From: Jannaschia rubra
GTDB lineage: Bacteria > Pseudomonadota > Alphaproteobacteria > Rhodobacterales > Rhodobacteraceae
DNA: 64,000 bases
Direction of reading: 5' to 3'
Assembly: GCF_001403735.1 (NCBI RefSeq)
Contig: NZ_CXPG01000013.1
Location: 124,001-188,000, forward strand
Below the pieces are notes generated by a model that saw only the letters and a list, made by a program, of their open reading frames with translations, did not search any database and was not told where the DNA came from. Every line of letters begins with the position of its first letter. Positions within the stretch are counted from its first letter, which is position 1. Shown piece by piece: positions 1-64,000 of this stretch. A program made the translations under genes and the position numbers.

Positions 1-1490
1 TTCGCTGACGTCTGACTGCTCAGGATCAACCGCACCACCCCCAAAGCCGCCCGCCGCAGCGCATAAGGATCCTTGCTCCCCGTCGGCTTCTCATCGATCG
101 CCCAGAACCCCGCCAGCGTGTCCAGCTTGTCGGCCAGCGCCACGGCCACCGACACAGGCGCGGTCGGAACATCGTCCGAGGGGCCGAGCGGCGAATAATG
201 CTCCTGCGCGGCGGCGGCGACTTCGCGGGCCTCGCCCGCGGCTTCGGCATAGTAGCGGCCCATCAGGCCCTGCAACTCGGGAAACTCGTAGACCATTTCC
301 GAGGACAGGTCGGCCTTGGCCAGCCGCGCGGCGCGTTCGGCCAGATCGGGATCGGCGCCGACGGCGGGGGCAATTTCGCGCGCCAGCGCGGCAATGCGGT
401 CGATCCGCTCCCTCTGGCTGCCCAGCTTGGCGTGGAAGGTGACGTTGGCCAGCGACGCGATCCAGGGCTCCATCTTCTCGTCCTGCGCGACGCGGAGGTC
501 GTTTTCCCAGAAGAACCGCGCATCGGCCAGCCGGGCGGACAGCACACGGCCGTTGCCCGCGAGGATCGTCGCGCCGTCGTCGGCCGTTTCACGGTTGGCG
601 ACGGTGATGAAGCGGACGATCCGGCCGTCCCGATCGCGGACGGAAAAGAATTTCTGATGCTCCTTCATCGAGGTCTGCAACACCTCGGGCGGCAGGCCCA
701 GGAATGCCTCGTCGATCCGGCCCATCAGGACGACGGGCCATTCCACGAGGCCCGCCACCTCGGCCAGAAGGCCCGCATCCTCGACCACCTCCAGCCCGGC
801 CGCAAAGGCCTGGTTGGTCGCCTCCTGCCAGATCGCATCGGCGCGGTCCTGCGACGACAGCACCACCTTCGCACGCTTCAGCCGCGCCTCGTAATCGTCG
901 AAGGACGTCACGCGGAACCGGTCTGGCGCCATGAAGCGATGGCCTTCGGTCGTGTCGCCCGCGACGATCCCATGCACGTCCAGCGGCGCGACCTGCGCGC
1001 CTTCGTCGTTCGTGAGGATGCACAGGATCGACCGAAGCGGCCGCACCCATCGCAGACTGCCGCTGCCCCAACGCATCGACTTGGGCCAGGGGAAATCGCG
1101 GATCGTCGCTTCCAGAACTTCGGCCACGATGGCGGGAGCATCGCGCCCCTTTCGCGTGATGCGGGCAAGATAGACCTGACCCTTCTTGTCGTCCACGATG
1201 TCGAGCTGATCGCGCGTCATGCCGACGCCGCGGAGGAAGCCGTCGATGGCCTTGTCGGGCGCGTCGGTGCGCGGGCCGCGCCGCTCCTCGGTCGTGGTCG
1301 GGCTGCGGTCGGTCAGGCCCTGCACCGACAGGGCAAGCCGACGCGGGGTGCAATGGGCGACCGCGCCGGCATAGGTCAGCCCCGCGTCGACCAGCCCGTC
1401 GGTCACCAGCCGGCGCAGGTCATCGGCCGCGCGCCGCTGCATCCGGGCCGGGATTTCCTCGGACAGCAGTTCGATCAGAAGGTCGGACAT
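1..1490 (-). CDS. glyS: Glycyl-tRNA synthetase beta subunit (partial, C-terminus off the left edge)
   Basis: This is the beta chain of the bacterial two-subunit (alpha2beta2) glycyl-tRNA synthetase, which charges tRNA-Gly in the cytoplasm. Reading leftward from the ATG at 1490-1488, 496 codons are open to the window edge. The start [17 protein letters not shown] and the following stretch with LALSVQGL are typical of GlyS. Family members are about 690-750 residues, so roughly the last third, with the anticodon-binding (DALR-type) region, lies outside the window. The ATG overlaps the TGA of the upstream DUF6446-like gene by one base (TGATG), so the two are probably translationally coupled. The order glyQ - small membrane protein - glyS on one strand indicates an operon. 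Confidence 0.96.
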
Positions 1491-2032
1491 CAGAGGCTTC
1501 CCTCGATCAGGGGTTCAAAACTCGCACGGTCGGGACATTCCTCGCCCACAGGGGTGCCGTCATAGGCCTTGTCGCCGCAGTCATTCAACTCATGCCAGGC
1601 CCAGCCGCGCCCGTCGGGCGTCAGCGCGACGATGCGGTCCACGCCGTACTGCGCATTATGATAGGCGGTATAGGCCGTCGCCTCGCCTGCCTGCAGCAGG
1701 CCGTCCACCACGCCCGCGTCGAAGCAGTCGAACCAGGGCGGCGCGATGGTCGGGGCAGGGGCCGCACGCACCTCCACCGGGATTTCGCCGCCGAGGGCCG
1801 TCTGGTCGATGTCGGTCACGAAGCAGGCGCGGAAGCCCAATGGTGAGGATGAGGACGCGATGGCCTCGAGCGATACGACGGGCAGGGTGGTCAGCGACCC
1901 GTCGGGCGCCGCCAGCGTCAGCGTCACCGGCCCGTCCACGGTGGCGTAGTAGCCCCGCGTCTGCGCGTACCAGATGCCACCGCCGACCAGCAGCGCCGAC
2001 AGCAGGATGGCGATAACTGCGAACTTGCCCAA
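1490..2032 (-). CDS. DUF6446-like membrane-anchored protein between glyQ and glyS (TTG start)
   Basis: A 180-residue protein with one N-terminal membrane segment (about residues 4-20, [19 protein letters not shown]) and a periplasmic domain containing several conserved-looking Trp and Cys residues ([23 protein letters not shown]). I recall a family of this shape (DUF6446) encoded between glyQ and glyS in Rhodobacteraceae; its function is unknown. I chose the TTG at 2032: it is preceded by a GAGGAAGGA Shine-Dalgarno about 9 bases upstream and puts MGKFAV at the start, whereas upstream extension gives a Pro/Arg-rich sequence overlapping the region before glyQ's stop. The stop overlaps the glyS start by one base. 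The four Cys residues suggest oxidised disulfides in the periplasm (inference). Confidence 0.8.
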
Positions 2033-2048
2033 TGGTCCGGTTCCTTCC

Positions 2049-2975
<927 letters not shown>

Positions 2976-3008
2976 GGGGCTTCGTCTCCGGCTGCGGGGT
3001 CGGCACCG

Positions 3009-3037
3009 CGTCTATGCGGCAACACTCTGCCCGTCAA
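3009..3037 (-). promoter_or_regulatory. Putative glyQ promoter
   Basis: On the minus strand TTGACG (3037-3032), a 17-base spacer and TAGACG (3014-3009) form a good sigma-70-type promoter. The predicted transcription start near 3002 gives a leader of about 25-30 bases before the glyQ ATG. Confidence 0.6.
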
Positions 3038-3133
3038 CGCGGCGCGTCTCGGCCTTCCCGGGTGGCGCAGGCCTTTCCTTGAGCGGTCCGGTTGATAAGG
3101 AAGCGTCAAGGATTGTCCCCTACGAGAGGTGTC

Positions 3134-4894
3134 ATGCGTCTGGCCCTGATTTCCATCGTCCTGTCCGTCCTCGCCGGGATCGCCGCCGCGCAGGATCGCG
3201 CCTTCGTCCAGATCGAGGCACATCCCAGTCTGGTCGAGGCCATGAGCCGGGCGCGCGCCTATGGCGGCATCGTCACCGATATCAACGGGTTCTCGCTGGG
3301 CGGCGGCTGGTACGGGATCGCGCTCGGGCCCTATGACCCCGACACGGCCGTCGTTCGCCTTGCCCGTCTGCGCAATGAGGGTCTGATCCCGCGCGACAGT
3401 TATGTCACCGAAGGCGACACCTACGGCGAGCGCTTCTGGCCCGTGGGCGGCGCGTCGGAAACCGTCATATCGGACAGGCCGACCGGCAACACGCAGACCG
3501 CCGGCATCGCCGTGCCGGACTCCGCCGTGCCGGACTCCGTGGTCCCGGTCCCCGAAACCCCCGAGCCGGAGGAGACGGCGCGGGAGGCACGCCGCTCCGA
3601 GTCCCTCCTGACGCGGGAGGCGAAGATGGACATCCAGCGCGCGCTCCAATGGCTCGGCTTCTACGAGGGCGCAATCGACGGCAGCTATGGTTCCGGCACG
3701 CGCAATTCGATGGGTCGCTGGCAGGTCTCCGCAGGGGTCGCCGATGTGACCGGCATCCTGACGACGCGCCAACGGTCCCGTCTGATGGAGGACTACACGG
3801 CGGCGCAGGCCGAACTGGGCCTTGAACCGCTGGCGGTGGACAAGGCCGGCATCTCGCTGACCGCACCCATGGGGCTCGTCACATTCGACCGGATCGAGGC
3901 GCCCTTCGTCCACTATGCCGAGAAGGACGGCAGCGGCGTCCGCATGTCACTGATCTCGCAGCCGGGCGACGCGGCGACGCTCGCCGGGCTCTACGAGATC
4001 ATCCAGACGCTCGACATCGTTCCGACGCTCGGTGACCGCTCCCGTTCGGAGGAAGCGTTCCAGATCACGGGGATCGCACCCGATCGGACGACGCGGGTCT
4101 CCGCTCGGCTGATAAACGGCAACATCCTGGGCTATATCCTCAGCTGGCCTGAAGCGCAGGATAAGCTGGCCGCGCGCGCTTTGCCCGAGATGGAGCGGAC
4201 GCTCACATCGACCGGACCGGCCCTCTCGCCTGACACCGGGTTCGAGCCTGCGGAGCAGAGCTTCGACATGGTGTCCGGGCTGGAAGTTCGGCAACCGCTG
4301 CGCTCCGCCTCCGGCTTCTTCGTCGACCGGAGCGGCGTCGTCGTCACGGCATCGGGCACCGTCGAGGGCTGCGGACGCGTCACCATCGACCGAAGGCACG
4401 AAGCCGAGGTGATCCTGTCGCGGGACGGCGTCGCGGTGCTTCGGCCAATCGACCGGCTCGTCCCCCTTGCGACGGCGTCGTTTGCACCGGCGGAGGGGCG
4501 CCTGAAAAGCCGGGTCGCGGTCGGTGGCTTTCCCTACGGCGGTATCCTGGGGGATGCGACGCTGACCTTCGGGTCGCTGGAGGATGTGCGCGGACTGGAG
4601 GGCGAGGGCGATCTGCTGCGGTTGTCGCTCGCGGCACGCGCGGGTGACGTGGGCGGCCCCGTCCTCGATGCGTCGGGACGGGTCGCGGGCCTGCTCCTGC
4701 CTCGACCGGCAGGCGACGACCGGGCCTTGCCGGCGGACCTCACCTTCGCCCTCAAAGCGTCCGCGGTCGCCCGGTTGCTGGAGGACGCGGGCATCGACTC
4801 CACCCCGCCTGGAACCGGGAGCGGCGCCGTCGCGCCCGAAGACCTCACCACGCTCGCCATCGGCATGACGGTGCTGGTCGGTTGCTGGAAATGA
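3134..4894 (+). CDS. Secreted SPOR-like / peptidoglycan-binding protein with a degenerate trypsin-like domain
   Basis: A 586-residue exported protein. Start chosen at ATG 3134 (GAGAGG ribosome site), giving a clear signal peptide ending near AQDRAF (cleavage about residue 20). Residues ~20-105 resemble a SPOR-type repeat (AFVQIEAHPSL, GGGWYGIALGPY). Residues ~163-215 are a PG_binding_1 domain (MDIQRALQWLGFYEGAIDG). The C-terminal ~190 residues have the fold pattern of a DegP-like serine protease (SASGFFVDRSGVVVTASG, then GDVGGPVLDASGRVAG), but the catalytic positions are replaced: Gly408 where the family has His, Gly432 (or the shifted Asp431) for Asp, and Val506 for the Ser of GNSGGP. It is therefore likely non-proteolytic and a wall-associated scaffold or sensor (inference). 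It is monocistronic, divergent from glyQ and convergent with trkH, 6 bases apart. Confidence 0.85.
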   Translation: MRLALISIVLSVLAGIAAAQDRAFVQIEAHPSLVEAMSRARAYGGIVTDINGFSLGGGWYGIALGPYDPDTAVVRLARLRNEGLIPRDSYVTEGDTYGERFWPVGGASETVISDRPTGNTQTAGIAVPDSAVPDSVVPVPETPEPEETAREARRSESLLTREAKMDIQRALQWLGFYEGAIDGSYGSGTRNSMGRWQVSAGVADVTGILTTRQRSRLMEDYTAAQAELGLEPLAVDKAGISLTAPMGLVTFDRIEAPFVHYAEKDGSGVRMSLISQPGDAATLAGLYEIIQTLDIVPTLGDRSRSEEAFQITGIAPDRTTRVSARLINGNILGYILSWPEAQDKLAARALPEMERTLTSTGPALSPDTGFEPAEQSFDMVSGLEVRQPLRSASGFFVDRSGVVVTASGTVEGCGRVTIDRRHEAEVILSRDGVAVLRPIDRLVPLATASFAPAEGRLKSRVAVGGFPYGGILGDATLTFGSLEDVRGLEGEGDLLRLSLAARAGDVGGPVLDASGRVAGLLLPRPAGDDRALPADLTFALKASAVARLLEDAGIDSTPPGTGSGAVAPEDLTTLAIGMTVLVGCWK

Positions 4895-4900
4895 CCGTTG

Positions 4901-6349
4901 TCATCCGCGCCAGAAGCGGCGGGTGAACAGCACATAGACCACCACGAGTTCAAGCCGCCCGATCAGCATGGCCGCGGCGAGCAGCCACTTCGCCGTATCG
5001 CCCAGCATCGAGAAGTTGCCCGCGGGCCCGATGATGTCGCCAAGGCCCGGCCCGATGTTGGCGATGGCCGTCGCCGCGCCGGAGATCGAGGTGACGAAGT
5101 CCAGCCCGGTCATGGCGAGAAGCACGGCGAAAACGCCCAGCGTGACAACGAACAGGACGAAGAACGCCATTACCGAAGACAGCACGTCGGTGCCGACCGG
5201 GCGGCCTTCGTAGCGGGGGCGGAAGATGCCGTGGGGTGAATGGACCCGCTGCAGCTCCGCCTTCATCGCCGCGAACAGGATCTGATATCGGAAGATCTTG
5301 ACCGAGCACGACGTCGACCCCGCGCATCCCCCGATCAGCCCGCAGAAGAAGAAAAGCGCGATGATGAAGCCGCCCCAGAGCATGTAGTCGACGCTGGCAT
5401 AGCCCGTTCCCGTCAGGATCGACGCGATGTTGAACATCGCCTCGCGGATCGCCTGTTCCGGGTGATAGCCGTCCACCAGCATCAGCGTGGCCGCGGTCAC
5501 GCCCACCAGCACGACGACCGTGCCCAGGAAGGCGCGTAACTGGCTGTTGGTCAGCAACGGCTTTCCATTCCCGTTCACCATCTGGACGTAAAGGACGAAT
5601 GGTGAGGCGGCGATGAGCATGAACAACGTCGCGATGTACTCGATCGGCCCTTGGAACCGCTCGAAGCTCGCGTCGTAGTTGGCGAACCCCCCCGTCGAGA
5701 CCGTGGTCATCGAATGAACGATGGCGTCGAAGGGGTCCATCCCGGCCGCACGATACGCGAGCCCGCATGCCACCGTGATCGCGAGGTAGATGGTCGATAT
5801 GGTCGAGGCGATCTCGGCCGCGCGGGGCAGGACCTTGCCGCCCGTGTCGAAGGCCTCGGAGCGGAAGATCTGCATGCCGCCGACCCGCAGTTCGGGCAGG
5901 AAGACCATCGCCACGACGACGATTCCGATGCCGCCGAACCACTGAAGCAGGCCGCGCCAGAGCAGGATCCCTTCCGGCAGGGCATCGAGACCCGTGACGA
6001 CCGTCGACCCGGTGGTGGTGAGGCCCGACATCGCCTCGAAGAAGGCATCCGTATAACTGAGTTGCGTCGCGCCGATCATCAGCGGCAAGGCCGCGAACAC
6101 CGGCAGCATAAGCCACACGCAGGTCGTGAGAAGGAACGTCTGTTGTCGGCTCAACCGCTCGGGCACGGCGTTCGACGTCGCCAGCGACAGGCACATACCG
6201 ATCAGGAGGGTGATGGTCCCGGCCTCGACGAAGACCGGCCATTCGCCGTTGCCGGCGACGATGTCGGCGATCATCGGCAGGGCCATCGACCCCCCGAGCG
6301 CCAGCAGAAGCAGGCCGATCACATATCCGACAGGGCGCACGTCCAGCAT
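4901..6349 (-). CDS. trkH: TrkH family potassium uptake protein
   Basis: The pore-forming subunit of the Trk potassium transporter in the inner membrane, 482 residues, the usual size. The four pore loops with their conserved glycines can be read in order: LTTTGSTVV, TTVSTGGF, ILTGTGYA and IGGCAGSTS. About ten hydrophobic helices surround them. The start at 6349 (MLDVRPVGYV) is chosen because longer versions add an Arg/Ser-rich non-membrane sequence; no convincing ribosome site is visible, which makes the start moderately uncertain. No trkA is present in the window. It follows an EamA transporter gene on the same strand with a 31-base gap, so they could be cotranscribed. Confidence 0.93.
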   Translation of the reverse strand: MLDVRPVGYVIGLLLLALGGSMALPMIADIVAGNGEWPVFVEAGTITLLIGMCLSLATSNAVPERLSRQQTFLLTTCVWLMLPVFAALPLMIGATQLSYTDAFFEAMSGLTTTGSTVVTGLDALPEGILLWRGLLQWFGGIGIVVVAMVFLPELRVGGMQIFRSEAFDTGGKVLPRAAEIASTISTIYLAITVACGLAYRAAGMDPFDAIVHSMTTVSTGGFANYDASFERFQGPIEYIATLFMLIAASPFVLYVQMVNGNGKPLLTNSQLRAFLGTVVVLVGVTAATLMLVDGYHPEQAIREAMFNIASILTGTGYASVDYMLWGGFIIALFFFCGLIGGCAGSTSCSVKIFRYQILFAAMKAELQRVHSPHGIFRPRYEGRPVGTDVLSSVMAFFVLFVVTLGVFAVLLAMTGLDFVTSISGAATAIANIGPGLGDIIGPAGNFSMLGDTAKWLLAAAMLIGRLELVVVYVLFTRRFWRG

Positions 6350-6380
6350 CGCGTCCGTGTCCGTCGCGCTGCAGCAGGTG

Positions 6381-7322
6381 TCAAGGACGGCGTGGGGCCT
6401 TCGACTTTCGCGGTCCGCGATGCCCCGACTGGCTGACCGCGAGGCCACAGCCGATCAGCGCGAGTGCCGCGAAGAACCGGCCGGGCAGGTCCTCGCCCAG
6501 GAGCAACGCGCCGCAGAGCATCGACCAGACCGGCACCTGATAATTCACCAGCGTCATGAACGAAGGTCCGGCGCTTCGGATCACCTGCACCCGCAGAAGC
6601 GTCGCAAGGGCCGTGGGGACCAGGCCCAGAAACACGATCGCCGCCATTGTGCCAGGGCTGGCCAGGCCCGGCATCCCCTCGACCAGCAACATCGCCGGCA
6701 GCAGGATCCCCGCGCCGACCAGCAGCGTCAGCGCCGAGAGCCATATCGCATCGACCGGCGGACACCGGCGTGTCAGGATGGAACCGAGGGCATAGCTGAC
6801 GGTCGCCGCGATGCACGCGAGTCGGCCGAGCGCCACGAGGTCGCCGTCGCCGACAAGTGCGATGCCGGGCCCGAGCAGCACCAGCGCTCCGGTGAGCCCC
6901 AGGCCGAAACCCATCGCCTTGCGCGCCGTCAGTCGGTCGCCCGGGACGAACCAGTGCGCCATGGGCAGGACGAACAGCGGAAGCACCGCCATCGACAGCC
7001 CCGCGAAGGCCGAAGGCACGTATTGCTGCCCCCAGGACAGCAGCATGAACGGCAGGGCCGAAGTCAATACGCCCAAGGTCAGGACGAACCCCGCGAGCGT
7101 CGGGGTCATGCGTGGCGCGGAGCGTCCTGTGACCGCAACCAGCGACAGCAACGCCAGCGCCCCGAGCGTCGTCCGGGCCGTGGCGACCGTGACAGGCCCA
7201 TATCCGCGCAGCGCGATGGTCACGACCATGAACGTACCGCCCCAGATCAGCCCCAGGCCGATCACCGATGCCCAGTTTCCCGGCGTCGGGGCCGATACGG
7301 GGGTGTCGGTCGTGGCGCTCAT
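6381..7322 (-). CDS. EamA/DMT-family transporter
   Basis: A 313-residue inner-membrane protein of the drug/metabolite transporter superfamily with two EamA repeats of five helices each (GLGLIWGGTFMVVTIALRGY opens the first; the second begins near MAIGFGLGLTGALVLL-type sequence, here KAMGFGLGLTGALVLL). These proteins export amino acids or other metabolites; the substrate cannot be read from sequence. The start MSATTDTP at 7322 was chosen because further upstream codons encode a Ser/Arg-rich stretch unlike the family. The tail is basic (GPRKSKAPRRP). It lies between the orphan 156-residue gene and trkH on the same strand. Confidence 0.9.
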   Translation of the reverse strand: MSATTDTPVSAPTPGNWASVIGLGLIWGGTFMVVTIALRGYGPVTVATARTTLGALALLSLVAVTGRSAPRMTPTLAGFVLTLGVLTSALPFMLLSWGQQYVPSAFAGLSMAVLPLFVLPMAHWFVPGDRLTARKAMGFGLGLTGALVLLGPGIALVGDGDLVALGRLACIAATVSYALGSILTRRCPPVDAIWLSALTLLVGAGILLPAMLLVEGMPGLASPGTMAAIVFLGLVPTALATLLRVQVIRSAGPSFMTLVNYQVPVWSMLCGALLLGEDLPGRFFAALALIGCGLAVSQSGHRGPRKSKAPRRP

Positions 7323-7371
7323 GGCACGAATGTCCCGACTGCGCGGATGCGACAGGCTATGGATTGCGTCG

Positions 7372-7842
7372 TCATTCCGAATAATGAGCGAACACCGCCG
7401 ATTGCTGATCGCGCAGGAATGCGTCGGCATCGTCGAAGTCGTAACCGAGTTGTCGAGCGGCGACCGAGAACCCTTTCAAGGTGGAGGGATCCATGTCGCC
7501 CGTCCCGATATGCCGCTTGTTGACCACGATTGCGCTGACCATCGGCAAGCCACGCAGGTGCGCCCAGCGGACAAGATCCCCCAGGTGGGCATTCATCGCA
7601 TGTCGGATGGCGTTCCAGTCCGCACCGTTTTCGTCTGCGACCTCGCCATAGCTCAGATACCGACCCTCGGCCGCGGCCCTGGCGATCAACGCAAGCGACG
7701 TCTCGAAATCGAGACCGGATCGTCGTCCGCGGGCCTCCAGAAGGTCATCGTACCTGGGTCTTCGCGTTTCGCCGAGACGTTCGTGGTTGGCGATTTCCGC
7801 ATCCAGCTGATTGTCGGACATTTCGGATATCGCTTTCGCCAT
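7372..7842 (-). CDS. Conserved hypothetical protein, 156 residues
   Basis: I do not recognise a characterised family. The protein is soluble, rich in Asp/Ala/Arg, with no signal peptide or membrane segment. Residues 5-40 are likely helical (EMSDNQLDAEIANHERLGE), followed by FETSLALIARAAAEGRYLSYGEVADENGADW, which looks like a small helical, winged-helix-like segment, then LPMVSAIVVNKRHIGTGDM and a helical tail. The LSYGEVA stretch is reminiscent of the alkyltransferase-like DNA-binding motif, but no PCHR-type active site is present. A good GGAGAA ribosome site precedes the ATG, and codon usage matches its neighbours, so it is likely expressed. Compared with neighbours it is AT-richer in its flanks, which may point to more recent acquisition (weak). 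Confidence 0.72.
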   Translation of the reverse strand: MAKAISEMSDNQLDAEIANHERLGETRRPRYDDLLEARGRRSGLDFETSLALIARAAAEGRYLSYGEVADENGADWNAIRHAMNAHLGDLVRWAHLRGLPMVSAIVVNKRHIGTGDMDPSTLKGFSVAARQLGYDFDDADAFLRDQQSAVFAHYSE

Positions 7843-7927
7843 GACTTTCTCCGAACTCTCTCATGTTGCATAACCAACCCTGACGGTCGTCCGTAGCGGG
7901 GTCCAAATATCCGGATCGACCGGAGCG

Positions 7928-7953
7928 CGGAGCCGTTCGGGCGAACGGCTCCG
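7928..7953 (-). terminator. Strong stem-loop downstream of ilvC
   Basis: An 11-bp perfect stem CGGAGCCGTTC / GAACGGCTCCG with a GGGC loop begins 8 bases after the ilvC stop codon. There is no U-tract on the ilvC strand, so it may be a weak intrinsic terminator or a 3' end stabiliser. Confidence 0.6.
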
Positions 7954-7961
7954 CCCCTTGC

Positions 7962-9102
<1,141 letters not shown>

Positions 9103-9116
9103 GAAACAAGAAGATC

Positions 9117-9572
9117 ATGCTCGACGACATCGACCGCCGCATCCTGCGTCGCTGGCAGGCGGACCCCGACATGACGGCGGCCGACCTCGCGGCGGCCATC
9201 GGCCTGCCGGCGGCAACCGTCGCACGTCGGATCGAACGTCTGCGCGAGGCCGGGGTGCTGCGCGGCGTGCATAGCGTCATCGATTGGACGGCCCTTGGCT
9301 ATGCGGTCGAGGTTTCGCTTCGTGTCCAGCTCGACAAGACGGCACCGCGCGCCTTCGACACCTTCATGGCCGCGGCCCGCAAGGTGCCCGAAGTCACCGA
9401 GATGCAGACGTTCCTCGGCCGCGTCGACCTGCGCTTGACCGTGATCGCCCGCGACATGGCGCATTGGCAGAGCCTCTACCGCGATGCGATCCTGACCCTG
9501 CCGCATATCGCCGAGATCGAGGCGCTGATGCATGTCGCGACCGTCAAGACCGACCAGACGCTGCCGATCTGA
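9117..9572 (+). CDS. Lrp/AsnC family transcriptional regulator (first of a tandem pair)
   Basis: A 151-residue DNA-binding regulator. Residues ~1-60 form the helix-turn-helix (LDDIDRRILRRWQADPDMTAADLAAAIGLPAATVARRIERLREAGV), and the remainder is the alpha-beta RAM/effector domain (FMAAARKVPEVTEMQTFLGRVDLRLTVI). Family members form octamers and respond to amino acids. It is divergent from ilvC, and its TGA overlaps the ATG of the second regulator by one base, so the two are coexpressed and may form mixed oligomers. The shared upstream region carries several dyads. Neither effector nor target can be read from sequence. Confidence 0.93.
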   Translation: MLDDIDRRILRRWQADPDMTAADLAAAIGLPAATVARRIERLREAGVLRGVHSVIDWTALGYAVEVSLRVQLDKTAPRAFDTFMAAARKVPEVTEMQTFLGRVDLRLTVIARDMAHWQSLYRDAILTLPHIAEIEALMHVATVKTDQTLPI

Positions 9573-10027
9573 TGGAACCGCTCGACCCCAAGGACCGCGC
9601 GATCCTCCGCGTCGTGCAGACAAACGCGACCCTGTCGGCCGGAGCGGTCGGGCGCGCGGTCGGCCTGTCGCAACCGGCCGCCTGGCGTCGCCTGCGCCGC
9701 CTGCGTGACACCGGCGTGCTGCGCGGGCGGGAACTGTCGCTCGACTTGGAGAAACTGGGATTCGGCGTCACTGTCTTTCTGGGCATCAAGCTCGCCACGC
9801 GGGGCCGCGTCTCGCTCGACGATTTCGAGCGGGCGGTCTCGGCCATCCCCGAAGTGCGCCGCGTCGATCACGTTCTGGGGCGCTACGACTACCGCCTGCG
9901 CGTCACCGCCCGCGACCTGCCCGATTTCGAGCGCGTCCTGCGCCGTCGCATCATGGCCCTGCCCGGCGTGGGCGAGGTGGAGGCCAACGTCCTTCTGTCC
10001 GAGGAACGCCTGCCAGGCCCGATCTAG
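9572..10027 (+). CDS. Lrp/AsnC family transcriptional regulator (second of a tandem pair)
   Basis: Another 151-residue Lrp/AsnC protein, clearly paralogous in layout to the preceding gene but divergent in sequence: HTH in residues ~4-60 (DPKDRAILRVVQTNATLSAGAVGRAVGLSQPAAWRRLRRLRDTGV) and a RAM domain (FERAVSAIPEVRRVDHVLGRYDYRLRV). The start ATG overlaps the previous stop (TGATG), indicating translational coupling. Tandem Lrp pairs of this sort may act as hetero-oligomers; the close link with divergent ilvC suggests a branched-chain amino-acid signal (inference). Confidence 0.93.
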   Translation: MEPLDPKDRAILRVVQTNATLSAGAVGRAVGLSQPAAWRRLRRLRDTGVLRGRELSLDLEKLGFGVTVFLGIKLATRGRVSLDDFERAVSAIPEVRRVDHVLGRYDYRLRVTARDLPDFERVLRRRIMALPGVGEVEANVLLSEERLPGPI

Positions 10028-10068
10028 GCCACGCGCGCGACGGCCCGCGCGAAATCCCCGCGGCCCCT

Positions 10069-10097
10069 TTGCTTCCGCCCGCGCCCCGTGAAACAGT
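10069..10097 (+). promoter_or_regulatory. Putative promoter of the class V aminotransferase gene
   Basis: TTGCTT (10069-10074), 17-base spacer, AACAGT (10092-10097). The -10 box is only a moderate match. Confidence 0.35.
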
Positions 10098-10122
10098 GCG
10101 CCAAAAGCAGCGGAGATCCGAC

Positions 10123-11253
10123 ATGGCCCTTCTCGACACCATCGACCCGCAGGGTCTGGACGAATTCTCGGTCGTCTTCACCGACCGGTCCCTCAATTCC
10201 ATGAGCCAGGCCTTTCAGCAGGTCATGCGCGACCTTCATGCTGGGCTGGCCGAAGTCTACAACGCCGACCACGTCGTGATCGTCCCCGGCGGCGGCACTT
10301 TCGGGATGGAGGCCGTTGCCCGGCAGTTCGGGCAGGGCGCCAAGGCGCTGATCGTGCGGAACGGCTGGTTCAGCTATCGCTGGTCGCAGATCCTGGAGGC
10401 CGGGGCCTTCACCGAAGGGACCGAGGTGGTCAAGGCGCGCCAGTCCGGCAACGACAGTCGCAGCCCTTTCGCCCCGCCCCCCATCGCCGATGTCACCGCG
10501 CGTATCCGCGAGATGCGCCCCGACGTCGTCTTCGCCCCGCACGTCGAGACCTCGGCGGGCGTGATCCTGCCCGACGACTACATCCGCGCGATGGCGGAGG
10601 CCGCGCATGAGGTCGGCGCCCTGATGGTGCTCGACTGCATCGCCTCGGGCTGCGTCTGGGTCGACATGAAGGACACCGGCGTCGACATCCTTCTGTCCGC
10701 ACCGCAGAAAGGCTGGTCCGCCTCGCCTTGTGCCGGTCTTGTGATGATGTCCGACCGCGCCGTGGAGCGGATGGAGGGAACCACCTCCGACAGCTTCGCG
10801 ATCGACCTGAAGAAATGGCACGTGATCATGCAGGCCTATCTGAACGGCGGCCACGCCTATCACGCGACCATGCCAACGGATGCGCTGCGTGCCTTCCGCG
10901 ACACACTGGAGGAGACGCGGGACTACGGCTTCGCCCGCCTCAAGTCGGCGCAATGGGAACTTGGAACCCGCGTGCGCGAGATGCTGGCCGCCAAGGGCAT
11001 CCGGTCCGTCGCGGCCGAAGGCTTCGGCGCACCCGGCGTTGTCGTCAGCTATGCCCCGTCGCCCGAAGTGCAGTCGGGCAAGGCCTTCATGGCGCATGGG
11101 ATGCAGATCGCGGCCGGCGTGCCGCTGCAATGCGACGAGCCGGCTGACTTCTCGAGCTTCCGCATCGGGTTGTTCGGGTTGGACAAGCTCAAGGACGTGG
11201 ACGCCACGGTGAACCGTCTCGGCAGGGTGGTCGATCAGGTCTTCGCCGACTGA
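10123..11253 (+). CDS. Class V PLP-dependent aminotransferase (alanine/serine-glyoxylate type)
   Basis: A 376-residue soluble enzyme of the class V aminotransferase fold, related to alanine-glyoxylate, serine-glyoxylate and 2-aminoethylphosphonate aminotransferases. Visible features are the phosphate-binding region VIVPGGGTFGMEAVAR, the Asp/Cys pair of MVLDCIASGCVWVDM that positions the cofactor, and the Schiff-base lysine Lys196 in SAPQKGWSASP. I chose ATG 10123 (MALLDTID) with a GGAGA ribosome site (CGGAGATCCGAC); the longer reading adds a basic leader. The 3' end overlaps the convergent ubiH-like gene by 19 bases. The exact donor and acceptor cannot be set from sequence; alanine- or serine-glyoxylate transfer is the likeliest. 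Confidence 0.87.
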   Translation: MALLDTIDPQGLDEFSVVFTDRSLNSMSQAFQQVMRDLHAGLAEVYNADHVVIVPGGGTFGMEAVARQFGQGAKALIVRNGWFSYRWSQILEAGAFTEGTEVVKARQSGNDSRSPFAPPPIADVTARIREMRPDVVFAPHVETSAGVILPDDYIRAMAEAAHEVGALMVLDCIASGCVWVDMKDTGVDILLSAPQKGWSASPCAGLVMMSDRAVERMEGTTSDSFAIDLKKWHVIMQAYLNGGHAYHATMPTDALRAFRDTLEETRDYGFARLKSAQWELGTRVREMLAAKGIRSVAAEGFGAPGVVVSYAPSPEVQSGKAFMAHGMQIAAGVPLQCDEPADFSSFRIGLFGLDKLKDVDATVNRLGRVVDQVFAD

Positions 11254-12461
11254 ACATCGGGTCGGCGGCCCTGCGGGGTCTCCGTCGCACCGAGCCCAAG
11301 GTGCATGAGCGCCCGCCGGATCGGCGGGACGTCGTGGAACGCCGCGACGCCCGCGCGCCTCAGCCGTTGCACCGGCACCAGTCCGGCAATGGAGCTTCGA
11401 TTGAGAAGGTCGATCCCCGCCATCCGCAGCGCCACGTCGGCCTGGCGCGCCCGCGCGTAGGCATCGAGCATCGAGTCCGATCCGATCTCTCCCGTCGCCG
11501 CAAGGTCACGCAACGTGGCGATGTCCTTCAACGAGGTGTTCAATCCCTGTGCGCCGATAGGGGGCATCGCGTGCGCGGCCTCCGCCACCAAGGCAAGGCG
11601 CCGCGCCGTGAACCGCCCGGCCAGCACCGACAGGATCGGCCATGCGGCGCGCCCGGGCACCAGGCGAAGATGACCCAGAACATCCGCAGACCGCTCGTTC
11701 GCAGCAGCCGCGAAGTCCGCATCGGACATCTCCATCCGGGCCTGCTGGATCGCGGCATCGTCCATCCAGACCACGCCCGACCGATGCTCCCCCTCCCGAT
11801 CCGGCAGCGGCACGAGTGTGAAGGGGCCGCCCGAGCGATGCACCTCGACCGAGACATCCTCGTGCGGGCGATCATGGGCGACGGCGAAGACGATCGCGGT
11901 CTGGCCATAATCCACCCGCCGCACGGGGATGTCCGCCATCCGCCGCAAAGCGCTGTCGCGCCCGTCGCAGGCCACGACAAGCCGCGCGGTCAGGCGCGTC
12001 CCGTCCGACAGGGTGACGCGCGCCGCGGCATTGCGGCGGAGCATCGCCGTAACCGAAAGGCCGAACCTCAGATCGACGGTGTCGAGCGAGGAGGCCCGGT
12101 CGAGCAATGCACCCCGCAGCGCCCAATTCGGAAAGTTCCAGCCGAAGGGCGCGTCGGATATGTCGCGGGCATCGAAGTCGCGAACCACCGGATCGGGCAT
12201 CGCCGCATCGACGATCCGCATCTTCCAAAGCGCGGTGCCGCGCGGCGCCAGCCCGTCCCAGGCACCGGCCCGCTCCAGCATGGTGCGGGCGGGTTGCAGC
12301 AGCGCGGTGGTCCGAAGGTCAGCGCCCGGCGCGTCCTCGCCCGTGACCGGGGGGGCAGGGTCCACCAGGACGACGCGATGACCCTCCGCGCCCAAGGCGC
12401 AGGCGGCGGCCAGTCCGGAGGGCCCGGCCCCGGCGATCAGGATATCGGTGTCGAATGTCAT
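11235..12461 (-). CDS. ubiH: UbiH/UbiF family FAD-dependent ubiquinone hydroxylase
   Basis: A 408-residue flavoprotein monooxygenase of the UbiH/COQ6 family, which hydroxylates the ring of ubiquinone precursors at the membrane face. It opens with the FAD-binding GxGxxG (GAGPSG, residues 11-16) and DP(A) strand end, has the middle DG motif (ACDGRDSALRR) and the second FAD motif as AEAAHAMPPIGAQGLN, where the usual GD is AE, a variant I associate with this clade. Which ring position it acts on cannot be told. The ATG is only 7 bases downstream of a reasonable -10 box, so the mRNA may be leaderless. The 3' end overlaps the convergent aminotransferase gene. Confidence 0.88.
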   Translation of the reverse strand: MTFDTDILIAGAGPSGLAAACALGAEGHRVVLVDPAPPVTGEDAPGADLRTTALLQPARTMLERAGAWDGLAPRGTALWKMRIVDAAMPDPVVRDFDARDISDAPFGWNFPNWALRGALLDRASSLDTVDLRFGLSVTAMLRRNAAARVTLSDGTRLTARLVVACDGRDSALRRMADIPVRRVDYGQTAIVFAVAHDRPHEDVSVEVHRSGGPFTLVPLPDREGEHRSGVVWMDDAAIQQARMEMSDADFAAAANERSADVLGHLRLVPGRAAWPILSVLAGRFTARRLALVAEAAHAMPPIGAQGLNTSLKDIATLRDLAATGEIGSDSMLDAYARARQADVALRMAGIDLLNRSSIAGLVPVQRLRRAGVAAFHDVPPIRRALMHLGLGATETPQGRRPDVQSAKT

Positions 12462-12467
12462 GCGCGA

Positions 12468-12496
12468 CAGCTAGGCCGCGCGGGCTTCAGGTTCCA
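12468..12496 (-). promoter_or_regulatory. Putative promoter of the ubiH-like gene
   Basis: Minus-strand TGGAAC (12496-12491), 17-base spacer, TAGCTG (12473-12468). The expected start of transcription falls at or next to the ATG (12461), which has no Shine-Dalgarno sequence. Confidence 0.4.
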
Positions 12497-13134
12497 GAGG
12501 CCAGAATGCCGCGCAGGAATCCTGTCAGGTCGGGTGCGTGATGATGCACATGGGCAACATCCGCGCGCAGGGGCGCGACGTGAACCGTCGCCAGACCCAT
12601 CTCGTGAGGCACAAGCAGGTTGCGGGCGCTGTCCTCGAACATCGCGGCACGGGTCGGGTCGAGACCGTCGCGGCCGAACACACGCCGATAGGCGGCCCGG
12701 TCGGGCTTGGGTGCGTAGCCTGCATGTTCGATCCCGTGGATCGCGTCCCAGAGACCGTCCAACCCGCGTGCGGCCAGAACCCGGTGGGCGTAGGGGGCCG
12801 TCCCGTTGGTGTAGATGACCTTGCGGCCGGGCAGGGCTACGATGGCGGCTCGCAGGTCCGGGTCGGGTGACAGGACCGAAAAGTCGATGTCGTGCACATC
12901 CTCCAGGAACGGTGCCGGGTCGGCGCCATGCTCACGCATCAATCCTGCGAGCGTCGTGCCGTGATCGTGCCACCACCGCGCCCGCAGCCGGTCGGCCTCG
13001 GCCAGCGACACGTCGAGGGCCGAGACGATCCAGCCGACCATCCGCGCCTCGATCTGCGGAAAAAGCGGGGCGGAGGGCGGATAGAGGGTCTCGTCCAGGT
13101 CGAAGACCCAGGTGGTGATGTGATCGAAGGGCAT
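12487..13134 (-). CDS. HAD-family pyrimidine 5'-nucleotidase
   Basis: A 215-residue HAD hydrolase. Motif I is FDLDETLYP with nucleophile Asp12 and general acid Asp14; motif II Thr is in VIYTNGTAPYA; motif III Lys is in YAPKPDRAAY; motif IV acid is MFEDSARNL. The DLDETLYP start and YTNG are typical of the subgroup annotated pyrimidine 5'-nucleotidase, which dephosphorylates UMP/CMP-like nucleotides. Start ATG 13134, with AAGG upstream. It ends 25 bases upstream of the ubiH-like start on the same strand, with that gene's putative promoter overlapping its 3' end. Confidence 0.9.
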   Translation of the reverse strand: MPFDHITTWVFDLDETLYPPSAPLFPQIEARMVGWIVSALDVSLAEADRLRARWWHDHGTTLAGLMREHGADPAPFLEDVHDIDFSVLSPDPDLRAAIVALPGRKVIYTNGTAPYAHRVLAARGLDGLWDAIHGIEHAGYAPKPDRAAYRRVFGRDGLDPTRAAMFEDSARNLLVPHEMGLATVHVAPLRADVAHVHHHAPDLTGFLRGILASGT

Positions 13135-13206
13135 CGACGGCGAACCTTGCGAATGTCTCGGGCCGGGTTTGGCGGGCCGGTCACGGGCGGTCAAGGCTCC
13201 GAACGG

Positions 13207-13244
13207 TTGCCGGGCGCGCGGCGGGGCGATAGCGTTCATCGCCC
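13207..13244 (+). promoter_or_regulatory. Putative gntR promoter with overlapping operator dyad
   Basis: TTGCCG (13207-13212), 17-base spacer and TAGCGT (13230-13235) form a promoter candidate. A perfect 7-bp inverted repeat, GGGCGAT (13224-13230) and ATCGCCC (13238-13244), straddles the -10 box, as expected for an autorepressing GntR regulator. Confidence 0.5.
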
Positions 13245-13274
13245 GACAGAGGGGCGGCCAGACGACGGGGTGCC

Positions 13275-13910
13275 ATGGTCCAGATCGCGCAGAAGGATGC
13301 ACATGCGCTGATCCTCGATGCGATCGACCGGGGCGATTTTCGTCCGGGCGACCGTCTCGTGGAGAGCGAGCTTGCCGATCGTTTCGGCGTATCGCGGACC
13401 CCGGTGCGCGAGGCGTTGCAGCGACTAGAGACGCAGGCCGTTCTGATGCGCGACGGCCGCTCCCTGATCGTGGCGACGTTGAACCACGATCAGATGGCGG
13501 AACTTTACGCCGTGCGGACGGAGCTTGAGGCATTGGCCGCGCGGCTGGCCGCGCAACATGCGGCCCGCGAGGAAATCGTCGTCCTGCGTCAGATGGTCGA
13601 CGAGGACGAGGCGCTGCTGGGCGACGCGCATGCGCTTGCCCGGGCCAATCGCCGATTTCACGGCCAGATCCATCTTGCCTCTCACAACCGCTATCTCGTC
13701 CAGCAACTCGGGACGGTCCATCGGTCGATGGCGCTGATGGCCACGACCTCGCTCGCGGCCGAGGGCCGGGGAGAGGCTGCTCTGTCCGAGCATCGCGCCA
13801 TCGTCGAGGCGATTGCCCGACGCGACGGCGATGCCGCGGCGAATGCCCTGCGGGAACATCTGAGCCGCGCTTTCGAGACCCGATTGAGGGAAGAGGCCCG
13901 ACGTCTCTAG
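13275..13910 (+). CDS. GntR family transcriptional regulator (FCD/FadR subfamily)
   Basis: A 211-residue repressor-type protein. Residues ~5-70 are the GntR winged helix (FRPGDRLVESELADRFGVSRTPVREALQRLE), and residues ~80-205 the all-helical FCD effector domain. Its likely metal ligands are visible: Asp near LVQQ-preceding helix, His of RRFHGQIHLASHN, His of SEHRAIVEAI and His of LREHLSRAF. FCD regulators respond to organic acids and sugar acids. No cotranscribed enzyme follows: the next gene is convergent. The target is unknown; a dyad over its own -10 box suggests autoregulation. Possible distant targets in the window are the sugar-acid-type genes at 37-40 kb (speculative). Confidence 0.93.
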   Translation: MVQIAQKDAHALILDAIDRGDFRPGDRLVESELADRFGVSRTPVREALQRLETQAVLMRDGRSLIVATLNHDQMAELYAVRTELEALAARLAAQHAAREEIVVLRQMVDEDEALLGDAHALARANRRFHGQIHLASHNRYLVQQLGTVHRSMALMATTSLAAEGRGEAALSEHRAIVEAIARRDGDAAANALREHLSRAFETRLREEARRL

Positions 13911-14016
13911 GTGGCGGTAAGGTGCCTTGCCGCTGGTCTCCGGAAAGCAACCTGCGCCTCGGTCGACTGTGCGGCGCGGGCCAGCCGACAACGGTGCAAG
14001 GGGTCGACCCGCGTTC

Positions 14017-16056
14017 CTATCCGCCGTGCATCATCCGGGGGCGGATGCCGCCGTCCGCCTGCGATACCATCTGCTCCAAGGCCCCGATCCCGGCGCCGTC
14101 GGCACCGCCGAAGTGGCCGTGGCTGGTCTTGTCCCAATGGAAGGGCCTTACGACGATTTCCTGCAGGGCCTTCAACGCAGCCAGGGTCGCCAGCGGGTAG
14201 TAGAGTTCGAGCGTCGGAATCCACTTTCGCAGCGACCGATGGTGCGGGGTCGCGCATCCGATCCATGCGAGCGACATCGACAGGAGACCGCCCGATGCCA
14301 TGACGATCCCGATGGCGAGCAGCCCGTTGCCGGGAAGCCAGTCCACGATGGGATGATGCACGCCGAAAGGGATGACGACGGTGGACCAGAGCGCCGGCAT
14401 GAGGAGCGCGTTCAGGATCGATCCCATGAACATCAGATGGAACCCGAAGAACCGCCGCGGCCCGAGATCGCGCCACAACTGGACCGGACGGCGGGAATGG
14501 ACGGCCCAGGTCAGGATATAGCCCTTCATCCAGCGCGACCGCTGCTTGACCCAGGCGAGCGGGGAGGCGTTCGCCTCCTCCAGCGTCGTCGTGTTGATGA
14601 TCTCGGTCCGGTAGCCGAGCCGCGCGAGGCGCACACCCAGGTCAGCATCTTCGGTCACGTTGTGCGCGTCCCAGGCCCCGATCCGCTCCAGCGCCGTCCG
14701 CCGGAAGAAAAGTGTGGTCCCCCCGAGCGGCACCACGAGACCCATGCGCGCGATGCCGGGAAGCACCAGCCGGAACCAGTTGGCGTATTCGATGGTGAAG
14801 CAACGGGCCATCCAGTTCCGGGTCGGATTGTAGTAATCGAGAAGCCCCTGCAGGCAAGCGACCCGGGCCGGAGCGGCCTGGAATCGCGTGGCGACGGTCA
14901 GAAGCTGATCGGGGGCGGGCGCATCCTCGGCATCGTAGATCCCGACGATATCGCCACGCGCGAAGTTCAGCGCATAGTTCATTGCGCGCGGTTTCGTCCG
15001 CGGCTGCCCGTCGGGGACCGGCACGACGCGCATCCATCGCGGCAGCGTGGCGCGGCCAAGAGCGTCGAGCGTGGCGCGGTCGCCCTCCTCGACCACGAGG
15101 CAGATGTCCAGAAGTTCGCGCGGATAGTCGAGCCGCGAGAGCCGTTCGGTCAGCGGCCCCGCGATGTCGGGCTCATTGTGGAGCGGCACGAGGACGGTGA
15201 TGACCGGCAACTTTCGCGCCGCCTCCTCGGCCGGGCGCACGGACGTGAATCCCGGGCCCCGCCGGCGAAGGGCCAGAACGGCGGCGACGCGAAGCCCGAG
15301 GTTCGCGCACATCACCATCAGCCCTGCCGCGGTGGCGATCCGCAAGGCCATTGCGGGCCAGATCGTGATGGCGAGCAGCGTCGTCAGCAGTGCGATGGCC
15401 AACAGTGCCGCACCGGGTCGGGCGCGGAACAGGCGGCAGCTCATGCCTTCGGGGACGCGACATTCCGCGGCTCGAGCCAGCGCCCGGCCATGTACCTCAT
15501 GCATGCGCGCGTCGAGGGCGGTATCCGTCACCACCGCGAACAGGCAGTTGTCGAACTCGGGCGGGAGAGCCGCGCGAAGATCGTCCAGTGCCTCGGGGCG
15601 CGCGGTGGCGATCAGGACGCGCCCGCCGGTGCGGTTCCAGGGCAGCGCCCGGAAGGTGAGGGCGAGGTGCAGCGGCAGGCTGCGGGCCAGGGTGTCCATC
15701 GCCGGGTATCCCACGGGCGCTGGGCCCGCCTGGCCCATGCCGCGCTGCCGGCCCAGAGCCTCCGCCAGGGTCTCCTCCGACACGAGACCTCGGCGGAGGA
15801 GCACATCTCCAAGTCGCGCCGACAGCCGTCGCTGCAGGATCAGCGCGCGGGCCAGTTCGGAGGCATCGACCGCGCCCATCTCCAGCAGGATTTCACCGAG
15901 CTTGGGTCGCCGAACGTAGGTCTGCCGCCGAAACAGCAGACCCTGATCGCCTGCTCCGGGGGAGGGCGAAACGCGCGACCGCGCTCCGGGGGACAGACCG
16001 GCATCGCCCGGAGAGGGATTTGGCGCAAGCGCGGCGGAAACAGGAGACGCGGCCAT
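14017..16056 (-). CDS. Family 2 glycosyltransferase with N-terminal MshEN (c-di-GMP-binding type) domain
   Basis: A 679-residue inner-membrane protein. Residues 1-50 are a Pro/Ser-rich linker. Residues 52-104 match the GspE-N/MshEN domain: two 24-residue motifs, KLGEILLEMG...LILQ (52-75) and RLGDVLLRRG...LGRQ (81-104), separated by exactly five residues, the layout described for c-di-GMP-binding MshEN. Two helices follow (~216-262), then a processive-type GT2 domain with VPLHNEPD (291-297), DAED (375-378), TED (468-470) and QRSRW (505-509), then three or four C-terminal helices. It likely polymerises or transfers a surface polysaccharide in response to c-di-GMP (inference); substrate unknown. 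GAGG ribosome site before ATG 16056. A CtrA-like site lies about 50 bases upstream of the start. Confidence 0.9.
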   Translation of the reverse strand: MAASPVSAALAPNPSPGDAGLSPGARSRVSPSPGAGDQGLLFRRQTYVRRPKLGEILLEMGAVDASELARALILQRRLSARLGDVLLRRGLVSEETLAEALGRQRGMGQAGPAPVGYPAMDTLARSLPLHLALTFRALPWNRTGGRVLIATARPEALDDLRAALPPEFDNCLFAVVTDTALDARMHEVHGRALARAAECRVPEGMSCRLFRARPGAALLAIALLTTLLAITIWPAMALRIATAAGLMVMCANLGLRVAAVLALRRRGPGFTSVRPAEEAARKLPVITVLVPLHNEPDIAGPLTERLSRLDYPRELLDICLVVEEGDRATLDALGRATLPRWMRVVPVPDGQPRTKPRAMNYALNFARGDIVGIYDAEDAPAPDQLLTVATRFQAAPARVACLQGLLDYYNPTRNWMARCFTIEYANWFRLVLPGIARMGLVVPLGGTTLFFRRTALERIGAWDAHNVTEDADLGVRLARLGYRTEIINTTTLEEANASPLAWVKQRSRWMKGYILTWAVHSRRPVQLWRDLGPRRFFGFHLMFMGSILNALLMPALWSTVVIPFGVHHPIVDWLPGNGLLAIGIVMASGGLLSMSLAWIGCATPHHRSLRKWIPTLELYYPLATLAALKALQEIVVRPFHWDKTSHGHFGGADGAGIGALEQMVSQADGGIRPRMMHGG

Positions 16057-16099
16057 GTCTGGACCTCGGGAATTGCGATTCCCGCGACCATGGTCGGAC

Positions 16100-16124
16100 G
16101 GGTCTTAACGCTTGGTTAAGACCC
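16100..16124 (-). promoter_or_regulatory. CtrA-type site TTAA-N7-TTAA within a 10-bp inverted repeat
   Basis: GGGTCTTAAC (16100-16109), loop GCTTG, GTTAAGACCC (16115-16124) is a perfect dyad. It contains TTAA (16105-16108), 7 bases, TTAA (16116-16119), the full CtrA consensus, and on the minus strand TTAACCA matches 7 of 8 bases of the extended form. It lies 49-63 bases upstream of the MshEN glycosyltransferase ATG and just after the carA stop, so a carA terminator hairpin is the alternative. Confidence 0.5.
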
Positions 16125-16132
16125 CGGCCAAT

Positions 16133-17278
16133 TCACCCCGCCCGTGTCGCCATCGCCGCGGCGAAGTCGTCGAACAGATAGGCGCTGTCCTGCGGGCCGG
16201 GACTGGCTTCCGGGTGGTACTGAACCGAGAACACCGGCCGCCCCGTCAGCCGGATGCCGCAGTTCGACCCGTCGAACAGGGATACATGCGTCTCCTCCAC
16301 CCCTTCGGGCAGGGATTGCGCATCCACGGTAAAGCCGTGGTTCATCGACGTGATCTCGACCTTGCCGTCCGCGCGCCGCTGGACTGGATGGTTCGCGCCG
16401 TGATGGCCATGGTTCATCTTGACCGTCTTCGCCCCGAGCGCCATCGCGAGCATCTGGTGCCCGAGACAGATCCCGAAGACGGGCAAGGCGGAGTCCACCA
16501 TCTCGCGGATCATGGGAACGGCATAGGCGCCGGTCGCCGCCGGATCGCCCGGACCGTTCGACAGGAAAAGACCGTCAGGGTTCAAGGCCTTGACGTCCTC
16601 GGACGTGGCTGTGGCGGGCAGGACGGTGACGTCGCAGCCGACGGAGGCCAGTGAGCGCAGGATGTTGCGCTTGGCGCCGTAGTCGATGGCCACGACCTTG
16701 AACCTCGGATTGTCCAATGTGCCGAAGCCCTCGGGCCAGGCCCATTTCGTCTGGTCCCAGCGATAGGATTGGGCGCAGGTGACTTCTCCGGCCAGGTCCA
16801 TGCCCTCCAGTCCCCGGAAGGCCCGCGCCCGGGCGACCAGCGCCTCGATGTCGAAATCGCCGTCGGGATCGTGCGCCAGCGCCACATGCGGCGCCCCCTG
16901 CTGGCGGATCGCGCGGGTCAGGCGGCGGGTATCGACGCCGCCCATCCCGATGCGCCCGCGCGCGGCCAGCCATCCCTCCAGATCGCGCGTGGCGCGCCAG
17001 TTCGACGGCTCCGTCGGATCCCACCGGACGACCATGCCTGCGGCGACCGGGTCGGCCGCTTCGTCGTCCTCCTCGGTGGTGCCGGTGTTGCCGATGTGGG
17101 GGAAGGTGAAGGTCACGACCTGTCCGGCATAGCTGGGGTCGGTCATGATCTCCTGATAGCCCGTCATGGCCGTATTGAAGCAAAGCTCGGCCACGGCGAC
17201 CCCGGTCGCGCCGAACCCGCGGCCCATGAAGATCGTCCCGTCGGCGAGGGCGAGACAGGCGGTCGGCTTCTGGGGCAT
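16133..17278 (-). CDS. carA: Carbamoyl-phosphate synthase small subunit (glutaminase)
   Basis: The glutamine amidotransferase subunit that supplies ammonia to CarB for carbamoyl phosphate, used by arginine and pyrimidine synthesis. It has 381 residues, the normal length. The N-terminal CPSase_sm domain reads from ACLALADGTIFMGRGFG through FPHIGNTGTTEED; the class I amidotransferase domain has the nucleophile Cys271 in GICLGHQ and the catalytic pair in QYHPEASPGP. ATG 17278 (MPQKPTA) is chosen for its GGAG at -10; a longer reading adds an Ala/Pro leader. carB is not in the window. The gene is divergent from yqeY, with a clear promoter in between. Confidence 0.97.
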   Translation of the reverse strand: MPQKPTACLALADGTIFMGRGFGATGVAVAELCFNTAMTGYQEIMTDPSYAGQVVTFTFPHIGNTGTTEEDDEAADPVAAGMVVRWDPTEPSNWRATRDLEGWLAARGRIGMGGVDTRRLTRAIRQQGAPHVALAHDPDGDFDIEALVARARAFRGLEGMDLAGEVTCAQSYRWDQTKWAWPEGFGTLDNPRFKVVAIDYGAKRNILRSLASVGCDVTVLPATATSEDVKALNPDGLFLSNGPGDPAATGAYAVPMIREMVDSALPVFGICLGHQMLAMALGAKTVKMNHGHHGANHPVQRRADGKVEITSMNHGFTVDAQSLPEGVEETHVSLFDGSNCGIRLTGRPVFSVQYHPEASPGPQDSAYLFDDFAAAMATRAG

Positions 17279-17323
17279 GGGGCTCTCCGGGGCAGGGGCG
17301 GCGATGGCGGGCAAACTCGCCGG

Positions 17324-17352
17324 GTTCTATGGACGGCGCCCCGGCCCGTCAA
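17324..17352 (-). promoter_or_regulatory. Putative carA promoter
   Basis: Minus-strand TTGACG (17352-17347), 17-base spacer, TAGAAC (17329-17324). A leader of about 40 bases precedes the carA ATG. Confidence 0.6.
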
Positions 17353-17394
17353 CCATCGGAACCCGGACGTGCCGGCGAGTGGGCCGCGAAGGAT

Positions 17395-17423
17395 TTGCCC
17401 ACGGGGGCCGCATGGGCTAACAC
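17395..17423 (+). promoter_or_regulatory. Putative yqeY promoter
   Basis: TTGCCC (17395-17400), 17-base spacer, TAACAC (17418-17423), 33 bases before the yqeY ATG. Confidence 0.45.
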
Positions 17424-17456
17424 TCGGTCCCTGGAAAAGCGGAACGGGACAGTCTC

Positions 17457-17909
17457 ATGGACTTGCGAGAACGGCTGAGCGCACGCCTCAAGGAGGCGAT
17501 GCGCGACAAGGATACGCGACGGATCGGAACGCTGCGCCTGATCAACGCGGCCATCCAGGACCAGGATATCGCCCTTCGGACCGAGGGGCGCACGGTCGGC
17601 GACGCCGAGGTCACGGCGATCCTGGCCAAGATGGTCAAGCAGCGGCAGGAATCGGCCCGCGCCTATGAGGAGGGCGGGCGGCTCGAACTCGCGCAGGCCG
17701 AACTGGACGAGATCGGCGTGATCGAGGAGTTCCTTCCGAAAAAGCTGTCCGATGCGGAAATTGACGCCGCCGTCGATGCCGCCGTGGCCGAGACGGGCGC
17801 GACCTCGGTGCGCGACATGGGCAAGGTCATGGGCGTCCTCAAGGCGCGCTACCCGGGGCAGATCGACTTCGGCGCCGTGGGACCGATGGTCAAGGACCGC
17901 CTGACCTGA
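17457..17909 (+). CDS. yqeY: GatB/YqeY domain protein
   Basis: A 150-residue helical protein with the GatB/YqeY tail domain over nearly its whole length (MDLRERLSARLKEAMRDKD, then LRLINAAIQDQDIA, KQRQESARAYEEGGR and EEFLPKKLS). The domain occurs in the tRNA-dependent amidotransferase subunit GatB, where it binds tRNA; stand-alone YqeY proteins have no firmly established function. Divergent from carA, a neighbour arrangement I know from other alphaproteobacteria. The AI-2E permease gene follows on the same strand after 76 bases. Confidence 0.93.
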   Translation: MDLRERLSARLKEAMRDKDTRRIGTLRLINAAIQDQDIALRTEGRTVGDAEVTAILAKMVKQRQESARAYEEGGRLELAQAELDEIGVIEEFLPKKLSDAEIDAAVDAAVAETGATSVRDMGKVMGVLKARYPGQIDFGAVGPMVKDRLT

Positions 17910-17985
17910 ACCTTGACGCGTTCCGCGCCGCCTTGAACGGGCGGTCGTGCGCGGGCATCTAGGGCCGGTCGGCGAAAGGGCGGAG

Positions 17986-19077
17986 ATGGCATTGTCGAGA
18001 CGGCAACAGGTGATCTACTGGGGATTGGCCGCTGCGCTTTTCCTGGTGCTGCTCTGGTATCTGGGGCCGGTGCTGCTCCCCTTCATCGTGGGCGGCGCCA
18101 TCGCCTATATCCTCGATCCGTTGGCCGACCGGCTGGAGGCCCTCGGCCTGCCCCGGGTCGCGGCGACGGCCATCATCACGCTGATTGCGGTGACGGGCCT
18201 GATCGTGGCGGTGGCCTTCCTCATTCCCACCCTGATCGAGCAGACGAACGCGCTGGTGCGCCTTGCCCCCGAGTATTTCAGCGCCCTGCGGGCTTGGCTG
18301 ACGCTCCGGTTCCCCGCGCTGGTCGCCGAAGGCGGCATCGTCCAGACGGGCCTCGCCGACCTGGGCGAGGTGATCCGCGCGCGCGGCGGGCAACTGGCGC
18401 AGCAGGTTCTGGCCGGAGTCTTCGGGGTGGTGAACGCGGTCGTCTTCATCGTCGTGGTGCCCGTCGTCGCCTTCTACCTGCTGCTCGACTGGGACGAACT
18501 GGTGGCGCGGGTCGACGACCTGCTGCCCCGCGACCATGTGGGCACGATCCGGCGCATCGCGCTCGACATCGACCGGACGCTGGCGAGCTTCGTACGCGGG
18601 CAGTTGACCGTCTGCCTGATCCTGGGGACGTTCTATTCCGTCGCGCTGATGCTGGTCGGGTTGCAGTTCGGGCTGGTCGTGGGGGCCATCGCGGGGCTCA
18701 TCACCTTCATTCCCTATGTTGGTGCCCTGGTGGGCGGGGTGCTGGCCATCGGGCTGGCCCTCTTTCAGTTCTGGGGCGACTGGACGTCGATCGGCCTCGT
18801 CGCCGCGATCTTCGTGGCGGGACAATTCCTCGAAGGCAACGTGCTGACGCCCAAGCTGGTGGGCGGATCGGTGGGCCTGCATCCGGTGTGGCTTCTGTTC
18901 GCGCTTTCGGCCTTCGGGTCGATCTACGGCTTCGTTGGCATGCTCGTCGCGGTGCCCGTCGCCGCCGCCCTGGGCGTGGTCGCGCGGTTCGGCGTGGCCG
19001 AATACAAGCAGAGCGTCCTTTACCGGGGTCAGCCCCCGGACCCGGCCCTTCCGGCACCGGCCGATCCGCGGGTCTGA
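17986..19077 (+). CDS. AI-2E family transporter (PerM/UPF0118)
   Basis: A 363-residue integral membrane protein with about eight helices. The family signature is clear: VVPVVAFYLLLDWDEL, the SFVRGQLTVCLILGTFY helix and LEGNVLTPKLVGGSVGLHPVWLLFALSAFGSIYGFVGMLVAVPVAA. Members have been linked to autoinducer-2 export or Na+/H+ exchange, but the substrate here is unknown. ATG 17986 is chosen, with AAAGGGCGGAG immediately upstream. The next gene, hdaA, begins 3 bases after the stop, so the two form a transcription unit. Confidence 0.92.
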   Translation: MALSRRQQVIYWGLAAALFLVLLWYLGPVLLPFIVGGAIAYILDPLADRLEALGLPRVAATAIITLIAVTGLIVAVAFLIPTLIEQTNALVRLAPEYFSALRAWLTLRFPALVAEGGIVQTGLADLGEVIRARGGQLAQQVLAGVFGVVNAVVFIVVVPVVAFYLLLDWDELVARVDDLLPRDHVGTIRRIALDIDRTLASFVRGQLTVCLILGTFYSVALMLVGLQFGLVVGAIAGLITFIPYVGALVGGVLAIGLALFQFWGDWTSIGLVAAIFVAGQFLEGNVLTPKLVGGSVGLHPVWLLFALSAFGSIYGFVGMLVAVPVAAALGVVARFGVAEYKQSVLYRGQPPDPALPAPADPRV

Positions 19078-19080
19078 TCC

Positions 19081-19731
19081 GTGGCACAGCTCTCCATCGA
19101 CCTGCCCCGGCTCGATGCGCGGGGACGCGAGGATTTCATGGTCTCGACGTCGAACGCGCAGGCCGTGGCCCTGGTCGACGCCTGGCCGGACTGGCCCGGC
19201 GGGAGGCTCGCGCTGGTCGGGCCCGAAGGGTCGGGCAAGTCGCATCTGGCCGGCATCTGGGCGGCGGAGGCCGATGCAACCCGTTTGCGCGCCGCCGACC
19301 TGACGGCCCGCGACGCGCCCGCACTGGCCCACCGCCCCGTCGTGCTGGAAGACGCCGACCGCGGCGTGGACGAGGAGGCGCTGTTTCACCTCTGGAACGC
19401 CTGCGCGGGGCAGGAGCACGGCCTTCTGCTGACCGGGCGCCGCCCGCCATCCGACTGGCCCGTGCGCCTGCCTGACCTGAAAAGCCGGCTCGCCTCGCTG
19501 ACGCCGGCCGTGATCGACGACCCCGACGACACGCTGCTGTCGGTGCTGCTGCTCAAGCTCTTCGCCGACCGGCAGCTTCAGGTGAAGCCCGCGCTGATCG
19601 GCTTCCTTCTGCCGAGGATGGAACGGAGCTTTGCCGCCGCGCGCGCGCTGGTCGACCGGCTCGACGCGGCATCGCTGGAACGGGGCGTGGCGCTGAACCA
19701 GGCGCTGGCGCGCGACCTGCTGGACAGGTGA
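19081..19731 (+). CDS. hdaA: HdaA/Hda-like DnaA regulatory inactivator
   Basis: A 216-residue DnaA-related AAA+ protein lacking DnaA's DNA-binding domain. With the sliding clamp it stimulates ATP hydrolysis by DnaA and so limits replication initiation. The N-terminus ([11 protein letters not shown]) includes the QLSIDLP-type clamp-binding peptide (QL[SP]xxLP form), Walker A is GPEGSGKSH, the Walker B-like strand is [11 protein letters not shown], and sensor residues lie near [11 protein letters not shown] and PDLKSRL. The start is GTG, 3 bases after the AI-2E stop, so translation is coupled. ppk follows; its promoter candidate overlaps the 3' end of this gene. Confidence 0.92.
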
Positions 19732-19749
19732 CTCCGCGCAGCCTAGCCT
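19721..19749 (+). promoter_or_regulatory. Putative ppk promoter
   Basis: TGGACA (19721-19726), 17-base spacer, TAGCCT (19744-19749); it overlaps the hdaA stop codon and lies 38 bases before the ppk ATG. Confidence 0.4.
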
Positions 19750-19787
19750 GTGACATCCCCGCCACAGACCGACGATGGGCGCCAACC

Positions 19788-21980
19788 ATGCTCGACAAGT
19801 CCGCCGTTCCGCCCGCCGATTTCCTGAACGCCCCGATCCCCGCGCCGGTGACGCTGGACGATGAGCGGACGACGACGCCCAAGCGATTCTTCAACCGCGA
19901 ACGCAGTTGGCTCGCCTTCAATTCCCGCGTGCTGGAGGAGGCCGAGAACCCCCGCGTGCCCTTGCTGGAGCGGCTGCGGTTCCTGTCGATCTCGGCGGCG
20001 AACCTCGACGAATTCTACACCGTCCGGGTGGCGGGCCTGCGCGAACTGGCGCGCGCCGGAAACAGGACGCCCGCCGCCGACGGCCGCACCCCCGCCGAAC
20101 AGCTTGCCATGATCGACGAGACGGCGATGCACCTGCTGACGCATCAGCAGGAGGTCTGGAAATCCCTTCTGGCCGAATTGGGCGAGAACGGCATTCGCCT
20201 TCTGTCGGCGGACGACCTGAAGGGCCCCGAGCGGGATGCGATGGCCGAACATTTCCTGACACAGGTTTTCCCGATCCTGTCGCCGCTGGCCATCGACCCT
20301 GCGCATCCCTTCCCCTTCATCCCGAACGAGGGTTTCGCCGTCGCGGTCGAACTGGAACGCCGGTCCGACCGGCGCACGCTGCGGGCGCTCCTGCCCATTC
20401 CCGCGCAGATCGACCGCTTCATCCGCCTGCCCGACGACGAGGGCACGATCCGCTTTTTGCCACTGGAGGAGTTGTTGCTGATGCAGATCGAGCAGCTGTT
20501 CCCCGGCTACGTCCTGCGCGGCCAATGCGCATTCCGCGTGTTGCGCGACAGCGACCTCGAGGTCGAGGAGGAGGCGGAGGATCTGGTCCGCGAGTTCGAG
20601 ACGGCGCTGAAGCGCCGTCGCCGGGGGGAGATCATCCGCATGAAGATCACCGCCACCGCCTCGGATTCCCTGCGCCGGACCATCGTCGAGGAGATCGACG
20701 TGGACGAGCATGAGGTCATCACGGTCGACGGGCTGATCGGGCTCGCGGCGCTCAAGGAACTGGTGGTGGACGACCGCAAGGACCTGCTCTGGCCCAGCTT
20801 CACCCCCCGCGTGCCCGAACGGGTGCAGGACCACGACGGCGACATGTTCGCGGCCATCCGGCAGAAGGACATGCTGCTGCACCATCCCTACGAGACCTTC
20901 GACATGGTCGTCCGCTTCATCGCGCAGGCGGCCACGGACCCCGACGTGCTGGCGATCAAGCAGACGCTCTACCGCACCTCGCGCGACAGCCCCGTGGTGG
21001 CCGCCCTGTGCGAGGCGGCGGAGGCGGGCAAGCAGGTCACGGCGCTGGTGGAGTTGAAGGCCCGCTTCGACGAGGCGGCCAACATCCGCCAGTCCCGGCG
21101 GCTGGAGCGTGCGGGCGTCCACGTCGTCTACGGCTTCACCCGCCTCAAGACCCACGCCAAGATCGCCACCGTCGTCCGGCGCGAGGGTGACAGGCTCGTG
21201 ACCTACAGCCATTTCGGCACCGGCAACTATCACCCGATCACCGCGCGCATCTATACCGACCTGTCGCTGTTCACCTGCGATCCGCGCCTGGCGCGCGACG
21301 CGACCAAGGTGTTCAACTTCATCTCGGGCTATGCGCCGCCCGACGGGCTGGAGAACCTGTCGATCTCGCCGTCGCAGATGAAGGACCGCCTGCTCGCCTC
21401 GATCGCGGGGGAGGCCGACCATGCGCGCGACGGACGTCCGGGCGCGATCTGGGCCAAGATGAACGCGCTGGTGGAACCCGACGTCATCGACGCGCTCTAC
21501 GATGCGAGCCGCGCCGGGGTGCGGATCGACCTTGTGATCCGCGGCATCTGCGGGCTGCGCCCCGGCGTCACCGGCCTGTCCGAGAACATCCGCGTGAAGT
21601 CGGTCGTCGGGCGGTTCCTGGAACATTCGCGCATCGTCTGCTTCGGCAACGGTCACGGCCTGCCATCGCGCCGGGCCCGGGTCTACATCAGCTCCGCCGA
21701 CTGGATGGGGCGCAACCTGAACCGCCGGGTCGAGACGCTGGTGGAATGCGTGAACCCCACGGTCAAGGCGCAGATCGTCAGCCAGATCATGGCCGCGAAC
21801 CTGGCCGACGTGGCCCAGAGCTGGGTCTTGGGCCCGGAAGGCGACTGGTCACGCCCCGACCTGACGGACCTGGACAACCCCTTCAGTTGCCACCGCTTCT
21901 TCATGGAGAACCCGTCGCTTTCGGGCCGGGGGTCGGCCGGCGCACGCGACGTTCCGGAACTGACGCACAGCCCGGATTGA
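19788..21980 (+). CDS. ppk1: Polyphosphate kinase 1
   Basis: A 730-residue enzyme that reversibly polymerises the gamma-phosphate of ATP into polyphosphate. The four PPK1 domains are recognisable: N-terminal [20 protein letters not shown], the head domain, and two phospholipase D-like C-terminal domains. The autophosphorylated histidine is most likely His456 in [12 protein letters not shown], and [21 protein letters not shown] and [17 protein letters not shown] are highly conserved. The start at 19788 (MLDKSAVPP) is chosen over an in-frame upstream ATG overlapping hdaA. It is followed by ppx after 82 bases, so synthesis and degradation of polyphosphate are encoded together. Confidence 0.97.
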
Positions 21981-22062
21981 CGGGCCGTCGCGCATTGACC
22001 CGGCGGCCCCGGGCGTGCCAGACCGCCGCCATGCTCGACCGCCACCCCGGGGGATGCTGCGA

Positions 22063-23610
22063 ATGACGGACGACGCCCAGGACCCGGAGGGATACGGCCC
22101 CTTCGGCGCGCCCCTGTTCGATGGCCCGGAGGCGCGCGCCCTGCGCCGGGTGGGCGTGATCGACGTCGGCTCCAACTCCGTCCGCATGGTGGTTTTCGAC
22201 GGCGCCGCCCGCTCGCCCGCCTATTTCTACAACGAGAAGATCCTCTGCGGGCTGGGGGCGGGTCTTGCCGATTCCGGCAAGCTGAACCCCGAAGGCCGCG
22301 TCCGCGCCCTGGCCGCGCTCCGGCGGTTCGCGATCCTTGCGCGGGGGATGGAGGTGAACTCCCTCACCGCCGTCGCCACCGCCGCCGTGCGCGAGGCTGA
22401 CGACGGCCCGGCCTTCGAGGCCGAGGTGACGGCGCGGACGGGCCTGAAGCTCTGGGTCATCGACGGCCCGCAGGAGGCGCGGCTGTCGGGGCAGGGGGTG
22501 CTGCTCGGCTGGCCCGGCGCCGAAGGGCTGATGTGCGACATCGGCGGCAGCAGCATGGAACTGGCGGAGTTGTCGGGCGGCGAGGTCGGTGCCACCGTCA
22601 GCGGCCGTGTCGGGCCGCTCAAGCTGCAGGACATCCGCGGCAAGGGCGCCCGTCGCACCGAGATCGAGGCCCGCGTGGCCGAGATGGCCGAGGCGCTGGG
22701 TCGCGACCGCTACGACCGGCTCTATCTGGTGGGCGGGTCCTGGCGGGCCATCGCGCGGATCGACATGGAGCGGCGGGGCTATCCGCTGCACGTCCTGCAC
22801 GAATACATCATGCAGCCCAGGGACCTGCGCGCCACGCTCGATTTCATCGAGGGCGCCGATATGGCCGATCTGGGCAAGCGCACCGGAACCAGCATGGCGC
22901 GCATGTCGCTCGTCCCCATCGCGGCCGAGGTGCTGTCGCGCACCGTCCGCACCTTCCGCCCGAAGGAGATAGCGGTATCGAGCTACGGCATCCGCGAGGG
23001 CCTGCTGTTCGAACAGATGCCCGAGCTGCTGCGCGCGCGCGACCCGCTGATCGAATCCTGCCGTGCGTCGGAGGCGGCATCGGCGCGGCTGCCGGGCTTC
23101 GGCCGGGTGCTCTATCGGTTCGTGTCGCCGCTGTTCTCACGCGCGGACGACCGGCGGCGGCGGCTGATCCGGGCATGCTGCCTGCTGCATGACGTCAGCT
23201 GGCGCGCGCATCCCGACTACCGCGCGGAGATCTGCTTCGACAACGCGACCCGTGCCAACCTGGGCGGCCTGACCCATTCGGAGCGGGTCTATCTGGGCCT
23301 GGCCCTTCTCCACCGCTATCGCAACAAGCACGCGGGGTCACCGTTCGAGGCGCTGGCCCCCCTGCTCGACGAGGGCGACACGCGTGAGGCGGAGGTCGTG
23401 GGCAAGGCCATGCGCTTCGGGGCGATGTTCTCGGCGCAGGATCCCGCGCTCATGGGGACGCTCAAGCTCTTTCCGAAGAAGGGCGAGCTGCTTTTGACAC
23501 TCCCGCCCGGCGATGGCGAGGCGCTTTATGGCGAGGTGGCCGAGGCCCGGTTCAGGTCGCTCGCCGCCGCCCTGTCGGCCGAGCCCATCGTCCGGGTCGC
23601 CCGCGCCTGA
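22063..23610 (+). CDS. ppx: Exopolyphosphatase (Ppx/GppA family)
   Basis: A 515-residue phosphatase of the actin/ASKHA fold that removes terminal phosphates from polyphosphate or pppGpp. The two N-terminal ASKHA domains show GVIDVGSNSVRMVVFDG and the second phosphate loop CDIGGSSMELAEL, with the activating Glu region TAAVREADDG. The C-terminal third is an HD-like helical domain (LIRACCLLHDVSWRAHPDYR). The exact start is uncertain: ATG 22054 and 22063 are in frame; 22063 is preceded by GGGGGA at good spacing. Adjacent ppk1 supports polyphosphate as a substrate. Confidence 0.93.
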   Translation: MTDDAQDPEGYGPFGAPLFDGPEARALRRVGVIDVGSNSVRMVVFDGAARSPAYFYNEKILCGLGAGLADSGKLNPEGRVRALAALRRFAILARGMEVNSLTAVATAAVREADDGPAFEAEVTARTGLKLWVIDGPQEARLSGQGVLLGWPGAEGLMCDIGGSSMELAELSGGEVGATVSGRVGPLKLQDIRGKGARRTEIEARVAEMAEALGRDRYDRLYLVGGSWRAIARIDMERRGYPLHVLHEYIMQPRDLRATLDFIEGADMADLGKRTGTSMARMSLVPIAAEVLSRTVRTFRPKEIAVSSYGIREGLLFEQMPELLRARDPLIESCRASEAASARLPGFGRVLYRFVSPLFSRADDRRRRLIRACCLLHDVSWRAHPDYRAEICFDNATRANLGGLTHSERVYLGLALLHRYRNKHAGSPFEALAPLLDEGDTREAEVVGKAMRFGAMFSAQDPALMGTLKLFPKKGELLLTLPPGDGEALYGEVAEARFRSLAAALSAEPIVRVARA

Positions 23611-23615
23611 CGGAC

Positions 23616-23643
23616 TGGACGACCGCCAGCCGGTGCCTATGTG
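23616..23643 (+). promoter_or_regulatory. Putative promoter of the zinc-type dehydrogenase gene
   Basis: TGGACG (23616-23621), 16-base spacer, TATGTG (23638-23643), 33 bases before the ATG. Confidence 0.35.
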
Positions 23644-23675
23644 GCAGCACTCCCCCTGCAAACGAAGGAAGCGCC

Positions 23676-24650
23676 ATGAAAGCCGTCACCTACGATACTT
23701 TCGGTGAACCCGCCGACGTCCTGCGCGCCAGCGACATCGACCGCCCCGAACCGGGCGAGGGCCAGATTCTCGTCCGCACCATCCTGTCGCCCATCCACAA
23801 CCACGACCTCTGGACCGCGCGCGGCACCTATGGCCACAAGCCCGACCTGCCCGCGACCGGCGGCACCGAGGGCGTCGGCACGGTCGAGGCGGTGGGCAAA
23901 GGTGTCGACGACGCCATGATCGGCAAGCGCGTGGCCACTGCCGGCACCGGCACCTGGGCCGAATATTTCCTGGCCGACGCCGGAAGCGCCATTCCGCTGC
24001 CCGACGACATCCCGGACGAGGTCGGGGCGCAACTGATCGCCATGCCGTTCAGCGCGCTGACCCTGCTCGAATTCCTGAACGTCTCCGAAGGGGACTTCGT
24101 GATCCAGACCGCCGCCAACGGCACGGTTGGCAAGCTGATGAATGACCTTGCCCCCACACGCGGCATCAAACTGGTGAGCCTCGTGCGGCGCGAGGAGGCG
24201 AAGAAGGAAATGCGTGATCTGGGCGCGCAACACGTCGTTTCGACCGATGACGACGATTGGCAGGATCAGGTCCGTCGCATCGTGGGCGAGGACGGCGCGC
24301 GTGCGGCAATCGACTCGGTCGGCGGCAAGATCGTGGCCGACATCGCCGACCTGCTGGGGCGTGACGGTCTCCTCGTGGTCTTCGGCACCGCCACGGGCGA
24401 GCCGTTGCGCCTGAACGCGGGGCCGATGATCTCTCACCATCTGGTCGTGCGCGGGTTCTGGGCCTCGCGCATCATTTCCGACATGGCCGACGACGAAAAG
24501 GCGCGCCTGATGGGCGAGATCGTGGGCCTCGCGTCCGAAGGCAAGCTCGACCTGTCCTCGGCGGGCGAATACGCGCTGGATGACATCGGGGAGGCGGTGA
24601 AGGCGTCCCTCACGCCCGGCCGCGACGGCAAGGTGCTGATGAAACCGTGA
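23676..24650 (+). CDS. MDR-family alcohol dehydrogenase / quinone oxidoreductase-like protein
   Basis: A 324-residue medium-chain dehydrogenase/reductase. It has the GroES-like N-terminal domain ([32 protein letters not shown]) and a Rossmann domain in which the usual AxxGxxG appears as [15 protein letters not shown]. Residues typical of the structural and catalytic zinc sites (Cys clusters) are absent, so it belongs with the zinc-free quinone oxidoreductase or trans-2-enoyl reductase (MECR-like) branch and probably uses NADPH. Substrate unknown. A strong GAAGGAAG ribosome site precedes the ATG. It is flanked by putative promoters on both sides and so is likely monocistronic. Confidence 0.88.
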
Positions 24651-24678
24651 CCCGCGGGCGGCGGCCCTGCGCCGCCGC

Positions 24679-24707
24679 TTGCCCCCGGCGCCCCGCATTG
24701 GTAGCGC
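24679..24707 (+). promoter_or_regulatory. Putative proS promoter
   Basis: TTGCCC (24679-24684), 17-base spacer, TAGCGC (24702-24707), 30 bases before the proS ATG. It probably drives proS-lolC-lolD. Confidence 0.45.
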
Positions 24708-24736
24708 AGGCAGGCCATTTGCCGGAGCCAAGCCCA

Positions 24737-26077
24737 ATGCGCCTCAGCCGCTATTTCCTGCCCGTTCTCAAGGAAACCCCCGCCGACGCCCAGATCGTCA
24801 GCCACCGCCTGATGCTGCGAGCGGGCATGATCAAGCAGGCCTCCGCCGGCATCTATTCCTGGCTGCCACTGGGCTACCGCGTCCTGCGCAGGATCGAGCG
24901 GATCGTGCACGAGGAGCAGCAGCGCGCAGGCCACATCCCCATGTTGATGCCGACGCTGCAATCGGCTGACCTGTGGCGCGAATCCGGCCGCTACGATGCC
25001 TACGGCCCCGAAATGCTGCGCTTCAAGGACCGGCAGGACCGCGAGATGCTGTTCGGTCCCACGAACGAGGAGCTGATCACCGACATCGTCCGCTCCAACA
25101 TCGGCAGCTACAAGCAGCTTCCCCTGACGCTCTACCAGATCCAGTGGAAGTTCCGCGACGAGATGCGTCCCCGGTTCGGCGTCATGCGCGGACGCGAGTT
25201 CCTGATGAAGGACGGCTACAACTTCGACCTGACGCGCGAGGATGCACTGCACGCCTACAACCGCCATCTGGTCACCTACCTGCGCACCTATGAGCGGATG
25301 GGGCTTCAGGCGATCCCGATGCGCGCAGACTCCGGCCCCATCGGCGGCGACGACACGCATGAGTTCCTGGTGTTGGCCGAGACGGGCGAATCCGAAGTGT
25401 TCTACGATTCCGCCGTCACCGACATCTCGCTGGGGCAGCGCGACATCGACTATGACGACAAGGCCCAATGCGCCGCCGTGATGGAGGAATTCACCACCCT
25501 CTACGCCCGCACCGACGAGACACACGACGAGACTCTGTTCGCGGAGGTGCCCGAAGACCGTCGCCGGTCGGCGCGTGGCATCGAGGTCGGGCAGATCTTC
25601 TATTTCGGCACGAAGTATTCCGATGCACTGGGTGCCACCGTGCAGGGGCCCGACGGCAAGTCGGTGCCCATTCACATGGGATCGCATGGCATTGGCGTGA
25701 GCCGCCTTCTGGGCGCCATCATCGAGGCGAGCCACGACGACCGCGGCATCATCTGGCCCGAGGGCGTGACCCCTTTCCATGTGGGCATCGTCAACCTGCG
25801 CCAAGGCGACCAGTCGACGGATTCCGCCTGCGACGGCATCTACCGACAGCTCGAATCCGAAGGTCTGACCGCGCTCTACGACGACCGCGACGAACGCGCG
25901 GGCGCCAAGTTCGCCACGATGGATCTCATCGGCCTGCCCTGGCGCATCACCGTGGGGCCGCGGGGGCTGTCGAACGGCAAGGTGGAACTGACCTCCCGCC
26001 GCACCGGCACTTCGGAGGAAATGTCGCCCGAGGCCGCGATCGCGCGCCTCAGGGACATCTACGCCGCCCATCCCTGA
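24737..26077 (+). CDS. proS: Prolyl-tRNA synthetase (short, alphaproteobacterial type)
   Basis: A 446-residue class II synthetase that charges tRNA-Pro. The N-terminus [19 protein letters not shown] and motifs [31 protein letters not shown] (motif 2 region) and [17 protein letters not shown] (motif 3) are diagnostic; the anticodon-binding domain occupies the last ~100 residues. At 446 residues it lacks the ~180-residue INS editing insertion of the long bacterial enzyme, as usual in this class, so Ala-tRNA-Pro clearance must come from a free-standing deacylase elsewhere (inference). ATG 24737 with GGAG upstream. Followed at 25 bases by lolC. Confidence 0.97.
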
Positions 26078-26102
26078 CCCCGCCCGACCGATTGGACCGC
26101 CC

Positions 26103-27371
26103 ATGTTCGCCCGATACGAATGGATGATCGCCTGGCGCTACCTGCGCGCGCGCCGGTCCGAGGGCGGCATCTCGGTCATGACCTGGATCAGCCTCGTGGG
26201 CATCGCGCTCGCGGTTTTCGCGCTGATCGCGACGCTCGCCGTGCGGTCGGGCTTCCGCTATGAGTTCGTGGACACCATCGTCGGGGCCAATCCTCACGTC
26301 TCGGTCCTGAGCTATGGCGAGACGCTGCTCAACGGCGACCTGACCCGCACCGTCCGCGACTATGACACGCTGGCCGAGCGTCTGTCGCAGGTGCCCGACG
26401 TAACCAGCGCCATGCCGGTGGTCGAAGGCCAGGTCCTCGCCTCGGCGCAGGGGCGCAACGCGGGCGTGCAGGTAACGGGCATCCGCCCGGACGACCTGCG
26501 CCGCGTACCACGCGTGGCGAACCCGGAGGAATCGCAGGGCAGTCTCGACGACTTCGACGGCGGCATCGCCATCGGCGCGGGCGTTGCGCGGGAACTGGGT
26601 GTGGGGGCAGGGGACACGCTCCGCCTGATCTCGCCCGACGGACAGGTGACACCCATGGGCCGCAGCCCGCGCACCAAGGCCTATCGCGTGGGCTATGTCT
26701 TCAAGGTCGGCCGCTACGACATCGACGGCGTGCGCGTCTACATGCCCTTCGACGAGGCGCAGACCTATTTCAACCGCGAAGGCGTGGCCGACGAGATCCA
26801 GCTGACAGTGACCGACCCGGAGGCGGTGGATGCCATGGCCCCCGCGCTGATGGCGGCGGCGGGCGACGGCACCTATCTCTGGACGTGGAAGGACAGCGCC
26901 GGGGCGTTCCTGCAGGCATTGACGATGGAGGACAACATCATGTTCGTCATCCTGTCCATCCTTGTCCTGATCGCCACGCTGAACATCACCTCGGGCCTCG
27001 TCATGCTGGTCAAGAACAAGGGCCGCGACATCGGCATCCTGAGGACGATGGGCATGACCGAAGGCACGATCCTGCGCATTTTCTTCATCTGCGGCGCCTC
27101 CATCGGGGTGATCGGCACGGCCATCGGCGTGGTGCTGGGCTGCGCCTTCGCCATCTGGATCGACCCGGTATTCAATTTCGTGAACTACCTCGCCGGCGGC
27201 GGCGTCTGGGACGAGTCGGTGCGATACATCTCGCAGCTTCCCGCGCGGCTGGAACTCGGGGACGTGCTGTCGGCGGTGGGGCTGTCGCTGGCGCTGTCTT
27301 TCGTCGTGACGATCTTCCCGGCCCGCCGCGCCGCCCGCATGAACCCGGTGGAGGCGCTACGCTATGAATGA
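26103..27371 (+). CDS. lolC: Lipoprotein-releasing ABC transporter permease (LolC/E family)
   Basis: A 422-residue inner-membrane permease of the LolCDE system, which extracts outer-membrane lipoproteins from the inner membrane for transfer to LolA. A first helix (VMTWISLVGIALAVFALIATLAV, ~25-47) is followed by a large periplasmic domain, and three helices form the C-terminal FtsX-type domain (NIMFVILSILVLIATLNITSGLVMLVKNK; IGILRTMGMTEGTILRIFFICG). Alphaproteobacteria often have a single LolC/E-type permease acting as a homodimer, which fits the lack of a second permease here. The 3' end overlaps lolD by 8 bases. Confidence 0.95.
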   Translation: MFARYEWMIAWRYLRARRSEGGISVMTWISLVGIALAVFALIATLAVRSGFRYEFVDTIVGANPHVSVLSYGETLLNGDLTRTVRDYDTLAERLSQVPDVTSAMPVVEGQVLASAQGRNAGVQVTGIRPDDLRRVPRVANPEESQGSLDDFDGGIAIGAGVARELGVGAGDTLRLISPDGQVTPMGRSPRTKAYRVGYVFKVGRYDIDGVRVYMPFDEAQTYFNREGVADEIQLTVTDPEAVDAMAPALMAAAGDGTYLWTWKDSAGAFLQALTMEDNIMFVILSILVLIATLNITSGLVMLVKNKGRDIGILRTMGMTEGTILRIFFICGASIGVIGTAIGVVLGCAFAIWIDPVFNFVNYLAGGGVWDESVRYISQLPARLELGDVLSAVGLSLALSFVVTIFPARRAARMNPVEALRYE

Positions 27372-28038
27372 CGCGCTTCACCTCAGCGGCATCGAAAAGG
27401 GCTACAACCTCGGCCGCCCGAACGAGATCCGGGTGCTGAACGGCGCCGACCTGACGCTTGCCCGCGGCGAGGTCTGCGCGCTGGTCGCGCCGTCGGGGGC
27501 GGGCAAGTCGACGCTCCTGCACATCGCAGGGCTGCTCGACACGCCCGACGCGGGCAGGGTGACGATGGCGGGCGACGACCTGACCGGACAGTCCGACCGC
27601 GCCCGCACCCGTGCCCGGCGGCAGCGCATCGGATTCATCTACCAGTTCCACCACCTGCTGCCGGAGTTCACGGCCGCCGAGAACATCGTCCTGCCGCAAC
27701 TCGCGAACGGGACATCCGCGGCCGACGCTCGCGCGCGGGCCGAGGATCTGCTGGGTCGCGTGGGCCTCTCGCATCGGCTGGACCACCGACCTGCGGAGAT
27801 GTCGGGTGGCGAGCAGCAGCGCACGGCCTTCTGCCGCGCGCTGGCCAATGCGCCCTCGCTGCTGCTGGCGGATGAGCCCACCGGCAACCTCGACCCCGGC
27901 ACGTCGGACACGGTTTTCGAAACGCTGATGGCGCTGGTGCGCGAGACGGGGATGTCCGCGCTGATCGCCACGCACAACCTCGCACTCGCGGCCCGGATGG
28001 ACCGGACGATGCGGCTGGAAGGCGGCCTACTGGTCTAG
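27364..28038 (+). CDS. lolD: Lipoprotein-releasing system ATP-binding protein
   Basis: A 224-residue ABC ATPase that powers the LolC permease. Walker A is APSGAGKST, the signature is MSGGEQQRTAF, Walker B is LLLADEPTGNLD and the H-loop is IATHNLAL; the Q-loop is IYQFHHLLPEFTAAENI, typical of LolD/MacB-type proteins. The start overlaps the end of lolC by 8 bases, so the two are cotranslated. Its last 12 bases overlap the convergent hydrolase gene. Confidence 0.96.
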   Translation: MNDALHLSGIEKGYNLGRPNEIRVLNGADLTLARGEVCALVAPSGAGKSTLLHIAGLLDTPDAGRVTMAGDDLTGQSDRARTRARRQRIGFIYQFHHLLPEFTAAENIVLPQLANGTSAADARARAEDLLGRVGLSHRLDHRPAEMSGGEQQRTAFCRALANAPSLLLADEPTGNLDPGTSDTVFETLMALVRETGMSALIATHNLALAARMDRTMRLEGGLLV

Positions 28039-28953
28039 GTGTGCGGCGATCCGGTCAAAGATCCGGGCGCGGGTCGCCTCGCTCTCCATCAGCACTTCGT
28101 GGCGCGCGCCCTCGACCATCTCCAGCGTCGCGTCCTTCCAGGACCCCATGCGGACATGGATCGCATCCGCCGACACGATGTCCTCATCGGTTCCGAGGAA
28201 CGCCAGGCAGGACACCTGCGGCGCCGCATCGCGGGCCAGTCCGTGCATCTCGCGCAGGGCGGCCCAGACCCAGCCCAGCGACGGCCCGCCGAGCGCCAAT
28301 TCGGGGTGCGTGACGATCTGACGCTTCATCCATGCGAACATCTCGCGGTCGGTCGTCAGCAGGTTGCCGTCGAAAGGCGCGGCAGCGGGGTCGGCCACCT
28401 TGCCCGCACCCGGCGCGAGCCGCTGCCCCAGCCCCACGGTCGAGCCGACCCACGACAGCCCCCAGGCCATGAACCGCCGATGCGGGGTCAGCGGCAGGCC
28501 CCACATCGGGGCAGAGAACACGGCACGTCCGATATCGGTCCGCCGGTGCAGCGCGCGCAGGGCGATCAGCCCCCCCATCGAATGGCCCAGCACATGCCAG
28601 GGGCGGGGCAGGTCGGCACCCTTGCACGCAGCGTGAAACGCATCGACGTCGCGCTGGAAGTCACGGAAATCGTTGACGTGACCCAGATGCGGATCGTGGG
28701 GAGAGCGGGGTGACAGACCCTGCCCGCGCCAGTCGATCGCGGCGCTGGCATAGCCGCGCGATGCCAGTTCCCGCGCGGCGTCGGAATACTTCTCGATATA
28801 CTCCGTGCGGCCCGGATACATCAGAAGCGTGCCGCGCGTCCCCTCCGGCCATAGCCCTACGCGCAGCCGCACCCCGTCGGACGTGTCGGCCCAGACGGCG
28901 TGCCCGCCGGGCGGCCCGGCGGCGACGTCATCGTGATAGGGCGCGGCCTGCAC
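28027..28953 (-). CDS. Alpha/beta hydrolase, lysophospholipase-like
   Basis: A 308-residue serine hydrolase of the PldB/monoglyceride-lipase type (Hydrolase_4). The nucleophile elbow is GHSMGG with Ser125; AAIDWRGQGLSPRSP is the family's DxRGxGxS motif; the acid is likely the Asp of FLGTDEDIVSADAI and the His of EGARHEVLMESEATR. No signal peptide is visible, so it is probably cytoplasmic or membrane-peripheral. It lies 3 bases downstream of the SCP2 gene on the same strand, suggesting a two-gene lipid-related operon. Confidence 0.9.
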   Translation of the reverse strand: MQAAPYHDDVAAGPPGGHAVWADTSDGVRLRVGLWPEGTRGTLLMYPGRTEYIEKYSDAARELASRGYASAAIDWRGQGLSPRSPHDPHLGHVNDFRDFQRDVDAFHAACKGADLPRPWHVLGHSMGGLIALRALHRRTDIGRAVFSAPMWGLPLTPHRRFMAWGLSWVGSTVGLGQRLAPGAGKVADPAAAPFDGNLLTTDREMFAWMKRQIVTHPELALGGPSLGWVWAALREMHGLARDAAPQVSCLAFLGTDEDIVSADAIHVRMGSWKDATLEMVEGARHEVLMESEATRARIFDRIAAHLDQ

Positions 28954-28956
28954 GGC

Positions 28957-29241
28957 TCAGGACAGCGCGCCGCCCAGCTTCATGGCGGTGCCCATGTCGC
29001 CGTCGACCTTCAGCTTGCCCTGCATGAAGGCCGAGGTCGGGTTGGTCTCGCCCGACAGGATGCCGCGGAAGGTGTCGGCGTCGGCGGTCATGGTGCACTC
29101 CGCCTCCTCGTCGCCCTCGCGGACGCCGGCCTGATCGAGCATGATTGAGCCTTCGTCTTCGATCACGAACTTGACGCTGCCGTCGAAGGTGCCAATCTTT
29201 GCCTCAAGGACGGTGACGGCTTCGTTGATGATGTCGCTCAT
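28957..29241 (-). CDS. SCP2 sterol-binding domain protein
   Basis: A 94-residue single-domain SCP2-like protein, a fold with a hydrophobic tunnel that binds lipids or acyl-CoA. Readable hallmarks are the strands VKFVIEDEGSIMLDQAGV and CTMTADADTFRGILSGETNPTSAFMQGKLKVDGDMGTAMKLG, the last being the most conserved segment of the family. Start at 29241 with AGAGGATT upstream. It is directly upstream of the lysophospholipase-like hydrolase, consistent with a lipid-handling pair, though the ligand is unknown. Confidence 0.93.
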   Translation of the reverse strand: MSDIINEAVTVLEAKIGTFDGSVKFVIEDEGSIMLDQAGVREGDEEAECTMTADADTFRGILSGETNPTSAFMQGKLKVDGDMGTAMKLGGALS

Positions 29242-29290
29242 GGGAATCCTCTGCGATCGGTCGCCGGAACGGCGGGATGGGGTCGAAGAC

Positions 29291-29319
29291 AGGATGGTTG
29301 ACCTTCGCGTCACTCTCAA
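29291..29319 (-). promoter_or_regulatory. Putative promoter of the SCP2-hydrolase operon
   Basis: Minus-strand TTGAGA (29319-29314), 17-base spacer, CATCCT (29296-29291). It lies within the first codons of the divergent TPR gene. Confidence 0.4.
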
Positions 29320-29866
29320 GGCCCTCGTGCTGGCAATCGCCTGCGGTTACGCCACGTCCCTGCCCGCGCAGGAGCTGGAGGCCGACCCCGATGCCCTGCT
29401 GAACCGTTTGGGCACGTTGACTGCCGAGAACGACGAGGCCGAGGCGCGGCGTCTCGCCAACGAGGTTCTGGAACGCTGGACCCATTCGGGCAGCGTCACG
29501 CTCGACCTTCTGCTGCGGCGGGGGATGGAGGCCATCGCAGACGGCGACTATCCGCGCGCCATCGCCCATCTGACCGCGCTGACCGACCATGCGCCCGACT
29601 TCGCCGAAGGCTGGAACCAGCGGGCCACCGCCTTCTTCCTGTCCGACCGCTACGGCGAGGCGGTGTCGGACATCGAGCAGGTCCTCATCCTGGAGCCGCG
29701 CCATTTCGGCGCGCTGGCCGGGCTTGGGATCATCCTGGAGCAGCTGGGCGAGGAGGAATCGGCACTGCGCGCCTATGAGGCGGCGCAGCAGGTCCACCCG
29801 GCGGAGCCCAACGTGAACAGCGCCATCGAACGGTTGCAGCAGCAGACCGGCGAACGAACCCTTTGA
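29294..29866 (+). CDS. Exported TPR-repeat protein
   Basis: A 190-residue protein with a signal peptide (LKALVLAIACGYATSLPAQE, predicted cleavage after AQ at about residue 27) and three tetratricopeptide repeats (DYPRAIAHLTALTDHAPDFAEGWNQRATAFF; RYGEAVSDIEQVLILEPRHFGALAGLG; EEESALRAYEAAQQVHPAEPN). It is probably a periplasmic scaffold; no partner can be named. The start at 29294 is uncertain because no strong ribosome site is seen. It precedes the Suv3-like helicase by 13 bases and may be cotranscribed with it. Confidence 0.85.
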   Translation: MVDLRVTLKALVLAIACGYATSLPAQELEADPDALLNRLGTLTAENDEAEARRLANEVLERWTHSGSVTLDLLLRRGMEAIADGDYPRAIAHLTALTDHAPDFAEGWNQRATAFFLSDRYGEAVSDIEQVLILEPRHFGALAGLGIILEQLGEEESALRAYEAAQQVHPAEPNVNSAIERLQQQTGERTL

Positions 29867-29879
29867 CCGGACGGATCTG

Positions 29880-32687
29880 ATGGACAGCACCCCCGGCCGG
29901 GTGACGGCGGTCCTCGGGCCGACGAACACCGGTAAGACGCATTACGCCATCGACCGGATGCTGGCGCACCGCACCGGCGTCATCGGTCTGCCGCTGCGTC
30001 TGCTTGCGCGGGAGGTCTATGACCGCATCGTGGCCGTCCGCGGCCCCTCCGTCGTGGCCCTGGTCACCGGCGAGGAGCGGATCGTGCCGGCGCGCACCGC
30101 CTATTGGGTCTGCACAGTCGAGGCGATGCCCCAGGGGATCGGCGCCGATTTCGTGGCCATCGACGAGATTCAGCTCTGCGCCGACCCCGAGCGCGGCCAT
30201 GTCTTCACCGACCGCCTGCTCAACATGCGGGGCCTGCATGAGACGCTGTTCATGGGCTCCGACACCATGCGCCCGGCGATCGCGGAGCTTGTGCCCCGCG
30301 TCCAGTTCGCCCGGCGCGAGCGGTTCAGCGAGCTTCTCTATACCGGTTCGAAGAAGATCAGCCGCATGCCCGGCCGCACCGCCATCGTGGGCTTCAGCGT
30401 CGACAACGTCTATGCCATCGCGGAGCTTCTGCGTCGTCAGAAGGGCGGCGCCGCCGTCGTCATGGGCGCCCTGTCGCCGCGCACGCGCAACGCGCAGGTG
30501 GCGATGTATCAGAACGGCGACGTGGATTACCTGGTGGCGACCGACGCCATCGGCATGGGCCTGAACCTCGACATCCGGCACGTCGCCTTTTCCGCCACCT
30601 CCAAGTTCGACGGCAGCCGCATCCGCCCGCTGATGCCGCATGAGCTGGCGCAGATCGCCGGACGGGCCGGGCGCTACATGCAGCCGGGCACCTTCGGCGT
30701 TACGGGCGAGGCGCAGCCGCTGGACGACGGCATCGTCGAGGCGATCCAGAACCACAGCTTCAAGCCCATCGACCGCCTGATGTGGCGCAACCACCGGCTG
30801 GAGTTCGGCAGCATCGAGGCGCTGATCGCCTCTCTCGAAGCGCCCAGTCCCGAACGGATGCTGACCCGCGGGCGGGAGGCCGACGACCTGTCATCGCTTC
30901 GCACGCTTTATGAATTGGAAGGCGTGGCCGCCCGCCTGCGCGACGCCCGCGACGTGCGGCTTTTGTGGGATGTCTGCCGCATCCCCGATTTCCAGGGCAT
31001 CAGCCACGGCGAGCACACGAACCTTTTGTCGCGCATCTTCGGCTTCCTGCACGAACGCGGCAGCCTGCCGGACGACTGGTTCGCTCGGCAGATCAAGCGC
31101 ATCGACCGCACCGATGGCGACATAGACATGCTGTCCAAGCGGTTGGCATATATTCGCACATGGACCTATGCCGCCCAGCGCAAGGGATGGGTGGACAATG
31201 AAGCCCATTGGCGCGACGCCACGCGGGCGGTAGAAGATCGGCTGTCGGATGCGCTCCACCTTGCGTTGACGAACCGGTTCGTGGACCGGCGCACCAGTGT
31301 CCTGCTGCGCCGACTGAAGATGAAGGAGGGCCTTTTGGCCGAGATCAACGACAAGGGCGAAGTGATCGTCGAGGGCGAGACGCTGGGCCGTCTCGAAGGA
31401 TTCCGCTTCCATCAGACCGGGACCACCTCGCCGGACGAGGCGCGCACTGTGGGTCAGGCTGCGGCCCAGGCGTTGCGCCCCGAGTTCCACCTGCGCGCGG
31501 ACCGCTTCTACAACGCGCCCGACACCGAAATGGACTTCACCGAGCAGGGGGGCCTGATGTGGGGCGACCAGGCGGTGGGCAAGCTCGTCCGCGGTGCCGA
31601 TCCGCTCAGGCCCTCGGTCGAGGCCTTCGTAGACGACGAGGCCGGCCCCGAGGTGATGCAGAAGGTCACGCGCCGTCTGCAGCATTTCATCGACCGCAAG
31701 GTCGCCGCCGCGATGGAACCGCTTCTGGCCATGTCGCGTGACGAGACGCTGACCGGTATCGCCCGCGGATTCGCATTCCGTTTGATGGAAGGGTTCGGCA
31801 TCCTGCAACGCCAGGACGTCGCCCAAGAGGTGAAGGAGCTTGACCAGGACGCGCGCGCCCAGCTTCGCAAGCACGGCGTCCGCTTCGGGCAGTTCACCAT
31901 CTTCCAGCAGCTTCTGCTCAAGCCCGCGCCGACGCGCCTGCGGCTGGTGCTGTGGTCGCTGTCGAAGGACCTGGCGGAGTTCCCCGAAGCGCCGCCCCCC
32001 GGTCTGGTCACGGTCCCCAAGGTCGATTGGGCGCCCGAGGGGTATTATACCATGGCGGGCTACCGCCTCGCCGGGAGCCGCGCCATTCGTATCGACATGC
32101 TGGAGCGTCTGGCGGACCTGCTGCGCCCTGCCGATTCGCGCGGCGGGTTCGAGGCGACGCCGGACATGCTCTCGATCACCGGCATGACGCTGGAGCAGTT
32201 CGCCGACCTGATGGGCGGTCTGGGCTATGCCGCCGAACGCGGGGAGCGCACGAAGGTCCGTGCGGCCGACCTGCCCACGCCCACGCCGACCGAGGTGCCG
32301 GACGACACCCCGGCCGAGACACCCGATCCTACCCCGACCGAGACGCCCGAGCCCACGCCACAGGAAACGCCCGTCGAGGAGCCGACCGAGGTGCCGCCCG
32401 CGCCCCCGGTCGAGGCCCCCGTCGAGACGCCCGAGACGGAAGTGTTCTATACCTTCACCTGGGCACCGCGCCGCCAGAACGCGCGCGGTCCGCGCCGCGA
32501 GGGGCAGGGCGACCGACCTCAGCGCAAGGGCAAGCCCAAGGGCGCATTCGCCGGCAAGAAGGGCACCCCCCGCGCCGATCAGGGCGCGAAGGGCGGCCCT
32601 AAAACCTATGAGGCCCGGCCGAAGCGGGACAAGCCCATCGACCCGGACAACCCCTTCGCGGCCCTCGCGGCGCTCAAGGACAAGTGA
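29880..32687 (+). CDS. Suv3-like (SUPV3L1 family) DExH RNA helicase with Pro/Glu-rich linker and basic tail
   Basis: A 935-residue superfamily 2 helicase of the type found in the mitochondrial RNA degradosome and conserved in alphaproteobacteria. Walker A is GPTNTGKT (13-20), motif II is DEIQ in FVAIDEIQL, and motif VI is AQIAGRAGRYM; the Suv3 C-terminal region follows to about residue 790. Residues ~800-853 are a low-complexity Thr/Pro/Glu linker (TPTPTEVPDD, ETPEPTPQETP), then a Lys/Arg/Gly-rich tail ending in a hydrophobic peptide, DNPFAALAALKDK. The tail may bind RNA or a ribonuclease partner (inference). The S4-domain gene overlaps its stop by four bases (GTGA). Confidence 0.92.
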   Translation: MDSTPGRVTAVLGPTNTGKTHYAIDRMLAHRTGVIGLPLRLLAREVYDRIVAVRGPSVVALVTGEERIVPARTAYWVCTVEAMPQGIGADFVAIDEIQLCADPERGHVFTDRLLNMRGLHETLFMGSDTMRPAIAELVPRVQFARRERFSELLYTGSKKISRMPGRTAIVGFSVDNVYAIAELLRRQKGGAAVVMGALSPRTRNAQVAMYQNGDVDYLVATDAIGMGLNLDIRHVAFSATSKFDGSRIRPLMPHELAQIAGRAGRYMQPGTFGVTGEAQPLDDGIVEAIQNHSFKPIDRLMWRNHRLEFGSIEALIASLEAPSPERMLTRGREADDLSSLRTLYELEGVAARLRDARDVRLLWDVCRIPDFQGISHGEHTNLLSRIFGFLHERGSLPDDWFARQIKRIDRTDGDIDMLSKRLAYIRTWTYAAQRKGWVDNEAHWRDATRAVEDRLSDALHLALTNRFVDRRTSVLLRRLKMKEGLLAEINDKGEVIVEGETLGRLEGFRFHQTGTTSPDEARTVGQAAAQALRPEFHLRADRFYNAPDTEMDFTEQGGLMWGDQAVGKLVRGADPLRPSVEAFVDDEAGPEVMQKVTRRLQHFIDRKVAAAMEPLLAMSRDETLTGIARGFAFRLMEGFGILQRQDVAQEVKELDQDARAQLRKHGVRFGQFTIFQQLLLKPAPTRLRLVLWSLSKDLAEFPEAPPPGLVTVPKVDWAPEGYYTMAGYRLAGSRAIRIDMLERLADLLRPADSRGGFEATPDMLSITGMTLEQFADLMGGLGYAAERGERTKVRAADLPTPTPTEVPDDTPAETPDPTPTETPEPTPQETPVEEPTEVPPAPPVEAPVETPETEVFYTFTWAPRRQNARGPRREGQGDRPQRKGKPKGAFAGKKGTPRADQGAKGGPKTYEARPKRDKPIDPDNPFAALAALKDK

Positions 32688-33037
32688 CGACGGCGACGAC
32701 GCGCCAGCGTCTCGACCGCTGGCTCTGGCAGGCGCGGTTCTTCAAGACGCGGACGCTCGCCGCCCGGCAGGTGACGGAGGGTCACGTCCGCGTCAACGGC
32801 GATCGCGTCACCAAGCCCGCGCACGGTGTGGAGCCGGGCGATGCGCTGACCTTCCGCCAGGCGGACCGCATCCGCGTGGTTGAGGTCGTCGGACTGGCGG
32901 ACCGGCGTGGCCCCGCGTCCGAGGCGCAGGCGCTCTATTCCGACCATTCGCCCGCGCCTGTCCCCCGCGTCGGCCCGCGACCCACCGGCCGGGACCGCCG
33001 CCGCCTCGATGCCTCCCGCGACGGCGCGGCCGACTGA
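32684..33037 (+). CDS. S4 RNA-binding domain protein (Hsp15-like)
   Basis: A 117-residue protein with an S4 domain at residues ~6-60 (TRQRLDRWLWQARFFKTRTLAARQVTEGHVRVNGDRVTKP), the fold used by Hsp15 (HslR) to rescue stalled 50S subunits carrying nascent-chain tRNA. The tail is Arg/Pro-rich (RPTGRDRRRLDASRDG). It starts with GTG overlapping the helicase stop (GTGA), so it is translationally coupled to that RNA helicase, which argues for a shared RNA quality-control role (inference). Confidence 0.92.
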   Translation: MTTATTRQRLDRWLWQARFFKTRTLAARQVTEGHVRVNGDRVTKPAHGVEPGDALTFRQADRIRVVEVVGLADRRGPASEAQALYSDHSPAPVPRVGPRPTGRDRRRLDASRDGAAD

Positions 33038-33062
33038 CGCGCCGCGCGGAGGGACCGACTGC

Positions 33063-33091
33063 TTGAACCCGGCGGGCGGGATGGATACATC
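33063..33091 (+). promoter_or_regulatory. Putative fdxA promoter
   Basis: TTGAAC (33063-33068), 17-base spacer, TACATC (33086-33091), 27 bases before the fdxA ATG. Confidence 0.5.
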
Positions 33092-33118
33092 GCCCTCGAC
33101 TCGAACGGGACACCGACC

Positions 33119-33454
33119 ATGACCTATATCGTCAACGACGCCTGCATCGCCTGCAAATACACCGATTGCGTCGAGGTCTGCCCCGTGGACTGCTTCTATG
33201 AGGGGGAGAACATGCTCGTGATCCACCCCGACGAATGCATCGACTGCGGCGTCTGCGAGCCCGAGTGCCCCGCCGACGCCATCCGCCCGGACACTGAACC
33301 GGAAATGGAGAAATGGGTCGAGTTCAACCGGAAGTATTCGGAACTCTGGCCCGTTATCGTCTCGAAGAAGGATCCTCTGCCCGGAGCAGAGGAGATGGAC
33401 GGCAAGCCCGGCAAGATGGACCTGTTCTCCGAGGCGCCGGGCGAGGGCGGCTGA
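33119..33454 (+). CDS. fdxA: 7Fe ferredoxin (FdxA type)
   Basis: A 111-residue ferredoxin of the Azotobacter type carrying one 3Fe-4S and one 4Fe-4S cluster. Cysteines in order are Cys9, Cys12, Cys17, Cys21, Cys25, then Cys40, Cys43, Cys46 and Cys50. The C9-x7-C17 spacing with C50 fits the 3Fe site, and C21/C40/C43/C46 the 4Fe site. The C-terminal extension ([26 protein letters not shown]) is typical. It is a cytoplasmic electron carrier; its partners are not evident. It lies between the helicase/S4 pair and carD, an order I know from related genomes. Confidence 0.96.
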
Positions 33455-33478
33455 CGTCCTGATTTGGGTCAGGAGTCA
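33452..33478 (+). terminator. Stem-loop at the fdxA stop codon
   Basis: TGAC (33452-33455) and TCCTGA (33457-33462) pair with TCAGGA (33469-33474) and GTCA (33475-33478), with a single bulged G and a TTTGGG loop. There is no adjacent U-tract (a TTTTT run comes 20 bases later), so termination is only possible, not clear. Confidence 0.35.
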
Positions 33479-33507
33479 TGACGCTTTCGCAGGCCCTGTT
33501 TTTATGA

Positions 33508-33513
33508 TATGAT
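33508..33513 (+). promoter_or_regulatory. Possible carD -10 box
   Basis: TATGAT (33508-33513), repeated in overlap with another TATGAT at 33503-33508, in an otherwise GC-rich 228-base gap. The -35 is weak (TTCGCA, 16-base spacer). The implied leader to carD is about 165 bases. Confidence 0.35.
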
Positions 33514-33682
33514 CCACGGGAAGGTCGGCTTTGTCGGCCCCTCTGCCAACCCGCGCCCGGGGCATACCGTTCCTGCCCACGGCCCAAGCAACGCGTGACC
33601 CGATCCGGCCCGATCCCGTTCGTGGCCGGTCACTTCTGCGGCCCGCCGGCAGCCGGTCGCCGCGCCAACCGAAAGGCTCTCC

Positions 33683-34189
33683 ATGTCCAAGAAATCCGAT
33701 TTCCGCCCGAACGAATTCGTCGTCTATCCGGCCCACGGCGTCGGTCAGATCGTGTCGATCGAGAAGCAGGAGGTCGCAGGTCTCGAACTCGAACTTTTCG
33801 TCATCTCCTTTGCCAAGGACAAGATGACCCTGCGCGTGCCGACCAACAAGGCGACCGACGTCGGCATGCGTTCGCTTTCGCCGCCCGAAGTCGTGACCAA
33901 GGCCATGGCAACGCTCAAGGGCAAGGCCCGCGTCAAGAAGGCGATGTGGTCCCGTCGGGCGCAGGAATACGAGGCCAAGATCAACTCTGGTGACCTGATC
34001 GCCATCGCCGAGGTGGTCCGCGACCTGCACCGCAACGACGAACAGCGCGAGCAGTCCTATTCCGAGCGCCAGCTTTACGAGGCCGCACTGGACAGGCTGA
34101 CCCGCGAACTGGCGGCCGTGAACCAGATGGACGAGGACGGCGCGCTCAAGGCCGTCGACGAGATCCTGATGTCGCGCGCCGCTGCCTGA
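33683..34189 (+). CDS. carD: CarD/CdnL family RNA polymerase-binding transcription factor
   Basis: A 168-residue global transcription factor. The N-terminal RNA-polymerase interaction (Tudor-like) domain reads FRPNEFVVYPAHGVGQIVSIEKQEVAGLELELFVISF, followed by the helical DNA-binding domain (KARVKKAMWSRRAQEYEAKINSGDLIAIAEVVRDL). CdnL proteins bind the beta subunit and stabilise open complexes at rRNA and other housekeeping promoters. Length and sequence are typical of alphaproteobacteria. The gene is monocistronic and ends with a clear intrinsic terminator. Confidence 0.97.
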   Translation: MSKKSDFRPNEFVVYPAHGVGQIVSIEKQEVAGLELELFVISFAKDKMTLRVPTNKATDVGMRSLSPPEVVTKAMATLKGKARVKKAMWSRRAQEYEAKINSGDLIAIAEVVRDLHRNDEQREQSYSERQLYEAALDRLTRELAAVNQMDEDGALKAVDEILMSRAAA

Positions 34190-34213
34190 GACAGGTTGGC
34201 CGCCATGTGAAGC

Positions 34214-34239
34214 GGAGCGCCATCACCGGCGCTCCTTTT
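34214..34239 (+). terminator. Intrinsic terminator of carD
   Basis: Perfect 8-bp stem GGAGCGCC / GGCGCTCC with loop ATCACC, followed directly by TTTT, 24 bases after the carD stop. Confidence 0.85.
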
Positions 34240-34278
34240 CAGTTGCAGCGGGTTGAGACCCGACGTTCGCGTAACGCT

Positions 34279-34677
34279 TCAAGTCCACCATTCGTCTATC
34301 GACGCGATCTCCGCATCGGACCATCCGAAGTGATGGGCGAACTCGTGCACCGTCACATGGGCCACGAGCGCCTGCAGCGTCACGTCGCCCCGCGCGGCCC
34401 ATTCGTCCAGGATCGGCCGCCGGAACAGCGTGACCGTCGACGGCGGTGCGGGCCAGTCCACGCTCCGCTCCGGCAGGGCCACGCCTTCGTAGAGACCGCT
34501 CAGGTCATAGCCGTCGTCGATGTCCATGTCGTCGAGCAGCGCGTCGGCGGGCCAATCCTCGACCACGAGCCGCACTTCGGCGGCAAGTGCGGCGAAAGGC
34601 TCGGGAAACGCCGCTCGCGTCTCCTCCGCCATTCGTCGGATCACCTCGATGTCGGGAGCTTCGCCGGAGTCGCTCAT
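34279..34677 (-). CDS. Zincin-like metallopeptidase family protein (DUF1025/MPN-type)
   Basis: A 132-residue cytoplasmic protein with the zinc metallopeptidase signature HExxH as HEFAH (residues 111-115) followed by HFGWSDAEI, the pattern of the small minimal-zincin family found beside housekeeping genes. Most of the rest is acidic. The enzymatic role is not established for the family. Its start overlaps the VOC gene's stop by four bases (ATGA), so these two are cotranslated. Confidence 0.88.
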   Translation of the reverse strand: MSDSGEAPDIEVIRRMAEETRAAFPEPFAALAAEVRLVVEDWPADALLDDMDIDDGYDLSGLYEGVALPERSVDWPAPPSTVTLFRRPILDEWAARGDVTLQALVAHVTVHEFAHHFGWSDAEIASIDEWWT

Positions 34678-35276
34678 CCGATCTGGCGCGGTCCGTCGGG
34701 GGTGTCGATCGACGCGACGATGGCACGCTCTCCCGTCTCGATCGTGATCCGCGAATCGTCAGTCAATTCCGCCACGATGGGTCCAAGTTCCTCCGCGTTC
34801 GGGTGACGCAGGGTCAGACCTGTCAGCCGAAGTCCCTCGTCTGAAAACCTCGGGGCGGGCGTGTCCCACTGGATCAGCGCGGGAAAACAGCCGTCGAAGG
34901 GCAGGATGCCGTCGTCGGGCACCGCCATCCGCCAGCGGAACGCCCCGCGAACGAATTCGAGCGGCCGGCCCGCCTGTGGAAAGCGCGCGACCAGCGCGTC
35001 CAGATCGTCCGTCCGCAGGATCCAGTTGCCGATCCGGGGCGGCCCGGCCCGCCGGTCGAGATCGAACCATCGGGCGCGCCCCGGCGCGGGGGCATCGGGG
35101 TCGATGGCGATCACCTCGAAATATTCGCCCGGCCCCAGCCCCGACAGCCGGTTGTGCGTGCCCATGAGCGCATGTCCGCCGCCCGGCCCGATCCGCTGGC
35201 CCAGATGCCGGGTCACGTAGGCCGCGCCGTCATCCAGCGTTGCGGCAGCGATGGCGAAGTGGTCAAAGGCTGTCAT
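34674..35276 (-). CDS. VOC (glyoxalase-like) family protein
   Basis: A 200-residue protein with a Glyoxalase_3/VOC-type fold: FDHFAIAAATLDDGAAYV at the N-terminus, HALMGTHNRLSGLG, GEYFEVIAIDPDAPAPG and LRLTGLTLRHPNAEEL. The N-terminal His and the Glu of EYFEVI are candidate metal ligands. VOC proteins include glyoxalases, dioxygenases and resistance proteins; the reaction is not known here. The start codon CAT/ATG (35274-35277) is shared head-to-head with fthC, an unusual arrangement, and no ribosome site is visible upstream of it. Confidence 0.85.
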   Translation of the reverse strand: MTAFDHFAIAAATLDDGAAYVTRHLGQRIGPGGGHALMGTHNRLSGLGPGEYFEVIAIDPDAPAPGRARWFDLDRRAGPPRIGNWILRTDDLDALVARFPQAGRPLEFVRGAFRWRMAVPDDGILPFDGCFPALIQWDTPAPRFSDEGLRLTGLTLRHPNAEELGPIVAELTDDSRITIETGERAIVASIDTPDGPRQIG

Positions 35277-35844
35277 GGGGGATGACGCTAGTCTGACGGC
35301 GCGCAAGGCGCAATTGCGCAGGTCCTGCATCGCGGCGCGCGATGCCGTGGGGCCGAACCCGCGCGCGGTGGCGGCCACACGCCTGTTCGCACGCATGTGG
35401 GGCCTGCGCGGCCGGACCATCGCCGGATACCTGCCGATCGGGTCGGAGGCGGACCCCACCGGCGTGATGCGCGTCCTGTCGCGCGACAACCGCATCTGCG
35501 TGCCGGTGGTGACAGGCAAGGGTGCACCCCTGCGGTTCCGCGAATGGACGCCGGGCTGCGCACTGGAGACCGGGCCCTTCGGCGTATCGGTCCCCACCGA
35601 CGGCGGCTGGCGCGTGCCCGACCTGCTCATCGTGCCGATGGTGGGGTTCGATGCCGCTGGCGGGCGGCTGGGCTATGGCGGCGGCTTCTACGACCGGACG
35701 CTCTCCGGCCTCCGCGATGCCGACGTCGTGGGGTTCGCGCTGGAGGCGCAGCGGATCGACGCCGTGCCTGCCGGTCGCCACGACATCACCCTGCCCTGGA
35801 TCGTGACCGATGCCGGGGTTTTCGGCACCGGGGCGGAGGTGTAA
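35275..35844 (+). CDS. fthC: 5-formyltetrahydrofolate cyclo-ligase
   Basis: A 189-residue enzyme converting 5-formyl-THF to 5,10-methenyl-THF with ATP, recycling folate. It shows ARKAQLRRSCIAARD at the N-terminus, the substrate loop TIAGYLPIGSEADP, and the family's Gly-rich ATP motif GGRLGYGGGFYDRTL. An AAAGG ribosome site lies upstream of ATG 35275. An upstream in-frame ATG at 35251 would give eight extra residues and a larger overlap with the divergent VOC gene. It is followed by rpe after 27 bases on the same strand. Confidence 0.94.
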   Translation: MGDDASLTARKAQLRRSCIAARDAVGPNPRAVAATRLFARMWGLRGRTIAGYLPIGSEADPTGVMRVLSRDNRICVPVVTGKGAPLRFREWTPGCALETGPFGVSVPTDGGWRVPDLLIVPMVGFDAAGGRLGYGGGFYDRTLSGLRDADVVGFALEAQRIDAVPAGRHDITLPWIVTDAGVFGTGAEV

Positions 35845-35871
35845 CCCGCCCCCAGTCCAACGGAGGTTTCC

Positions 35872-36567
35872 ATGACCGACAGCTTCGACCGTTCCCTCAA
35901 GATCGCCCCGTCGATCCTGGCCGCCGATTTCGCCGCCTTCGGCGCCGAATGCGAGGCGGTCGAGGCTCAGGGCGCCGACTGGGTCCACGTCGACGTGATG
36001 GACGGGCATTTCGTGCCCAACATCACCTTCGGCCCGGCCATGTGCGCGGCGCTCCGGCCGCATATCCGGGGCACGATGGACGTGCACCTGATGATCGCGC
36101 CGGTGGACCCCTACATCGACGCCTTCGCGCGGGCGGGCGCGGACGTCATCACCGCGCATGTGGAGGCGGGGCCGCATGTCCACCGCACCCTTCAGGCGAT
36201 CCGCGCGTCGGGGGCACGGCCGGGGGTCGCGCTGAACCCCGGCACCCCGGCCGAGGCGGTGGCGACCCTGCTCGACGACGTCGACATGGTCTGCGTGATG
36301 ACCGTCAACCCGGGCTTCGGCGGGCAGAGCTTCCTGCCTGCCCAGACGGACAAGATCCGCAGACTGCGTCAGATGATCGGCGACCGGCCCGTCCACATCC
36401 AGGCCGACGGCGGTATTGACCCGGATACGGCGGCGTCGGTCGTGGCCGCGGGGGCCGACGTGCTGGTCGCCGGGTCGGCCGTGTTCCGCGGCGGCTCCGT
36501 CGCCGATGCGGACGTCTACGGCAGGAACATCCGCGCCATCCGGTCCGCCGCACGTCCCGTTTCCTGA
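35872..36567 (+). CDS. rpe: Ribulose-phosphate 3-epimerase
   Basis: A 231-residue TIM-barrel enzyme interconverting ribulose 5-phosphate and xylulose 5-phosphate in the pentose phosphate and Calvin pathways. Signature segments are IAPSILAADFAAFGAE, DWVHVDVMDGHFVPNITFGP (metal-binding His and catalytic Asp), MDVHLMI, MTVNPGFGGQSF and the phosphate loop IQADGGIDPDTA followed by GSAVFRG. A strong CGGAGG ribosome site precedes the ATG. The last 52 bases overlap a small convergent gene. Confidence 0.97.
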   Translation: MTDSFDRSLKIAPSILAADFAAFGAECEAVEAQGADWVHVDVMDGHFVPNITFGPAMCAALRPHIRGTMDVHLMIAPVDPYIDAFARAGADVITAHVEAGPHVHRTLQAIRASGARPGVALNPGTPAEAVATLLDDVDMVCVMTVNPGFGGQSFLPAQTDKIRRLRQMIGDRPVHIQADGGIDPDTAASVVAAGADVLVAGSAVFRGGSVADADVYGRNIRAIRSAARPVS

Positions 36568-36794
36568 CGCACCGGCAGGCCGCAGAACGCGGCGGTCTGG
36601 GCACTCAGCGGCGGGATGCAGGACGTCGTGGTGGCTTTCTGCAGGGGCGCATCGGCGGCTACGGCCGGACCGATGGGAAGGACGCGATCAACCGGCGTCA
36701 CGGCGGCGAGGAACGTGAGCGCCAGCAGCGCGAAGACCAGTCGTTCGCCATCGCGCGCGTGGCTGGTGGATCGGAAAAGGTGCAGGCCGGTCAT
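36516..36794 (-). CDS. Small hypothetical exported or membrane protein, overlapping rpe
   Basis: A 92-residue protein I do not recognise. It has one hydrophobic segment (residues ~18-32, RLVFALLALTFLAAVTP), then a short domain with two Cys (SCIPPLS and AFCGLPV). It may be an inner-membrane-anchored or secreted protein with a disulfide. The start is unusually well supported: AAGGAGGC lies 7-13 bases upstream of the ATG. Its 3' end runs 52 bases into the rpe coding region on the opposite strand, a rather large convergent overlap, which could mean mutual antisense effects or that the real product ends differently. Confidence 0.62.
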   Translation of the reverse strand: MTGLHLFRSTSHARDGERLVFALLALTFLAAVTPVDRVLPIGPAVAADAPLQKATTTSCIPPLSAQTAAFCGLPVRQETGRAADRMARMFLP

Positions 36795-36829
36795 CGCGGG
36801 CCTCCTTCATGTGACGGTTTCTACCGGGT

Positions 36830-36877
36830 GGGGGCGGGCGGGATCGTCCGCCCCCGGGGCCGGGGCTTTGCCCCGGC
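36830..36877 (-). terminator. Two tandem GC-rich hairpins between the two small genes
   Basis: Stem GGGGGCGG (36830-36837) with CCGCCCCC (36848-36855), and a perfect stem GCCGGGGC (36859-36866) with GCCCCGGC (36870-36877) around a TTT loop. On the minus strand they follow the 105-residue gene by 14 bases. No U-tract is present; a terminator or REP-like element is likely. Confidence 0.5.
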
Positions 36878-36891
36878 ATGCACGCGCCTGT

Positions 36892-37209
36892 TCAGAGACG
36901 CATGAAGAAGTCGTCCGTGCCCTTCCACCATTCCATCAGTTCGCCCAGCGTGACGTTGTCGCCCGTCCGGTCGATGTCCATTCCCAGAAGGACGGCCAGC
37001 CGCCGCGCGGTCCGCGCCTCGTTCGTGGGCGAGCCGTCGCGGCGGATCGTGGCGTCCATCTCGCGCGCGGCGGATTGCAACGCCGCCTCGAGCCGTCGGG
37101 CGGGCGTCGCGGGGTGCGACGCGGCAAGGTCGCGGACGACCGACCGGAACCCGTCCGGGCCGGAGTGCAGTGCTTCGAGCACCAGGATCAACAAGTCTTC
37201 CTCGGTCAT
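36892..37209 (-). CDS. Hypothetical protein, 105 residues
   Basis: A small soluble, mostly helical protein (MTEEDLLILVLEALHSGPDG; ARRLEAALQSAAREMDATIRRDG; LGELMEWWKGTDDFFMRL) with no signal peptide or membrane segment and no family I can name. A GGGGGT ribosome site is close to the ATG. Its base composition and codon use match its neighbours. It is followed by the tandem hairpins and is likely its own transcription unit. Confidence 0.7.
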   Translation of the reverse strand: MTEEDLLILVLEALHSGPDGFRSVVRDLAASHPATPARRLEAALQSAAREMDATIRRDGSPTNEARTARRLAVLLGMDIDRTGDNVTLGELMEWWKGTDDFFMRL

Positions 37210-37300
37210 CGGACCCCCTTCGTTCGGGGGCGGTATGGCCGGCGATCCCTCAACCGGAGGTTAAGCGGGGCGTACCGTCGCCGGGAAAACGTTGAAGGTT

Positions 37301-38305
37301 TTAGATACCTTGGAACGGAAGCCGCGCACCGCACCCGGCCGATGCATAGGCCAGCTCCACCAGCGCGATGACGGTCAGGTAATCGCGGGCGGTGTTCTCG
37401 AACCCGCCGCGACCCTCCAGCGCTGCCACGGCATGAGACTGCAATGCGTGGACGCAGTCGCCCGCGAACCCCGGCCAGTTCCGCGCGGCCAGCAGGACGT
37501 GCCGCTCCCGCGTGCCCGTCGCGCGGAAAGTCACCGCCCCGTCGCCCGTCAGGTGCAGGGCGCCAGCGTCCCCCTCCAGCAGCGCCTCGCCGAAGGTGCG
37601 GCGGGGGTCGTCGGTATCGAAGTCCGACAGACGGTTGCCGTCGAGCATCGCCCGCGCCCCAGCGCCGTAGTCGAGGATCAGATACCCCGCGTCCTCGCCC
37701 CGGATCGCGGGGTTGAGGCGGCGCAGGTCGGCGTAGACCCCGTCGGGCGTGCCCAGCAGAAACCGGAAGACGTCGATGTAGTGTACCCCGGTCTCGTGGA
37801 TCAGGAAGCGCGGCATGTCGCGGAAATAGGGCTGCCGCGCGAGATAGGCGTCTGGCCCCCGCCCGTCGCCGGGGCGCAGGCGGAACGACAGGGTCAGCGG
37901 GCGGCCCAACATCCCGTCGTCCAGTGCGGCCTTCATTGTGCGGAACCAGGGCTGGAAGCGGAAGTTCTCATGCACGATCAAGGGGACGCCGGCCGCTTCC
38001 GCTTCCGCGGTCACGGCCAGCGCCTCCTCGGGCGAGGTGCAGAAGGGCTTCTGGCAAATGATCGCGCGAGGTCTGTGGGGCAGGGCGGTGCGGATGGCCT
38101 GCGCGTGGCTCGGTGACGGCGTGGCAATGTCGAGGATGTCGGGCGCGGCGGCAACCAGCATCTCCTCCAGCGTGGTGAAATCGGCACTTCGCGCGGGGTC
38201 GCTGTCGCAGGTGGCGACCAGTTCCGCCCCCGCGATCCGGCCCCAGGCCTCGCGGTGGAACCCGGCGAAATAGCCCAACCCCATCAGGCCCACGCGCAGC
38301 GTCAC
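37301..38305 (-). CDS. Gfo/Idh/MocA family oxidoreductase
   Basis: A 334-residue NAD(P)-dependent dehydrogenase of the Gfo/Idh/MocA type, which oxidises sugars, inositols and related polyols. The N-terminal Rossmann fold has VGLMGLGYFAGFH and the family's KP motif appears as CQKPFC; the C-terminal alpha/beta domain has RFLIHETGVHYIDVFRFLLG, where His-Glu-x3-His is the expected active-site histidine region. It starts with GTG overlapping the dehydrogenase stop (GTGA), so it is cotranslated with the upstream isopropylmalate-dehydrogenase-like enzyme. Substrate unknown; sugar or sugar-acid oxidation to a lactone is plausible (inference). Confidence 0.9.
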   Translation of the reverse strand: MTLRVGLMGLGYFAGFHREAWGRIAGAELVATCDSDPARSADFTTLEEMLVAAAPDILDIATPSPSHAQAIRTALPHRPRAIICQKPFCTSPEEALAVTAEAEAAGVPLIVHENFRFQPWFRTMKAALDDGMLGRPLTLSFRLRPGDGRGPDAYLARQPYFRDMPRFLIHETGVHYIDVFRFLLGTPDGVYADLRRLNPAIRGEDAGYLILDYGAGARAMLDGNRLSDFDTDDPRRTFGEALLEGDAGALHLTGDGAVTFRATGTRERHVLLAARNWPGFAGDCVHALQSHAVAALEGRGGFENTARDYLTVIALVELAYASAGCGARLPFQGI

Positions 38306-39363
38306 AGACGCGCCATCACCGCAGCCGCGGCGCCCCGCGTGTCGAGCATGCCGCCAAGGTCGCCGGTCGTCTCTCCCGCCACGATGCAGCCGTCCACGGC
38401 GGCCCGCACCCGCGCCGCGTCGCGCAGCAGGTCGGGCACGTCGTACCGCCGGCCCAGCCAGTCGAGCATCATGCCCGCCGACAGGATCATGGCGAAGGGG
38501 TTGGCGACTCCCCGCCCCGCGATGTCGGGGGCCGAACCGTGGCAGGGCTGGAAGACGGCGTGGTCCTCGCCGATATCGGCCGAGGGCGCCATCCCGAGGC
38601 CCCCCATCAGTCCCGCGCCAAGGTCCGACAGGATGTCGCCGAACATGTTTTCGGTCACCATCACGTCCCAGTCCCAGGGACGGATCACCATCCAGAGCGC
38701 CATGGCGTCGACATAGGCGTGGTCGGCTGTCAGGTCGGGATATCCGCCGGCCACCTCGTCGAAAATGCCACGCCAGAATGCGAAGGCGCGGAAGACATTG
38801 GCCTTGTCGACCGAGGTGACGCGCCCCGGATGCCCCTCCGCCAGACGTTCCCGCGCCATGCGGAAGGCGAAGTCGCAGACGCGCGCGGTCGATTTCCGCG
38901 TCAGGCGCAGCGTCTCCTCGGCCAGATCGGGCTCGACCCTGCCCCGATTGCGGGTATGGAACAGACCTTCCGTCGATTCCCGGATCAGGACGAAGTCGAC
39001 CGTCTTTCCCTCCGGCAGGGCCAGCGGCGTCCGCATCCCCGGCACGATCCGCACCGGTCGCACCCCGGCATAGAGGTCGAGCGCGATGCGAAGGTCGATC
39101 TGCGGTGTCAGCTCCGTGCCGTCGGGTTTCCGCACCGCCGGATCGCCCAACGCGCTGAGCAGGATGGCATCCGCGGCGCGGGCGGTCGCGAGGGACCGCT
39201 CGGGCAGGTCGGAGCCGCACTCGCGATAGCTCGCAGCCCCCGCAGGGCAATCGTGGAAGGCGAAATCGTGCTCCAGCCCGCGCAGCAGGTCCAGGGTGGG
39301 CGCCATGATCTCGGGACCGATGCCGTCGCCGGAAAACACCGCGATGTTGAAAGTCTTGGACAT
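38302..39363 (-). CDS. Isocitrate/isopropylmalate dehydrogenase family protein (tartrate/D-malate dehydrogenase-like)
   Basis: A 353-residue beta-decarboxylating dehydrogenase. The fold markers are IAVFSGDGIGPEIM, the substrate-binding FVLIRESTEGLFHTR, the catalytic Lys/Tyr pair region with TSVDKANVFRAF, the metal Asp residues of VTENMFGDILSDLGAG and the nucleotide-binding FQPCHGSAPDIAGRGVANP. The RESTEGLF loop differs from LeuB (normally RE[LST]TGG), so I favour a tartrate, D-malate or related hydroxy-acid dehydrogenase over leucine biosynthesis. A GAGGGGGG ribosome site precedes the ATG. It is the first gene of the pair with the Gfo/Idh/MocA enzyme and is divergent from an ABM-lactonase pair. 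Confidence 0.88.
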   Translation of the reverse strand: MSKTFNIAVFSGDGIGPEIMAPTLDLLRGLEHDFAFHDCPAGAASYRECGSDLPERSLATARAADAILLSALGDPAVRKPDGTELTPQIDLRIALDLYAGVRPVRIVPGMRTPLALPEGKTVDFVLIRESTEGLFHTRNRGRVEPDLAEETLRLTRKSTARVCDFAFRMARERLAEGHPGRVTSVDKANVFRAFAFWRGIFDEVAGGYPDLTADHAYVDAMALWMVIRPWDWDVMVTENMFGDILSDLGAGLMGGLGMAPSADIGEDHAVFQPCHGSAPDIAGRGVANPFAMILSAGMMLDWLGRRYDVPDLLRDAARVRAAVDGCIVAGETTGDLGGMLDTRGAAAAVMARL

Positions 39364-39420
39364 GCGCCCCCCCTCGCGCCAGTGTCGCAAGCGTAGGTCG
39401 TGCCATGGGGGAGGGGAAGG

Positions 39421-39708
39421 ATGTTCGTCGTCACCGTCACCATCGAGGTGCATCCCGGCCACTGGCGGGATTTCCTGCCGCTGGTCATGGAGAACGCCCG
39501 TGCCTCGGTGTCGGAGCCCGCCTGCCAGCGGTTCGACGTCGCGACCGACCCGGACCGACCGGGCGAGGTCTTCCTCTATGAGCTCTACGACGACGCGTCC
39601 GGGTTCGACGCGCACCGCAAGACCCCGCATTACGCAACCTTCGACCGGGGCACGGCCGACATGATCCGCCGCAAGTCCGTCGTCACCTATTCCGAATTCC
39701 ACGCCTGA
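39421..39708 (+). CDS. Antibiotic biosynthesis monooxygenase (ABM/LsrG-like) domain protein
   Basis: A 95-residue single ABM domain (MFVVTVTIEVHPGHWRDFLPLVMENARASVSEPACQRFDV, LYELYDDASGFDAHRKTPHYATFDRG). Such small dimers include quinol monooxygenases and LsrG-type isomerases of the AI-2 pathway; the reaction here is unknown. A GGGGAGGGGAAGG leader sits before ATG 39421. The TGA overlaps the next ATG by one base (TGATG), coupling it to the lactonase-like gene. Divergent from the dehydrogenase pair across 57 bases. Confidence 0.88.
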   Translation: MFVVTVTIEVHPGHWRDFLPLVMENARASVSEPACQRFDVATDPDRPGEVFLYELYDDASGFDAHRKTPHYATFDRGTADMIRRKSVVTYSEFHA

Positions 39709-40511
39709 TGGACAGCGATTGGGAAGTCTTCGCCCTGCGCTATGCCGAGCGCGAGGGCCGTGTACGCGGCGACAGCTTCATCTTCGACGATGCCCACGAC
39801 GCGCCGCATCCCATGGACTACTTCATGTGGCTGCTGCGCCGACCGGGCCGGACGATCCTTGTCGATACCGGCTACGACCAGATGGAGGCCGCGCGGCGCG
39901 GCAGGCCCATCCTTCTCGACCCGCGCGAGGCGCTGGAGCCCTTCGGTCTCGCACCCGACCTGATCGACACGGTTATCGTCACCCATCTGCATTACGATCA
40001 CGCGGGCGGGCTGCACCTGTTTCCGAAGGCCACGCTGCACATGCAGGCGGCCGAGATGGCCTATGCCACCGGCCCCTGCATGTGTCACGACGTGCTGCGG
40101 ATGCCCTATACCGGCGACCATGTGGCCCATGCGGTGCGCCGCCTCTATCAGGGGCGGGTGATGTTCCACGACGGCGACGGGCAGGTGGCCGAGGGGGTCA
40201 CCGTTCACCGTATCGGCGGCCATTCGCGCGGGTTGCAGGCGGTGCGGGTCCGGACCGGGGCGGGGTGGCTCTGCCTCGCGTCCGACGCCGCGCATTACTA
40301 TGAGAACATCCTGGCCGCCAAGCCGTTTCCCATCGTGGCGGACGTGACCGAGATGCTCGACGGCTTTGCCACGCTGCGGCGGCTCGCGTCCTCGCCCGGC
40401 CTGATCGTGCCGGGCCACGACCCGCTGGTGCGCGACCTGTTTCCCGAACATGCGCCCGGATGCTGGCGCCTGTCGAACGGGCCCACGGGGCGTCTGCCCT
40501 CCTACGGCTGA
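39708..40511 (+). CDS. Metallo-beta-lactamase-fold lactonase (N-acyl-homoserine lactonase family)
   Basis: A 267-residue metallo-hydrolase with the dinuclear-zinc signature HxHxDH as HLHYDHAGG (~residues 94-102), the further ligands in RIGGHSRGLQAV and ASDAAHYYEN, and GHDPL near the C-terminus, closely following the AiiA/AttM type of lactonase. Members open lactones, including acyl-homoserine lactones. Translation is coupled to the ABM protein (TGATG). It could be quorum-quenching or, given the divergent sugar-dehydrogenase-type genes, could hydrolyse a sugar or aldonic-acid lactone (inference). Confidence 0.88.
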   Translation: MDSDWEVFALRYAEREGRVRGDSFIFDDAHDAPHPMDYFMWLLRRPGRTILVDTGYDQMEAARRGRPILLDPREALEPFGLAPDLIDTVIVTHLHYDHAGGLHLFPKATLHMQAAEMAYATGPCMCHDVLRMPYTGDHVAHAVRRLYQGRVMFHDGDGQVAEGVTVHRIGGHSRGLQAVRVRTGAGWLCLASDAAHYYENILAAKPFPIVADVTEMLDGFATLRRLASSPGLIVPGHDPLVRDLFPEHAPGCWRLSNGPTGRLPSYG

Positions 40512-40613
40512 TCCCCGCGGGCTGCCGCCGGGTGCGACGGCATGTCGGGCTTCAAACCGGACGTCGAAGGTGCCATGTCTCCGCTGCACATTCCTGCGTG
40601 ACGGAGACTCCCC

Positions 40614-41117
40614 ATGCGCATTTTCCCGATCCTCGCCGCCCTGACGCTGGCCGTGGCCCTGCCCGCCGGGGCCCAGACGACGACGCTGGGCGACCTGACC
40701 CTCGATGCGCCGATGCTGCGCGACACGCCCCCCAATGCGCCGGTGGCCGGCGGTTTCCTGACCGTGACGAACAACGGCGAGGCCGACGACACGCTCATCT
40801 CCGCCGCCACCATCGACGGCATCGCGGGCGAGGTCCAGCTTCACAGGATGGAGATGGACGGCGACGTCATGAAGATGGCGCAGGTCGACGGCGGCATCGA
40901 GATTCCGGCCGGCGCGACGGTCACGCTGATGCCCGGCGGGCTGCACCTGATGCTGATGGGTCTGACCGGCCCGCTGGAGGCGGGAACGTCCCACCCCGTG
41001 ACCCTGATCTTCGAGAACGCGGGCGAGGTCACGATGGACTTTCCGGTCATGACGCTGGCCGAAATCCGGGCCGCGACCGGCGAGGCCGGGATGGACGCCG
41101 GCAAGATGGGGAACTGA
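40614..41117 (+). CDS. Periplasmic copper chaperone PCu(A)C
   Basis: A 167-residue exported protein with a signal peptide (ILAALTLAVALPAGAQ, cleavage near residue 21) and the PCu(A)C copper motif: His77 and Met79/Met86-88 in VQLHRMEMDGDVMKM, then His111 and Met113 in GGLHLMLM. Such proteins carry Cu(I) to the CuA or CuB site of cytochrome oxidase. GGAGA ribosome site. The SCO gene follows in 4 bases, forming a copper-assembly operon. The last residues are Met-rich (GEAGMDAGKMGN), possibly extra copper ligands. Confidence 0.95.
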   Translation: MRIFPILAALTLAVALPAGAQTTTLGDLTLDAPMLRDTPPNAPVAGGFLTVTNNGEADDTLISAATIDGIAGEVQLHRMEMDGDVMKMAQVDGGIEIPAGATVTLMPGGLHLMLMGLTGPLEAGTSHPVTLIFENAGEVTMDFPVMTLAEIRAATGEAGMDAGKMGN

Positions 41118-41121
41118 GGCC

Positions 41122-41715
41122 ATGACCCGGACGACAACCTGGATCGCGGCGGTTCTGGTCGGCGTGCTGGCGCTCGGCGGGGGCTTCGGCCTGCGCTGGC
41201 TGATGGACGCCCGCGACACCGTCTCCGTCACCGGCACCGAACTGGGCGCGCCTTTCGCGCTGATCGACCAGAACGGCGAGACGATCACCGAAGCCGCCTT
41301 CACCGGACGGCCCAGCCTTCTGTTCTTCGGCTTCACCCATTGCCCCGAGGTCTGCCCGACGACCGTCTACGACATGGATACCTGGCTTCGGGATCTCGAC
41401 GTGGCCCCCGATGCCGTGGGCGCCTATTTCGTGACCGTCGATCCCGAGCGCGACACGCCCGAGTTCCTGCGCGAATATCTGGAGCCGCAGTCGGACCGCA
41501 TCCTCGGCATCACCGGCCCGCCCGAGGACGTCTGGGAGATGGCCCGGTCGTGGCGCGTCTACTGGCAGAAGCAATCGCTGGGCGGCGACGAATACACCCT
41601 CGACCACTACGCCTCGATCTTCGTGCTGAACGACGAGGGCCGCGTCGTCGACCTGATCGCCTATCAGGAAGACCCCGAAAGCGCCAAGGCCAAGATCGCC
41701 GCCGTGCTGGGCTGA
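41122..41715 (+). CDS. SCO1/SenC/PrrC family copper chaperone
   Basis: A 197-residue membrane-anchored thioredoxin-fold protein (helix ~7-24, WIAAVLVGVLALGGGFGL). Its copper-binding site is visible: Cys74 and Cys78 in HCPEVCPTT and His162 in DHYASIFVLN. It metallates or reduces the CuA site of aa3-type cytochrome oxidase, together with PCu(A)C encoded just upstream. Typical length and sequence for SCO. The 121-base gap to ftsW begins after its stop; that gap contains an inverted repeat over a putative ftsW promoter. Confidence 0.95.
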   Translation: MTRTTTWIAAVLVGVLALGGGFGLRWLMDARDTVSVTGTELGAPFALIDQNGETITEAAFTGRPSLLFFGFTHCPEVCPTTVYDMDTWLRDLDVAPDAVGAYFVTVDPERDTPEFLREYLEPQSDRILGITGPPEDVWEMARSWRVYWQKQSLGGDEYTLDHYASIFVLNDEGRVVDLIAYQEDPESAKAKIAAVLG

Positions 41716-41776
41716 CGCCCGGACGGTTTTGCACCGGGCCGGGGGAAAGCCTCTGGCCTGATTCGCAAGGCTGCGC

Positions 41777-41817
41777 TAGACTGCCCGCACGAGACCCGGA
41801 AAACCGGGCGGGCAGTC
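41777..41817 (+). promoter_or_regulatory. ftsW -10 box embedded in a large inverted repeat
   Basis: Outer arms GACTGCCCG (41779-41787) and CGGGCAGTC (41809-41817) are perfect; inner arms CCCGG (41795-41799) and CCGGG (41804-41808) enclose AAAA. A -10-like TAGACT (41777-41782) overlaps the left arm; the -35 is weak (TGGCCT, 17 bases upstream). The dyad ends 19 bases before the ftsW ATG. Confidence 0.5.
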
Positions 41818-41836
41818 AGAAGTTGCAGGCGGATCA

Positions 41837-43006
41837 ATGACAGAAATCGCGCATGGCGCGGTCGCCGTCCTCCCGGGCGAGGCCATCGTTTCCCGTTGGT
41901 GGAGAACGCTCGACAAGGGCACGCTGGGCGCGCTGGTCCTGCTGTTCGCCGTCGGGCTTCTGCTCGGGTTCGCGGCCTCCGTGCCCCTAGCCGAACGCAA
42001 CGGCCTGCCGCCCTTCCACTACGTCTATCGCCAGGCGGTCTTCGGCACGCTCGCCTTCGGCGTGATGCTCGCCACCTCGATGCTCTCGCCCAACATGGTG
42101 CGGCGGCTGGGGGTGATCGGCTTCTTCGTCGCGGCCGCCGCGCTGATGATGCTGCCGGTGCTGGGCACCGACTTCGGCAAGGGGGCGGTGCGGTGGTATT
42201 CGCTGGGGTTCATCTCGCTCCAGCCATCCGAATTCCTCAAGCCCGTGTTCATCATCATGACCGCCTGGCTGATGGCCTCGGCGTCCGAGCCCAATGGCCC
42301 GCCGGGCAAGGTCATCAGCTTCGCCATCCTCGTCGTCGTCATCGCCTTCCTCGCGCTGCAACCCGACTTCGGGCAGGCGATGCTGGTCGTGGTCGCCTGG
42401 TCGGCCATCTATTTCGTCGCGGGCGCGCCGATCCTGCTCCTGACGGGCGTGGTGGGCTGCGTCGCGGCGGTGGGGTTCGTGGCCTACAACAACTCCCAGC
42501 ACTTCGCCCGCCGCATCGACGGTTTCCTGTCGCCCGACGTCGATCCACGCACGCAGATGGGCTATGCCATCGACGCGATCCGCGAGGGGGGCTTCTTCGG
42601 CACCGGCGTCAACGAGGGACGGGTCAAGTGGATCCTGCCCGATGCGCACACCGACTTCATCATCGCCGTCGCGGCCGAGGAATACGGCCTCGTCATGGTG
42701 CTGTTCGTGGTGGCGCTGTTCGCCTTCATCGCCGCGCGCAGCCTGATGCGTCTCTGCGTGGAGCGGGATACCTTCATCCGCCTGGCGGGCACCGGACTGA
42801 CCGTGCTTCTGGCCAGCCAGGCGTTCATCAACCTCGGCGTGGCGGTGCGCCTGCTGCCCGCCAAGGGCATGACGCTGCCCTTCGTCAGCTACGGCGGGTC
42901 CTCGCTCATCGCGATGGGGATATTGACGGGGATGCTGCTGTGCTTCACCCGGACCCGGCCGCAGGCCGAGATCGGGGATCACCTGCTCTCGAACGGATAC
43001 CGCTGA
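41837..43006 (+). CDS. ftsW: Peptidoglycan polymerase FtsW (SEDS family)
   Basis: A 389-residue SEDS protein with ten predicted helices, the septal peptidoglycan glycosyltransferase that pairs with FtsI. Signature parts are [37 protein letters not shown], the catalytic-Asp loop [18 protein letters not shown] and the end motif [17 protein letters not shown]. It opens the division/wall cluster, with murG 10 bases downstream. The N-terminus of about 30 residues is cytoplasmic. Confidence 0.97.
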
Positions 43007-43016
43007 AAGGGCTCGC

Positions 43017-44111
43017 ATGGCCTCGCCGCTCATCGTCATCGCCGCCGGGGGGACCGGGGGGCACATGTTTCCGGCGCAGGCCCTGGCCGAGGAGATGCTG
43101 GCCCGCGACTGGCGGGTGAAGCTCTCGACCGACGTGCGCGGTGCACGCTACGCAAGCGGCTTCCCGGCCGAGGTCGAAATCGAGGTCGTCCCCTCCGCCA
43201 CCCCGGCGCGCGGCGGGCTCGGCGCCAAGGCAGGCGTGCCGTTCAAGCTGACGGGCGGGGTGCTGCGCGCGCTGCGTGGCTTCCGGCGCGACCGGCCGGC
43301 CGTCGTCGCGGGCTTCGGCGGCTATCCGGCCATTCCCGCGATGGCGGCGGCGGTGCTGCTGCGGCTGCCGCGCATCCTGCACGAACAGAACGGAGTGCCG
43401 GGCCGCGTCAACCGCGTCTTCGCCACCCGCGTCGATGCGGTGGCCTGCGGCATCTGGCCCACCGACCTGCCCGACGGGGCCGAGGCCGTCCATACCGGCA
43501 ACCCGGTGCGCGCGGCGATCCTGGGGCGGGCGGGGGCGCCCTACATTCCGCCGGGCGACTATCCCATGAACCTCCTCGTCGTCGGCGGCAGCCAGGGCGC
43601 CCGCATCCTGTCGGACGTGGTGCCCCCCGCCGTCGCCGCCCTGCCGGAGGAGTTGCGCGTCCATCTGCGCGTGGCGCAGCAGGCCCGCCCCGAAGACATC
43701 GACCGCGTGCGCGCCTTCTATGACGAGGCGGGCATCGCCGCCGACGTCCAGCCCTTCTTCGACGACATCCCCGCGCGAATGGCCGACGCGCAGCTCGTCG
43801 TCTGCCGGGCGGGCGCCTCCACCGTGGCCGATCTGTCGGTCATCGGGCGGCCCGCGATCCTGGTGCCCTATGCCGTGGCCGCGGGCGACCACCAGACCGC
43901 GAACGCCCGCGTCCTGACCGAGGCGGGCGCCGCCATCCTCGTGCCCGAACGCCGGCTGACGCCGGAGGCCCTGACCGAGCAGATGGACCTCATCCTTTCC
44001 AACCCGAACGGCGCCACCCAGATGTCCCGCGCCGCCCTTTCGGCCGCGATGCCCGACGCGGCGGAACGGCTGGCCGATCTGGCCGAACACACCGCGAGCA
44101 AGAACCTATGA
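43017..44111 (+). CDS. murG: UDP-GlcNAc:lipid I N-acetylglucosaminyltransferase
   Basis: A 364-residue GT28 enzyme that adds GlcNAc to lipid I on the inner face of the membrane, giving lipid II. Family motifs are [50 protein letters not shown], the UDP-binding [15 protein letters not shown] and [23 protein letters not shown]. The usual length. The ATG follows ftsW by 10 bases and its stop overlaps the murC ATG (ATGA). Confidence 0.98.
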
Positions 44112-45517
44112 ACCCCACCAAGCTGCCCCAGCATACGGGCCCCATCCACTTCGTCGGCATCGGCGGCATCGGCATGTCCGGCATCGCCGAGGTGCTGCTG
44201 TCCTATGGTCTGTCGGTGCAGGGGTCCGACCTGAAGCCATCCAACATAACGGACCGCCTTGCCTCCCTCGGCGCGCGCATCTTCGAGGGGCAGAGCGCCG
44301 CGAACCTCAAGGATGCGGAGGTCGTGGTGATCTCCTCGGCCATCAAGCCGGGCAATCCCGAACTCGACGCGGCGCGGTCGCGTGGCCTCCCGGTGGTGCG
44401 CCGGGCCGAGATGCTGGCCGAACTGATGCGCCTGAAGTCCAACGTGGCCGTGGCGGGCACCCATGGCAAGACGACGACGACGACCATGGTGGCCGCGCTG
44501 CTGGATGCCGGCAAGCTCGACCCCACGGTCATCAACGGCGGGATCATCCATGCCTATGGCTCCAACGCCCGGATGGGTCAGGGCGAGTGGATGGTGGTCG
44601 AGGCGGACGAGTCGGACGGCACCTTCAACCGCCTGCCCGCCACCATCGCCATCGTCACCAACATCGACCTCGAGCACATGGAGCACTGGGGCAGCATCGA
44701 GAAGCTGCGCCAGGGCTTCACCGACTTCGTGTCGAACATCCCGTTCTACGGCCTCGCCGTCTGCTGCACCGACCACCCCGAGGTGCGCGCGCTGGTGGGC
44801 CGCGTTACCGACCGCCGCGTCGTCACCTTCGGCTTCAACGCGCAGGCCGATGTGCGCGCCGTCAACCTGACCTACAAGGCGGGCGTCGCGCATTTCGACA
44901 TCCAGCTTCAGGCCGAGGATGCCGTGATCGAGGGTTGCACCCTGCCGATGCCGGGCGATCACAACGTGTCGAACGCCCTCTCGGCCGTCGCCGTCGCGCG
45001 CGAACTCGGCGTGCCCAAGGGCGTCATCCGCGACGCGCTCGCGGCCTTCGGCGGCGTCAACCGGCGCTTCACCCGCGTGGGCGACTGGAACGGCGTGCCC
45101 ATCATCGACGACTACGGCCACCACCCGGTCGAGATCGCCGCCGTCCTGCGCGCTGCACGCCAATCCATCGGCGACACCGGCCGCGTCATCGCCATCCACC
45201 AGCCGCATCGCTACTCGCGTCTGCGCGACCTGTTCGACGACTTCTGCGGTTGTTTCGCCGATGCCGACGTGGTGGGCATCGCCGACGTCTACGCGGCGGG
45301 CGAAGATCCGATCGAGGGTGCGGGCCGTGACGATCTGGTGGCGGGTCTCATCCGAACCGGCCACCGGCATGCCCGCGCCGTGACGGGCGAGGACGATCTG
45401 GAGCGTCTCGTGCGCGAACAGGCGCGGCCGGGCGATATCGTGGTCTGCCTCGGCGCGGGCACGATCTCGGGCTGGGCCGTCGCGCTGCCCGCCCGGCTGA
45501 ACCGGGCGGCGGCCTGA
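44108..45517 (+). CDS. murC: UDP-N-acetylmuramate--L-alanine ligase
   Basis: A 469-residue Mur ligase catalysing the first peptide step of peptidoglycan precursor synthesis. The N-terminal Rossmann-like domain reads [19 protein letters not shown]; the ATP loop is [12 protein letters not shown]; the metal/substrate region has [10 protein letters not shown] and the C-terminal [10 protein letters not shown] is characteristic of MurC. Its start overlaps murG's stop by four bases. DUF2484 follows after 8 bases. Confidence 0.98.
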
Positions 45518-45525
45518 CGGGCGGC

Positions 45526-45765
45526 ATGGCGGGCGTCGGGCTCTGCCTCTGGGTCGTGGCGGCCTGGGTGCTGATGGTCACGCTTCGCGGCCGCCAGACA
45601 TGGTATGCCGCGGGCGGGCTGATCGTGACGGGCGTGCCGCTCCTCGTGTGGCTCGGCCGGTCCATGGGGGCGGGCTGGCTCCTCGTCGGGGTCGCGGTCC
45701 TCGCGCTCGTCCTGCGCTGGCCGCTGCGATACGCGCTTCGCTGGGCGCGGGGATTGCTGCGATGA
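45526..45765 (+). CDS. DUF2484 family small membrane protein
   Basis: A 79-residue, almost wholly hydrophobic protein with two or three helices ([50 protein letters not shown]) and a basic Arg-rich end. DUF2484 proteins sit between murC and murB in Rhodobacteraceae and have no known function; the position inside the wall cluster suggests a role in division or wall synthesis (inference). It overlaps murB by four bases (ATGA), so expression is coupled. Confidence 0.9.
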
Positions 45766-46694
45766 CCTACCCCGAGGTGCGCGGCACCCTGACCGAAAAC
45801 CGCTCCCTCGCCGACTTGACATGGCTGCGCGTCGGCGGACCGGCGGATGCGCTGTTCCAGCCCGCCGACCTCGACGACCTGCGCGCGTTTCTCGCTGCAC
45901 TCGACACCGCGGTCCCGGTCTTCCCCATGGGCGTGGGGTCGAACCTGATCGTGCGCGACGGGGGGCTGCGGGCCGTGGTCGTCCGCCTGGGCCGCGGCTT
46001 CAACGGCATCGACATCGACGGCGACCGGGTCCACGCGGGGGCCGCCGCGCTCGACGCCCATGTCGCGCGCAAGGCGGCGCAGGCGGGGCGCGACCTCACC
46101 TTCCTTCGCACCATCCCGGGCAGCATCGGCGGCGCCGTCGCCATGAACGCGGGCTGCTACGGCAGCTACGTGGCCGACCGACTGGAGGAAGTTCAGGCCG
46201 TCACCCGCACGGGCGACCTCGTGACCATTCCCGCCGCCGACCTGAAGCTCGCCTATCGCAGCAGCGCCATTCCGCCCGGCCACGTCCTCACCCGCGCCAC
46301 CTTCCGCGCCGACGCCGGCGACCCGCAGGCCCTGGAGCAGCGGATGGCCGATCAACTCGCCCGTCGCGACGCGAGCCAGCCGACGAAGGACCGCAGCGCC
46401 GGCTCCACCTTCCGCAACCCCGCGGGGTTCAGCAGCACCGGCCGCGCCGACGACAGCCAGGAGTTGAAGGCGTGGAAGGTGATCGACGATGCGGGGATGC
46501 GCGGCGCGACGCGCGGCGGGGCCATCATGTCGCCGAAGCACCCCAACTTTCTGGTGAATCAGAACAATGCCACTGCCGCCGATCTTGAAGGATTGGGCGA
46601 GGAGGTGCGAAAGAGGGTTTTCGAGACCAGCGGATTGACGCTAGAGTGGGAGATAATGCGGGTCGGCGACGGCCCGGACCAGTCGGGCGAATGA
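45762..46694 (+). CDS. murB: UDP-N-acetylenolpyruvoylglucosamine reductase
   Basis: A 310-residue FAD enzyme reducing UDP-GlcNAc-enolpyruvate to UDP-MurNAc with NADPH. The FAD-binding domain shows [34 protein letters not shown] and [21 protein letters not shown]; the C-terminal domain carries AGSTFRNP, the Ser being the proton donor, and the Glu region near LEWEIMRVG. Start ATG 45762 overlaps the DUF2484 stop. There are 87 bases before ddl. Confidence 0.97.
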
Positions 46695-46781
46695 CCCGCA
46701 CCCCGCAACGGCCCGCGAGAGGCCGGGGAGACAAGAACAAGCCGAGGCACGAACGACCCGGCGAGGCGCAGGATATCGGGT

Positions 46782-47696
46782 ATGTCGGGCAGGACACCCA
46801 AGCATGTCGCCGTCCTGATGGGCGGCCCTTCGGCGGAGCGTGAGGTCAGCCTCTCGTCGGCACGCGGCTGTGCCTTCGCGCTGCGCGAGGAAGGCTTCGA
46901 CGTGTCCGAGATCGACGCGGGCGACGATCTCGTCGCGCTCCTTTGCGCCACGGCCCCCGACGTCGTCTTCAACGCCCTGCACGGCCGCTGGGGCGAGGAC
47001 GGCTGCGTGCAGGGCCTGCTCGAATGGCTGCGCCTGCCCTATACCCATTCGGGCGTGCTGGCCTCCGCCACCGCCATGGACAAGACGCGCACCAAGGACA
47101 TCTATCGCGCCGCGGGCCTGCCGGTGGTCGAAAGCCGGATCGTGTCGCGCGCCGAGGCCATGGCCGCCCACGTCCTGCCGCCGCCCTATGTCGTCAAGCC
47201 GAACAACGAAGGCTCCTCCGTCGGTATCTACATCGTCCACGAAGGCACCGATGAGCCGCCGCGACTGGCCGACACCATGCCCGGCACCGTCATGGTCGAA
47301 ACCTATGCGCCCGGCCGCGAACTCACCTGCACCGTGCTGGGCGACCGGGCGTTGACGGTGACGGAAATCCACACCGACGGCTGGTACGACTACGACGCCA
47401 AATACGCCACCGGCGGCAGCCGCCACACGCTGCCCGCCGACCTGCCGCCGGAAATCTTCGCGGCCTGTCAGGATTACGCCCTGCGTGCCCACGCGGCCCT
47501 CGGCTGCCGCTCGATCAGCCGCACCGATTTTCGCTGGGACGACACCCGCGGGGCCGCGGGCCTGATCCTGCTGGAGACGAACACGCAACCCGGAATGACG
47601 CCCACATCGCTCAGCCCCGAGCAGGCCGCGCACCACGGCATCACCTTCGGCGCGCTCTGCCGCCAGCTGGTCGAGGAGGCGTCATGCGACCGCTGA
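46782..47696 (+). CDS. ddl: D-alanine--D-alanine ligase
   Basis: A 304-residue ATP-grasp ligase making the D-Ala-D-Ala dipeptide of peptidoglycan. Recognised parts are [60 protein letters not shown], the ATP-grasp [16 protein letters not shown] and [24 protein letters not shown]. This is the standard DdlB-type length. The 3' end overlaps ftsQ by 13 bases. Confidence 0.97.
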
Positions 47697-48592
47697 AGCG
47701 CCCCGCCGGCACCGATCCCGCGCCGTCGAAATGGCAGTACCGGATGCAGCGGCTGTGGCTCACGCCGCTGTTCCGCGCGCTGGTGCGCACCGGCATCCCC
47801 AGCTTCGGCTTCGTCTTCCTGTTCACCTGGTACATCAACGACCCCGTCCGGGTCACGGCCATCGTGGATGGCTACGAGAGCATCATCCGCAGCTTTCAGG
47901 ACCGTCCGGAGTTCATGGTCGGCCTCCTGCGGATCGAAGGCGCCAGCGACCAGCTTCAGTCCGATATCCAGGAGGCGCTGCCCATCGACCTGCCGCTGTC
48001 GCAATTCCAGCTCGACATCGACGCGCTCCACGCCGCGCTCGTCAGCCTCGACCCGGTTCTGGATGCCGAGGTGCGGGTGAAATCGGGCGGCGTGCTACTC
48101 CTCAAGATCACCGAACGCCAGCCCGCCGTCGCCTGGATCCAGGACGGCAAGGTCGAGGTGCTGGACGCCACCGGTCACCGCGTCGCCACGCTCGACGACA
48201 TCGCCTCGGCGGGCGCGCTGCCGCTCATCGCGGGCGAGGGGGCCGAGACCCGCGTGCCCGAGGCGCTGACCCTGATCGGCGCGGCCACCCCCATCACCGA
48301 CCGCCTGATCGGCCTGACCCGCGTGGGCAACCGCCGCTGGGACGTGGTTCTGACGCGCGGCCAGCGCATCGCGCTGCCCGAAGATGGCCCCGCCGCGGCG
48401 CTCGACCGTGCGCTGGCGATGCATGCCGTCAAGGACGTGCTGTCGCGTGACGTCACCGTGGTCGACCTGCGCCTTCCCGGCCGCCCCGTCCTGCGCCTCA
48501 GCCCCGCCGCCCGCGCCGAGCTGAAGGACCTGCAGGAGCTTGAGCGCCTGTCCCTTTCCCTGTCCGAAGCCGATATCGAGAGCATCGAATGA
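47684..48592 (+). CDS. ftsQ: Cell division protein FtsQ
   Basis: A 302-residue bitopic division protein linking the Z ring to FtsB/FtsL in the periplasm. A cytoplasmic basic N-terminus is followed by one helix (~residues 36-52, [16 protein letters not shown]), the POTRA domain ([23 protein letters not shown]) and the FtsQ beta domain ([30 protein letters not shown]). A strong AGGAGG ribosome site lies within the end of ddl. The stop overlaps the ftsA ATG by four bases. Confidence 0.96.
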
Positions 48593-49917
48593 GCCGTCTT
48601 TTCCACGCCCAACGCGCCATGCGCCGCAAACGTCAGGCCGCCCTCCAGCGCGGCGTCGTCGCCATTCTCGACGTGGGCACCTTCAAGACCGCCTGCCTCG
48701 TCCTCAGGTTCGAGGAGAACACCCCCCAGGGCGAGGGCGTGGGCCACATGGCGGGGCAGTCGAACTTCCGCGTCATCGGCGCCTCCACCACCCGGTCGCG
48801 CGGCATCCGGCAGGGCGAGGTCGACGCCATGCCCGAGACCGAACGCGCCATCCGCACCGCCATCCAGGGCGCGCAGAAGATGGCGAACGTCCGCGTCGAT
48901 CACGTCATCGCCTGCTTCTCCGGCGGGCGCCCGACCTCCTGGCCACTGTCTGGCGAGGTGATGCTCGACGCCGGACCGTGCACCGTCCACGACGTCGGCC
49001 GCGTTCTGTCGTCGATCGAGACCCCCGATATCGGGCCGGGGCGCGAGGTGCTGCACGCCCAGCCCGTCAACTTCGGCATCGACCACCGCACCACCCTGCG
49101 CGATCCCCGCGGTCAGACCGGCGAGATGCTGCGCACCGACATGCATCTGCTGTCCGTCGACGCCCACGCCATCGAGAACCTGCTTACCTGCATCCACCGC
49201 TGCGACCTGGAACTCGCGGGCCTCGCTTCCGCCCCCTATGCCGCCGCCACTTCGGCGCTGGTCGAGGACGAGAAGGAACTGGGCGCGGCCTGCATCGACA
49301 TGGGCGGCGGCACAACCGGCATCTCGATCTTCATGCGCAAGCACATGGTCTTTGCCGACACCGTGCCCTTCGGCGGAGCGCATGTGACCTCCGACATCAG
49401 CCAGGGCCTCCGCATCCCCGCGGACGCGGCCGAGAAGATCAAGACGCGCTACGGCGGGGTCCATGCGACCGGGATGGACGACCGCGAACTCATCGCGCTG
49501 GAGGCGGATACCGGCGACTGGCACCACGACCGCCGGTCGGTCACGCGCACCGAACTCATCGGCATCATCCGCCCCCGGATGGAGGAGATCCTGGAGGAGG
49601 TCCGCGCCCGGCTGGACGAGGCGGGCTTCCGCGACCTGCCGAGCCAGCGCATCGTCCTGACCGGCGGCGCCTCGCAGCTTCCGGGCCTCGATCAGCTCGC
49701 CGCGCGCATTCTCGGCAACCAGGTCCGGCTCGGCCGGCCGCTGCGCGTCCACGGCCTTCCCGAAGCGGCCAAGGGTCCGGCCTTCGCGGCCTGCGTCGGC
49801 CTCTGCATGCAGGGCGCCGAGCCGCAGGACGAATTCTGGGACTTCGAGCCCGTTCCCGAGCGCGCGTCGGGTCGCAGTTTGCGCCGCGCCGTCAGGTGGT
49901 TCCGCGACAATTGGTGA
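48589..49917 (+). CDS. ftsA: Cell division protein FtsA
   Basis: A 442-residue actin-family protein that tethers FtsZ filaments to the membrane. Phosphate-binding strands read VAILDVGTFKTACLVLRF and ACIDMGGGTTGISIFM; the 1C-type subdomain includes NLLTCIHRCDLELAGLASAPYAAATSALVEDE, and QRIVLTGGASQLPGLDQLAARIL is the usual third motif. The C-terminus ends in an amphipathic Arg/Trp helix (RSLRRAVRWFRDNW), the membrane-targeting sequence. The ATG overlaps the ftsQ stop. Confidence 0.97.
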   Translation: MSRLFHAQRAMRRKRQAALQRGVVAILDVGTFKTACLVLRFEENTPQGEGVGHMAGQSNFRVIGASTTRSRGIRQGEVDAMPETERAIRTAIQGAQKMANVRVDHVIACFSGGRPTSWPLSGEVMLDAGPCTVHDVGRVLSSIETPDIGPGREVLHAQPVNFGIDHRTTLRDPRGQTGEMLRTDMHLLSVDAHAIENLLTCIHRCDLELAGLASAPYAAATSALVEDEKELGAACIDMGGGTTGISIFMRKHMVFADTVPFGGAHVTSDISQGLRIPADAAEKIKTRYGGVHATGMDDRELIALEADTGDWHHDRRSVTRTELIGIIRPRMEEILEEVRARLDEAGFRDLPSQRIVLTGGASQLPGLDQLAARILGNQVRLGRPLRVHGLPEAAKGPAFAACVGLCMQGAEPQDEFWDFEPVPERASGRSLRRAVRWFRDNW

Positions 49918-49965
49918 AACAAGACAATTTTTCGCCACATTTGAGACAGTCGATTCGTTTTTGGG

Positions 49966-49994
49966 GTGACGGACGTTTTCAAACCCGTTACCTT
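49966..49994 (+). promoter_or_regulatory. Putative ftsZ promoter
   Basis: GTGACG (49966-49971), 17-base spacer, TACCTT (49989-49994), inside an unusually AT-rich 151-base gap between ftsA and ftsZ. It gives ftsZ its own promoter, with a leader of about 70 bases. Confidence 0.45.
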
Positions 49995-50068
49995 AAGGTG
50001 AAGAATAAGCGGAAAACGCTGCAAAGCTGGCCTGAGGCAGGGCCGTAAATCACAGGTGGACAAGAGCA

Positions 50069-51637
50069 ATGACATTGAACCTCACCATTCCCGGTGCGAC
50101 CACTGAGCTGGACCTGCGTCCGCGCATTACCGTCTTCGGCGTCGGTGGGGCAGGTGGCAACGCCGTCAACAACATGATCCAGAAAGACCTGGAGGGCGTC
50201 GAATTCGTCGTCGCCAATACCGACGCGCAGGCGCTGGCCCAGAACCAGGCGCCCGCCCGCATCCAGCTCGGCGCCCGCGTGACCGAGGGTCTGGGCGCCG
50301 GCGCGCGCCCGCAGGTCGGCGCCTCCGCCGCGGAGGAGACGATCGAGGAGATCGTGGACCGCCTGTCCGGCGCGCACATGTGCTTCATCACCGCCGGCAT
50401 GGGCGGCGGCACCGGCACCGGCGCGGCCCCGATCATCGCGCAGGCCGCGCGCGAGCTGGGCATCCTGACCGTCGGCGTCGTGACCAAGCCCTTCCAGTTC
50501 GAGGGCTCCAAGCGCATGCGCCAGGCCGAGGAGGGCGTCGAGGCCCTGCAGAAGGTCGTGGACACCCTCATCATCATTCCGAACCAGAACCTGTTCCGCC
50601 TTGCCAACGAGAAGACGACCTTCACCGAGGCGTTCTCGATGGCCGACGACGTGCTCTATCAGGGCGTCAAGGGCGTGACCGACCTGATGGTCCGTCCGGG
50701 CATGATCAACCTCGATTTCGCCGACGTCCGCTCCGTCATGGACGAGATGGGCAAGGCCATGATGGGCACGGGCGAGGCCGAAGGCGACGACCGCGCCGTC
50801 GAGGCCGCGGAAAAGGCCATAGCGAACCCGCTGCTTGACGAACTGTCGCTGTCGGGCGCCAAGGGCGTTCTCATCAACATCACCGGCGGGCACGACCTGA
50901 CCCTGTTCGAGATGGACGAAGCCGCCAACCGCATCCGCAAGGAAGTGGACGAGGATGCTAACATCATCGTGGGCTCGACGCTCGACCCGGCGATGGAGGG
51001 CGTGATGCGCGTGTCGGTGGTCGCCACCGGCATCGACGCCCGTGCCACGACCGAGGCGCCGATGCCCCGCCGTCGCCTGTCGGAAACCGGCGCCCCCGCG
51101 GTCGAGGCCAAGCCCGCTGCCGCGGCCGCGGCGCCGCAAGCCGCCTCCGAGCCGGCACCTGCCGCCACCCGTGTCGAGCCGTCGACGCCCAGCTTCTTCG
51201 ACGCCGTCGACCAGGAGCAGGCCGAGGAAGCCGAGGCCGCCGACCAGTTCTTCGGCAGCCCGACCGCCGCCGACGACCTGCCGCCCCCCGCCTATACCCC
51301 GGCGCCGCCGCAGCCCGTCGTCCACGCGGCCGAGGCGCCTGCCGCCTTCACCGCGCCGCGCCCTTCCGGCGCCCCCTCGCCCGAGGCGATGGAGCGTCTG
51401 CGTGCGGCCGTGCTGAACGGCGAACGCCGCGAAGCGCCGCCGCGTCCGTCCGCCGCGCCGCAGGGCGATGCGGGGGCCCGTTTCGGCATCGGCTCCCTCA
51501 TCAACCGCATGACCGGCACGGCAGGCGACACCCCGGTGCAGCGTCCTGCCGCGGCCCCCGTGGCCCCCGCCGCCCAGCAGCAGCCCGAGGACGAGCGGAT
51601 CGAGATCCCCGCCTTCCTGCGCCGTCAGGCGAACTGA
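50069..51637 (+). CDS. ftsZ: Cell division protein FtsZ
   Basis: A 522-residue tubulin-like GTPase that forms the division ring. The GTP site is clear ([15 protein letters not shown]; the tubulin signature [15 protein letters not shown]), as are the T7 loop region [11 protein letters not shown] and the C-terminal domain [22 protein letters not shown]. The globular core ends near residue 320 and is followed by a long Ala/Pro-rich linker of about 180 residues. The last residues ([14 protein letters not shown]) are the conserved peptide that binds FtsA and ZipA-like partners. Long linkers are typical of alphaproteobacterial FtsZ. Confidence 0.98.
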
Positions 51638-51669
51638 CCGGCCGGGAACGCACCCGAACCCTGCATTGG

Positions 51670-51691
51670 CGGCGGCCCCAACGGGCCGCCG
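51670..51691 (+). terminator. Hairpin downstream of ftsZ
   Basis: Perfect 9-bp stem CGGCGGCCC / GGGCCGCCG with a CAAC loop, 32 bases after the ftsZ stop. No U-tract, so termination efficiency is uncertain. Confidence 0.45.
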
Positions 51692-51879
51692 TTGCCGTTG
51701 CGGAAGGCGGAATCCATCGCCCCGGCCCTTCACGTTTGCCCGCCGCCACGGTCGCCGGCCGCCTGCCGCGCATGATGCCAACAGACTGATTACCATGCGG
51801 TAAACGCCGCCCCGGAAGACATGGGCAAGTTTCCGCCTATCCCGTCCGCCGCCTGTTTCACCCCGTAACCGAGGTTGAA

Positions 51880-51908
51880 TTGCGTGGCGGGGCAGGGGCG
51901 CCTAGCTG
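51880..51908 (+). promoter_or_regulatory. Putative lpxC promoter
   Basis: TTGCGT (51880-51885), 17-base spacer, TAGCTG (51903-51908), 53 bases before the lpxC ATG. Confidence 0.45.
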
Positions 51909-51961
51909 ACGATCAAGGAAAGTGCCGGAAACGCGGCGCGCAGAATAGATCGGGTAGGCAC

Positions 51962-52876
51962 ATGCAAACGACAGTCAAGGACGTCATCCGCTTCGCAGGC
52001 ACCGGTCTACACGGCGGCCTGCCCGCGCGCCTGACCATCCATCCCGCGCCCGCCAACCATGGCATCTGGTTCCGCCGCACGGATCTCGACGGCAATACCA
52101 TGATCCCCGCGCGCCACGACTCGGTCGAGGCTTCGCCCCTCTGCACCCTGCTGGTGAACGAAGCCGGAGTCTCCGTCTCGACCATCGAACACGTCATGGC
52201 GGCGCTGTCGGGCTGCGGCGTGCTGAACGCCATCCTCGACATCGACGGCCCCGAGGTCCCGATCCTCGACGGCTCCGCTGCCGAGTTCGTGCGCGCCATC
52301 CTGCGGACCGGCGTCCGTCGTCTCGACGCGCCTGTCCACGTGATCGAGGTGCTGCGTCGCGTCAGTGTCACCGACGGCCTGGCTTCCGCCACGCTGACCC
52401 CGGCCGACGAGCTCGAGATCGACTTCTGCATCGACTTCGCCGACGCCGCCATCGGCCACCAGCGCAAGATCCTGCGCCTGTCGAACGGCACTTTCGTGCG
52501 CGAACTCTGCGACAGCCGTACCTTCTGCCGCCAGTCCGACGTCGACGCCATGCGCGCGGCGGGCAAGGCCCTGGGCGGCAGCCTGGCGAACGCGGTCGTC
52601 GTCGACGGCGCGCGCGTGGTGAACCCCGAGGGCTTCCGCCATGTGGACGAGGCCGTGCGCCACAAGATGCTCGACGCCCTGGGCGATCTGGCGCTCGCCG
52701 GCGCGCCGATCCTGGGCCGCTACACCGGCGTGCGCGCGGGCCATGCGATGACGAACCGCCTGCTGCGCGCGCTGTTCGCCGATCCGCTCGCCTACCGCAT
52801 CCGCACCCTGACCGAGGCGGAGTGCCGCCTGCTGCCGGGCGCCGGTCTGGAGCAGGACGTCTTCGAGCACCTGTGA
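51962..52876 (+). CDS. lpxC: UDP-3-O-acyl-N-acetylglucosamine deacetylase
   Basis: A 304-residue zinc amidase for the committed step of lipid A synthesis. The zinc ligands are visible: His77 in STIEHVMAAL, and the pair in GFRHVDEAVRHKMLDALGDL (His and Asp); the catalytic His is likely in YTGVRAGHAMTNRLL. The N-terminus (TVKDVIRFAGTGLHGG) is typical. ATG 51962 is chosen although only a weak GGTAGG ribosome site precedes it; a longer reading runs into non-family sequence. Separated from ftsZ by 324 bases. Confidence 0.97.
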   Translation: MQTTVKDVIRFAGTGLHGGLPARLTIHPAPANHGIWFRRTDLDGNTMIPARHDSVEASPLCTLLVNEAGVSVSTIEHVMAALSGCGVLNAILDIDGPEVPILDGSAAEFVRAILRTGVRRLDAPVHVIEVLRRVSVTDGLASATLTPADELEIDFCIDFADAAIGHQRKILRLSNGTFVRELCDSRTFCRQSDVDAMRAAGKALGGSLANAVVVDGARVVNPEGFRHVDEAVRHKMLDALGDLALAGAPILGRYTGVRAGHAMTNRLLRALFADPLAYRIRTLTEAECRLLPGAGLEQDVFEHL

Positions 52877-52899
52877 GCCGCCTTTTCGCCGCCCGGTGC

Positions 52900-52928
52900 T
52901 TCACAGCCCCGACCCGCTGGACTATGGT
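52900..52928 (+). promoter_or_regulatory. Putative bamD promoter
   Basis: TTCACA (52900-52905), 17-base spacer, TATGGT (52923-52928), 41 bases before the bamD ATG. Confidence 0.5.
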
Positions 52929-52969
52929 GCCGCCATGCCCCCGGCGGGCGTGGGCAGGGAATTGACCGA

Positions 52970-53812
52970 ATGACCGAACGTCTTCAGTTGCGCATCGTCA
53001 AGCCTTTGGCGGCACTGGCGATTTGTTCTGTTCTGGCGGCCTGCGGCGGCGGCGACCGGGAACTCGCGCTCGAGGATACCGACGCCGACACCATCTATCG
53101 CCAGGCCGAGTTGCAGCTGTCGCGCGGGCAGGCCGACGACGCCGCGCGCCTCTTTGCCGAGGTGGAGCGCCTCTATCCCTATTCCGATTTCGCCAAGCGC
53201 GGCCTCATCATGCAGGCCTTCGCCTATCACAAGGACGGCGATTACGAGAATGCCCGCGCCGCCGCCCAGCGGTTCATCGACTTCTATCCGGCGGATGAAG
53301 ACGCGGCCTATGCGCAGTATCTCCTCGCGCTCAGCTATTACGATCAGATCGACCAGGTCGGCCGCGACCAGGGGCTGACCTTCCAGGCGCTGCAGTCGCT
53401 CCGTACCGTGATCGAGCAATATCCCGACAGCGAATATGCCCGGTCCTCGATGCTGAAGTTCGATCTGGCCTTCGACCATCTCGCCGCCAAGGAGATGGAA
53501 ATCGGGCGCTACTACCTCAAGCGGGGCCATTACCCAGCCGCGATCAACCGCTTCCGCGCCGTGGTCGAGGAGTTCCAGACCACGACCCACACGCCGGAGG
53601 CGTTGCTGCGCCTGGTCGAGGCCTATCTGGCCCTCGGCCTCACGCAGGAGGCGCAGACGGCGGGCGCGATCCTGGGCTACAACTTCCAGTCCTCCCCCTT
53701 CTACGACGACGCCTATCGGCAGTTGACCGGCCAGGGCCTCGCCCCCGAGGCTGCGGGAACCAACTGGCTCAACGATGTCTACCGCCGCACGATCCAGGGC
53801 CGCTGGCTTTGA
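52970..53812 (+). CDS. bamD: Outer membrane assembly lipoprotein BamD
   Basis: A 280-residue lipoprotein of the BAM complex that inserts beta-barrel proteins. The lipobox is LAAC with acylated Cys25, followed by GGGD. The mature part has five TPR-like repeats typical of BamD/ComL (DTIYRQAELQLSRGQADDAARLFAEVERLYPYSDFAKRGLIMQAFAYHKDGDYENA; YYLKRGHYPAAINRFRAVVEEFQTTTHTPEALLRLVEAYLALGL). The mature length fits alphaproteobacterial BamD. recN follows at 36 bases. Confidence 0.96.
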   Translation: MTERLQLRIVKPLAALAICSVLAACGGGDRELALEDTDADTIYRQAELQLSRGQADDAARLFAEVERLYPYSDFAKRGLIMQAFAYHKDGDYENARAAAQRFIDFYPADEDAAYAQYLLALSYYDQIDQVGRDQGLTFQALQSLRTVIEQYPDSEYARSSMLKFDLAFDHLAAKEMEIGRYYLKRGHYPAAINRFRAVVEEFQTTTHTPEALLRLVEAYLALGLTQEAQTAGAILGYNFQSSPFYDDAYRQLTGQGLAPEAAGTNWLNDVYRRTIQGRWL

Positions 53813-53848
53813 TGCGCCGGTGGGCCCGGCCCGCCCCTGTTGGACGCC

Positions 53849-55501
53849 ATGCTCCGCTCGCTTGAAATCCGCGACATGCTCATCATCGACCGCCTGGCGC
53901 TGGACCTCGGCGCGGGGCTGAACGTGCTGACCGGGGAAACCGGGGCGGGCAAATCCATTCTTCTCGACAGCCTGGGCTTCGTTCTGGGCTGGCGCGGCCG
54001 CGCCGAACTGGTCCGGCAGGGCGCCGATCAGGGCGAGGTCACGGCCAGCTTCGATCTGCCCCCCGGCCATGCCGCCCACGCCGTGCTCGCCGAACATTCC
54101 ATCGGTGCGGAGGACGGCGAACTGCTGCTGCGGCGCGTCAACACCCGAGACGGGCGCAAGACGGCCTGGGTCAACGGCACCCGCGTGTCGGGCGATGTGC
54201 TGCGCGCGCTGTCGGACACGCTGCTGGAGCTGCACGGGCAGCACGACGACCGCGGCCTTCTCGACGTGCATGGCCACCGCGCCCTGCTCGACGCCTTCGC
54301 GGGCAGCGACATCGCCCCCGTGGCCCGCGCCTGGTCCGCGCTCAGCCTCGCGCGGCGCGCGCTGAAGCAGGCCGAGGCGCGGCGGAATGAGGCGAAGGCC
54401 GAGGAGGATTTCCTGCGCCACGCCGCCGCCGAGTTCGAGCGCCTCGACCCCCAGCCGGGCGAGGAGGCCGAGCTCGACACCCGCCGCCGCACGATGCAGG
54501 GCGCCGAGCGCATCCGCGATGACGTCGGCCGCGCGCTGACCGCCATTGGCCCGCAAGGTGCCGAAGGGCAGATGATCGACGCGACCCGCTGGCTCGAAGG
54601 GGCGATGGAGGACGCGGCCGAAACGCTCGTGCCCGCCATCGACGCGCTGAACCGTGCCATGGTCGAACTCTCCGAAGCGCAGGCGGGCGTCGAGTCCTGT
54701 CTCGACGCGCTGTCGTTCAATCCGCATGAGCTCGAGGAGGCCGAGGAGCGCCTGTTCGCCATCCGCGCGCTGGCCCGCAAGCACGGAGTGCAGCCCGACG
54801 ACCTGCCCGACCTCGGCGCGGACCTGCGCGCACGGCTCGACCTGCTCGACGCGTCCGAAGGTGGGCTGGCGGAGCTTGCCGCTGCGGAACGGGCCGCCCA
54901 GGCCGACTACGACCGCGCCGCCGGGGAGCTGACCGCGACTCGCACCGCCGCCGCCGCGCGGCTCGACACGGCCATGGCCCGCGAACTGGCGCCGCTCCGG
55001 ATGGACCGCGCGACCTTCACCACGCTCGTCCTCCCCGGCACGCCCGGCCCCGACGGCGTCGACGAGGTGGCGTTCGAGGTGGCGACCAACCCCGGCGCCC
55101 CCTCCGGCCCGCTCAACAAGATCGCCTCGGGGGGCGAACTCAGCCGCTTCCTGCTGGCGCTCAAGGTCTGCCTGACCGGCGGCGACCGCAGCCTGACGCT
55201 GATCTTCGATGAGATCGACCGCGGCGTGGGCGGCGCGACCGCCGATGCCGTGGGCCGCCGGCTCAAGGCGCTGGCCGACGGCGGGCAGGTGCTGGTCGTG
55301 ACCCATTCGCCGCAGGTCGCGGCCCTGGGCGACCATCACTGGCGCGTGGAAAAGCGCATCTCGGGCGACGTGACGCTCTCCACCGTGACGCCCGTTGCGC
55401 GGGATGAGCGGGTGGACGAACTCGCGCGGATGCTGGCGGGCGACACGATCACCGACGCGGCGCGCGGCGCGGCCCAGGCGCTTCTCGACGCCGCGGTCTG
55501 A
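53849..55501 (+). CDS. recN: DNA repair protein RecN
   Basis: A 550-residue SMC-like ATPase acting in double-strand-break repair. Walker A is TGETGAGKS (~28-36), a central coiled coil spans ~150-370 (e.g. ARRALKQAEARRNEAKAEED), the ABC signature-type region is SGGELSRFLLALKVCL and Walker B/H-loop is LIFDEIDRGVGGATADAVGRRLKAL with VVTHSPQVAALGDHH. The start at 53849 is preceded by no clear ribosome site; an in-frame TTG lies 9 bases upstream. It closes the rightward block from ftsW, and a 315-base structured gap follows. Confidence 0.96.
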   Translation: MLRSLEIRDMLIIDRLALDLGAGLNVLTGETGAGKSILLDSLGFVLGWRGRAELVRQGADQGEVTASFDLPPGHAAHAVLAEHSIGAEDGELLLRRVNTRDGRKTAWVNGTRVSGDVLRALSDTLLELHGQHDDRGLLDVHGHRALLDAFAGSDIAPVARAWSALSLARRALKQAEARRNEAKAEEDFLRHAAAEFERLDPQPGEEAELDTRRRTMQGAERIRDDVGRALTAIGPQGAEGQMIDATRWLEGAMEDAAETLVPAIDALNRAMVELSEAQAGVESCLDALSFNPHELEEAEERLFAIRALARKHGVQPDDLPDLGADLRARLDLLDASEGGLAELAAAERAAQADYDRAAGELTATRTAAAARLDTAMARELAPLRMDRATFTTLVLPGTPGPDGVDEVAFEVATNPGAPSGPLNKIASGGELSRFLLALKVCLTGGDRSLTLIFDEIDRGVGGATADAVGRRLKALADGGQVLVVTHSPQVAALGDHHWRVEKRISGDVTLSTVTPVARDERVDELARMLAGDTITDAARGAAQALLDAAV

Positions 55502-55816
55502 AAATTTCCCGCGCGTCAACCGATCCTTAACCGATCGCCCTCAGAACGGCCCTGCGCGCAGAGATGCGGTCCGCCCTGGAAAGCGGTCGCACCTCACATC
55601 GAATGACGGGCTTTCCCGCCCGCCGGCACGCCCGTGGTCCGCCACGGGCCTCCTTGGGTCTACCCAAGGGGCAGGGATGTCCCCCAATGGCACGGGGGAT
55701 CGGCCCGACAGGTTCCACCCGGAACCCGGCGCCGCAGCGATGTTGGACTTCGGTACCCGAGCGACCCTTCCACCGCCCCGGCCCGTGACACGGCCCCGGC
55801 GGCCTTCCGCGTGGCC
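55502..55816. other. 315-base recN-mgtE intergenic region with tandem hairpins
   Basis: No gene is visible. Between 55630 and 55802 lie a series of stem-loops: GCCCGTGG/CCACGGGC (55630-55649, TCCG loop), CCTTGGG/CCCAAGG (55652-55669, TCTA loop), TCCCCC/GGGGGA (55680-55699), GGTTCC/GGAACC (55711-55726, ACCC loop), TCGG/CCGA (55750-55760) and CCGCC/GGCGG (55773-55802, with inner GGCC arms). They lie where the convergent recN and mgtE transcripts end. Terminators for both, or a structured RNA, are possible. A CCTCCTT sits between the first two. Confidence 0.6.
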
Positions 55817-57220
55817 TCACAGCAGCCAGAGCGCGGCAAGCCCGAGGAAAGCGAAGAACCCCACCACATCCGTCACCGTCGTCACGAACGCCCCCGAGGC
55901 CAGCGCCGGGTCCACGCCGATCTTCTGCAGGATCACGGGAATGCCCACCCCGGCCAGACCCGCGACCACCAGGTTGATGACCATGGCGACCGCGATCACC
56001 AGGCCCAGCATGGGCGACCCGAACCAGAGCAGCCCGACCACCGCCATGATGACGGCAAAGGCCACGCCGTTGATGCCTCCCGCCAGAACCTCGCGCCGGA
56101 TGACGCGCCAGACGTTCGCCCCGGTCAGGTCGCGCGTCGCCAGGGCACGCACCGCCACGGTCAGCGACTGCGTGCCCGCGTTGCCGCCCATCGACGCCAC
56201 GATGGGCATGAGGACGGCGAGGGCCACGATCTCGGTGATGACCCCCTCGAATTGCGAAATGACGACCGATGCCAGGATCGCCGTCAGCAGGTTCACCGCC
56301 AGCCACGGGAACCGCCGCCGCACCGTGCCCAGCACCCGGTCCGACAGCGACCCTTCGCTGTCGACGCCGGCCAGGCGCAGGATATCCTCCTCGGCTTCCT
56401 CGTCCAGCACCGCCATGGCATCGTCGATCGTGATGACGCCCAGCAGGCGGTCGTCGGCATCGACCACGGCGGCCGAGATCAGGTGGTACTGGTTGAAGGC
56501 ATAGGCCACCTCGCTCTCCGGGTCGGTGGCATAGAAGGTGCGGAAGCTCTCCTCCTCGATCTCGGCCAGCGGAGTCTCCCGCGCGGACGACAGGATCTTG
56601 CCCAGCGTGACATAGCCCACGGGCCGCATCCGGGGGTCGACCAGGATGACGTGGTAGAACTGCTCCGGCAGGTCGTCGGCGCCGCGGAGGTGGTTGATGG
56701 CCTGACCCACCGTCCAGAAGGACGGCGCGATCACGACTTCGCGCTGCATCAGGCGGCCAGCGGAATATTCCGGGAAGCCGAGCGCCTGTTCGACCGCCAC
56801 CCGGTCCACGGCTTCCAGCGCATCGAGGATGACGCCCGCCTGGCTCGCGTCCTCCAGATTCTCGATCAGGTCGACGACGTCGTCGGTGTCGAGCTCGCGC
56901 ACCGCCTCGACCACGTCCTCCGGGGGCAGGGCGGCCAGCACCTCCTCGCGCAGCGACTCGTCCAGTTCCGACAGGATCTCCCCGTCGATCCCGTGCGGCC
57001 AGAGCGCGATCAGCCGCCGTCGCGGCCCGTCGTCCAGCTGCTCCAGAAGGTCGGCCACGTCGGCGCCGTGCAGGGGCTCCAGCAGGTGCGCCAGCGTCTC
57101 GCCGTCACCCGCCTCGACCGCCTCGCGGATCTGGCGCAGGCGCGGCTGGTCCAGTTCGACGTCCTCCTCGATGGGGTCGTCCTGGGCGTCGGTCAGGGTC
57201 TGATCGTCGGTCTCGGCCAT
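55817..57220 (-). CDS. mgtE: Magnesium transporter MgtE
   Basis: A 467-residue Mg2+ channel. The N-terminal MgtE_N domain (LRQIREAVEAGDGETLAHLLEPLHGADVADLLEQLDD, continuing through DALPPED-type repeats such as LAALPPEDVVEAVREL) is followed by two CBS domains (~140-270; LMQREVVIAPSFWTVGQAINHLR) and five membrane helices with the pore motif VALAVLMPIVASMGGNAGTQS. GGAGG lies 5 bases before the ATG at 57220. It is divergent from guaD and convergent with recN. Confidence 0.97.
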   Translation of the reverse strand: MAETDDQTLTDAQDDPIEEDVELDQPRLRQIREAVEAGDGETLAHLLEPLHGADVADLLEQLDDGPRRRLIALWPHGIDGEILSELDESLREEVLAALPPEDVVEAVRELDTDDVVDLIENLEDASQAGVILDALEAVDRVAVEQALGFPEYSAGRLMQREVVIAPSFWTVGQAINHLRGADDLPEQFYHVILVDPRMRPVGYVTLGKILSSARETPLAEIEEESFRTFYATDPESEVAYAFNQYHLISAAVVDADDRLLGVITIDDAMAVLDEEAEEDILRLAGVDSEGSLSDRVLGTVRRRFPWLAVNLLTAILASVVISQFEGVITEIVALAVLMPIVASMGGNAGTQSLTVAVRALATRDLTGANVWRVIRREVLAGGINGVAFAVIMAVVGLLWFGSPMLGLVIAVAMVINLVVAGLAGVGIPVILQKIGVDPALASGAFVTTVTDVVGFFAFLGLAALWLL

Positions 57221-57306
57221 CGGTCCTCCGGGGTCGGTGCGCGGGGGATAACCCGTGGCGCGCGTCAGGGGTAGCGGCGATTTCCGCTGCAGGCTACGAC
57301 AGCCGG

Positions 57307-58596
57307 ATGACAACGCTCCTGCTCGGCCAGACGCTGGCCTTCGCCGCCGATCCCTTCGCCACGCCGCCCGCGGACGCCGCCCGGCACGACGCACGGGGCG
57401 CGGTGGCCGTGGACGCCGGGCGGATCACCGACACCGGCACGGCCGACGACCTGCGCGCGCGCCACCCGCAGGCGCAGGTGATCGACCACGGCGATGCGCT
57501 GATCCTGCCGGGCTTCGTGGACGCGCATGTGCATTATCCGCAGACCGCGATCATCGCGTCCTGGGGCAAGCGGCTGATCGACTGGCTCAATACCTATACC
57601 TTCCCGGAGGAGGCGCGGTTCGGCGATCCGGACCACGCCCGCGAGATCGCCGAACGGTATCTGGATCTCGTGCTAGCGAACGGCACCACCTCGGTCAGCA
57701 GCTATTGCACGATCCACCCCGAAAGCGTCGATGCCATCTTCGACGCGGCGGACGCGCGCGGCATGGCCGTCTGGGCGGGCAAGACCTGCATGGACCGCAA
57801 TGCCCCGGACGACCTGCGCGACACCGCGCAATTGGCCCATGACGACAGCGCCGCGCTGCTGGCGAAATGGCACGGCAAGGGGCGCGCGTCCTATGTGATC
57901 ACGGCCCGCTTCGCACCGACATCGACGCCGGAGCAGCTCTCGGCCCTGGGCGCGCTCTGGGCGGAACACCCAGACTGCCTCATGCAGACGCATCTTTCGG
58001 AGCAAACGGACGAGATCGCCTGGGTCGGCGACCTGTTCCCCGACGCGCGCGATTACCTCGACGTCTACGAGGCGCATGGCCTGCTGGGCGACCGCGCCGT
58101 CTATGGCCATTCGATCCACCTGGAGCCGCGGGAACGCGACCGCCTGGCCGAGGTGGGCGCCGCGCTCGTCCATTGCCCCACGTCCAACACCTTCATCGGC
58201 TCGGGCCTGTTCGACATGGGGCTCTCGGGCCTGATGCGGGTGGGGCTGGCGACGGATACCGGCGGCGGGTCCAGCTTTTCGATGCTGCGGACCATGGCCG
58301 CCGCCTACGAGGTGGCTCAGCTCCGCGGCACTGCCCTGCATCCCGCGCAGCTTCTGTGGCTCGCCACCGAAGGCTCGGCCCGCGCGCTGCATGCGGGCGA
58401 CATCGGGCGGCTGGGGCCCGGCAACATGGCCGATCTGGTGGTGCTCGATCTGGCCTCCACCCCCGCGATCGCGCAGCGTAACGCGCGCGCCGGGGATATC
58501 TGGGAGGCGGTGTTTCCGACGATCGTCATGGGCGACGACCGCGCCGTCGCGGAAACCTATGTCGCGGGTCGCCCGATGAAGACCGGGCGACCCTGA
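57307..58596 (+). CDS. guaD: Guanine deaminase
   Basis: A 429-residue amidohydrolase converting guanine to xanthine. Metal ligands His74 and His76 lie in PGFVDAHVHYPQ, followed by further ligands in QTHLSEQTDEI and YGHSIHL and the Asp in LATDTGGGSSFSML. SWGKRLIDWLNTYTFPEE matches the guanine deaminase substrate segment. The start ATG 57307 follows a weak ribosome context. It may be monocistronic; a purine-related gene, purB, is nearby on the other strand. Confidence 0.95.
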   Translation: MTTLLLGQTLAFAADPFATPPADAARHDARGAVAVDAGRITDTGTADDLRARHPQAQVIDHGDALILPGFVDAHVHYPQTAIIASWGKRLIDWLNTYTFPEEARFGDPDHAREIAERYLDLVLANGTTSVSSYCTIHPESVDAIFDAADARGMAVWAGKTCMDRNAPDDLRDTAQLAHDDSAALLAKWHGKGRASYVITARFAPTSTPEQLSALGALWAEHPDCLMQTHLSEQTDEIAWVGDLFPDARDYLDVYEAHGLLGDRAVYGHSIHLEPRERDRLAEVGAALVHCPTSNTFIGSGLFDMGLSGLMRVGLATDTGGGSSFSMLRTMAAAYEVAQLRGTALHPAQLLWLATEGSARALHAGDIGRLGPGNMADLVVLDLASTPAIAQRNARAGDIWEAVFPTIVMGDDRAVAETYVAGRPMKTGRP

Positions 58597-58598
58597 AC

Positions 58599-58769
58599 TC
58601 AGCTTGTCGCTTCCGCGACGCAGGTGCCGCTTGCGGCATCGAGCACGGTACCGGGGGCGCAGGACATCGTCACCTGATCAGGCTTGGTCCAGTTACAGCC
58701 TTCGGCCAGTGCCATACCGGGGGCTCCCGCGAGGGCGGCGGCGGCAAGGAGTGTCTTGAACTGCGTCAT
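58599..58769 (-). CDS. Small secreted protein, 56 residues, Cys-containing
   Basis: A very short exported protein: signal peptide FKTLLAAAALAGAPGMALAE (cleavage ~residue 22) then about 34 residues with three Cys and an aromatic centre (GCNWTKPDQVTMSCAPGTVLDAASGTCVAEATS). The Cys pattern resembles a peritrophin-like minimal fold, with two Cys possibly disulfide-linked and one left over. The start at 58769 has GGAGA upstream; METP four codons earlier is less likely. I recall similar small proteins beside purB in relatives; function unknown. Confidence 0.72.
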   Translation of the reverse strand: MTQFKTLLAAAALAGAPGMALAEGCNWTKPDQVTMSCAPGTVLDAASGTCVAEATS

Positions 58770-58851
58770 AGGCGTCTCCATCTGGTTCCGGGTGACGTAA
58801 CGGTAGCGCAAACATCGCGTTCGGCAAAGCCGTTTTCCACCGCCCCCGCGA

Positions 58852-60156
58852 TCATTCGCCGAAAACCCGCGCGAAGATCGTGTCGACGTGCTTCGTGTGG
58901 TAGCCCAGATCGAACTTCTCGCGGATCTCATCCTCGCCCAGCGCGGCGCGCACGTCGTCGTCGGCCAGAAGCTCCGTCTGGAAATCGGCGCCCTCCTCCC
59001 AGACCCGCATCGCGTTGCGCTGCACAAGGCGATAGCTGTCCTCGCGCGAGACGCCGGCCTGCGTCAGCGCCAGCAGCACGCGCTGCGACATCACGAGGCC
59101 CCGGAACCTGTTCATGTTCGCCAGCATGTTGTCGGGATAGATCACCAGCTTGTCGATCACCCCGGTCAGCCGCGCCAGCGCGAAGTCGAGCGTCACCGTC
59201 GCGTCCGGCCCGATCGCGCGTTCGACGGAACTGTGCGAGATGTCGCGCTCATGCCACAGCGCCACGTTCTCCAGCGCGGGCGTCACCGCCATGCGGACAA
59301 GGCGCGCGAGCCCGGTCAGGTTCTCGGTCAGCACAGGATTGCGCTTGTGGGGCATGGCGCTCGACCCCTTCTGGCCGGCGCTGAAGAACTCCTCCGCCTC
59401 CAGCACCTCGGTCCGCTGCATGTGGCGGATCTCGGTGGCGATGTTCTCGATGCTGCTGGCCACCACGCCCAAGGCGCAAAAGAAGGCGGCGTGGCGGTCG
59501 CGGGGGATGACCTGCGTGCTGATCGGCTCCGGCGTCAGGCCCATCCTTTCGCAAACATGCGCCTCGACCGCAGGATCGATGTTGGCGAAGGTGCCGACCG
59601 CGCCGGAGATGGCTCCCGTCGCCACCTCCTCCCGCGCGGTCCTCAACCGCTTCAGATTGCGGGACATTTCCGCGTGGAACCGCGCGAATGTCAGGCCCAT
59701 CGTCGTGGGCTCCGCGTGGATGCCGTGGCTGCGCCCGATGCGGATGGTGTCCTTGTGCTCATACGCCCGGCGCTTCAGCGCGGCCATCAGCGCCTCCACA
59801 TCCGCGATCAGAAGGTCGGCGGCGCGCGTCAGCTGCACGTTCAGCGTGGTGTCGAGCACATCCGAGGAGGTCATGCCCTGATGCACGAACCGCGCCGCGT
59901 CGCTGCCGACGATTTCCGACAGATGGGTCAGGAAGGCGATGACGTCGTGCTTCGTCACCGCCTCGATCTCGTCGATGCGGGCCACATCGAACTCCGCGTC
60001 GCGCGCCTTCCACACGGCCTCGGCGTTCTCACGCGGGATGACTCCCAGGTCGGCCATGGCGTCGCAGGCGTGGGCCTCGATCTCGAACCAGATGCGGAAC
60101 TTGGTCTCGGGTGACCAGATCGCCACCATCTCGGGGCGGGAGTAGCGGGGGATCAT
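58852..60156 (-). CDS. purB: Adenylosuccinate lyase
   Basis: A 434-residue fumarase-superfamily lyase acting twice in purine synthesis (SAICAR to AICAR, adenylosuccinate to AMP). N-terminus MIPRYSRPEMVAIW; catalytic His region GRSHGIHAEPTTMG; His-containing VHQGMTSSDVLDT; and the superfamily signature loop GSSAMPHKRNPV with its mobile catalytic Ser. Normal length for the short bacterial type. The start is preceded by a good promoter candidate about 40 bases upstream. Confidence 0.97.
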   Translation of the reverse strand: MIPRYSRPEMVAIWSPETKFRIWFEIEAHACDAMADLGVIPRENAEAVWKARDAEFDVARIDEIEAVTKHDVIAFLTHLSEIVGSDAARFVHQGMTSSDVLDTTLNVQLTRAADLLIADVEALMAALKRRAYEHKDTIRIGRSHGIHAEPTTMGLTFARFHAEMSRNLKRLRTAREEVATGAISGAVGTFANIDPAVEAHVCERMGLTPEPISTQVIPRDRHAAFFCALGVVASSIENIATEIRHMQRTEVLEAEEFFSAGQKGSSAMPHKRNPVLTENLTGLARLVRMAVTPALENVALWHERDISHSSVERAIGPDATVTLDFALARLTGVIDKLVIYPDNMLANMNRFRGLVMSQRVLLALTQAGVSREDSYRLVQRNAMRVWEEGADFQTELLADDDVRAALGEDEIREKFDLGYHTKHVDTIFARVFGE

Positions 60157-60192
60157 GGCGGACCTCGTTTCGGTGGCATGCGGGATGGCCGC

Positions 60193-60221
60193 GTCATAGG
60201 GTGCGGGGGCCGCACCCGCAA
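60193..60221 (-). promoter_or_regulatory. Putative purB promoter
   Basis: Minus-strand TTGCGG (60221-60216), 17-base spacer, TATGAC (60198-60193). The spacer is the palindrome GTGCGG-GGG-CCGCAC (60201-60215, plus-strand reading). The -35 lies within the leader of the divergent DUF6314-like gene. Confidence 0.55.
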
Positions 60222-60233
60222 GGAACCCCGCCG

Positions 60234-60656
60234 ATGACCCCAGCCGACCGACTTGCCGGCCTTGCCGGACGCTGGCGCACCCTGCGCGTCCTGCGCCACG
60301 GCGACGGCACCCGCGCGCGGTTCCTCGGCGTCAGCACCTGGGCCCCCGACGGCACGGTCCTGCGCTGCACCGAAGCCGGAACGCTGGAGCAGGCAGGCCG
60401 TCGATACGAGGCGCATCGCGTGACGCTGTGGCGGGCCACGGTGCAGGGGGTGGAGGTCCTGTTCGCCGACGGGCGGCCCTTTCACCGTCTGCCGGTGCCC
60501 GGCGACCGGGCGGTGGTGCGCCACGACTGCGCGCCGGATGTCTATGACATCGCCTACGATTTTCGCGCCCGCACGCGCTGGACCCTGCGTTGGCGGGTCC
60601 GGGGGCCGCGCAAGGACTACCGGGCCCTGACGCGGTACCTGCGGATCAGCCCGTGA
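60234..60656 (+). CDS. DUF6314-like conserved protein
   Basis: A 140-residue soluble protein with repeated Trp/Arg-rich strands (LAGRWRTLRVLRHGDGTRARFLGVSTWAPDG; YEAHRVTLWRATVQGVEVLFADGRPFHRL; TRWTLRWRVRGPRKDYRALTRYLRI). The last segment, with KDY near the C-terminus, matches the DUF6314 family as I remember it; the fold is probably a beta-barrel of the lipocalin/FABP type. Function unknown. A good AAGGAA ribosome site. The 3' end overlaps the convergent small secreted gene by 11 bases. Confidence 0.83.
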   Translation: MTPADRLAGLAGRWRTLRVLRHGDGTRARFLGVSTWAPDGTVLRCTEAGTLEQAGRRYEAHRVTLWRATVQGVEVLFADGRPFHRLPVPGDRAVVRHDCAPDVYDIAYDFRARTRWTLRWRVRGPRKDYRALTRYLRISP

Positions 60657-60879
60657 CGCAGGGCTGCCCCGTGTCGCGCCAGATCGGCACGTTGAGGGAC
60701 ATGTCGCACAGGGCCATGAAGCTGCGCCCGCCCACCGTCAGGCAGGTCCGCTCGCCCAGCTCGAAACGGCCGCCATCGGTGGCGGTGCAATAACATTCGA
60801 TTGGCCGTCCGCCGGGATAGGTCGGTTGCGCCAGTGCGGGCAGGGCCGCGAGGCAGAGCAGGATTGCGAGACGGGTCAT
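60646..60879 (-). CDS. Small secreted Cys-rich hypothetical protein, 77 residues
   Basis: A short exported protein: signal peptide MTRLAILLCLAALPALAQ (cleavage ~residue 18), then a 59-residue mature domain with five Cys (PIECYCTATDG, GERTCLTV, ALCDMSLN, QPCVTG), probably disulfide-stabilised. The start at 60879 is supported by GGAGG 8 bases upstream; a GTG three codons earlier is possible. I do not recognise the family. Two such small secreted proteins flank the purB/DUF6314 region. It overlaps DUF6314 at its 3' end. Confidence 0.72.
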   Translation of the reverse strand: MTRLAILLCLAALPALAQPTYPGGRPIECYCTATDGGRFELGERTCLTVGGRSFMALCDMSLNVPIWRDTGQPCVTG

Positions 60880-60919
60880 CGACGACACCTCCGGCAGCCA
60901 TCATAGCACAAGCCCGCCC

Positions 60920-60948
60920 TTGACCTGACCCCCCTCCGCGCCTCATCA
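60920..60948 (+). promoter_or_regulatory. Putative prfA promoter (possible leaderless start)
   Basis: TTGACC (60920-60925), 17-base spacer, TCATCA (60943-60948). The expected transcription start falls at about 60955-60956, the ATG itself, which has no ribosome site upstream. Confidence 0.4.
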
Positions 60949-60955
60949 CGCCGCC

Positions 60956-62011
60956 ATGATCCCGACCGAGCGCCTTGACCAGATCACCGCCCGTTTCGAA
61001 TACCTCGAAGCGCGGCTGAACGCCGGGCCCGATGCGTCCGAGATCGCCGGGCTGACGCGGGAGTATGCGGAGCTGAAGCCCGTGGCCGAGCGCATCGCGG
61101 ACTGGCGGCGCCTGTCGGACCAGATCGCGGAGGCGGAGGCCATGCTGCCCGACCCCGAGATGCGCGAGCTGGCGCAGGCCGAGCTGCCGGAGCTGCAGGT
61201 GGCGCTGGCGCGGGCCGAGGACGAATTGCAGATCGCGCTCCTGCCGCGCGACGCGGCCGACGCGCGCCCCGCCATCCTGGAGATCAGGCCGGGCACCGGC
61301 GGCGAGGAGGCGGCGCTGTTCGCGGGCGACCTGGAGGCGATGTACCGCCGCTATGCCGAGGCGCGCGGCTGGACCATGGAGGTGGTCGAGCGGCAGGAGA
61401 GCGACCTCGGCGGCGTGCGAGAGCTGGTCGCCCGGATCGAGGGCGAGAACGTCTTCGCGCGCCTCAAGTTCGAAAGCGGCGTGCACCGCGTGCAGCGCGT
61501 TCCGGCGACGGAATCGGGCGGGCGCATCCATACCTCCGCCGCGACCGTCGCCGTCCTGCCTGAGGCGGAGGCGGTGGACATCGAGATACCCGCGACCGAC
61601 ATCCGCATCGACACCATGCGCGCATCGGGCGCGGGCGGGCAGCACGTCAACACCACCGACTCGGCCGTGCGGATCACCCACCTGCCCACCGGCATCGTGG
61701 TGACGTCCTCCGAGAAGTCGCAGCATCGCAACCGCGAGATCGCGATGAACGTCCTGCGCGCACGGCTCTATGACGCGGAACGGGCGGCGCGGGATGCCGA
61801 GCGGTCGGCCGACCGGAAAAGCCAGGTCGGCACCGGCGACCGGTCGGAGCGCATCCGCACCTACAACTTTCCGCAAGGGCGCATGACGGACCACCGGATC
61901 AACCTGACCCTCTATTCGCTGGGCGCGGTAATGCAGGGCGACCTGGACGAGGTGATCGACGCGCTGACCGCCGACCTTCAGGCGGCGCAACTGGCCGAGA
62001 TGGGGGCGTGA
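60956..62011 (+). CDS. prfA: Peptide chain release factor 1
   Basis: A 351-residue class I release factor reading UAA and UAG. The catalytic GGQ is Gly227-Gly228-Gln229 in SGAGGQHVN, and the tripeptide anticodon PAT (183-185) specifies RF1 rather than RF2. Other family segments are [26 protein letters not shown] and [20 protein letters not shown], and the tail [25 protein letters not shown]. The normal length. prmC follows with overlapping codons; PrmC methylates the GGQ glutamine. Confidence 0.98.
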
Positions 62012-62778
62012 CCGACGACGCCCGCGCGCGGCTGGCAGCGGCGGGCGTGCCGGACCCGGCGGGCGACGCGGCCCGCCTGCGCCGCGAAGCCCCCGACGAC
62101 GCGACCTTCGCCGTCTGGCTCGACCGCCGCGCGGTGCGGGAGCCTGTGTCGCAGATCATCGGGCGGCGCGCGTTCTGGGCGCATGACTTCATCGTGACCC
62201 GCGACGTGCTGGACCCCCGGCCCGACACCGAAACCCTGGTCGAGGCGGCGCTGGCCGAACCCTTCGACCGGGTGCTGGACCTCGGGACCGGATCGGGCTG
62301 CATCCTTTTGTCGCTGCTGCACGAACGCCCCGCGGCGACAGGCCTCGGCACCGACGTGTCGAAGGCGGCGCTGGCGGTGGCGCGGCGCAACGCGGCGGCG
62401 ACGGGCGTGGGCGCGCGGGCAGGGTTCCGGCGCGCCGATTGGTTCGCCGGGGTGGAGGGCCCGTTCGACCTGATCGTGTCGAACCCGCCCTATATCGCGG
62501 AGGGCGAAATGGCCGAGCTTGAGCCCGAGGTCCGCGAGTGGGAGCCGCAGGGCGCATTGACCCCCGGCGGCGACGGGCTCGACGCCTATCGCGCCATCGC
62601 GGCGGGGGCGGGGGCGCATCTAGCGGAAGGCGGGCACCTCATGGTCGAGATCGGGCCGACCCAGGCCGATGTGGTGTCGGCGCTGTTCGCGGAAGCGGGG
62701 TTCGCCGGAATTACGGTGGTCTGCGACATAAATGGCCGAAATCGCGTGGTTCGGGCGGAAAAAAGCCGCCGTTCCTGA
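62008..62778 (+). CDS. prmC: Release factor glutamine methyltransferase
   Basis: A 256-residue SAM-dependent enzyme that N5-methylates the Gln of the GGQ motif in RF1/RF2. SAM-binding motif I is [16 protein letters not shown] and the N-methyltransferase signature is NPPY in [15 protein letters not shown]; an upstream region [30 protein letters not shown] is typical of PrmC. It begins with GTG overlapping the prfA stop (GTGA), so enzyme and substrate are cotranslated. Confidence 0.97.
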
Positions 62779-62787
62779 CGAATCGGC

Positions 62788-62816
62788 TTGTGATCGGGAA
62801 AATAGGCTTTCATAAC
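62788..62816 (+). promoter_or_regulatory. Putative promoter of the DUF4167 gene
   Basis: TTGTGA (62788-62793), 17-base spacer, CATAAC (62811-62816; four of six matches). Leader of about 140 bases. Confidence 0.45.
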
Positions 62817-62960
62817 CGACCTGCATCCGAAAGTTGACGCGGCGTCGGTGATTTCCGGCCCAGCCCCTCATCCGGGATGCACGCCCGATCAATCCGGACC
62901 GTGACGACCCGCGTGGGCGGGCACCGGTCCCCGGCAAAGACCAGCGGAAACACCCCACTT

Positions 62961-63596
62961 ATGAGAAGCAGCAAGTCCCGTTCGCGGAACAAGAACCGTA
63001 GCCGCGGCCCCCAGGGCGGCGGAAACATCGTCAATCGCGTCTTCGACAGCTCGGGGCCCGAGGGCAAGGTGCGCGGCACGCCCGCGCAGATCATCGAGAA
63101 ATACGCCCAGCTTGCCCGCGACGCTCAGCTTTCGGGCGACCGGGTCGCGGTCGAGAACTTCCAGCAGCACGGCGAACACTATACGCGGATGCTTGCGGCC
63201 GCGCAGAAGGAAATCGACGCGCGCCAACAGCAGCAGGGCGGTGGCCAGCAGCAGGGCGGTGGCCAGCCGGGTGGAAACCCGCAGGGCGACAACCAGAACG
63301 GCGGCCAGCAGGATCGCCAGCCCGAGGCGCAGGACAACGCCCCGCAGGGCGGCCGGCCGCAGCGCAGTGCGCCCCAGGGCGGCAACCGCCGGCGCGAAAA
63401 GCCCGAACCGCAGCAGACCGCAAGCGACGTGATCGACGCGCCCGAGGCCGACAGCGGCCCGGTCGAGACGCCGGAGTCGGGTGCCGATGCCGCGCCCAAG
63501 CCCGAAAAGCCCAAGCGCACCCGCACCCGCAAGAAGGCGCCGGCGTCGGATGCCCCGTCGAACACGCCCGACGCGACCCCCGAAGACGCCGCCTAG
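62961..63596 (+). CDS. DUF4167 domain protein
   Basis: A 211-residue cytoplasmic protein. The conserved DUF4167 part is near the N-terminus ([68 protein letters not shown]), followed by a Gln/Gly-rich tract (including [13 protein letters not shown]-type repeats), then a Pro/Glu/Lys-rich basic tail ([14 protein letters not shown]). The basic N-terminus and tail suggest RNA or DNA binding; the family's function is unknown. Start ATG 62961; an in-frame upstream start at 62877 is possible but encodes non-conserved sequence. The TAG shares CTAG with the convergent rsmA stop. Confidence 0.9.
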
Positions 63597-64000
63597 GCCA
63601 GCTGCCGCGCCAGGGCGCACCAGCCTTCCAGCGGTACCTGTTCGGCGCGCTGCGTCGGCTCGATCCCGGCGGCGCGCAGGCGGTCCTCGATGTCCGGGGC
63701 CAGGCCGCGCAGCGCCGCGCGCAGCATCTTGCGGCGCTGGTTGAACCCCTTGGCCACCACGCGTTCCAGGACCTGCGGGTCGGCCGGGAAGCGGGGCTCG
63801 GGCAGGGCGGTCAGGTGGACGACGGCGGAATGGACCTTGGGTGGGGGGCTGAACGCCTCCGGCGGCAGGGTCATGGCGATGCGGGCATCGCAGCGCCACT
63901 GCGCCAGAACGGCGAGCCGCCCATAGGCCTTCGATCCCGGCGCGGCGACGATCCGCTCCGCTACCTCTTTCTGGAACATCAGGGTCAGGCTGTCCCAGGG
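63593..64000 (-). CDS. rsmA: 16S rRNA (adenine1518/1519-N6)-dimethyltransferase (partial, N-terminus off the right edge)
   Basis: The C-terminal 135 residues of RsmA (KsgA), which dimethylates two adjacent adenines of the 16S rRNA 3' end. The segment [34 protein letters not shown], then [14 protein letters not shown] and [15 protein letters not shown], is diagnostic. The stop codon shares CTAG with the convergent DUF4167 gene. The SAM-binding N-terminal domain lies beyond the window; the reading frame is open to the last base. Confidence 0.95.

Follow-up and report, generated by a model that had tools for sequence, protein, structure and literature searches.

The DNA examined here, a window of 64,000 nucleotides from the genome of Jannaschia rubra, holds a gene for a 679-residue protein in which an MshEN domain with two c-di-GMP-type motifs is followed by a pair of helices, a GT2 glycosyltransferase domain, and further helices (Table 1). 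A preliminary description of this DNA had given the coordinates of the two motifs, their lengths of 24 residues, the five-residue linker, the two helices, and the GT2 signatures; the coordinates, motif lengths, and linker are exact in the open reading frame. It had also spoken of a complete MshEN motif pair, which is borne out, and the strand and the C-terminal half of the domain (PF05157, residues 119 to 191) are supplied here. The first approximately 40 residues of the protein are modeled at low confidence. The first helix of the pair is taken as transmembrane, judged by its hydrophobic sequence only (alignments with BcsA start at about residue 230), and the C-terminal helices are taken as transmembrane from their alignment with BcsA.

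Table 1. Position and basis of assignment of the features of the synthase gene and of its upstream neighbor; positions are those of the window
Feature	Position	Strand	Basis
MshEN-GT2 synthase gene, 679 aa	14017..16056	minus	ORF, domain and profile matches
c-di-GMP motif 1, residues 52-75 (KLG...L...L..Q)	15832..15903	minus	sequence, NF053729
c-di-GMP motif 2, residues 81-104 (RLG...L...L..Q)	15745..15816	minus	sequence, NF053729
MshEN C-terminal subdomain, about residues 118-198	15463..15705	minus	PF05157 match at 119-191, fold match to 5htl
Helix pair, residues 212-232 and 234-264, putative transmembrane	15265..15423	minus	structure model
GT2 catalytic domain, about residues 284-520 (DAED 375, TED 468, QRSRW 505)	14497..15207	minus	Pfam, alignments
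C-terminal helices, residues 524-636, putative transmembrane	14149..14487	minus	model and BcsA alignment
WDKTSH, residues 641-646	14119..14136	minus	sequence, orthologue alignment
carA, conserved upstream neighbor, outside the enzyme	16133..17314	minus	Pfam, synteny

No exopolysaccharide family was found by Pfam among the ten neighboring open reading frames from 7962 to 19731, one of which matched no family at all, in agreement with the earlier statement that the gene has no neighboring polysaccharide genes. With 20 further reading frames scanned, the nearest glycan-related set in the window is a peptidoglycan and cell division cluster about 26 kb away. This cluster is an ordinary one (ftsW, murG, a Mur ligase gene, murB, ddl, ftsQ, ftsA, and ftsZ, assigned by Pfam and gene order, on the plus strand at 41837 to 51634). 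Past carA as seen from the synthase gene, a polyphosphate kinase gene adjoins an exopolyphosphatase gene (19728 to 23607, plus strand).

An MshEN domain on a GT2 enzyme

Motif 1 reads KLGEILLEMGAVDASELARALILQ and motif 2 reads RLGDVLLRRGLVSEETLAEALGRQ, and the Arg/Lys, Leu, Gly, Leu, Leu, and Gln ligand positions are all present in both. The NCBIfam model NF053729, for the MshE-related c-di-GMP motif, matches residues 52 to 104 over all 53 of its positions at 51.4 bits (cutoff, 38), and the Pfam MshEN model PF05157 matches the C-terminal half of the domain at 32.3 bits (cutoff, 23.1). Set against the published c-di-GMP motif consensus for MshEN (Wang 2016, PMC5013675), motif 2 fits in full and motif 1 departs at two positions, with Lys in place of Arg at position 1 and Ala in place of a larger hydrophobic residue at position 11. 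A relaxed form of the published pair pattern occurs once in the six frames of the window and in none of 200,000 shuffles of residues 40 to 116, and a chance origin of the motif pair was rejected.

A structure search with the whole protein model barely tested the MshEN part, and the domain (residues 45 to 205) was therefore modeled and searched separately (pLDDT, 93.5). Its best match was MshE with c-di-GMP (5htl; Z score of 15.7, 2.7 Å over 137 residues), with which the c-di-GMP-bound PilF domains tie (Z scores of 15.2 to 15.6) and behind which XpsE follows at 14.0. XpsE is an MshEN protein that has been reported to have lost c-di-GMP binding (PMC5013675), and the fold alone is therefore no proof of binding. 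A sequence profile retrieved PilF, PilB, and MshE chains. The motif pair that had been proposed to stand before the GT2 domain is thus confirmed by profile, fold, and shuffles, and the J. rubra protein carries a real MshEN domain, with both subdomains, on a cellulose-synthase-like GT2 enzyme.

The GT2 domain is matched by Pfam PF13641 at residues 285 to 512 and has the signatures DAED (375 to 378), TED (468 to 470), and QRSRW (505 to 509). Residues A376, E377, D378, T468, E469, Q505, R508, and W509 are invariant in all 135 family orthologues analyzed, as are W, K, T, and H of WDKTSH; D375 is invariant in both orthologue alignments, and D470 is invariant in one and at least 90% conserved in the other. 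The full-length model (pLDDT, 88.6; pTM, 0.88) has as its best whole-model match PcManGT (6yv7, titled a mannosyltransferase) with a Z score of 28.4. Its GT domain, together with the helices, matches BcsA with c-di-GMP bound (9fmz) at 25.5 and hyaluronan synthases at 20 to 23, and residues from about 230, helices included, align with BcsA to about 669 and with the hyaluronan synthases to about 660. The BcsA-like arrangement in the model and the QxxRW signature favor a processive synthase; the PcManGT match leaves a lipid-linked product possible.

Assignment as the cellulose synthase BcsA was rejected: TIGR03030 (CelA) reaches 51 bits against a cutoff of 699.1, neither the protein nor the genome has PilZ, and the J. 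rubra genome has no match to BcsB, which is present in 15 of 199 family genomes. Other NCBIfam models also stay far under their cutoffs, the best being PRK15489 (69.7 of 537) and EpsU (62.7 of 700).

Carriage of the synthase and decay of its sensor

The nearest named relatives are those of five Jannaschia species, at 59 to 72% identity among the best 80 of 578 named loci. In the Rhodobacteraceae the synthase gene is near-core, being found in 180 of 199 genomes. Flanks were available for 121 loci, and 111 of these have carA on the same strand no more than 500 bp upstream (median gap, 82 bp). Within flanks of about 6 kb at these 121 loci, genes for YqeY (105 loci), an FAD-monooxygenase (103), a cluster at the GntR position (103), an aminotransferase (75), and ilvC (71) recur. 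Conserved carA synteny and near-core carriage fit an old, vertically kept gene. In two genomes without the GT, G100 and G156, the site is empty and GntR directly follows carA, the aligned ends being 49 and 24 bases apart; a third, G147, also lacks the GntR and HAD genes at the carA site. Two family orthologues with short open frames of 443 and 414 aa, at loci L120 and L139 (genomes G096 and G008), align only from a start at about residue 262-268 onward and encode a GT without MshEN.

Outside the family, homologues have candidate partners. The synthase is matched in 49 of 387 alphaproteobacterial genomes, 43 of them outside the family, and the neighbors of 20 loci from these 43 were clustered into single-linkage groups. 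Directly upstream of the synthase gene, 4 of the 20 distant loci have a member of a BcsB-like cluster, and the one member tested matches PF03170 at 40.5 bits. A response-regulator/weak-GGDEF cluster is found in 8 of the 20; the four members tested gave a receiver with GGDEF at 24.9 bits, a receiver alone, a GGDEF match below the cutoff, and no match. It is possible that L272:4422-5540 (GGDEF, 24.9 bits) and L282:9783-10655 (17.0 bits, subthreshold) are local c-di-GMP partners or degenerate cyclases. A cluster of secreted-looking proteins of about 210 to 390 aa also lies near the GT in 8 of the 20 distant loci, and no Pfam family was found in the two members tested; the 265-aa protein at L273:11358-12152 is one member. 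Such a protein could be an export partner and, read from its sequence, possibly an outer-membrane barrel. These neighbors support a polysaccharide role and suggest that the family of J. rubra has lost such partners or never acquired them; no outer-membrane export partner was identified for the J. rubra synthase. It had been suggested that the enzyme may work alone; given the likely genomic partners of some of the distant homologues, this may hold in this bacterial family only.

The J. rubra genome has four GGDEF and three EAL domain matches. No PilZ match was found in the genome or in the synthase protein, and the only PF05157 match in the genome is the synthase gene. Because PF05157 represents chiefly the C-terminal half of MshEN, proteins with the motif half only could escape this search; a protein search found no second motif-half protein in the genome. 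Across the family, GGDEF is present in 186 of 199 genomes and PilZ in 49. The GT is missing from all 13 genomes without GGDEF and from 6 of the 186 with it, which over the 199 genomes, with kinship ignored, gives a Fisher P value of 3e-16. The 19 GT-less genomes were searched again, the first search, which found the other 180, serving as the control. Placement of 15 of these 19 on a carA tree that is poorly resolved, midpoint rooted, and has long branches put 10 of the 15 near the base; the remaining genomes (G093, G106, G145, and G198) gave no carA match, and three of them are among the 13 without GGDEF. The nested genomes G100, G147, and G178 have neither GT nor GGDEF and look like separate co-losses; G156 has GGDEF without the GT, and the absence from G190, where carA stands at a contig end, may be an assembly gap. 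One independent GGDEF/GT pair is found on well-supported branches of the carA tree and five on the whole best tree; a sign test on the one pair gives a P value of 1, with too few pairs to reach significance. The co-loss of GGDEF and GT as a link of the synthase to c-di-GMP is suggestive only, and the tree lends it little independent support.

Retention of the sensor was assessed in 139 of the 180 matching family genomes (among the matches listed), from which four loci (L108, L112, L113, and L129) were dropped for broken reading frames, leaving 135 orthologues. For the NF053729 counts, the most upstream ATG was used as the start where present, so that a few proteins that begin elsewhere may be truncated, and an E value of 7e-10 was taken as approximately the 38-bit cutoff. 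By this measure 56 of the 135 orthologues pass (39/70 in set A1 and 18/66 in set A2, the window being in both) and 79 fail. When the core positions are defined as the hydrophobic positions 2, 17, and 21 and Gly at position 3 of both motifs, 55 orthologues have no change, 20 have one, and 60 have two or more. Close relatives behave differently: NF053729 is passed by 38 of 45, the window included, in a set of 161-aa pieces (A4) that comprises the window and 44 of 78 other named loci from the best 80 of 578, two of the 80 having been dropped as short (A3). In three of the five Jannaschia relatives both motifs retain Lys/Arg, Leu, Gly, Leu, Leu, and Gln at the ligand positions; two of these three have Asn or Glu in place of the mid-motif Gly in motif 2. 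Position 1 of motif 1 is Ala in the relative L160, and in L161 the motifs are lost.

A tree of the GT domain requires 18 or more changes in the state of the core motif, and well-supported branches force 8 or more of them. Conservation at the ligand positions is higher than at MshEN_N positions drawn at random (permutation P = 0.006) and lower than in the GT domain. The relaxed Wang pattern is kept in both motifs by 19 of the 135 orthologues, and the strict pattern from Arg/Lys to Gln by 2, or by 25 when Pro or Asn is allowed at position 1. The strict pattern was rejected as a test of orthologues, being too strict, because NfrB of Escherichia coli, a proven binder, has a motif 1 with Pro at position 1, Gln at position 10, and Arg at position 24. 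Since NfrB binds despite these departures, departures in the orthologues are no proof of lost binding. Key residues across homologues, to which the preliminary description had looked, thus give a divided answer: most family orthologues fall below the model threshold, but most close relatives pass it. The window and most near relatives retain the sensor, and in many orthologues it has decayed, while the sampled catalytic residues are unchanged. Replacement by PilZ was not supported as the cause of this decay, with PilZ present in 10 of 55 core-intact and 25 of 80 decayed genomes (Fisher P = 0.11).

Proposed control by c-di-GMP and related systems

Control of a GT2 synthase by c-di-GMP through MshEN has already been published for NfrB, described in 2021 as a c-di-GMP-activated GT2-MshEN exopolysaccharide synthase (PMC8669469, PMC8669472), and glycosyltransferase fusions of MshEN had been noted in 2016 (Wang, PMC5013675). 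NfrB binds c-di-GMP with a Kd of 1.0 μM, infection by phage N4 needs both its GT and its MshEN residues, and homologues are described as occasional in alphaproteobacteria (PMC8669469); most single MshEN substitutions were without effect on N4 infection (PMC8669472). The two enzymes share a GT2 domain with DxD, TED, and QxxRW, an MshEN domain joined to it via helices that in J. rubra are putatively transmembrane, and a WDKTxH sequence (WDKTTH in E. coli NfrB, WDKTSH in J. rubra). However, NfrB (PRK11234/NF008411) has the GT2 domain first and MshEN at its C terminus, whereas MshEN is N-terminal in the J. rubra protein, and the NfrB gene lies in an nfrBA-ybcH operon whereas the J. rubra gene lies behind carA. 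With 45.5 bits against a curated cutoff of 1170 and the domain order reversed, the J. rubra protein was rejected as an NfrB orthologue.

BcsA resembles the J. rubra enzyme in its GT2 core, its helix arrangement, and its control by c-di-GMP, which for J. rubra is a prediction, but its sensor is PilZ (PMC5567048), which the J. rubra genome lacks along with any BcsB match. The ATPases MshE, PilB, and PilF have the same 53-residue motif pair and the whole MshEN fold, with an ATPase as the partner in place of a GT2 domain. BgsA of Sinorhizobium meliloti, compared by its description, is likewise a GT under c-di-GMP control without PilZ, but senses through a tail at its C terminus that lacks known c-di-GMP motifs (PMC5567048). 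No description of the present enzyme in Rhodobacteraceae was found in a literature search that was thin on subscription journals. New relative to the literature searched are a domain order that is reversed, a gene that is near-core in its family, a genome with neither PilZ nor a second Pfam MshEN match, and a sensor that has decayed repeatedly.

The J. rubra protein is probably a c-di-GMP-activated polysaccharide synthase of the inner membrane. In the scheme that we propose, the cytoplasmic N-terminal MshEN domain would bind one c-di-GMP between its two 24-residue half-sites, and binding would change the packing of MshEN against the cytoplasmic GT2 domain; we infer that this activates the enzyme rather than inhibiting it. 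The activated GT2 domain would then add sugars from a nucleotide-sugar donor, and the growing chain would be pushed out via a channel formed by the enzyme's own helices, as in BcsA and hyaluronan synthase. The direct c-di-GMP switch without PilZ that had been suggested earlier is supported by the MshEN ligand positions on a GT2 enzyme and by the absence of PilZ, but its principle was known from NfrB and its motif has decayed in many orthologues.

It is possible, though unlikely, that the enzyme is instead a nonprocessive GT2 with a lipid-linked sugar product, in which case c-di-GMP would control the synthesis of a glycolipid or glycan primer and not of a polymer. The mannosyltransferase PcManGT as the best whole-model match and the lack of BcsB in J. 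rubra and in all but 15 of the 199 family genomes are in keeping with such a product. However, Q, R, and W of QxxRW are invariant in every orthologue analyzed, and the NfrB study names DxD, TED, and QxxRW as signatures of processive GTs (PMC8669469). The long alignments with BcsA and hyaluronan synthases, at Z scores of 20 to 25, and the BcsB-like neighbors of distant homologues also speak for a polymer.

The sensor half may alternatively have become mostly structural, holding or dimerizing the GT, with little or no c-di-GMP control left in much of the family. We regard this as improbable, even with the precedent of XpsE (PMC5013675) and with orthologues that fall below the NF053729 threshold and change their core motif state so often on the GT tree. 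In J. rubra itself all ligand positions are kept, as they are in three of the five Jannaschia relatives (two of them with the changed motif 2 Gly), close relatives mostly pass the model, and presence of the GT follows that of GGDEF; NfrB, moreover, binds with a motif 1 that departs from the consensus at three positions (PMC8669469). Activation of a polysaccharide synthase by c-di-GMP thus remains our preferred reading.

For the family as a whole, we tentatively suggest that the synthase may be the ancestral and most widespread c-di-GMP output, tying one surface polymer to c-di-GMP, and that its sensor has decayed repeatedly while the synthase stayed intact. GGDEF is nearly universal in these genomes and PilZ is found in about a quarter of them, and the near-core MshEN synthase is a direct candidate for a c-di-GMP target. 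If the suggestion is true, the family is a natural series, with synthases switched by c-di-GMP at one end and forms of the same enzyme that do not depend on c-di-GMP at the other. With sensors that are intact, partly decayed, or lost on synthases that are otherwise conserved, a single protein family would allow the gain and loss of allosteric control to be measured.
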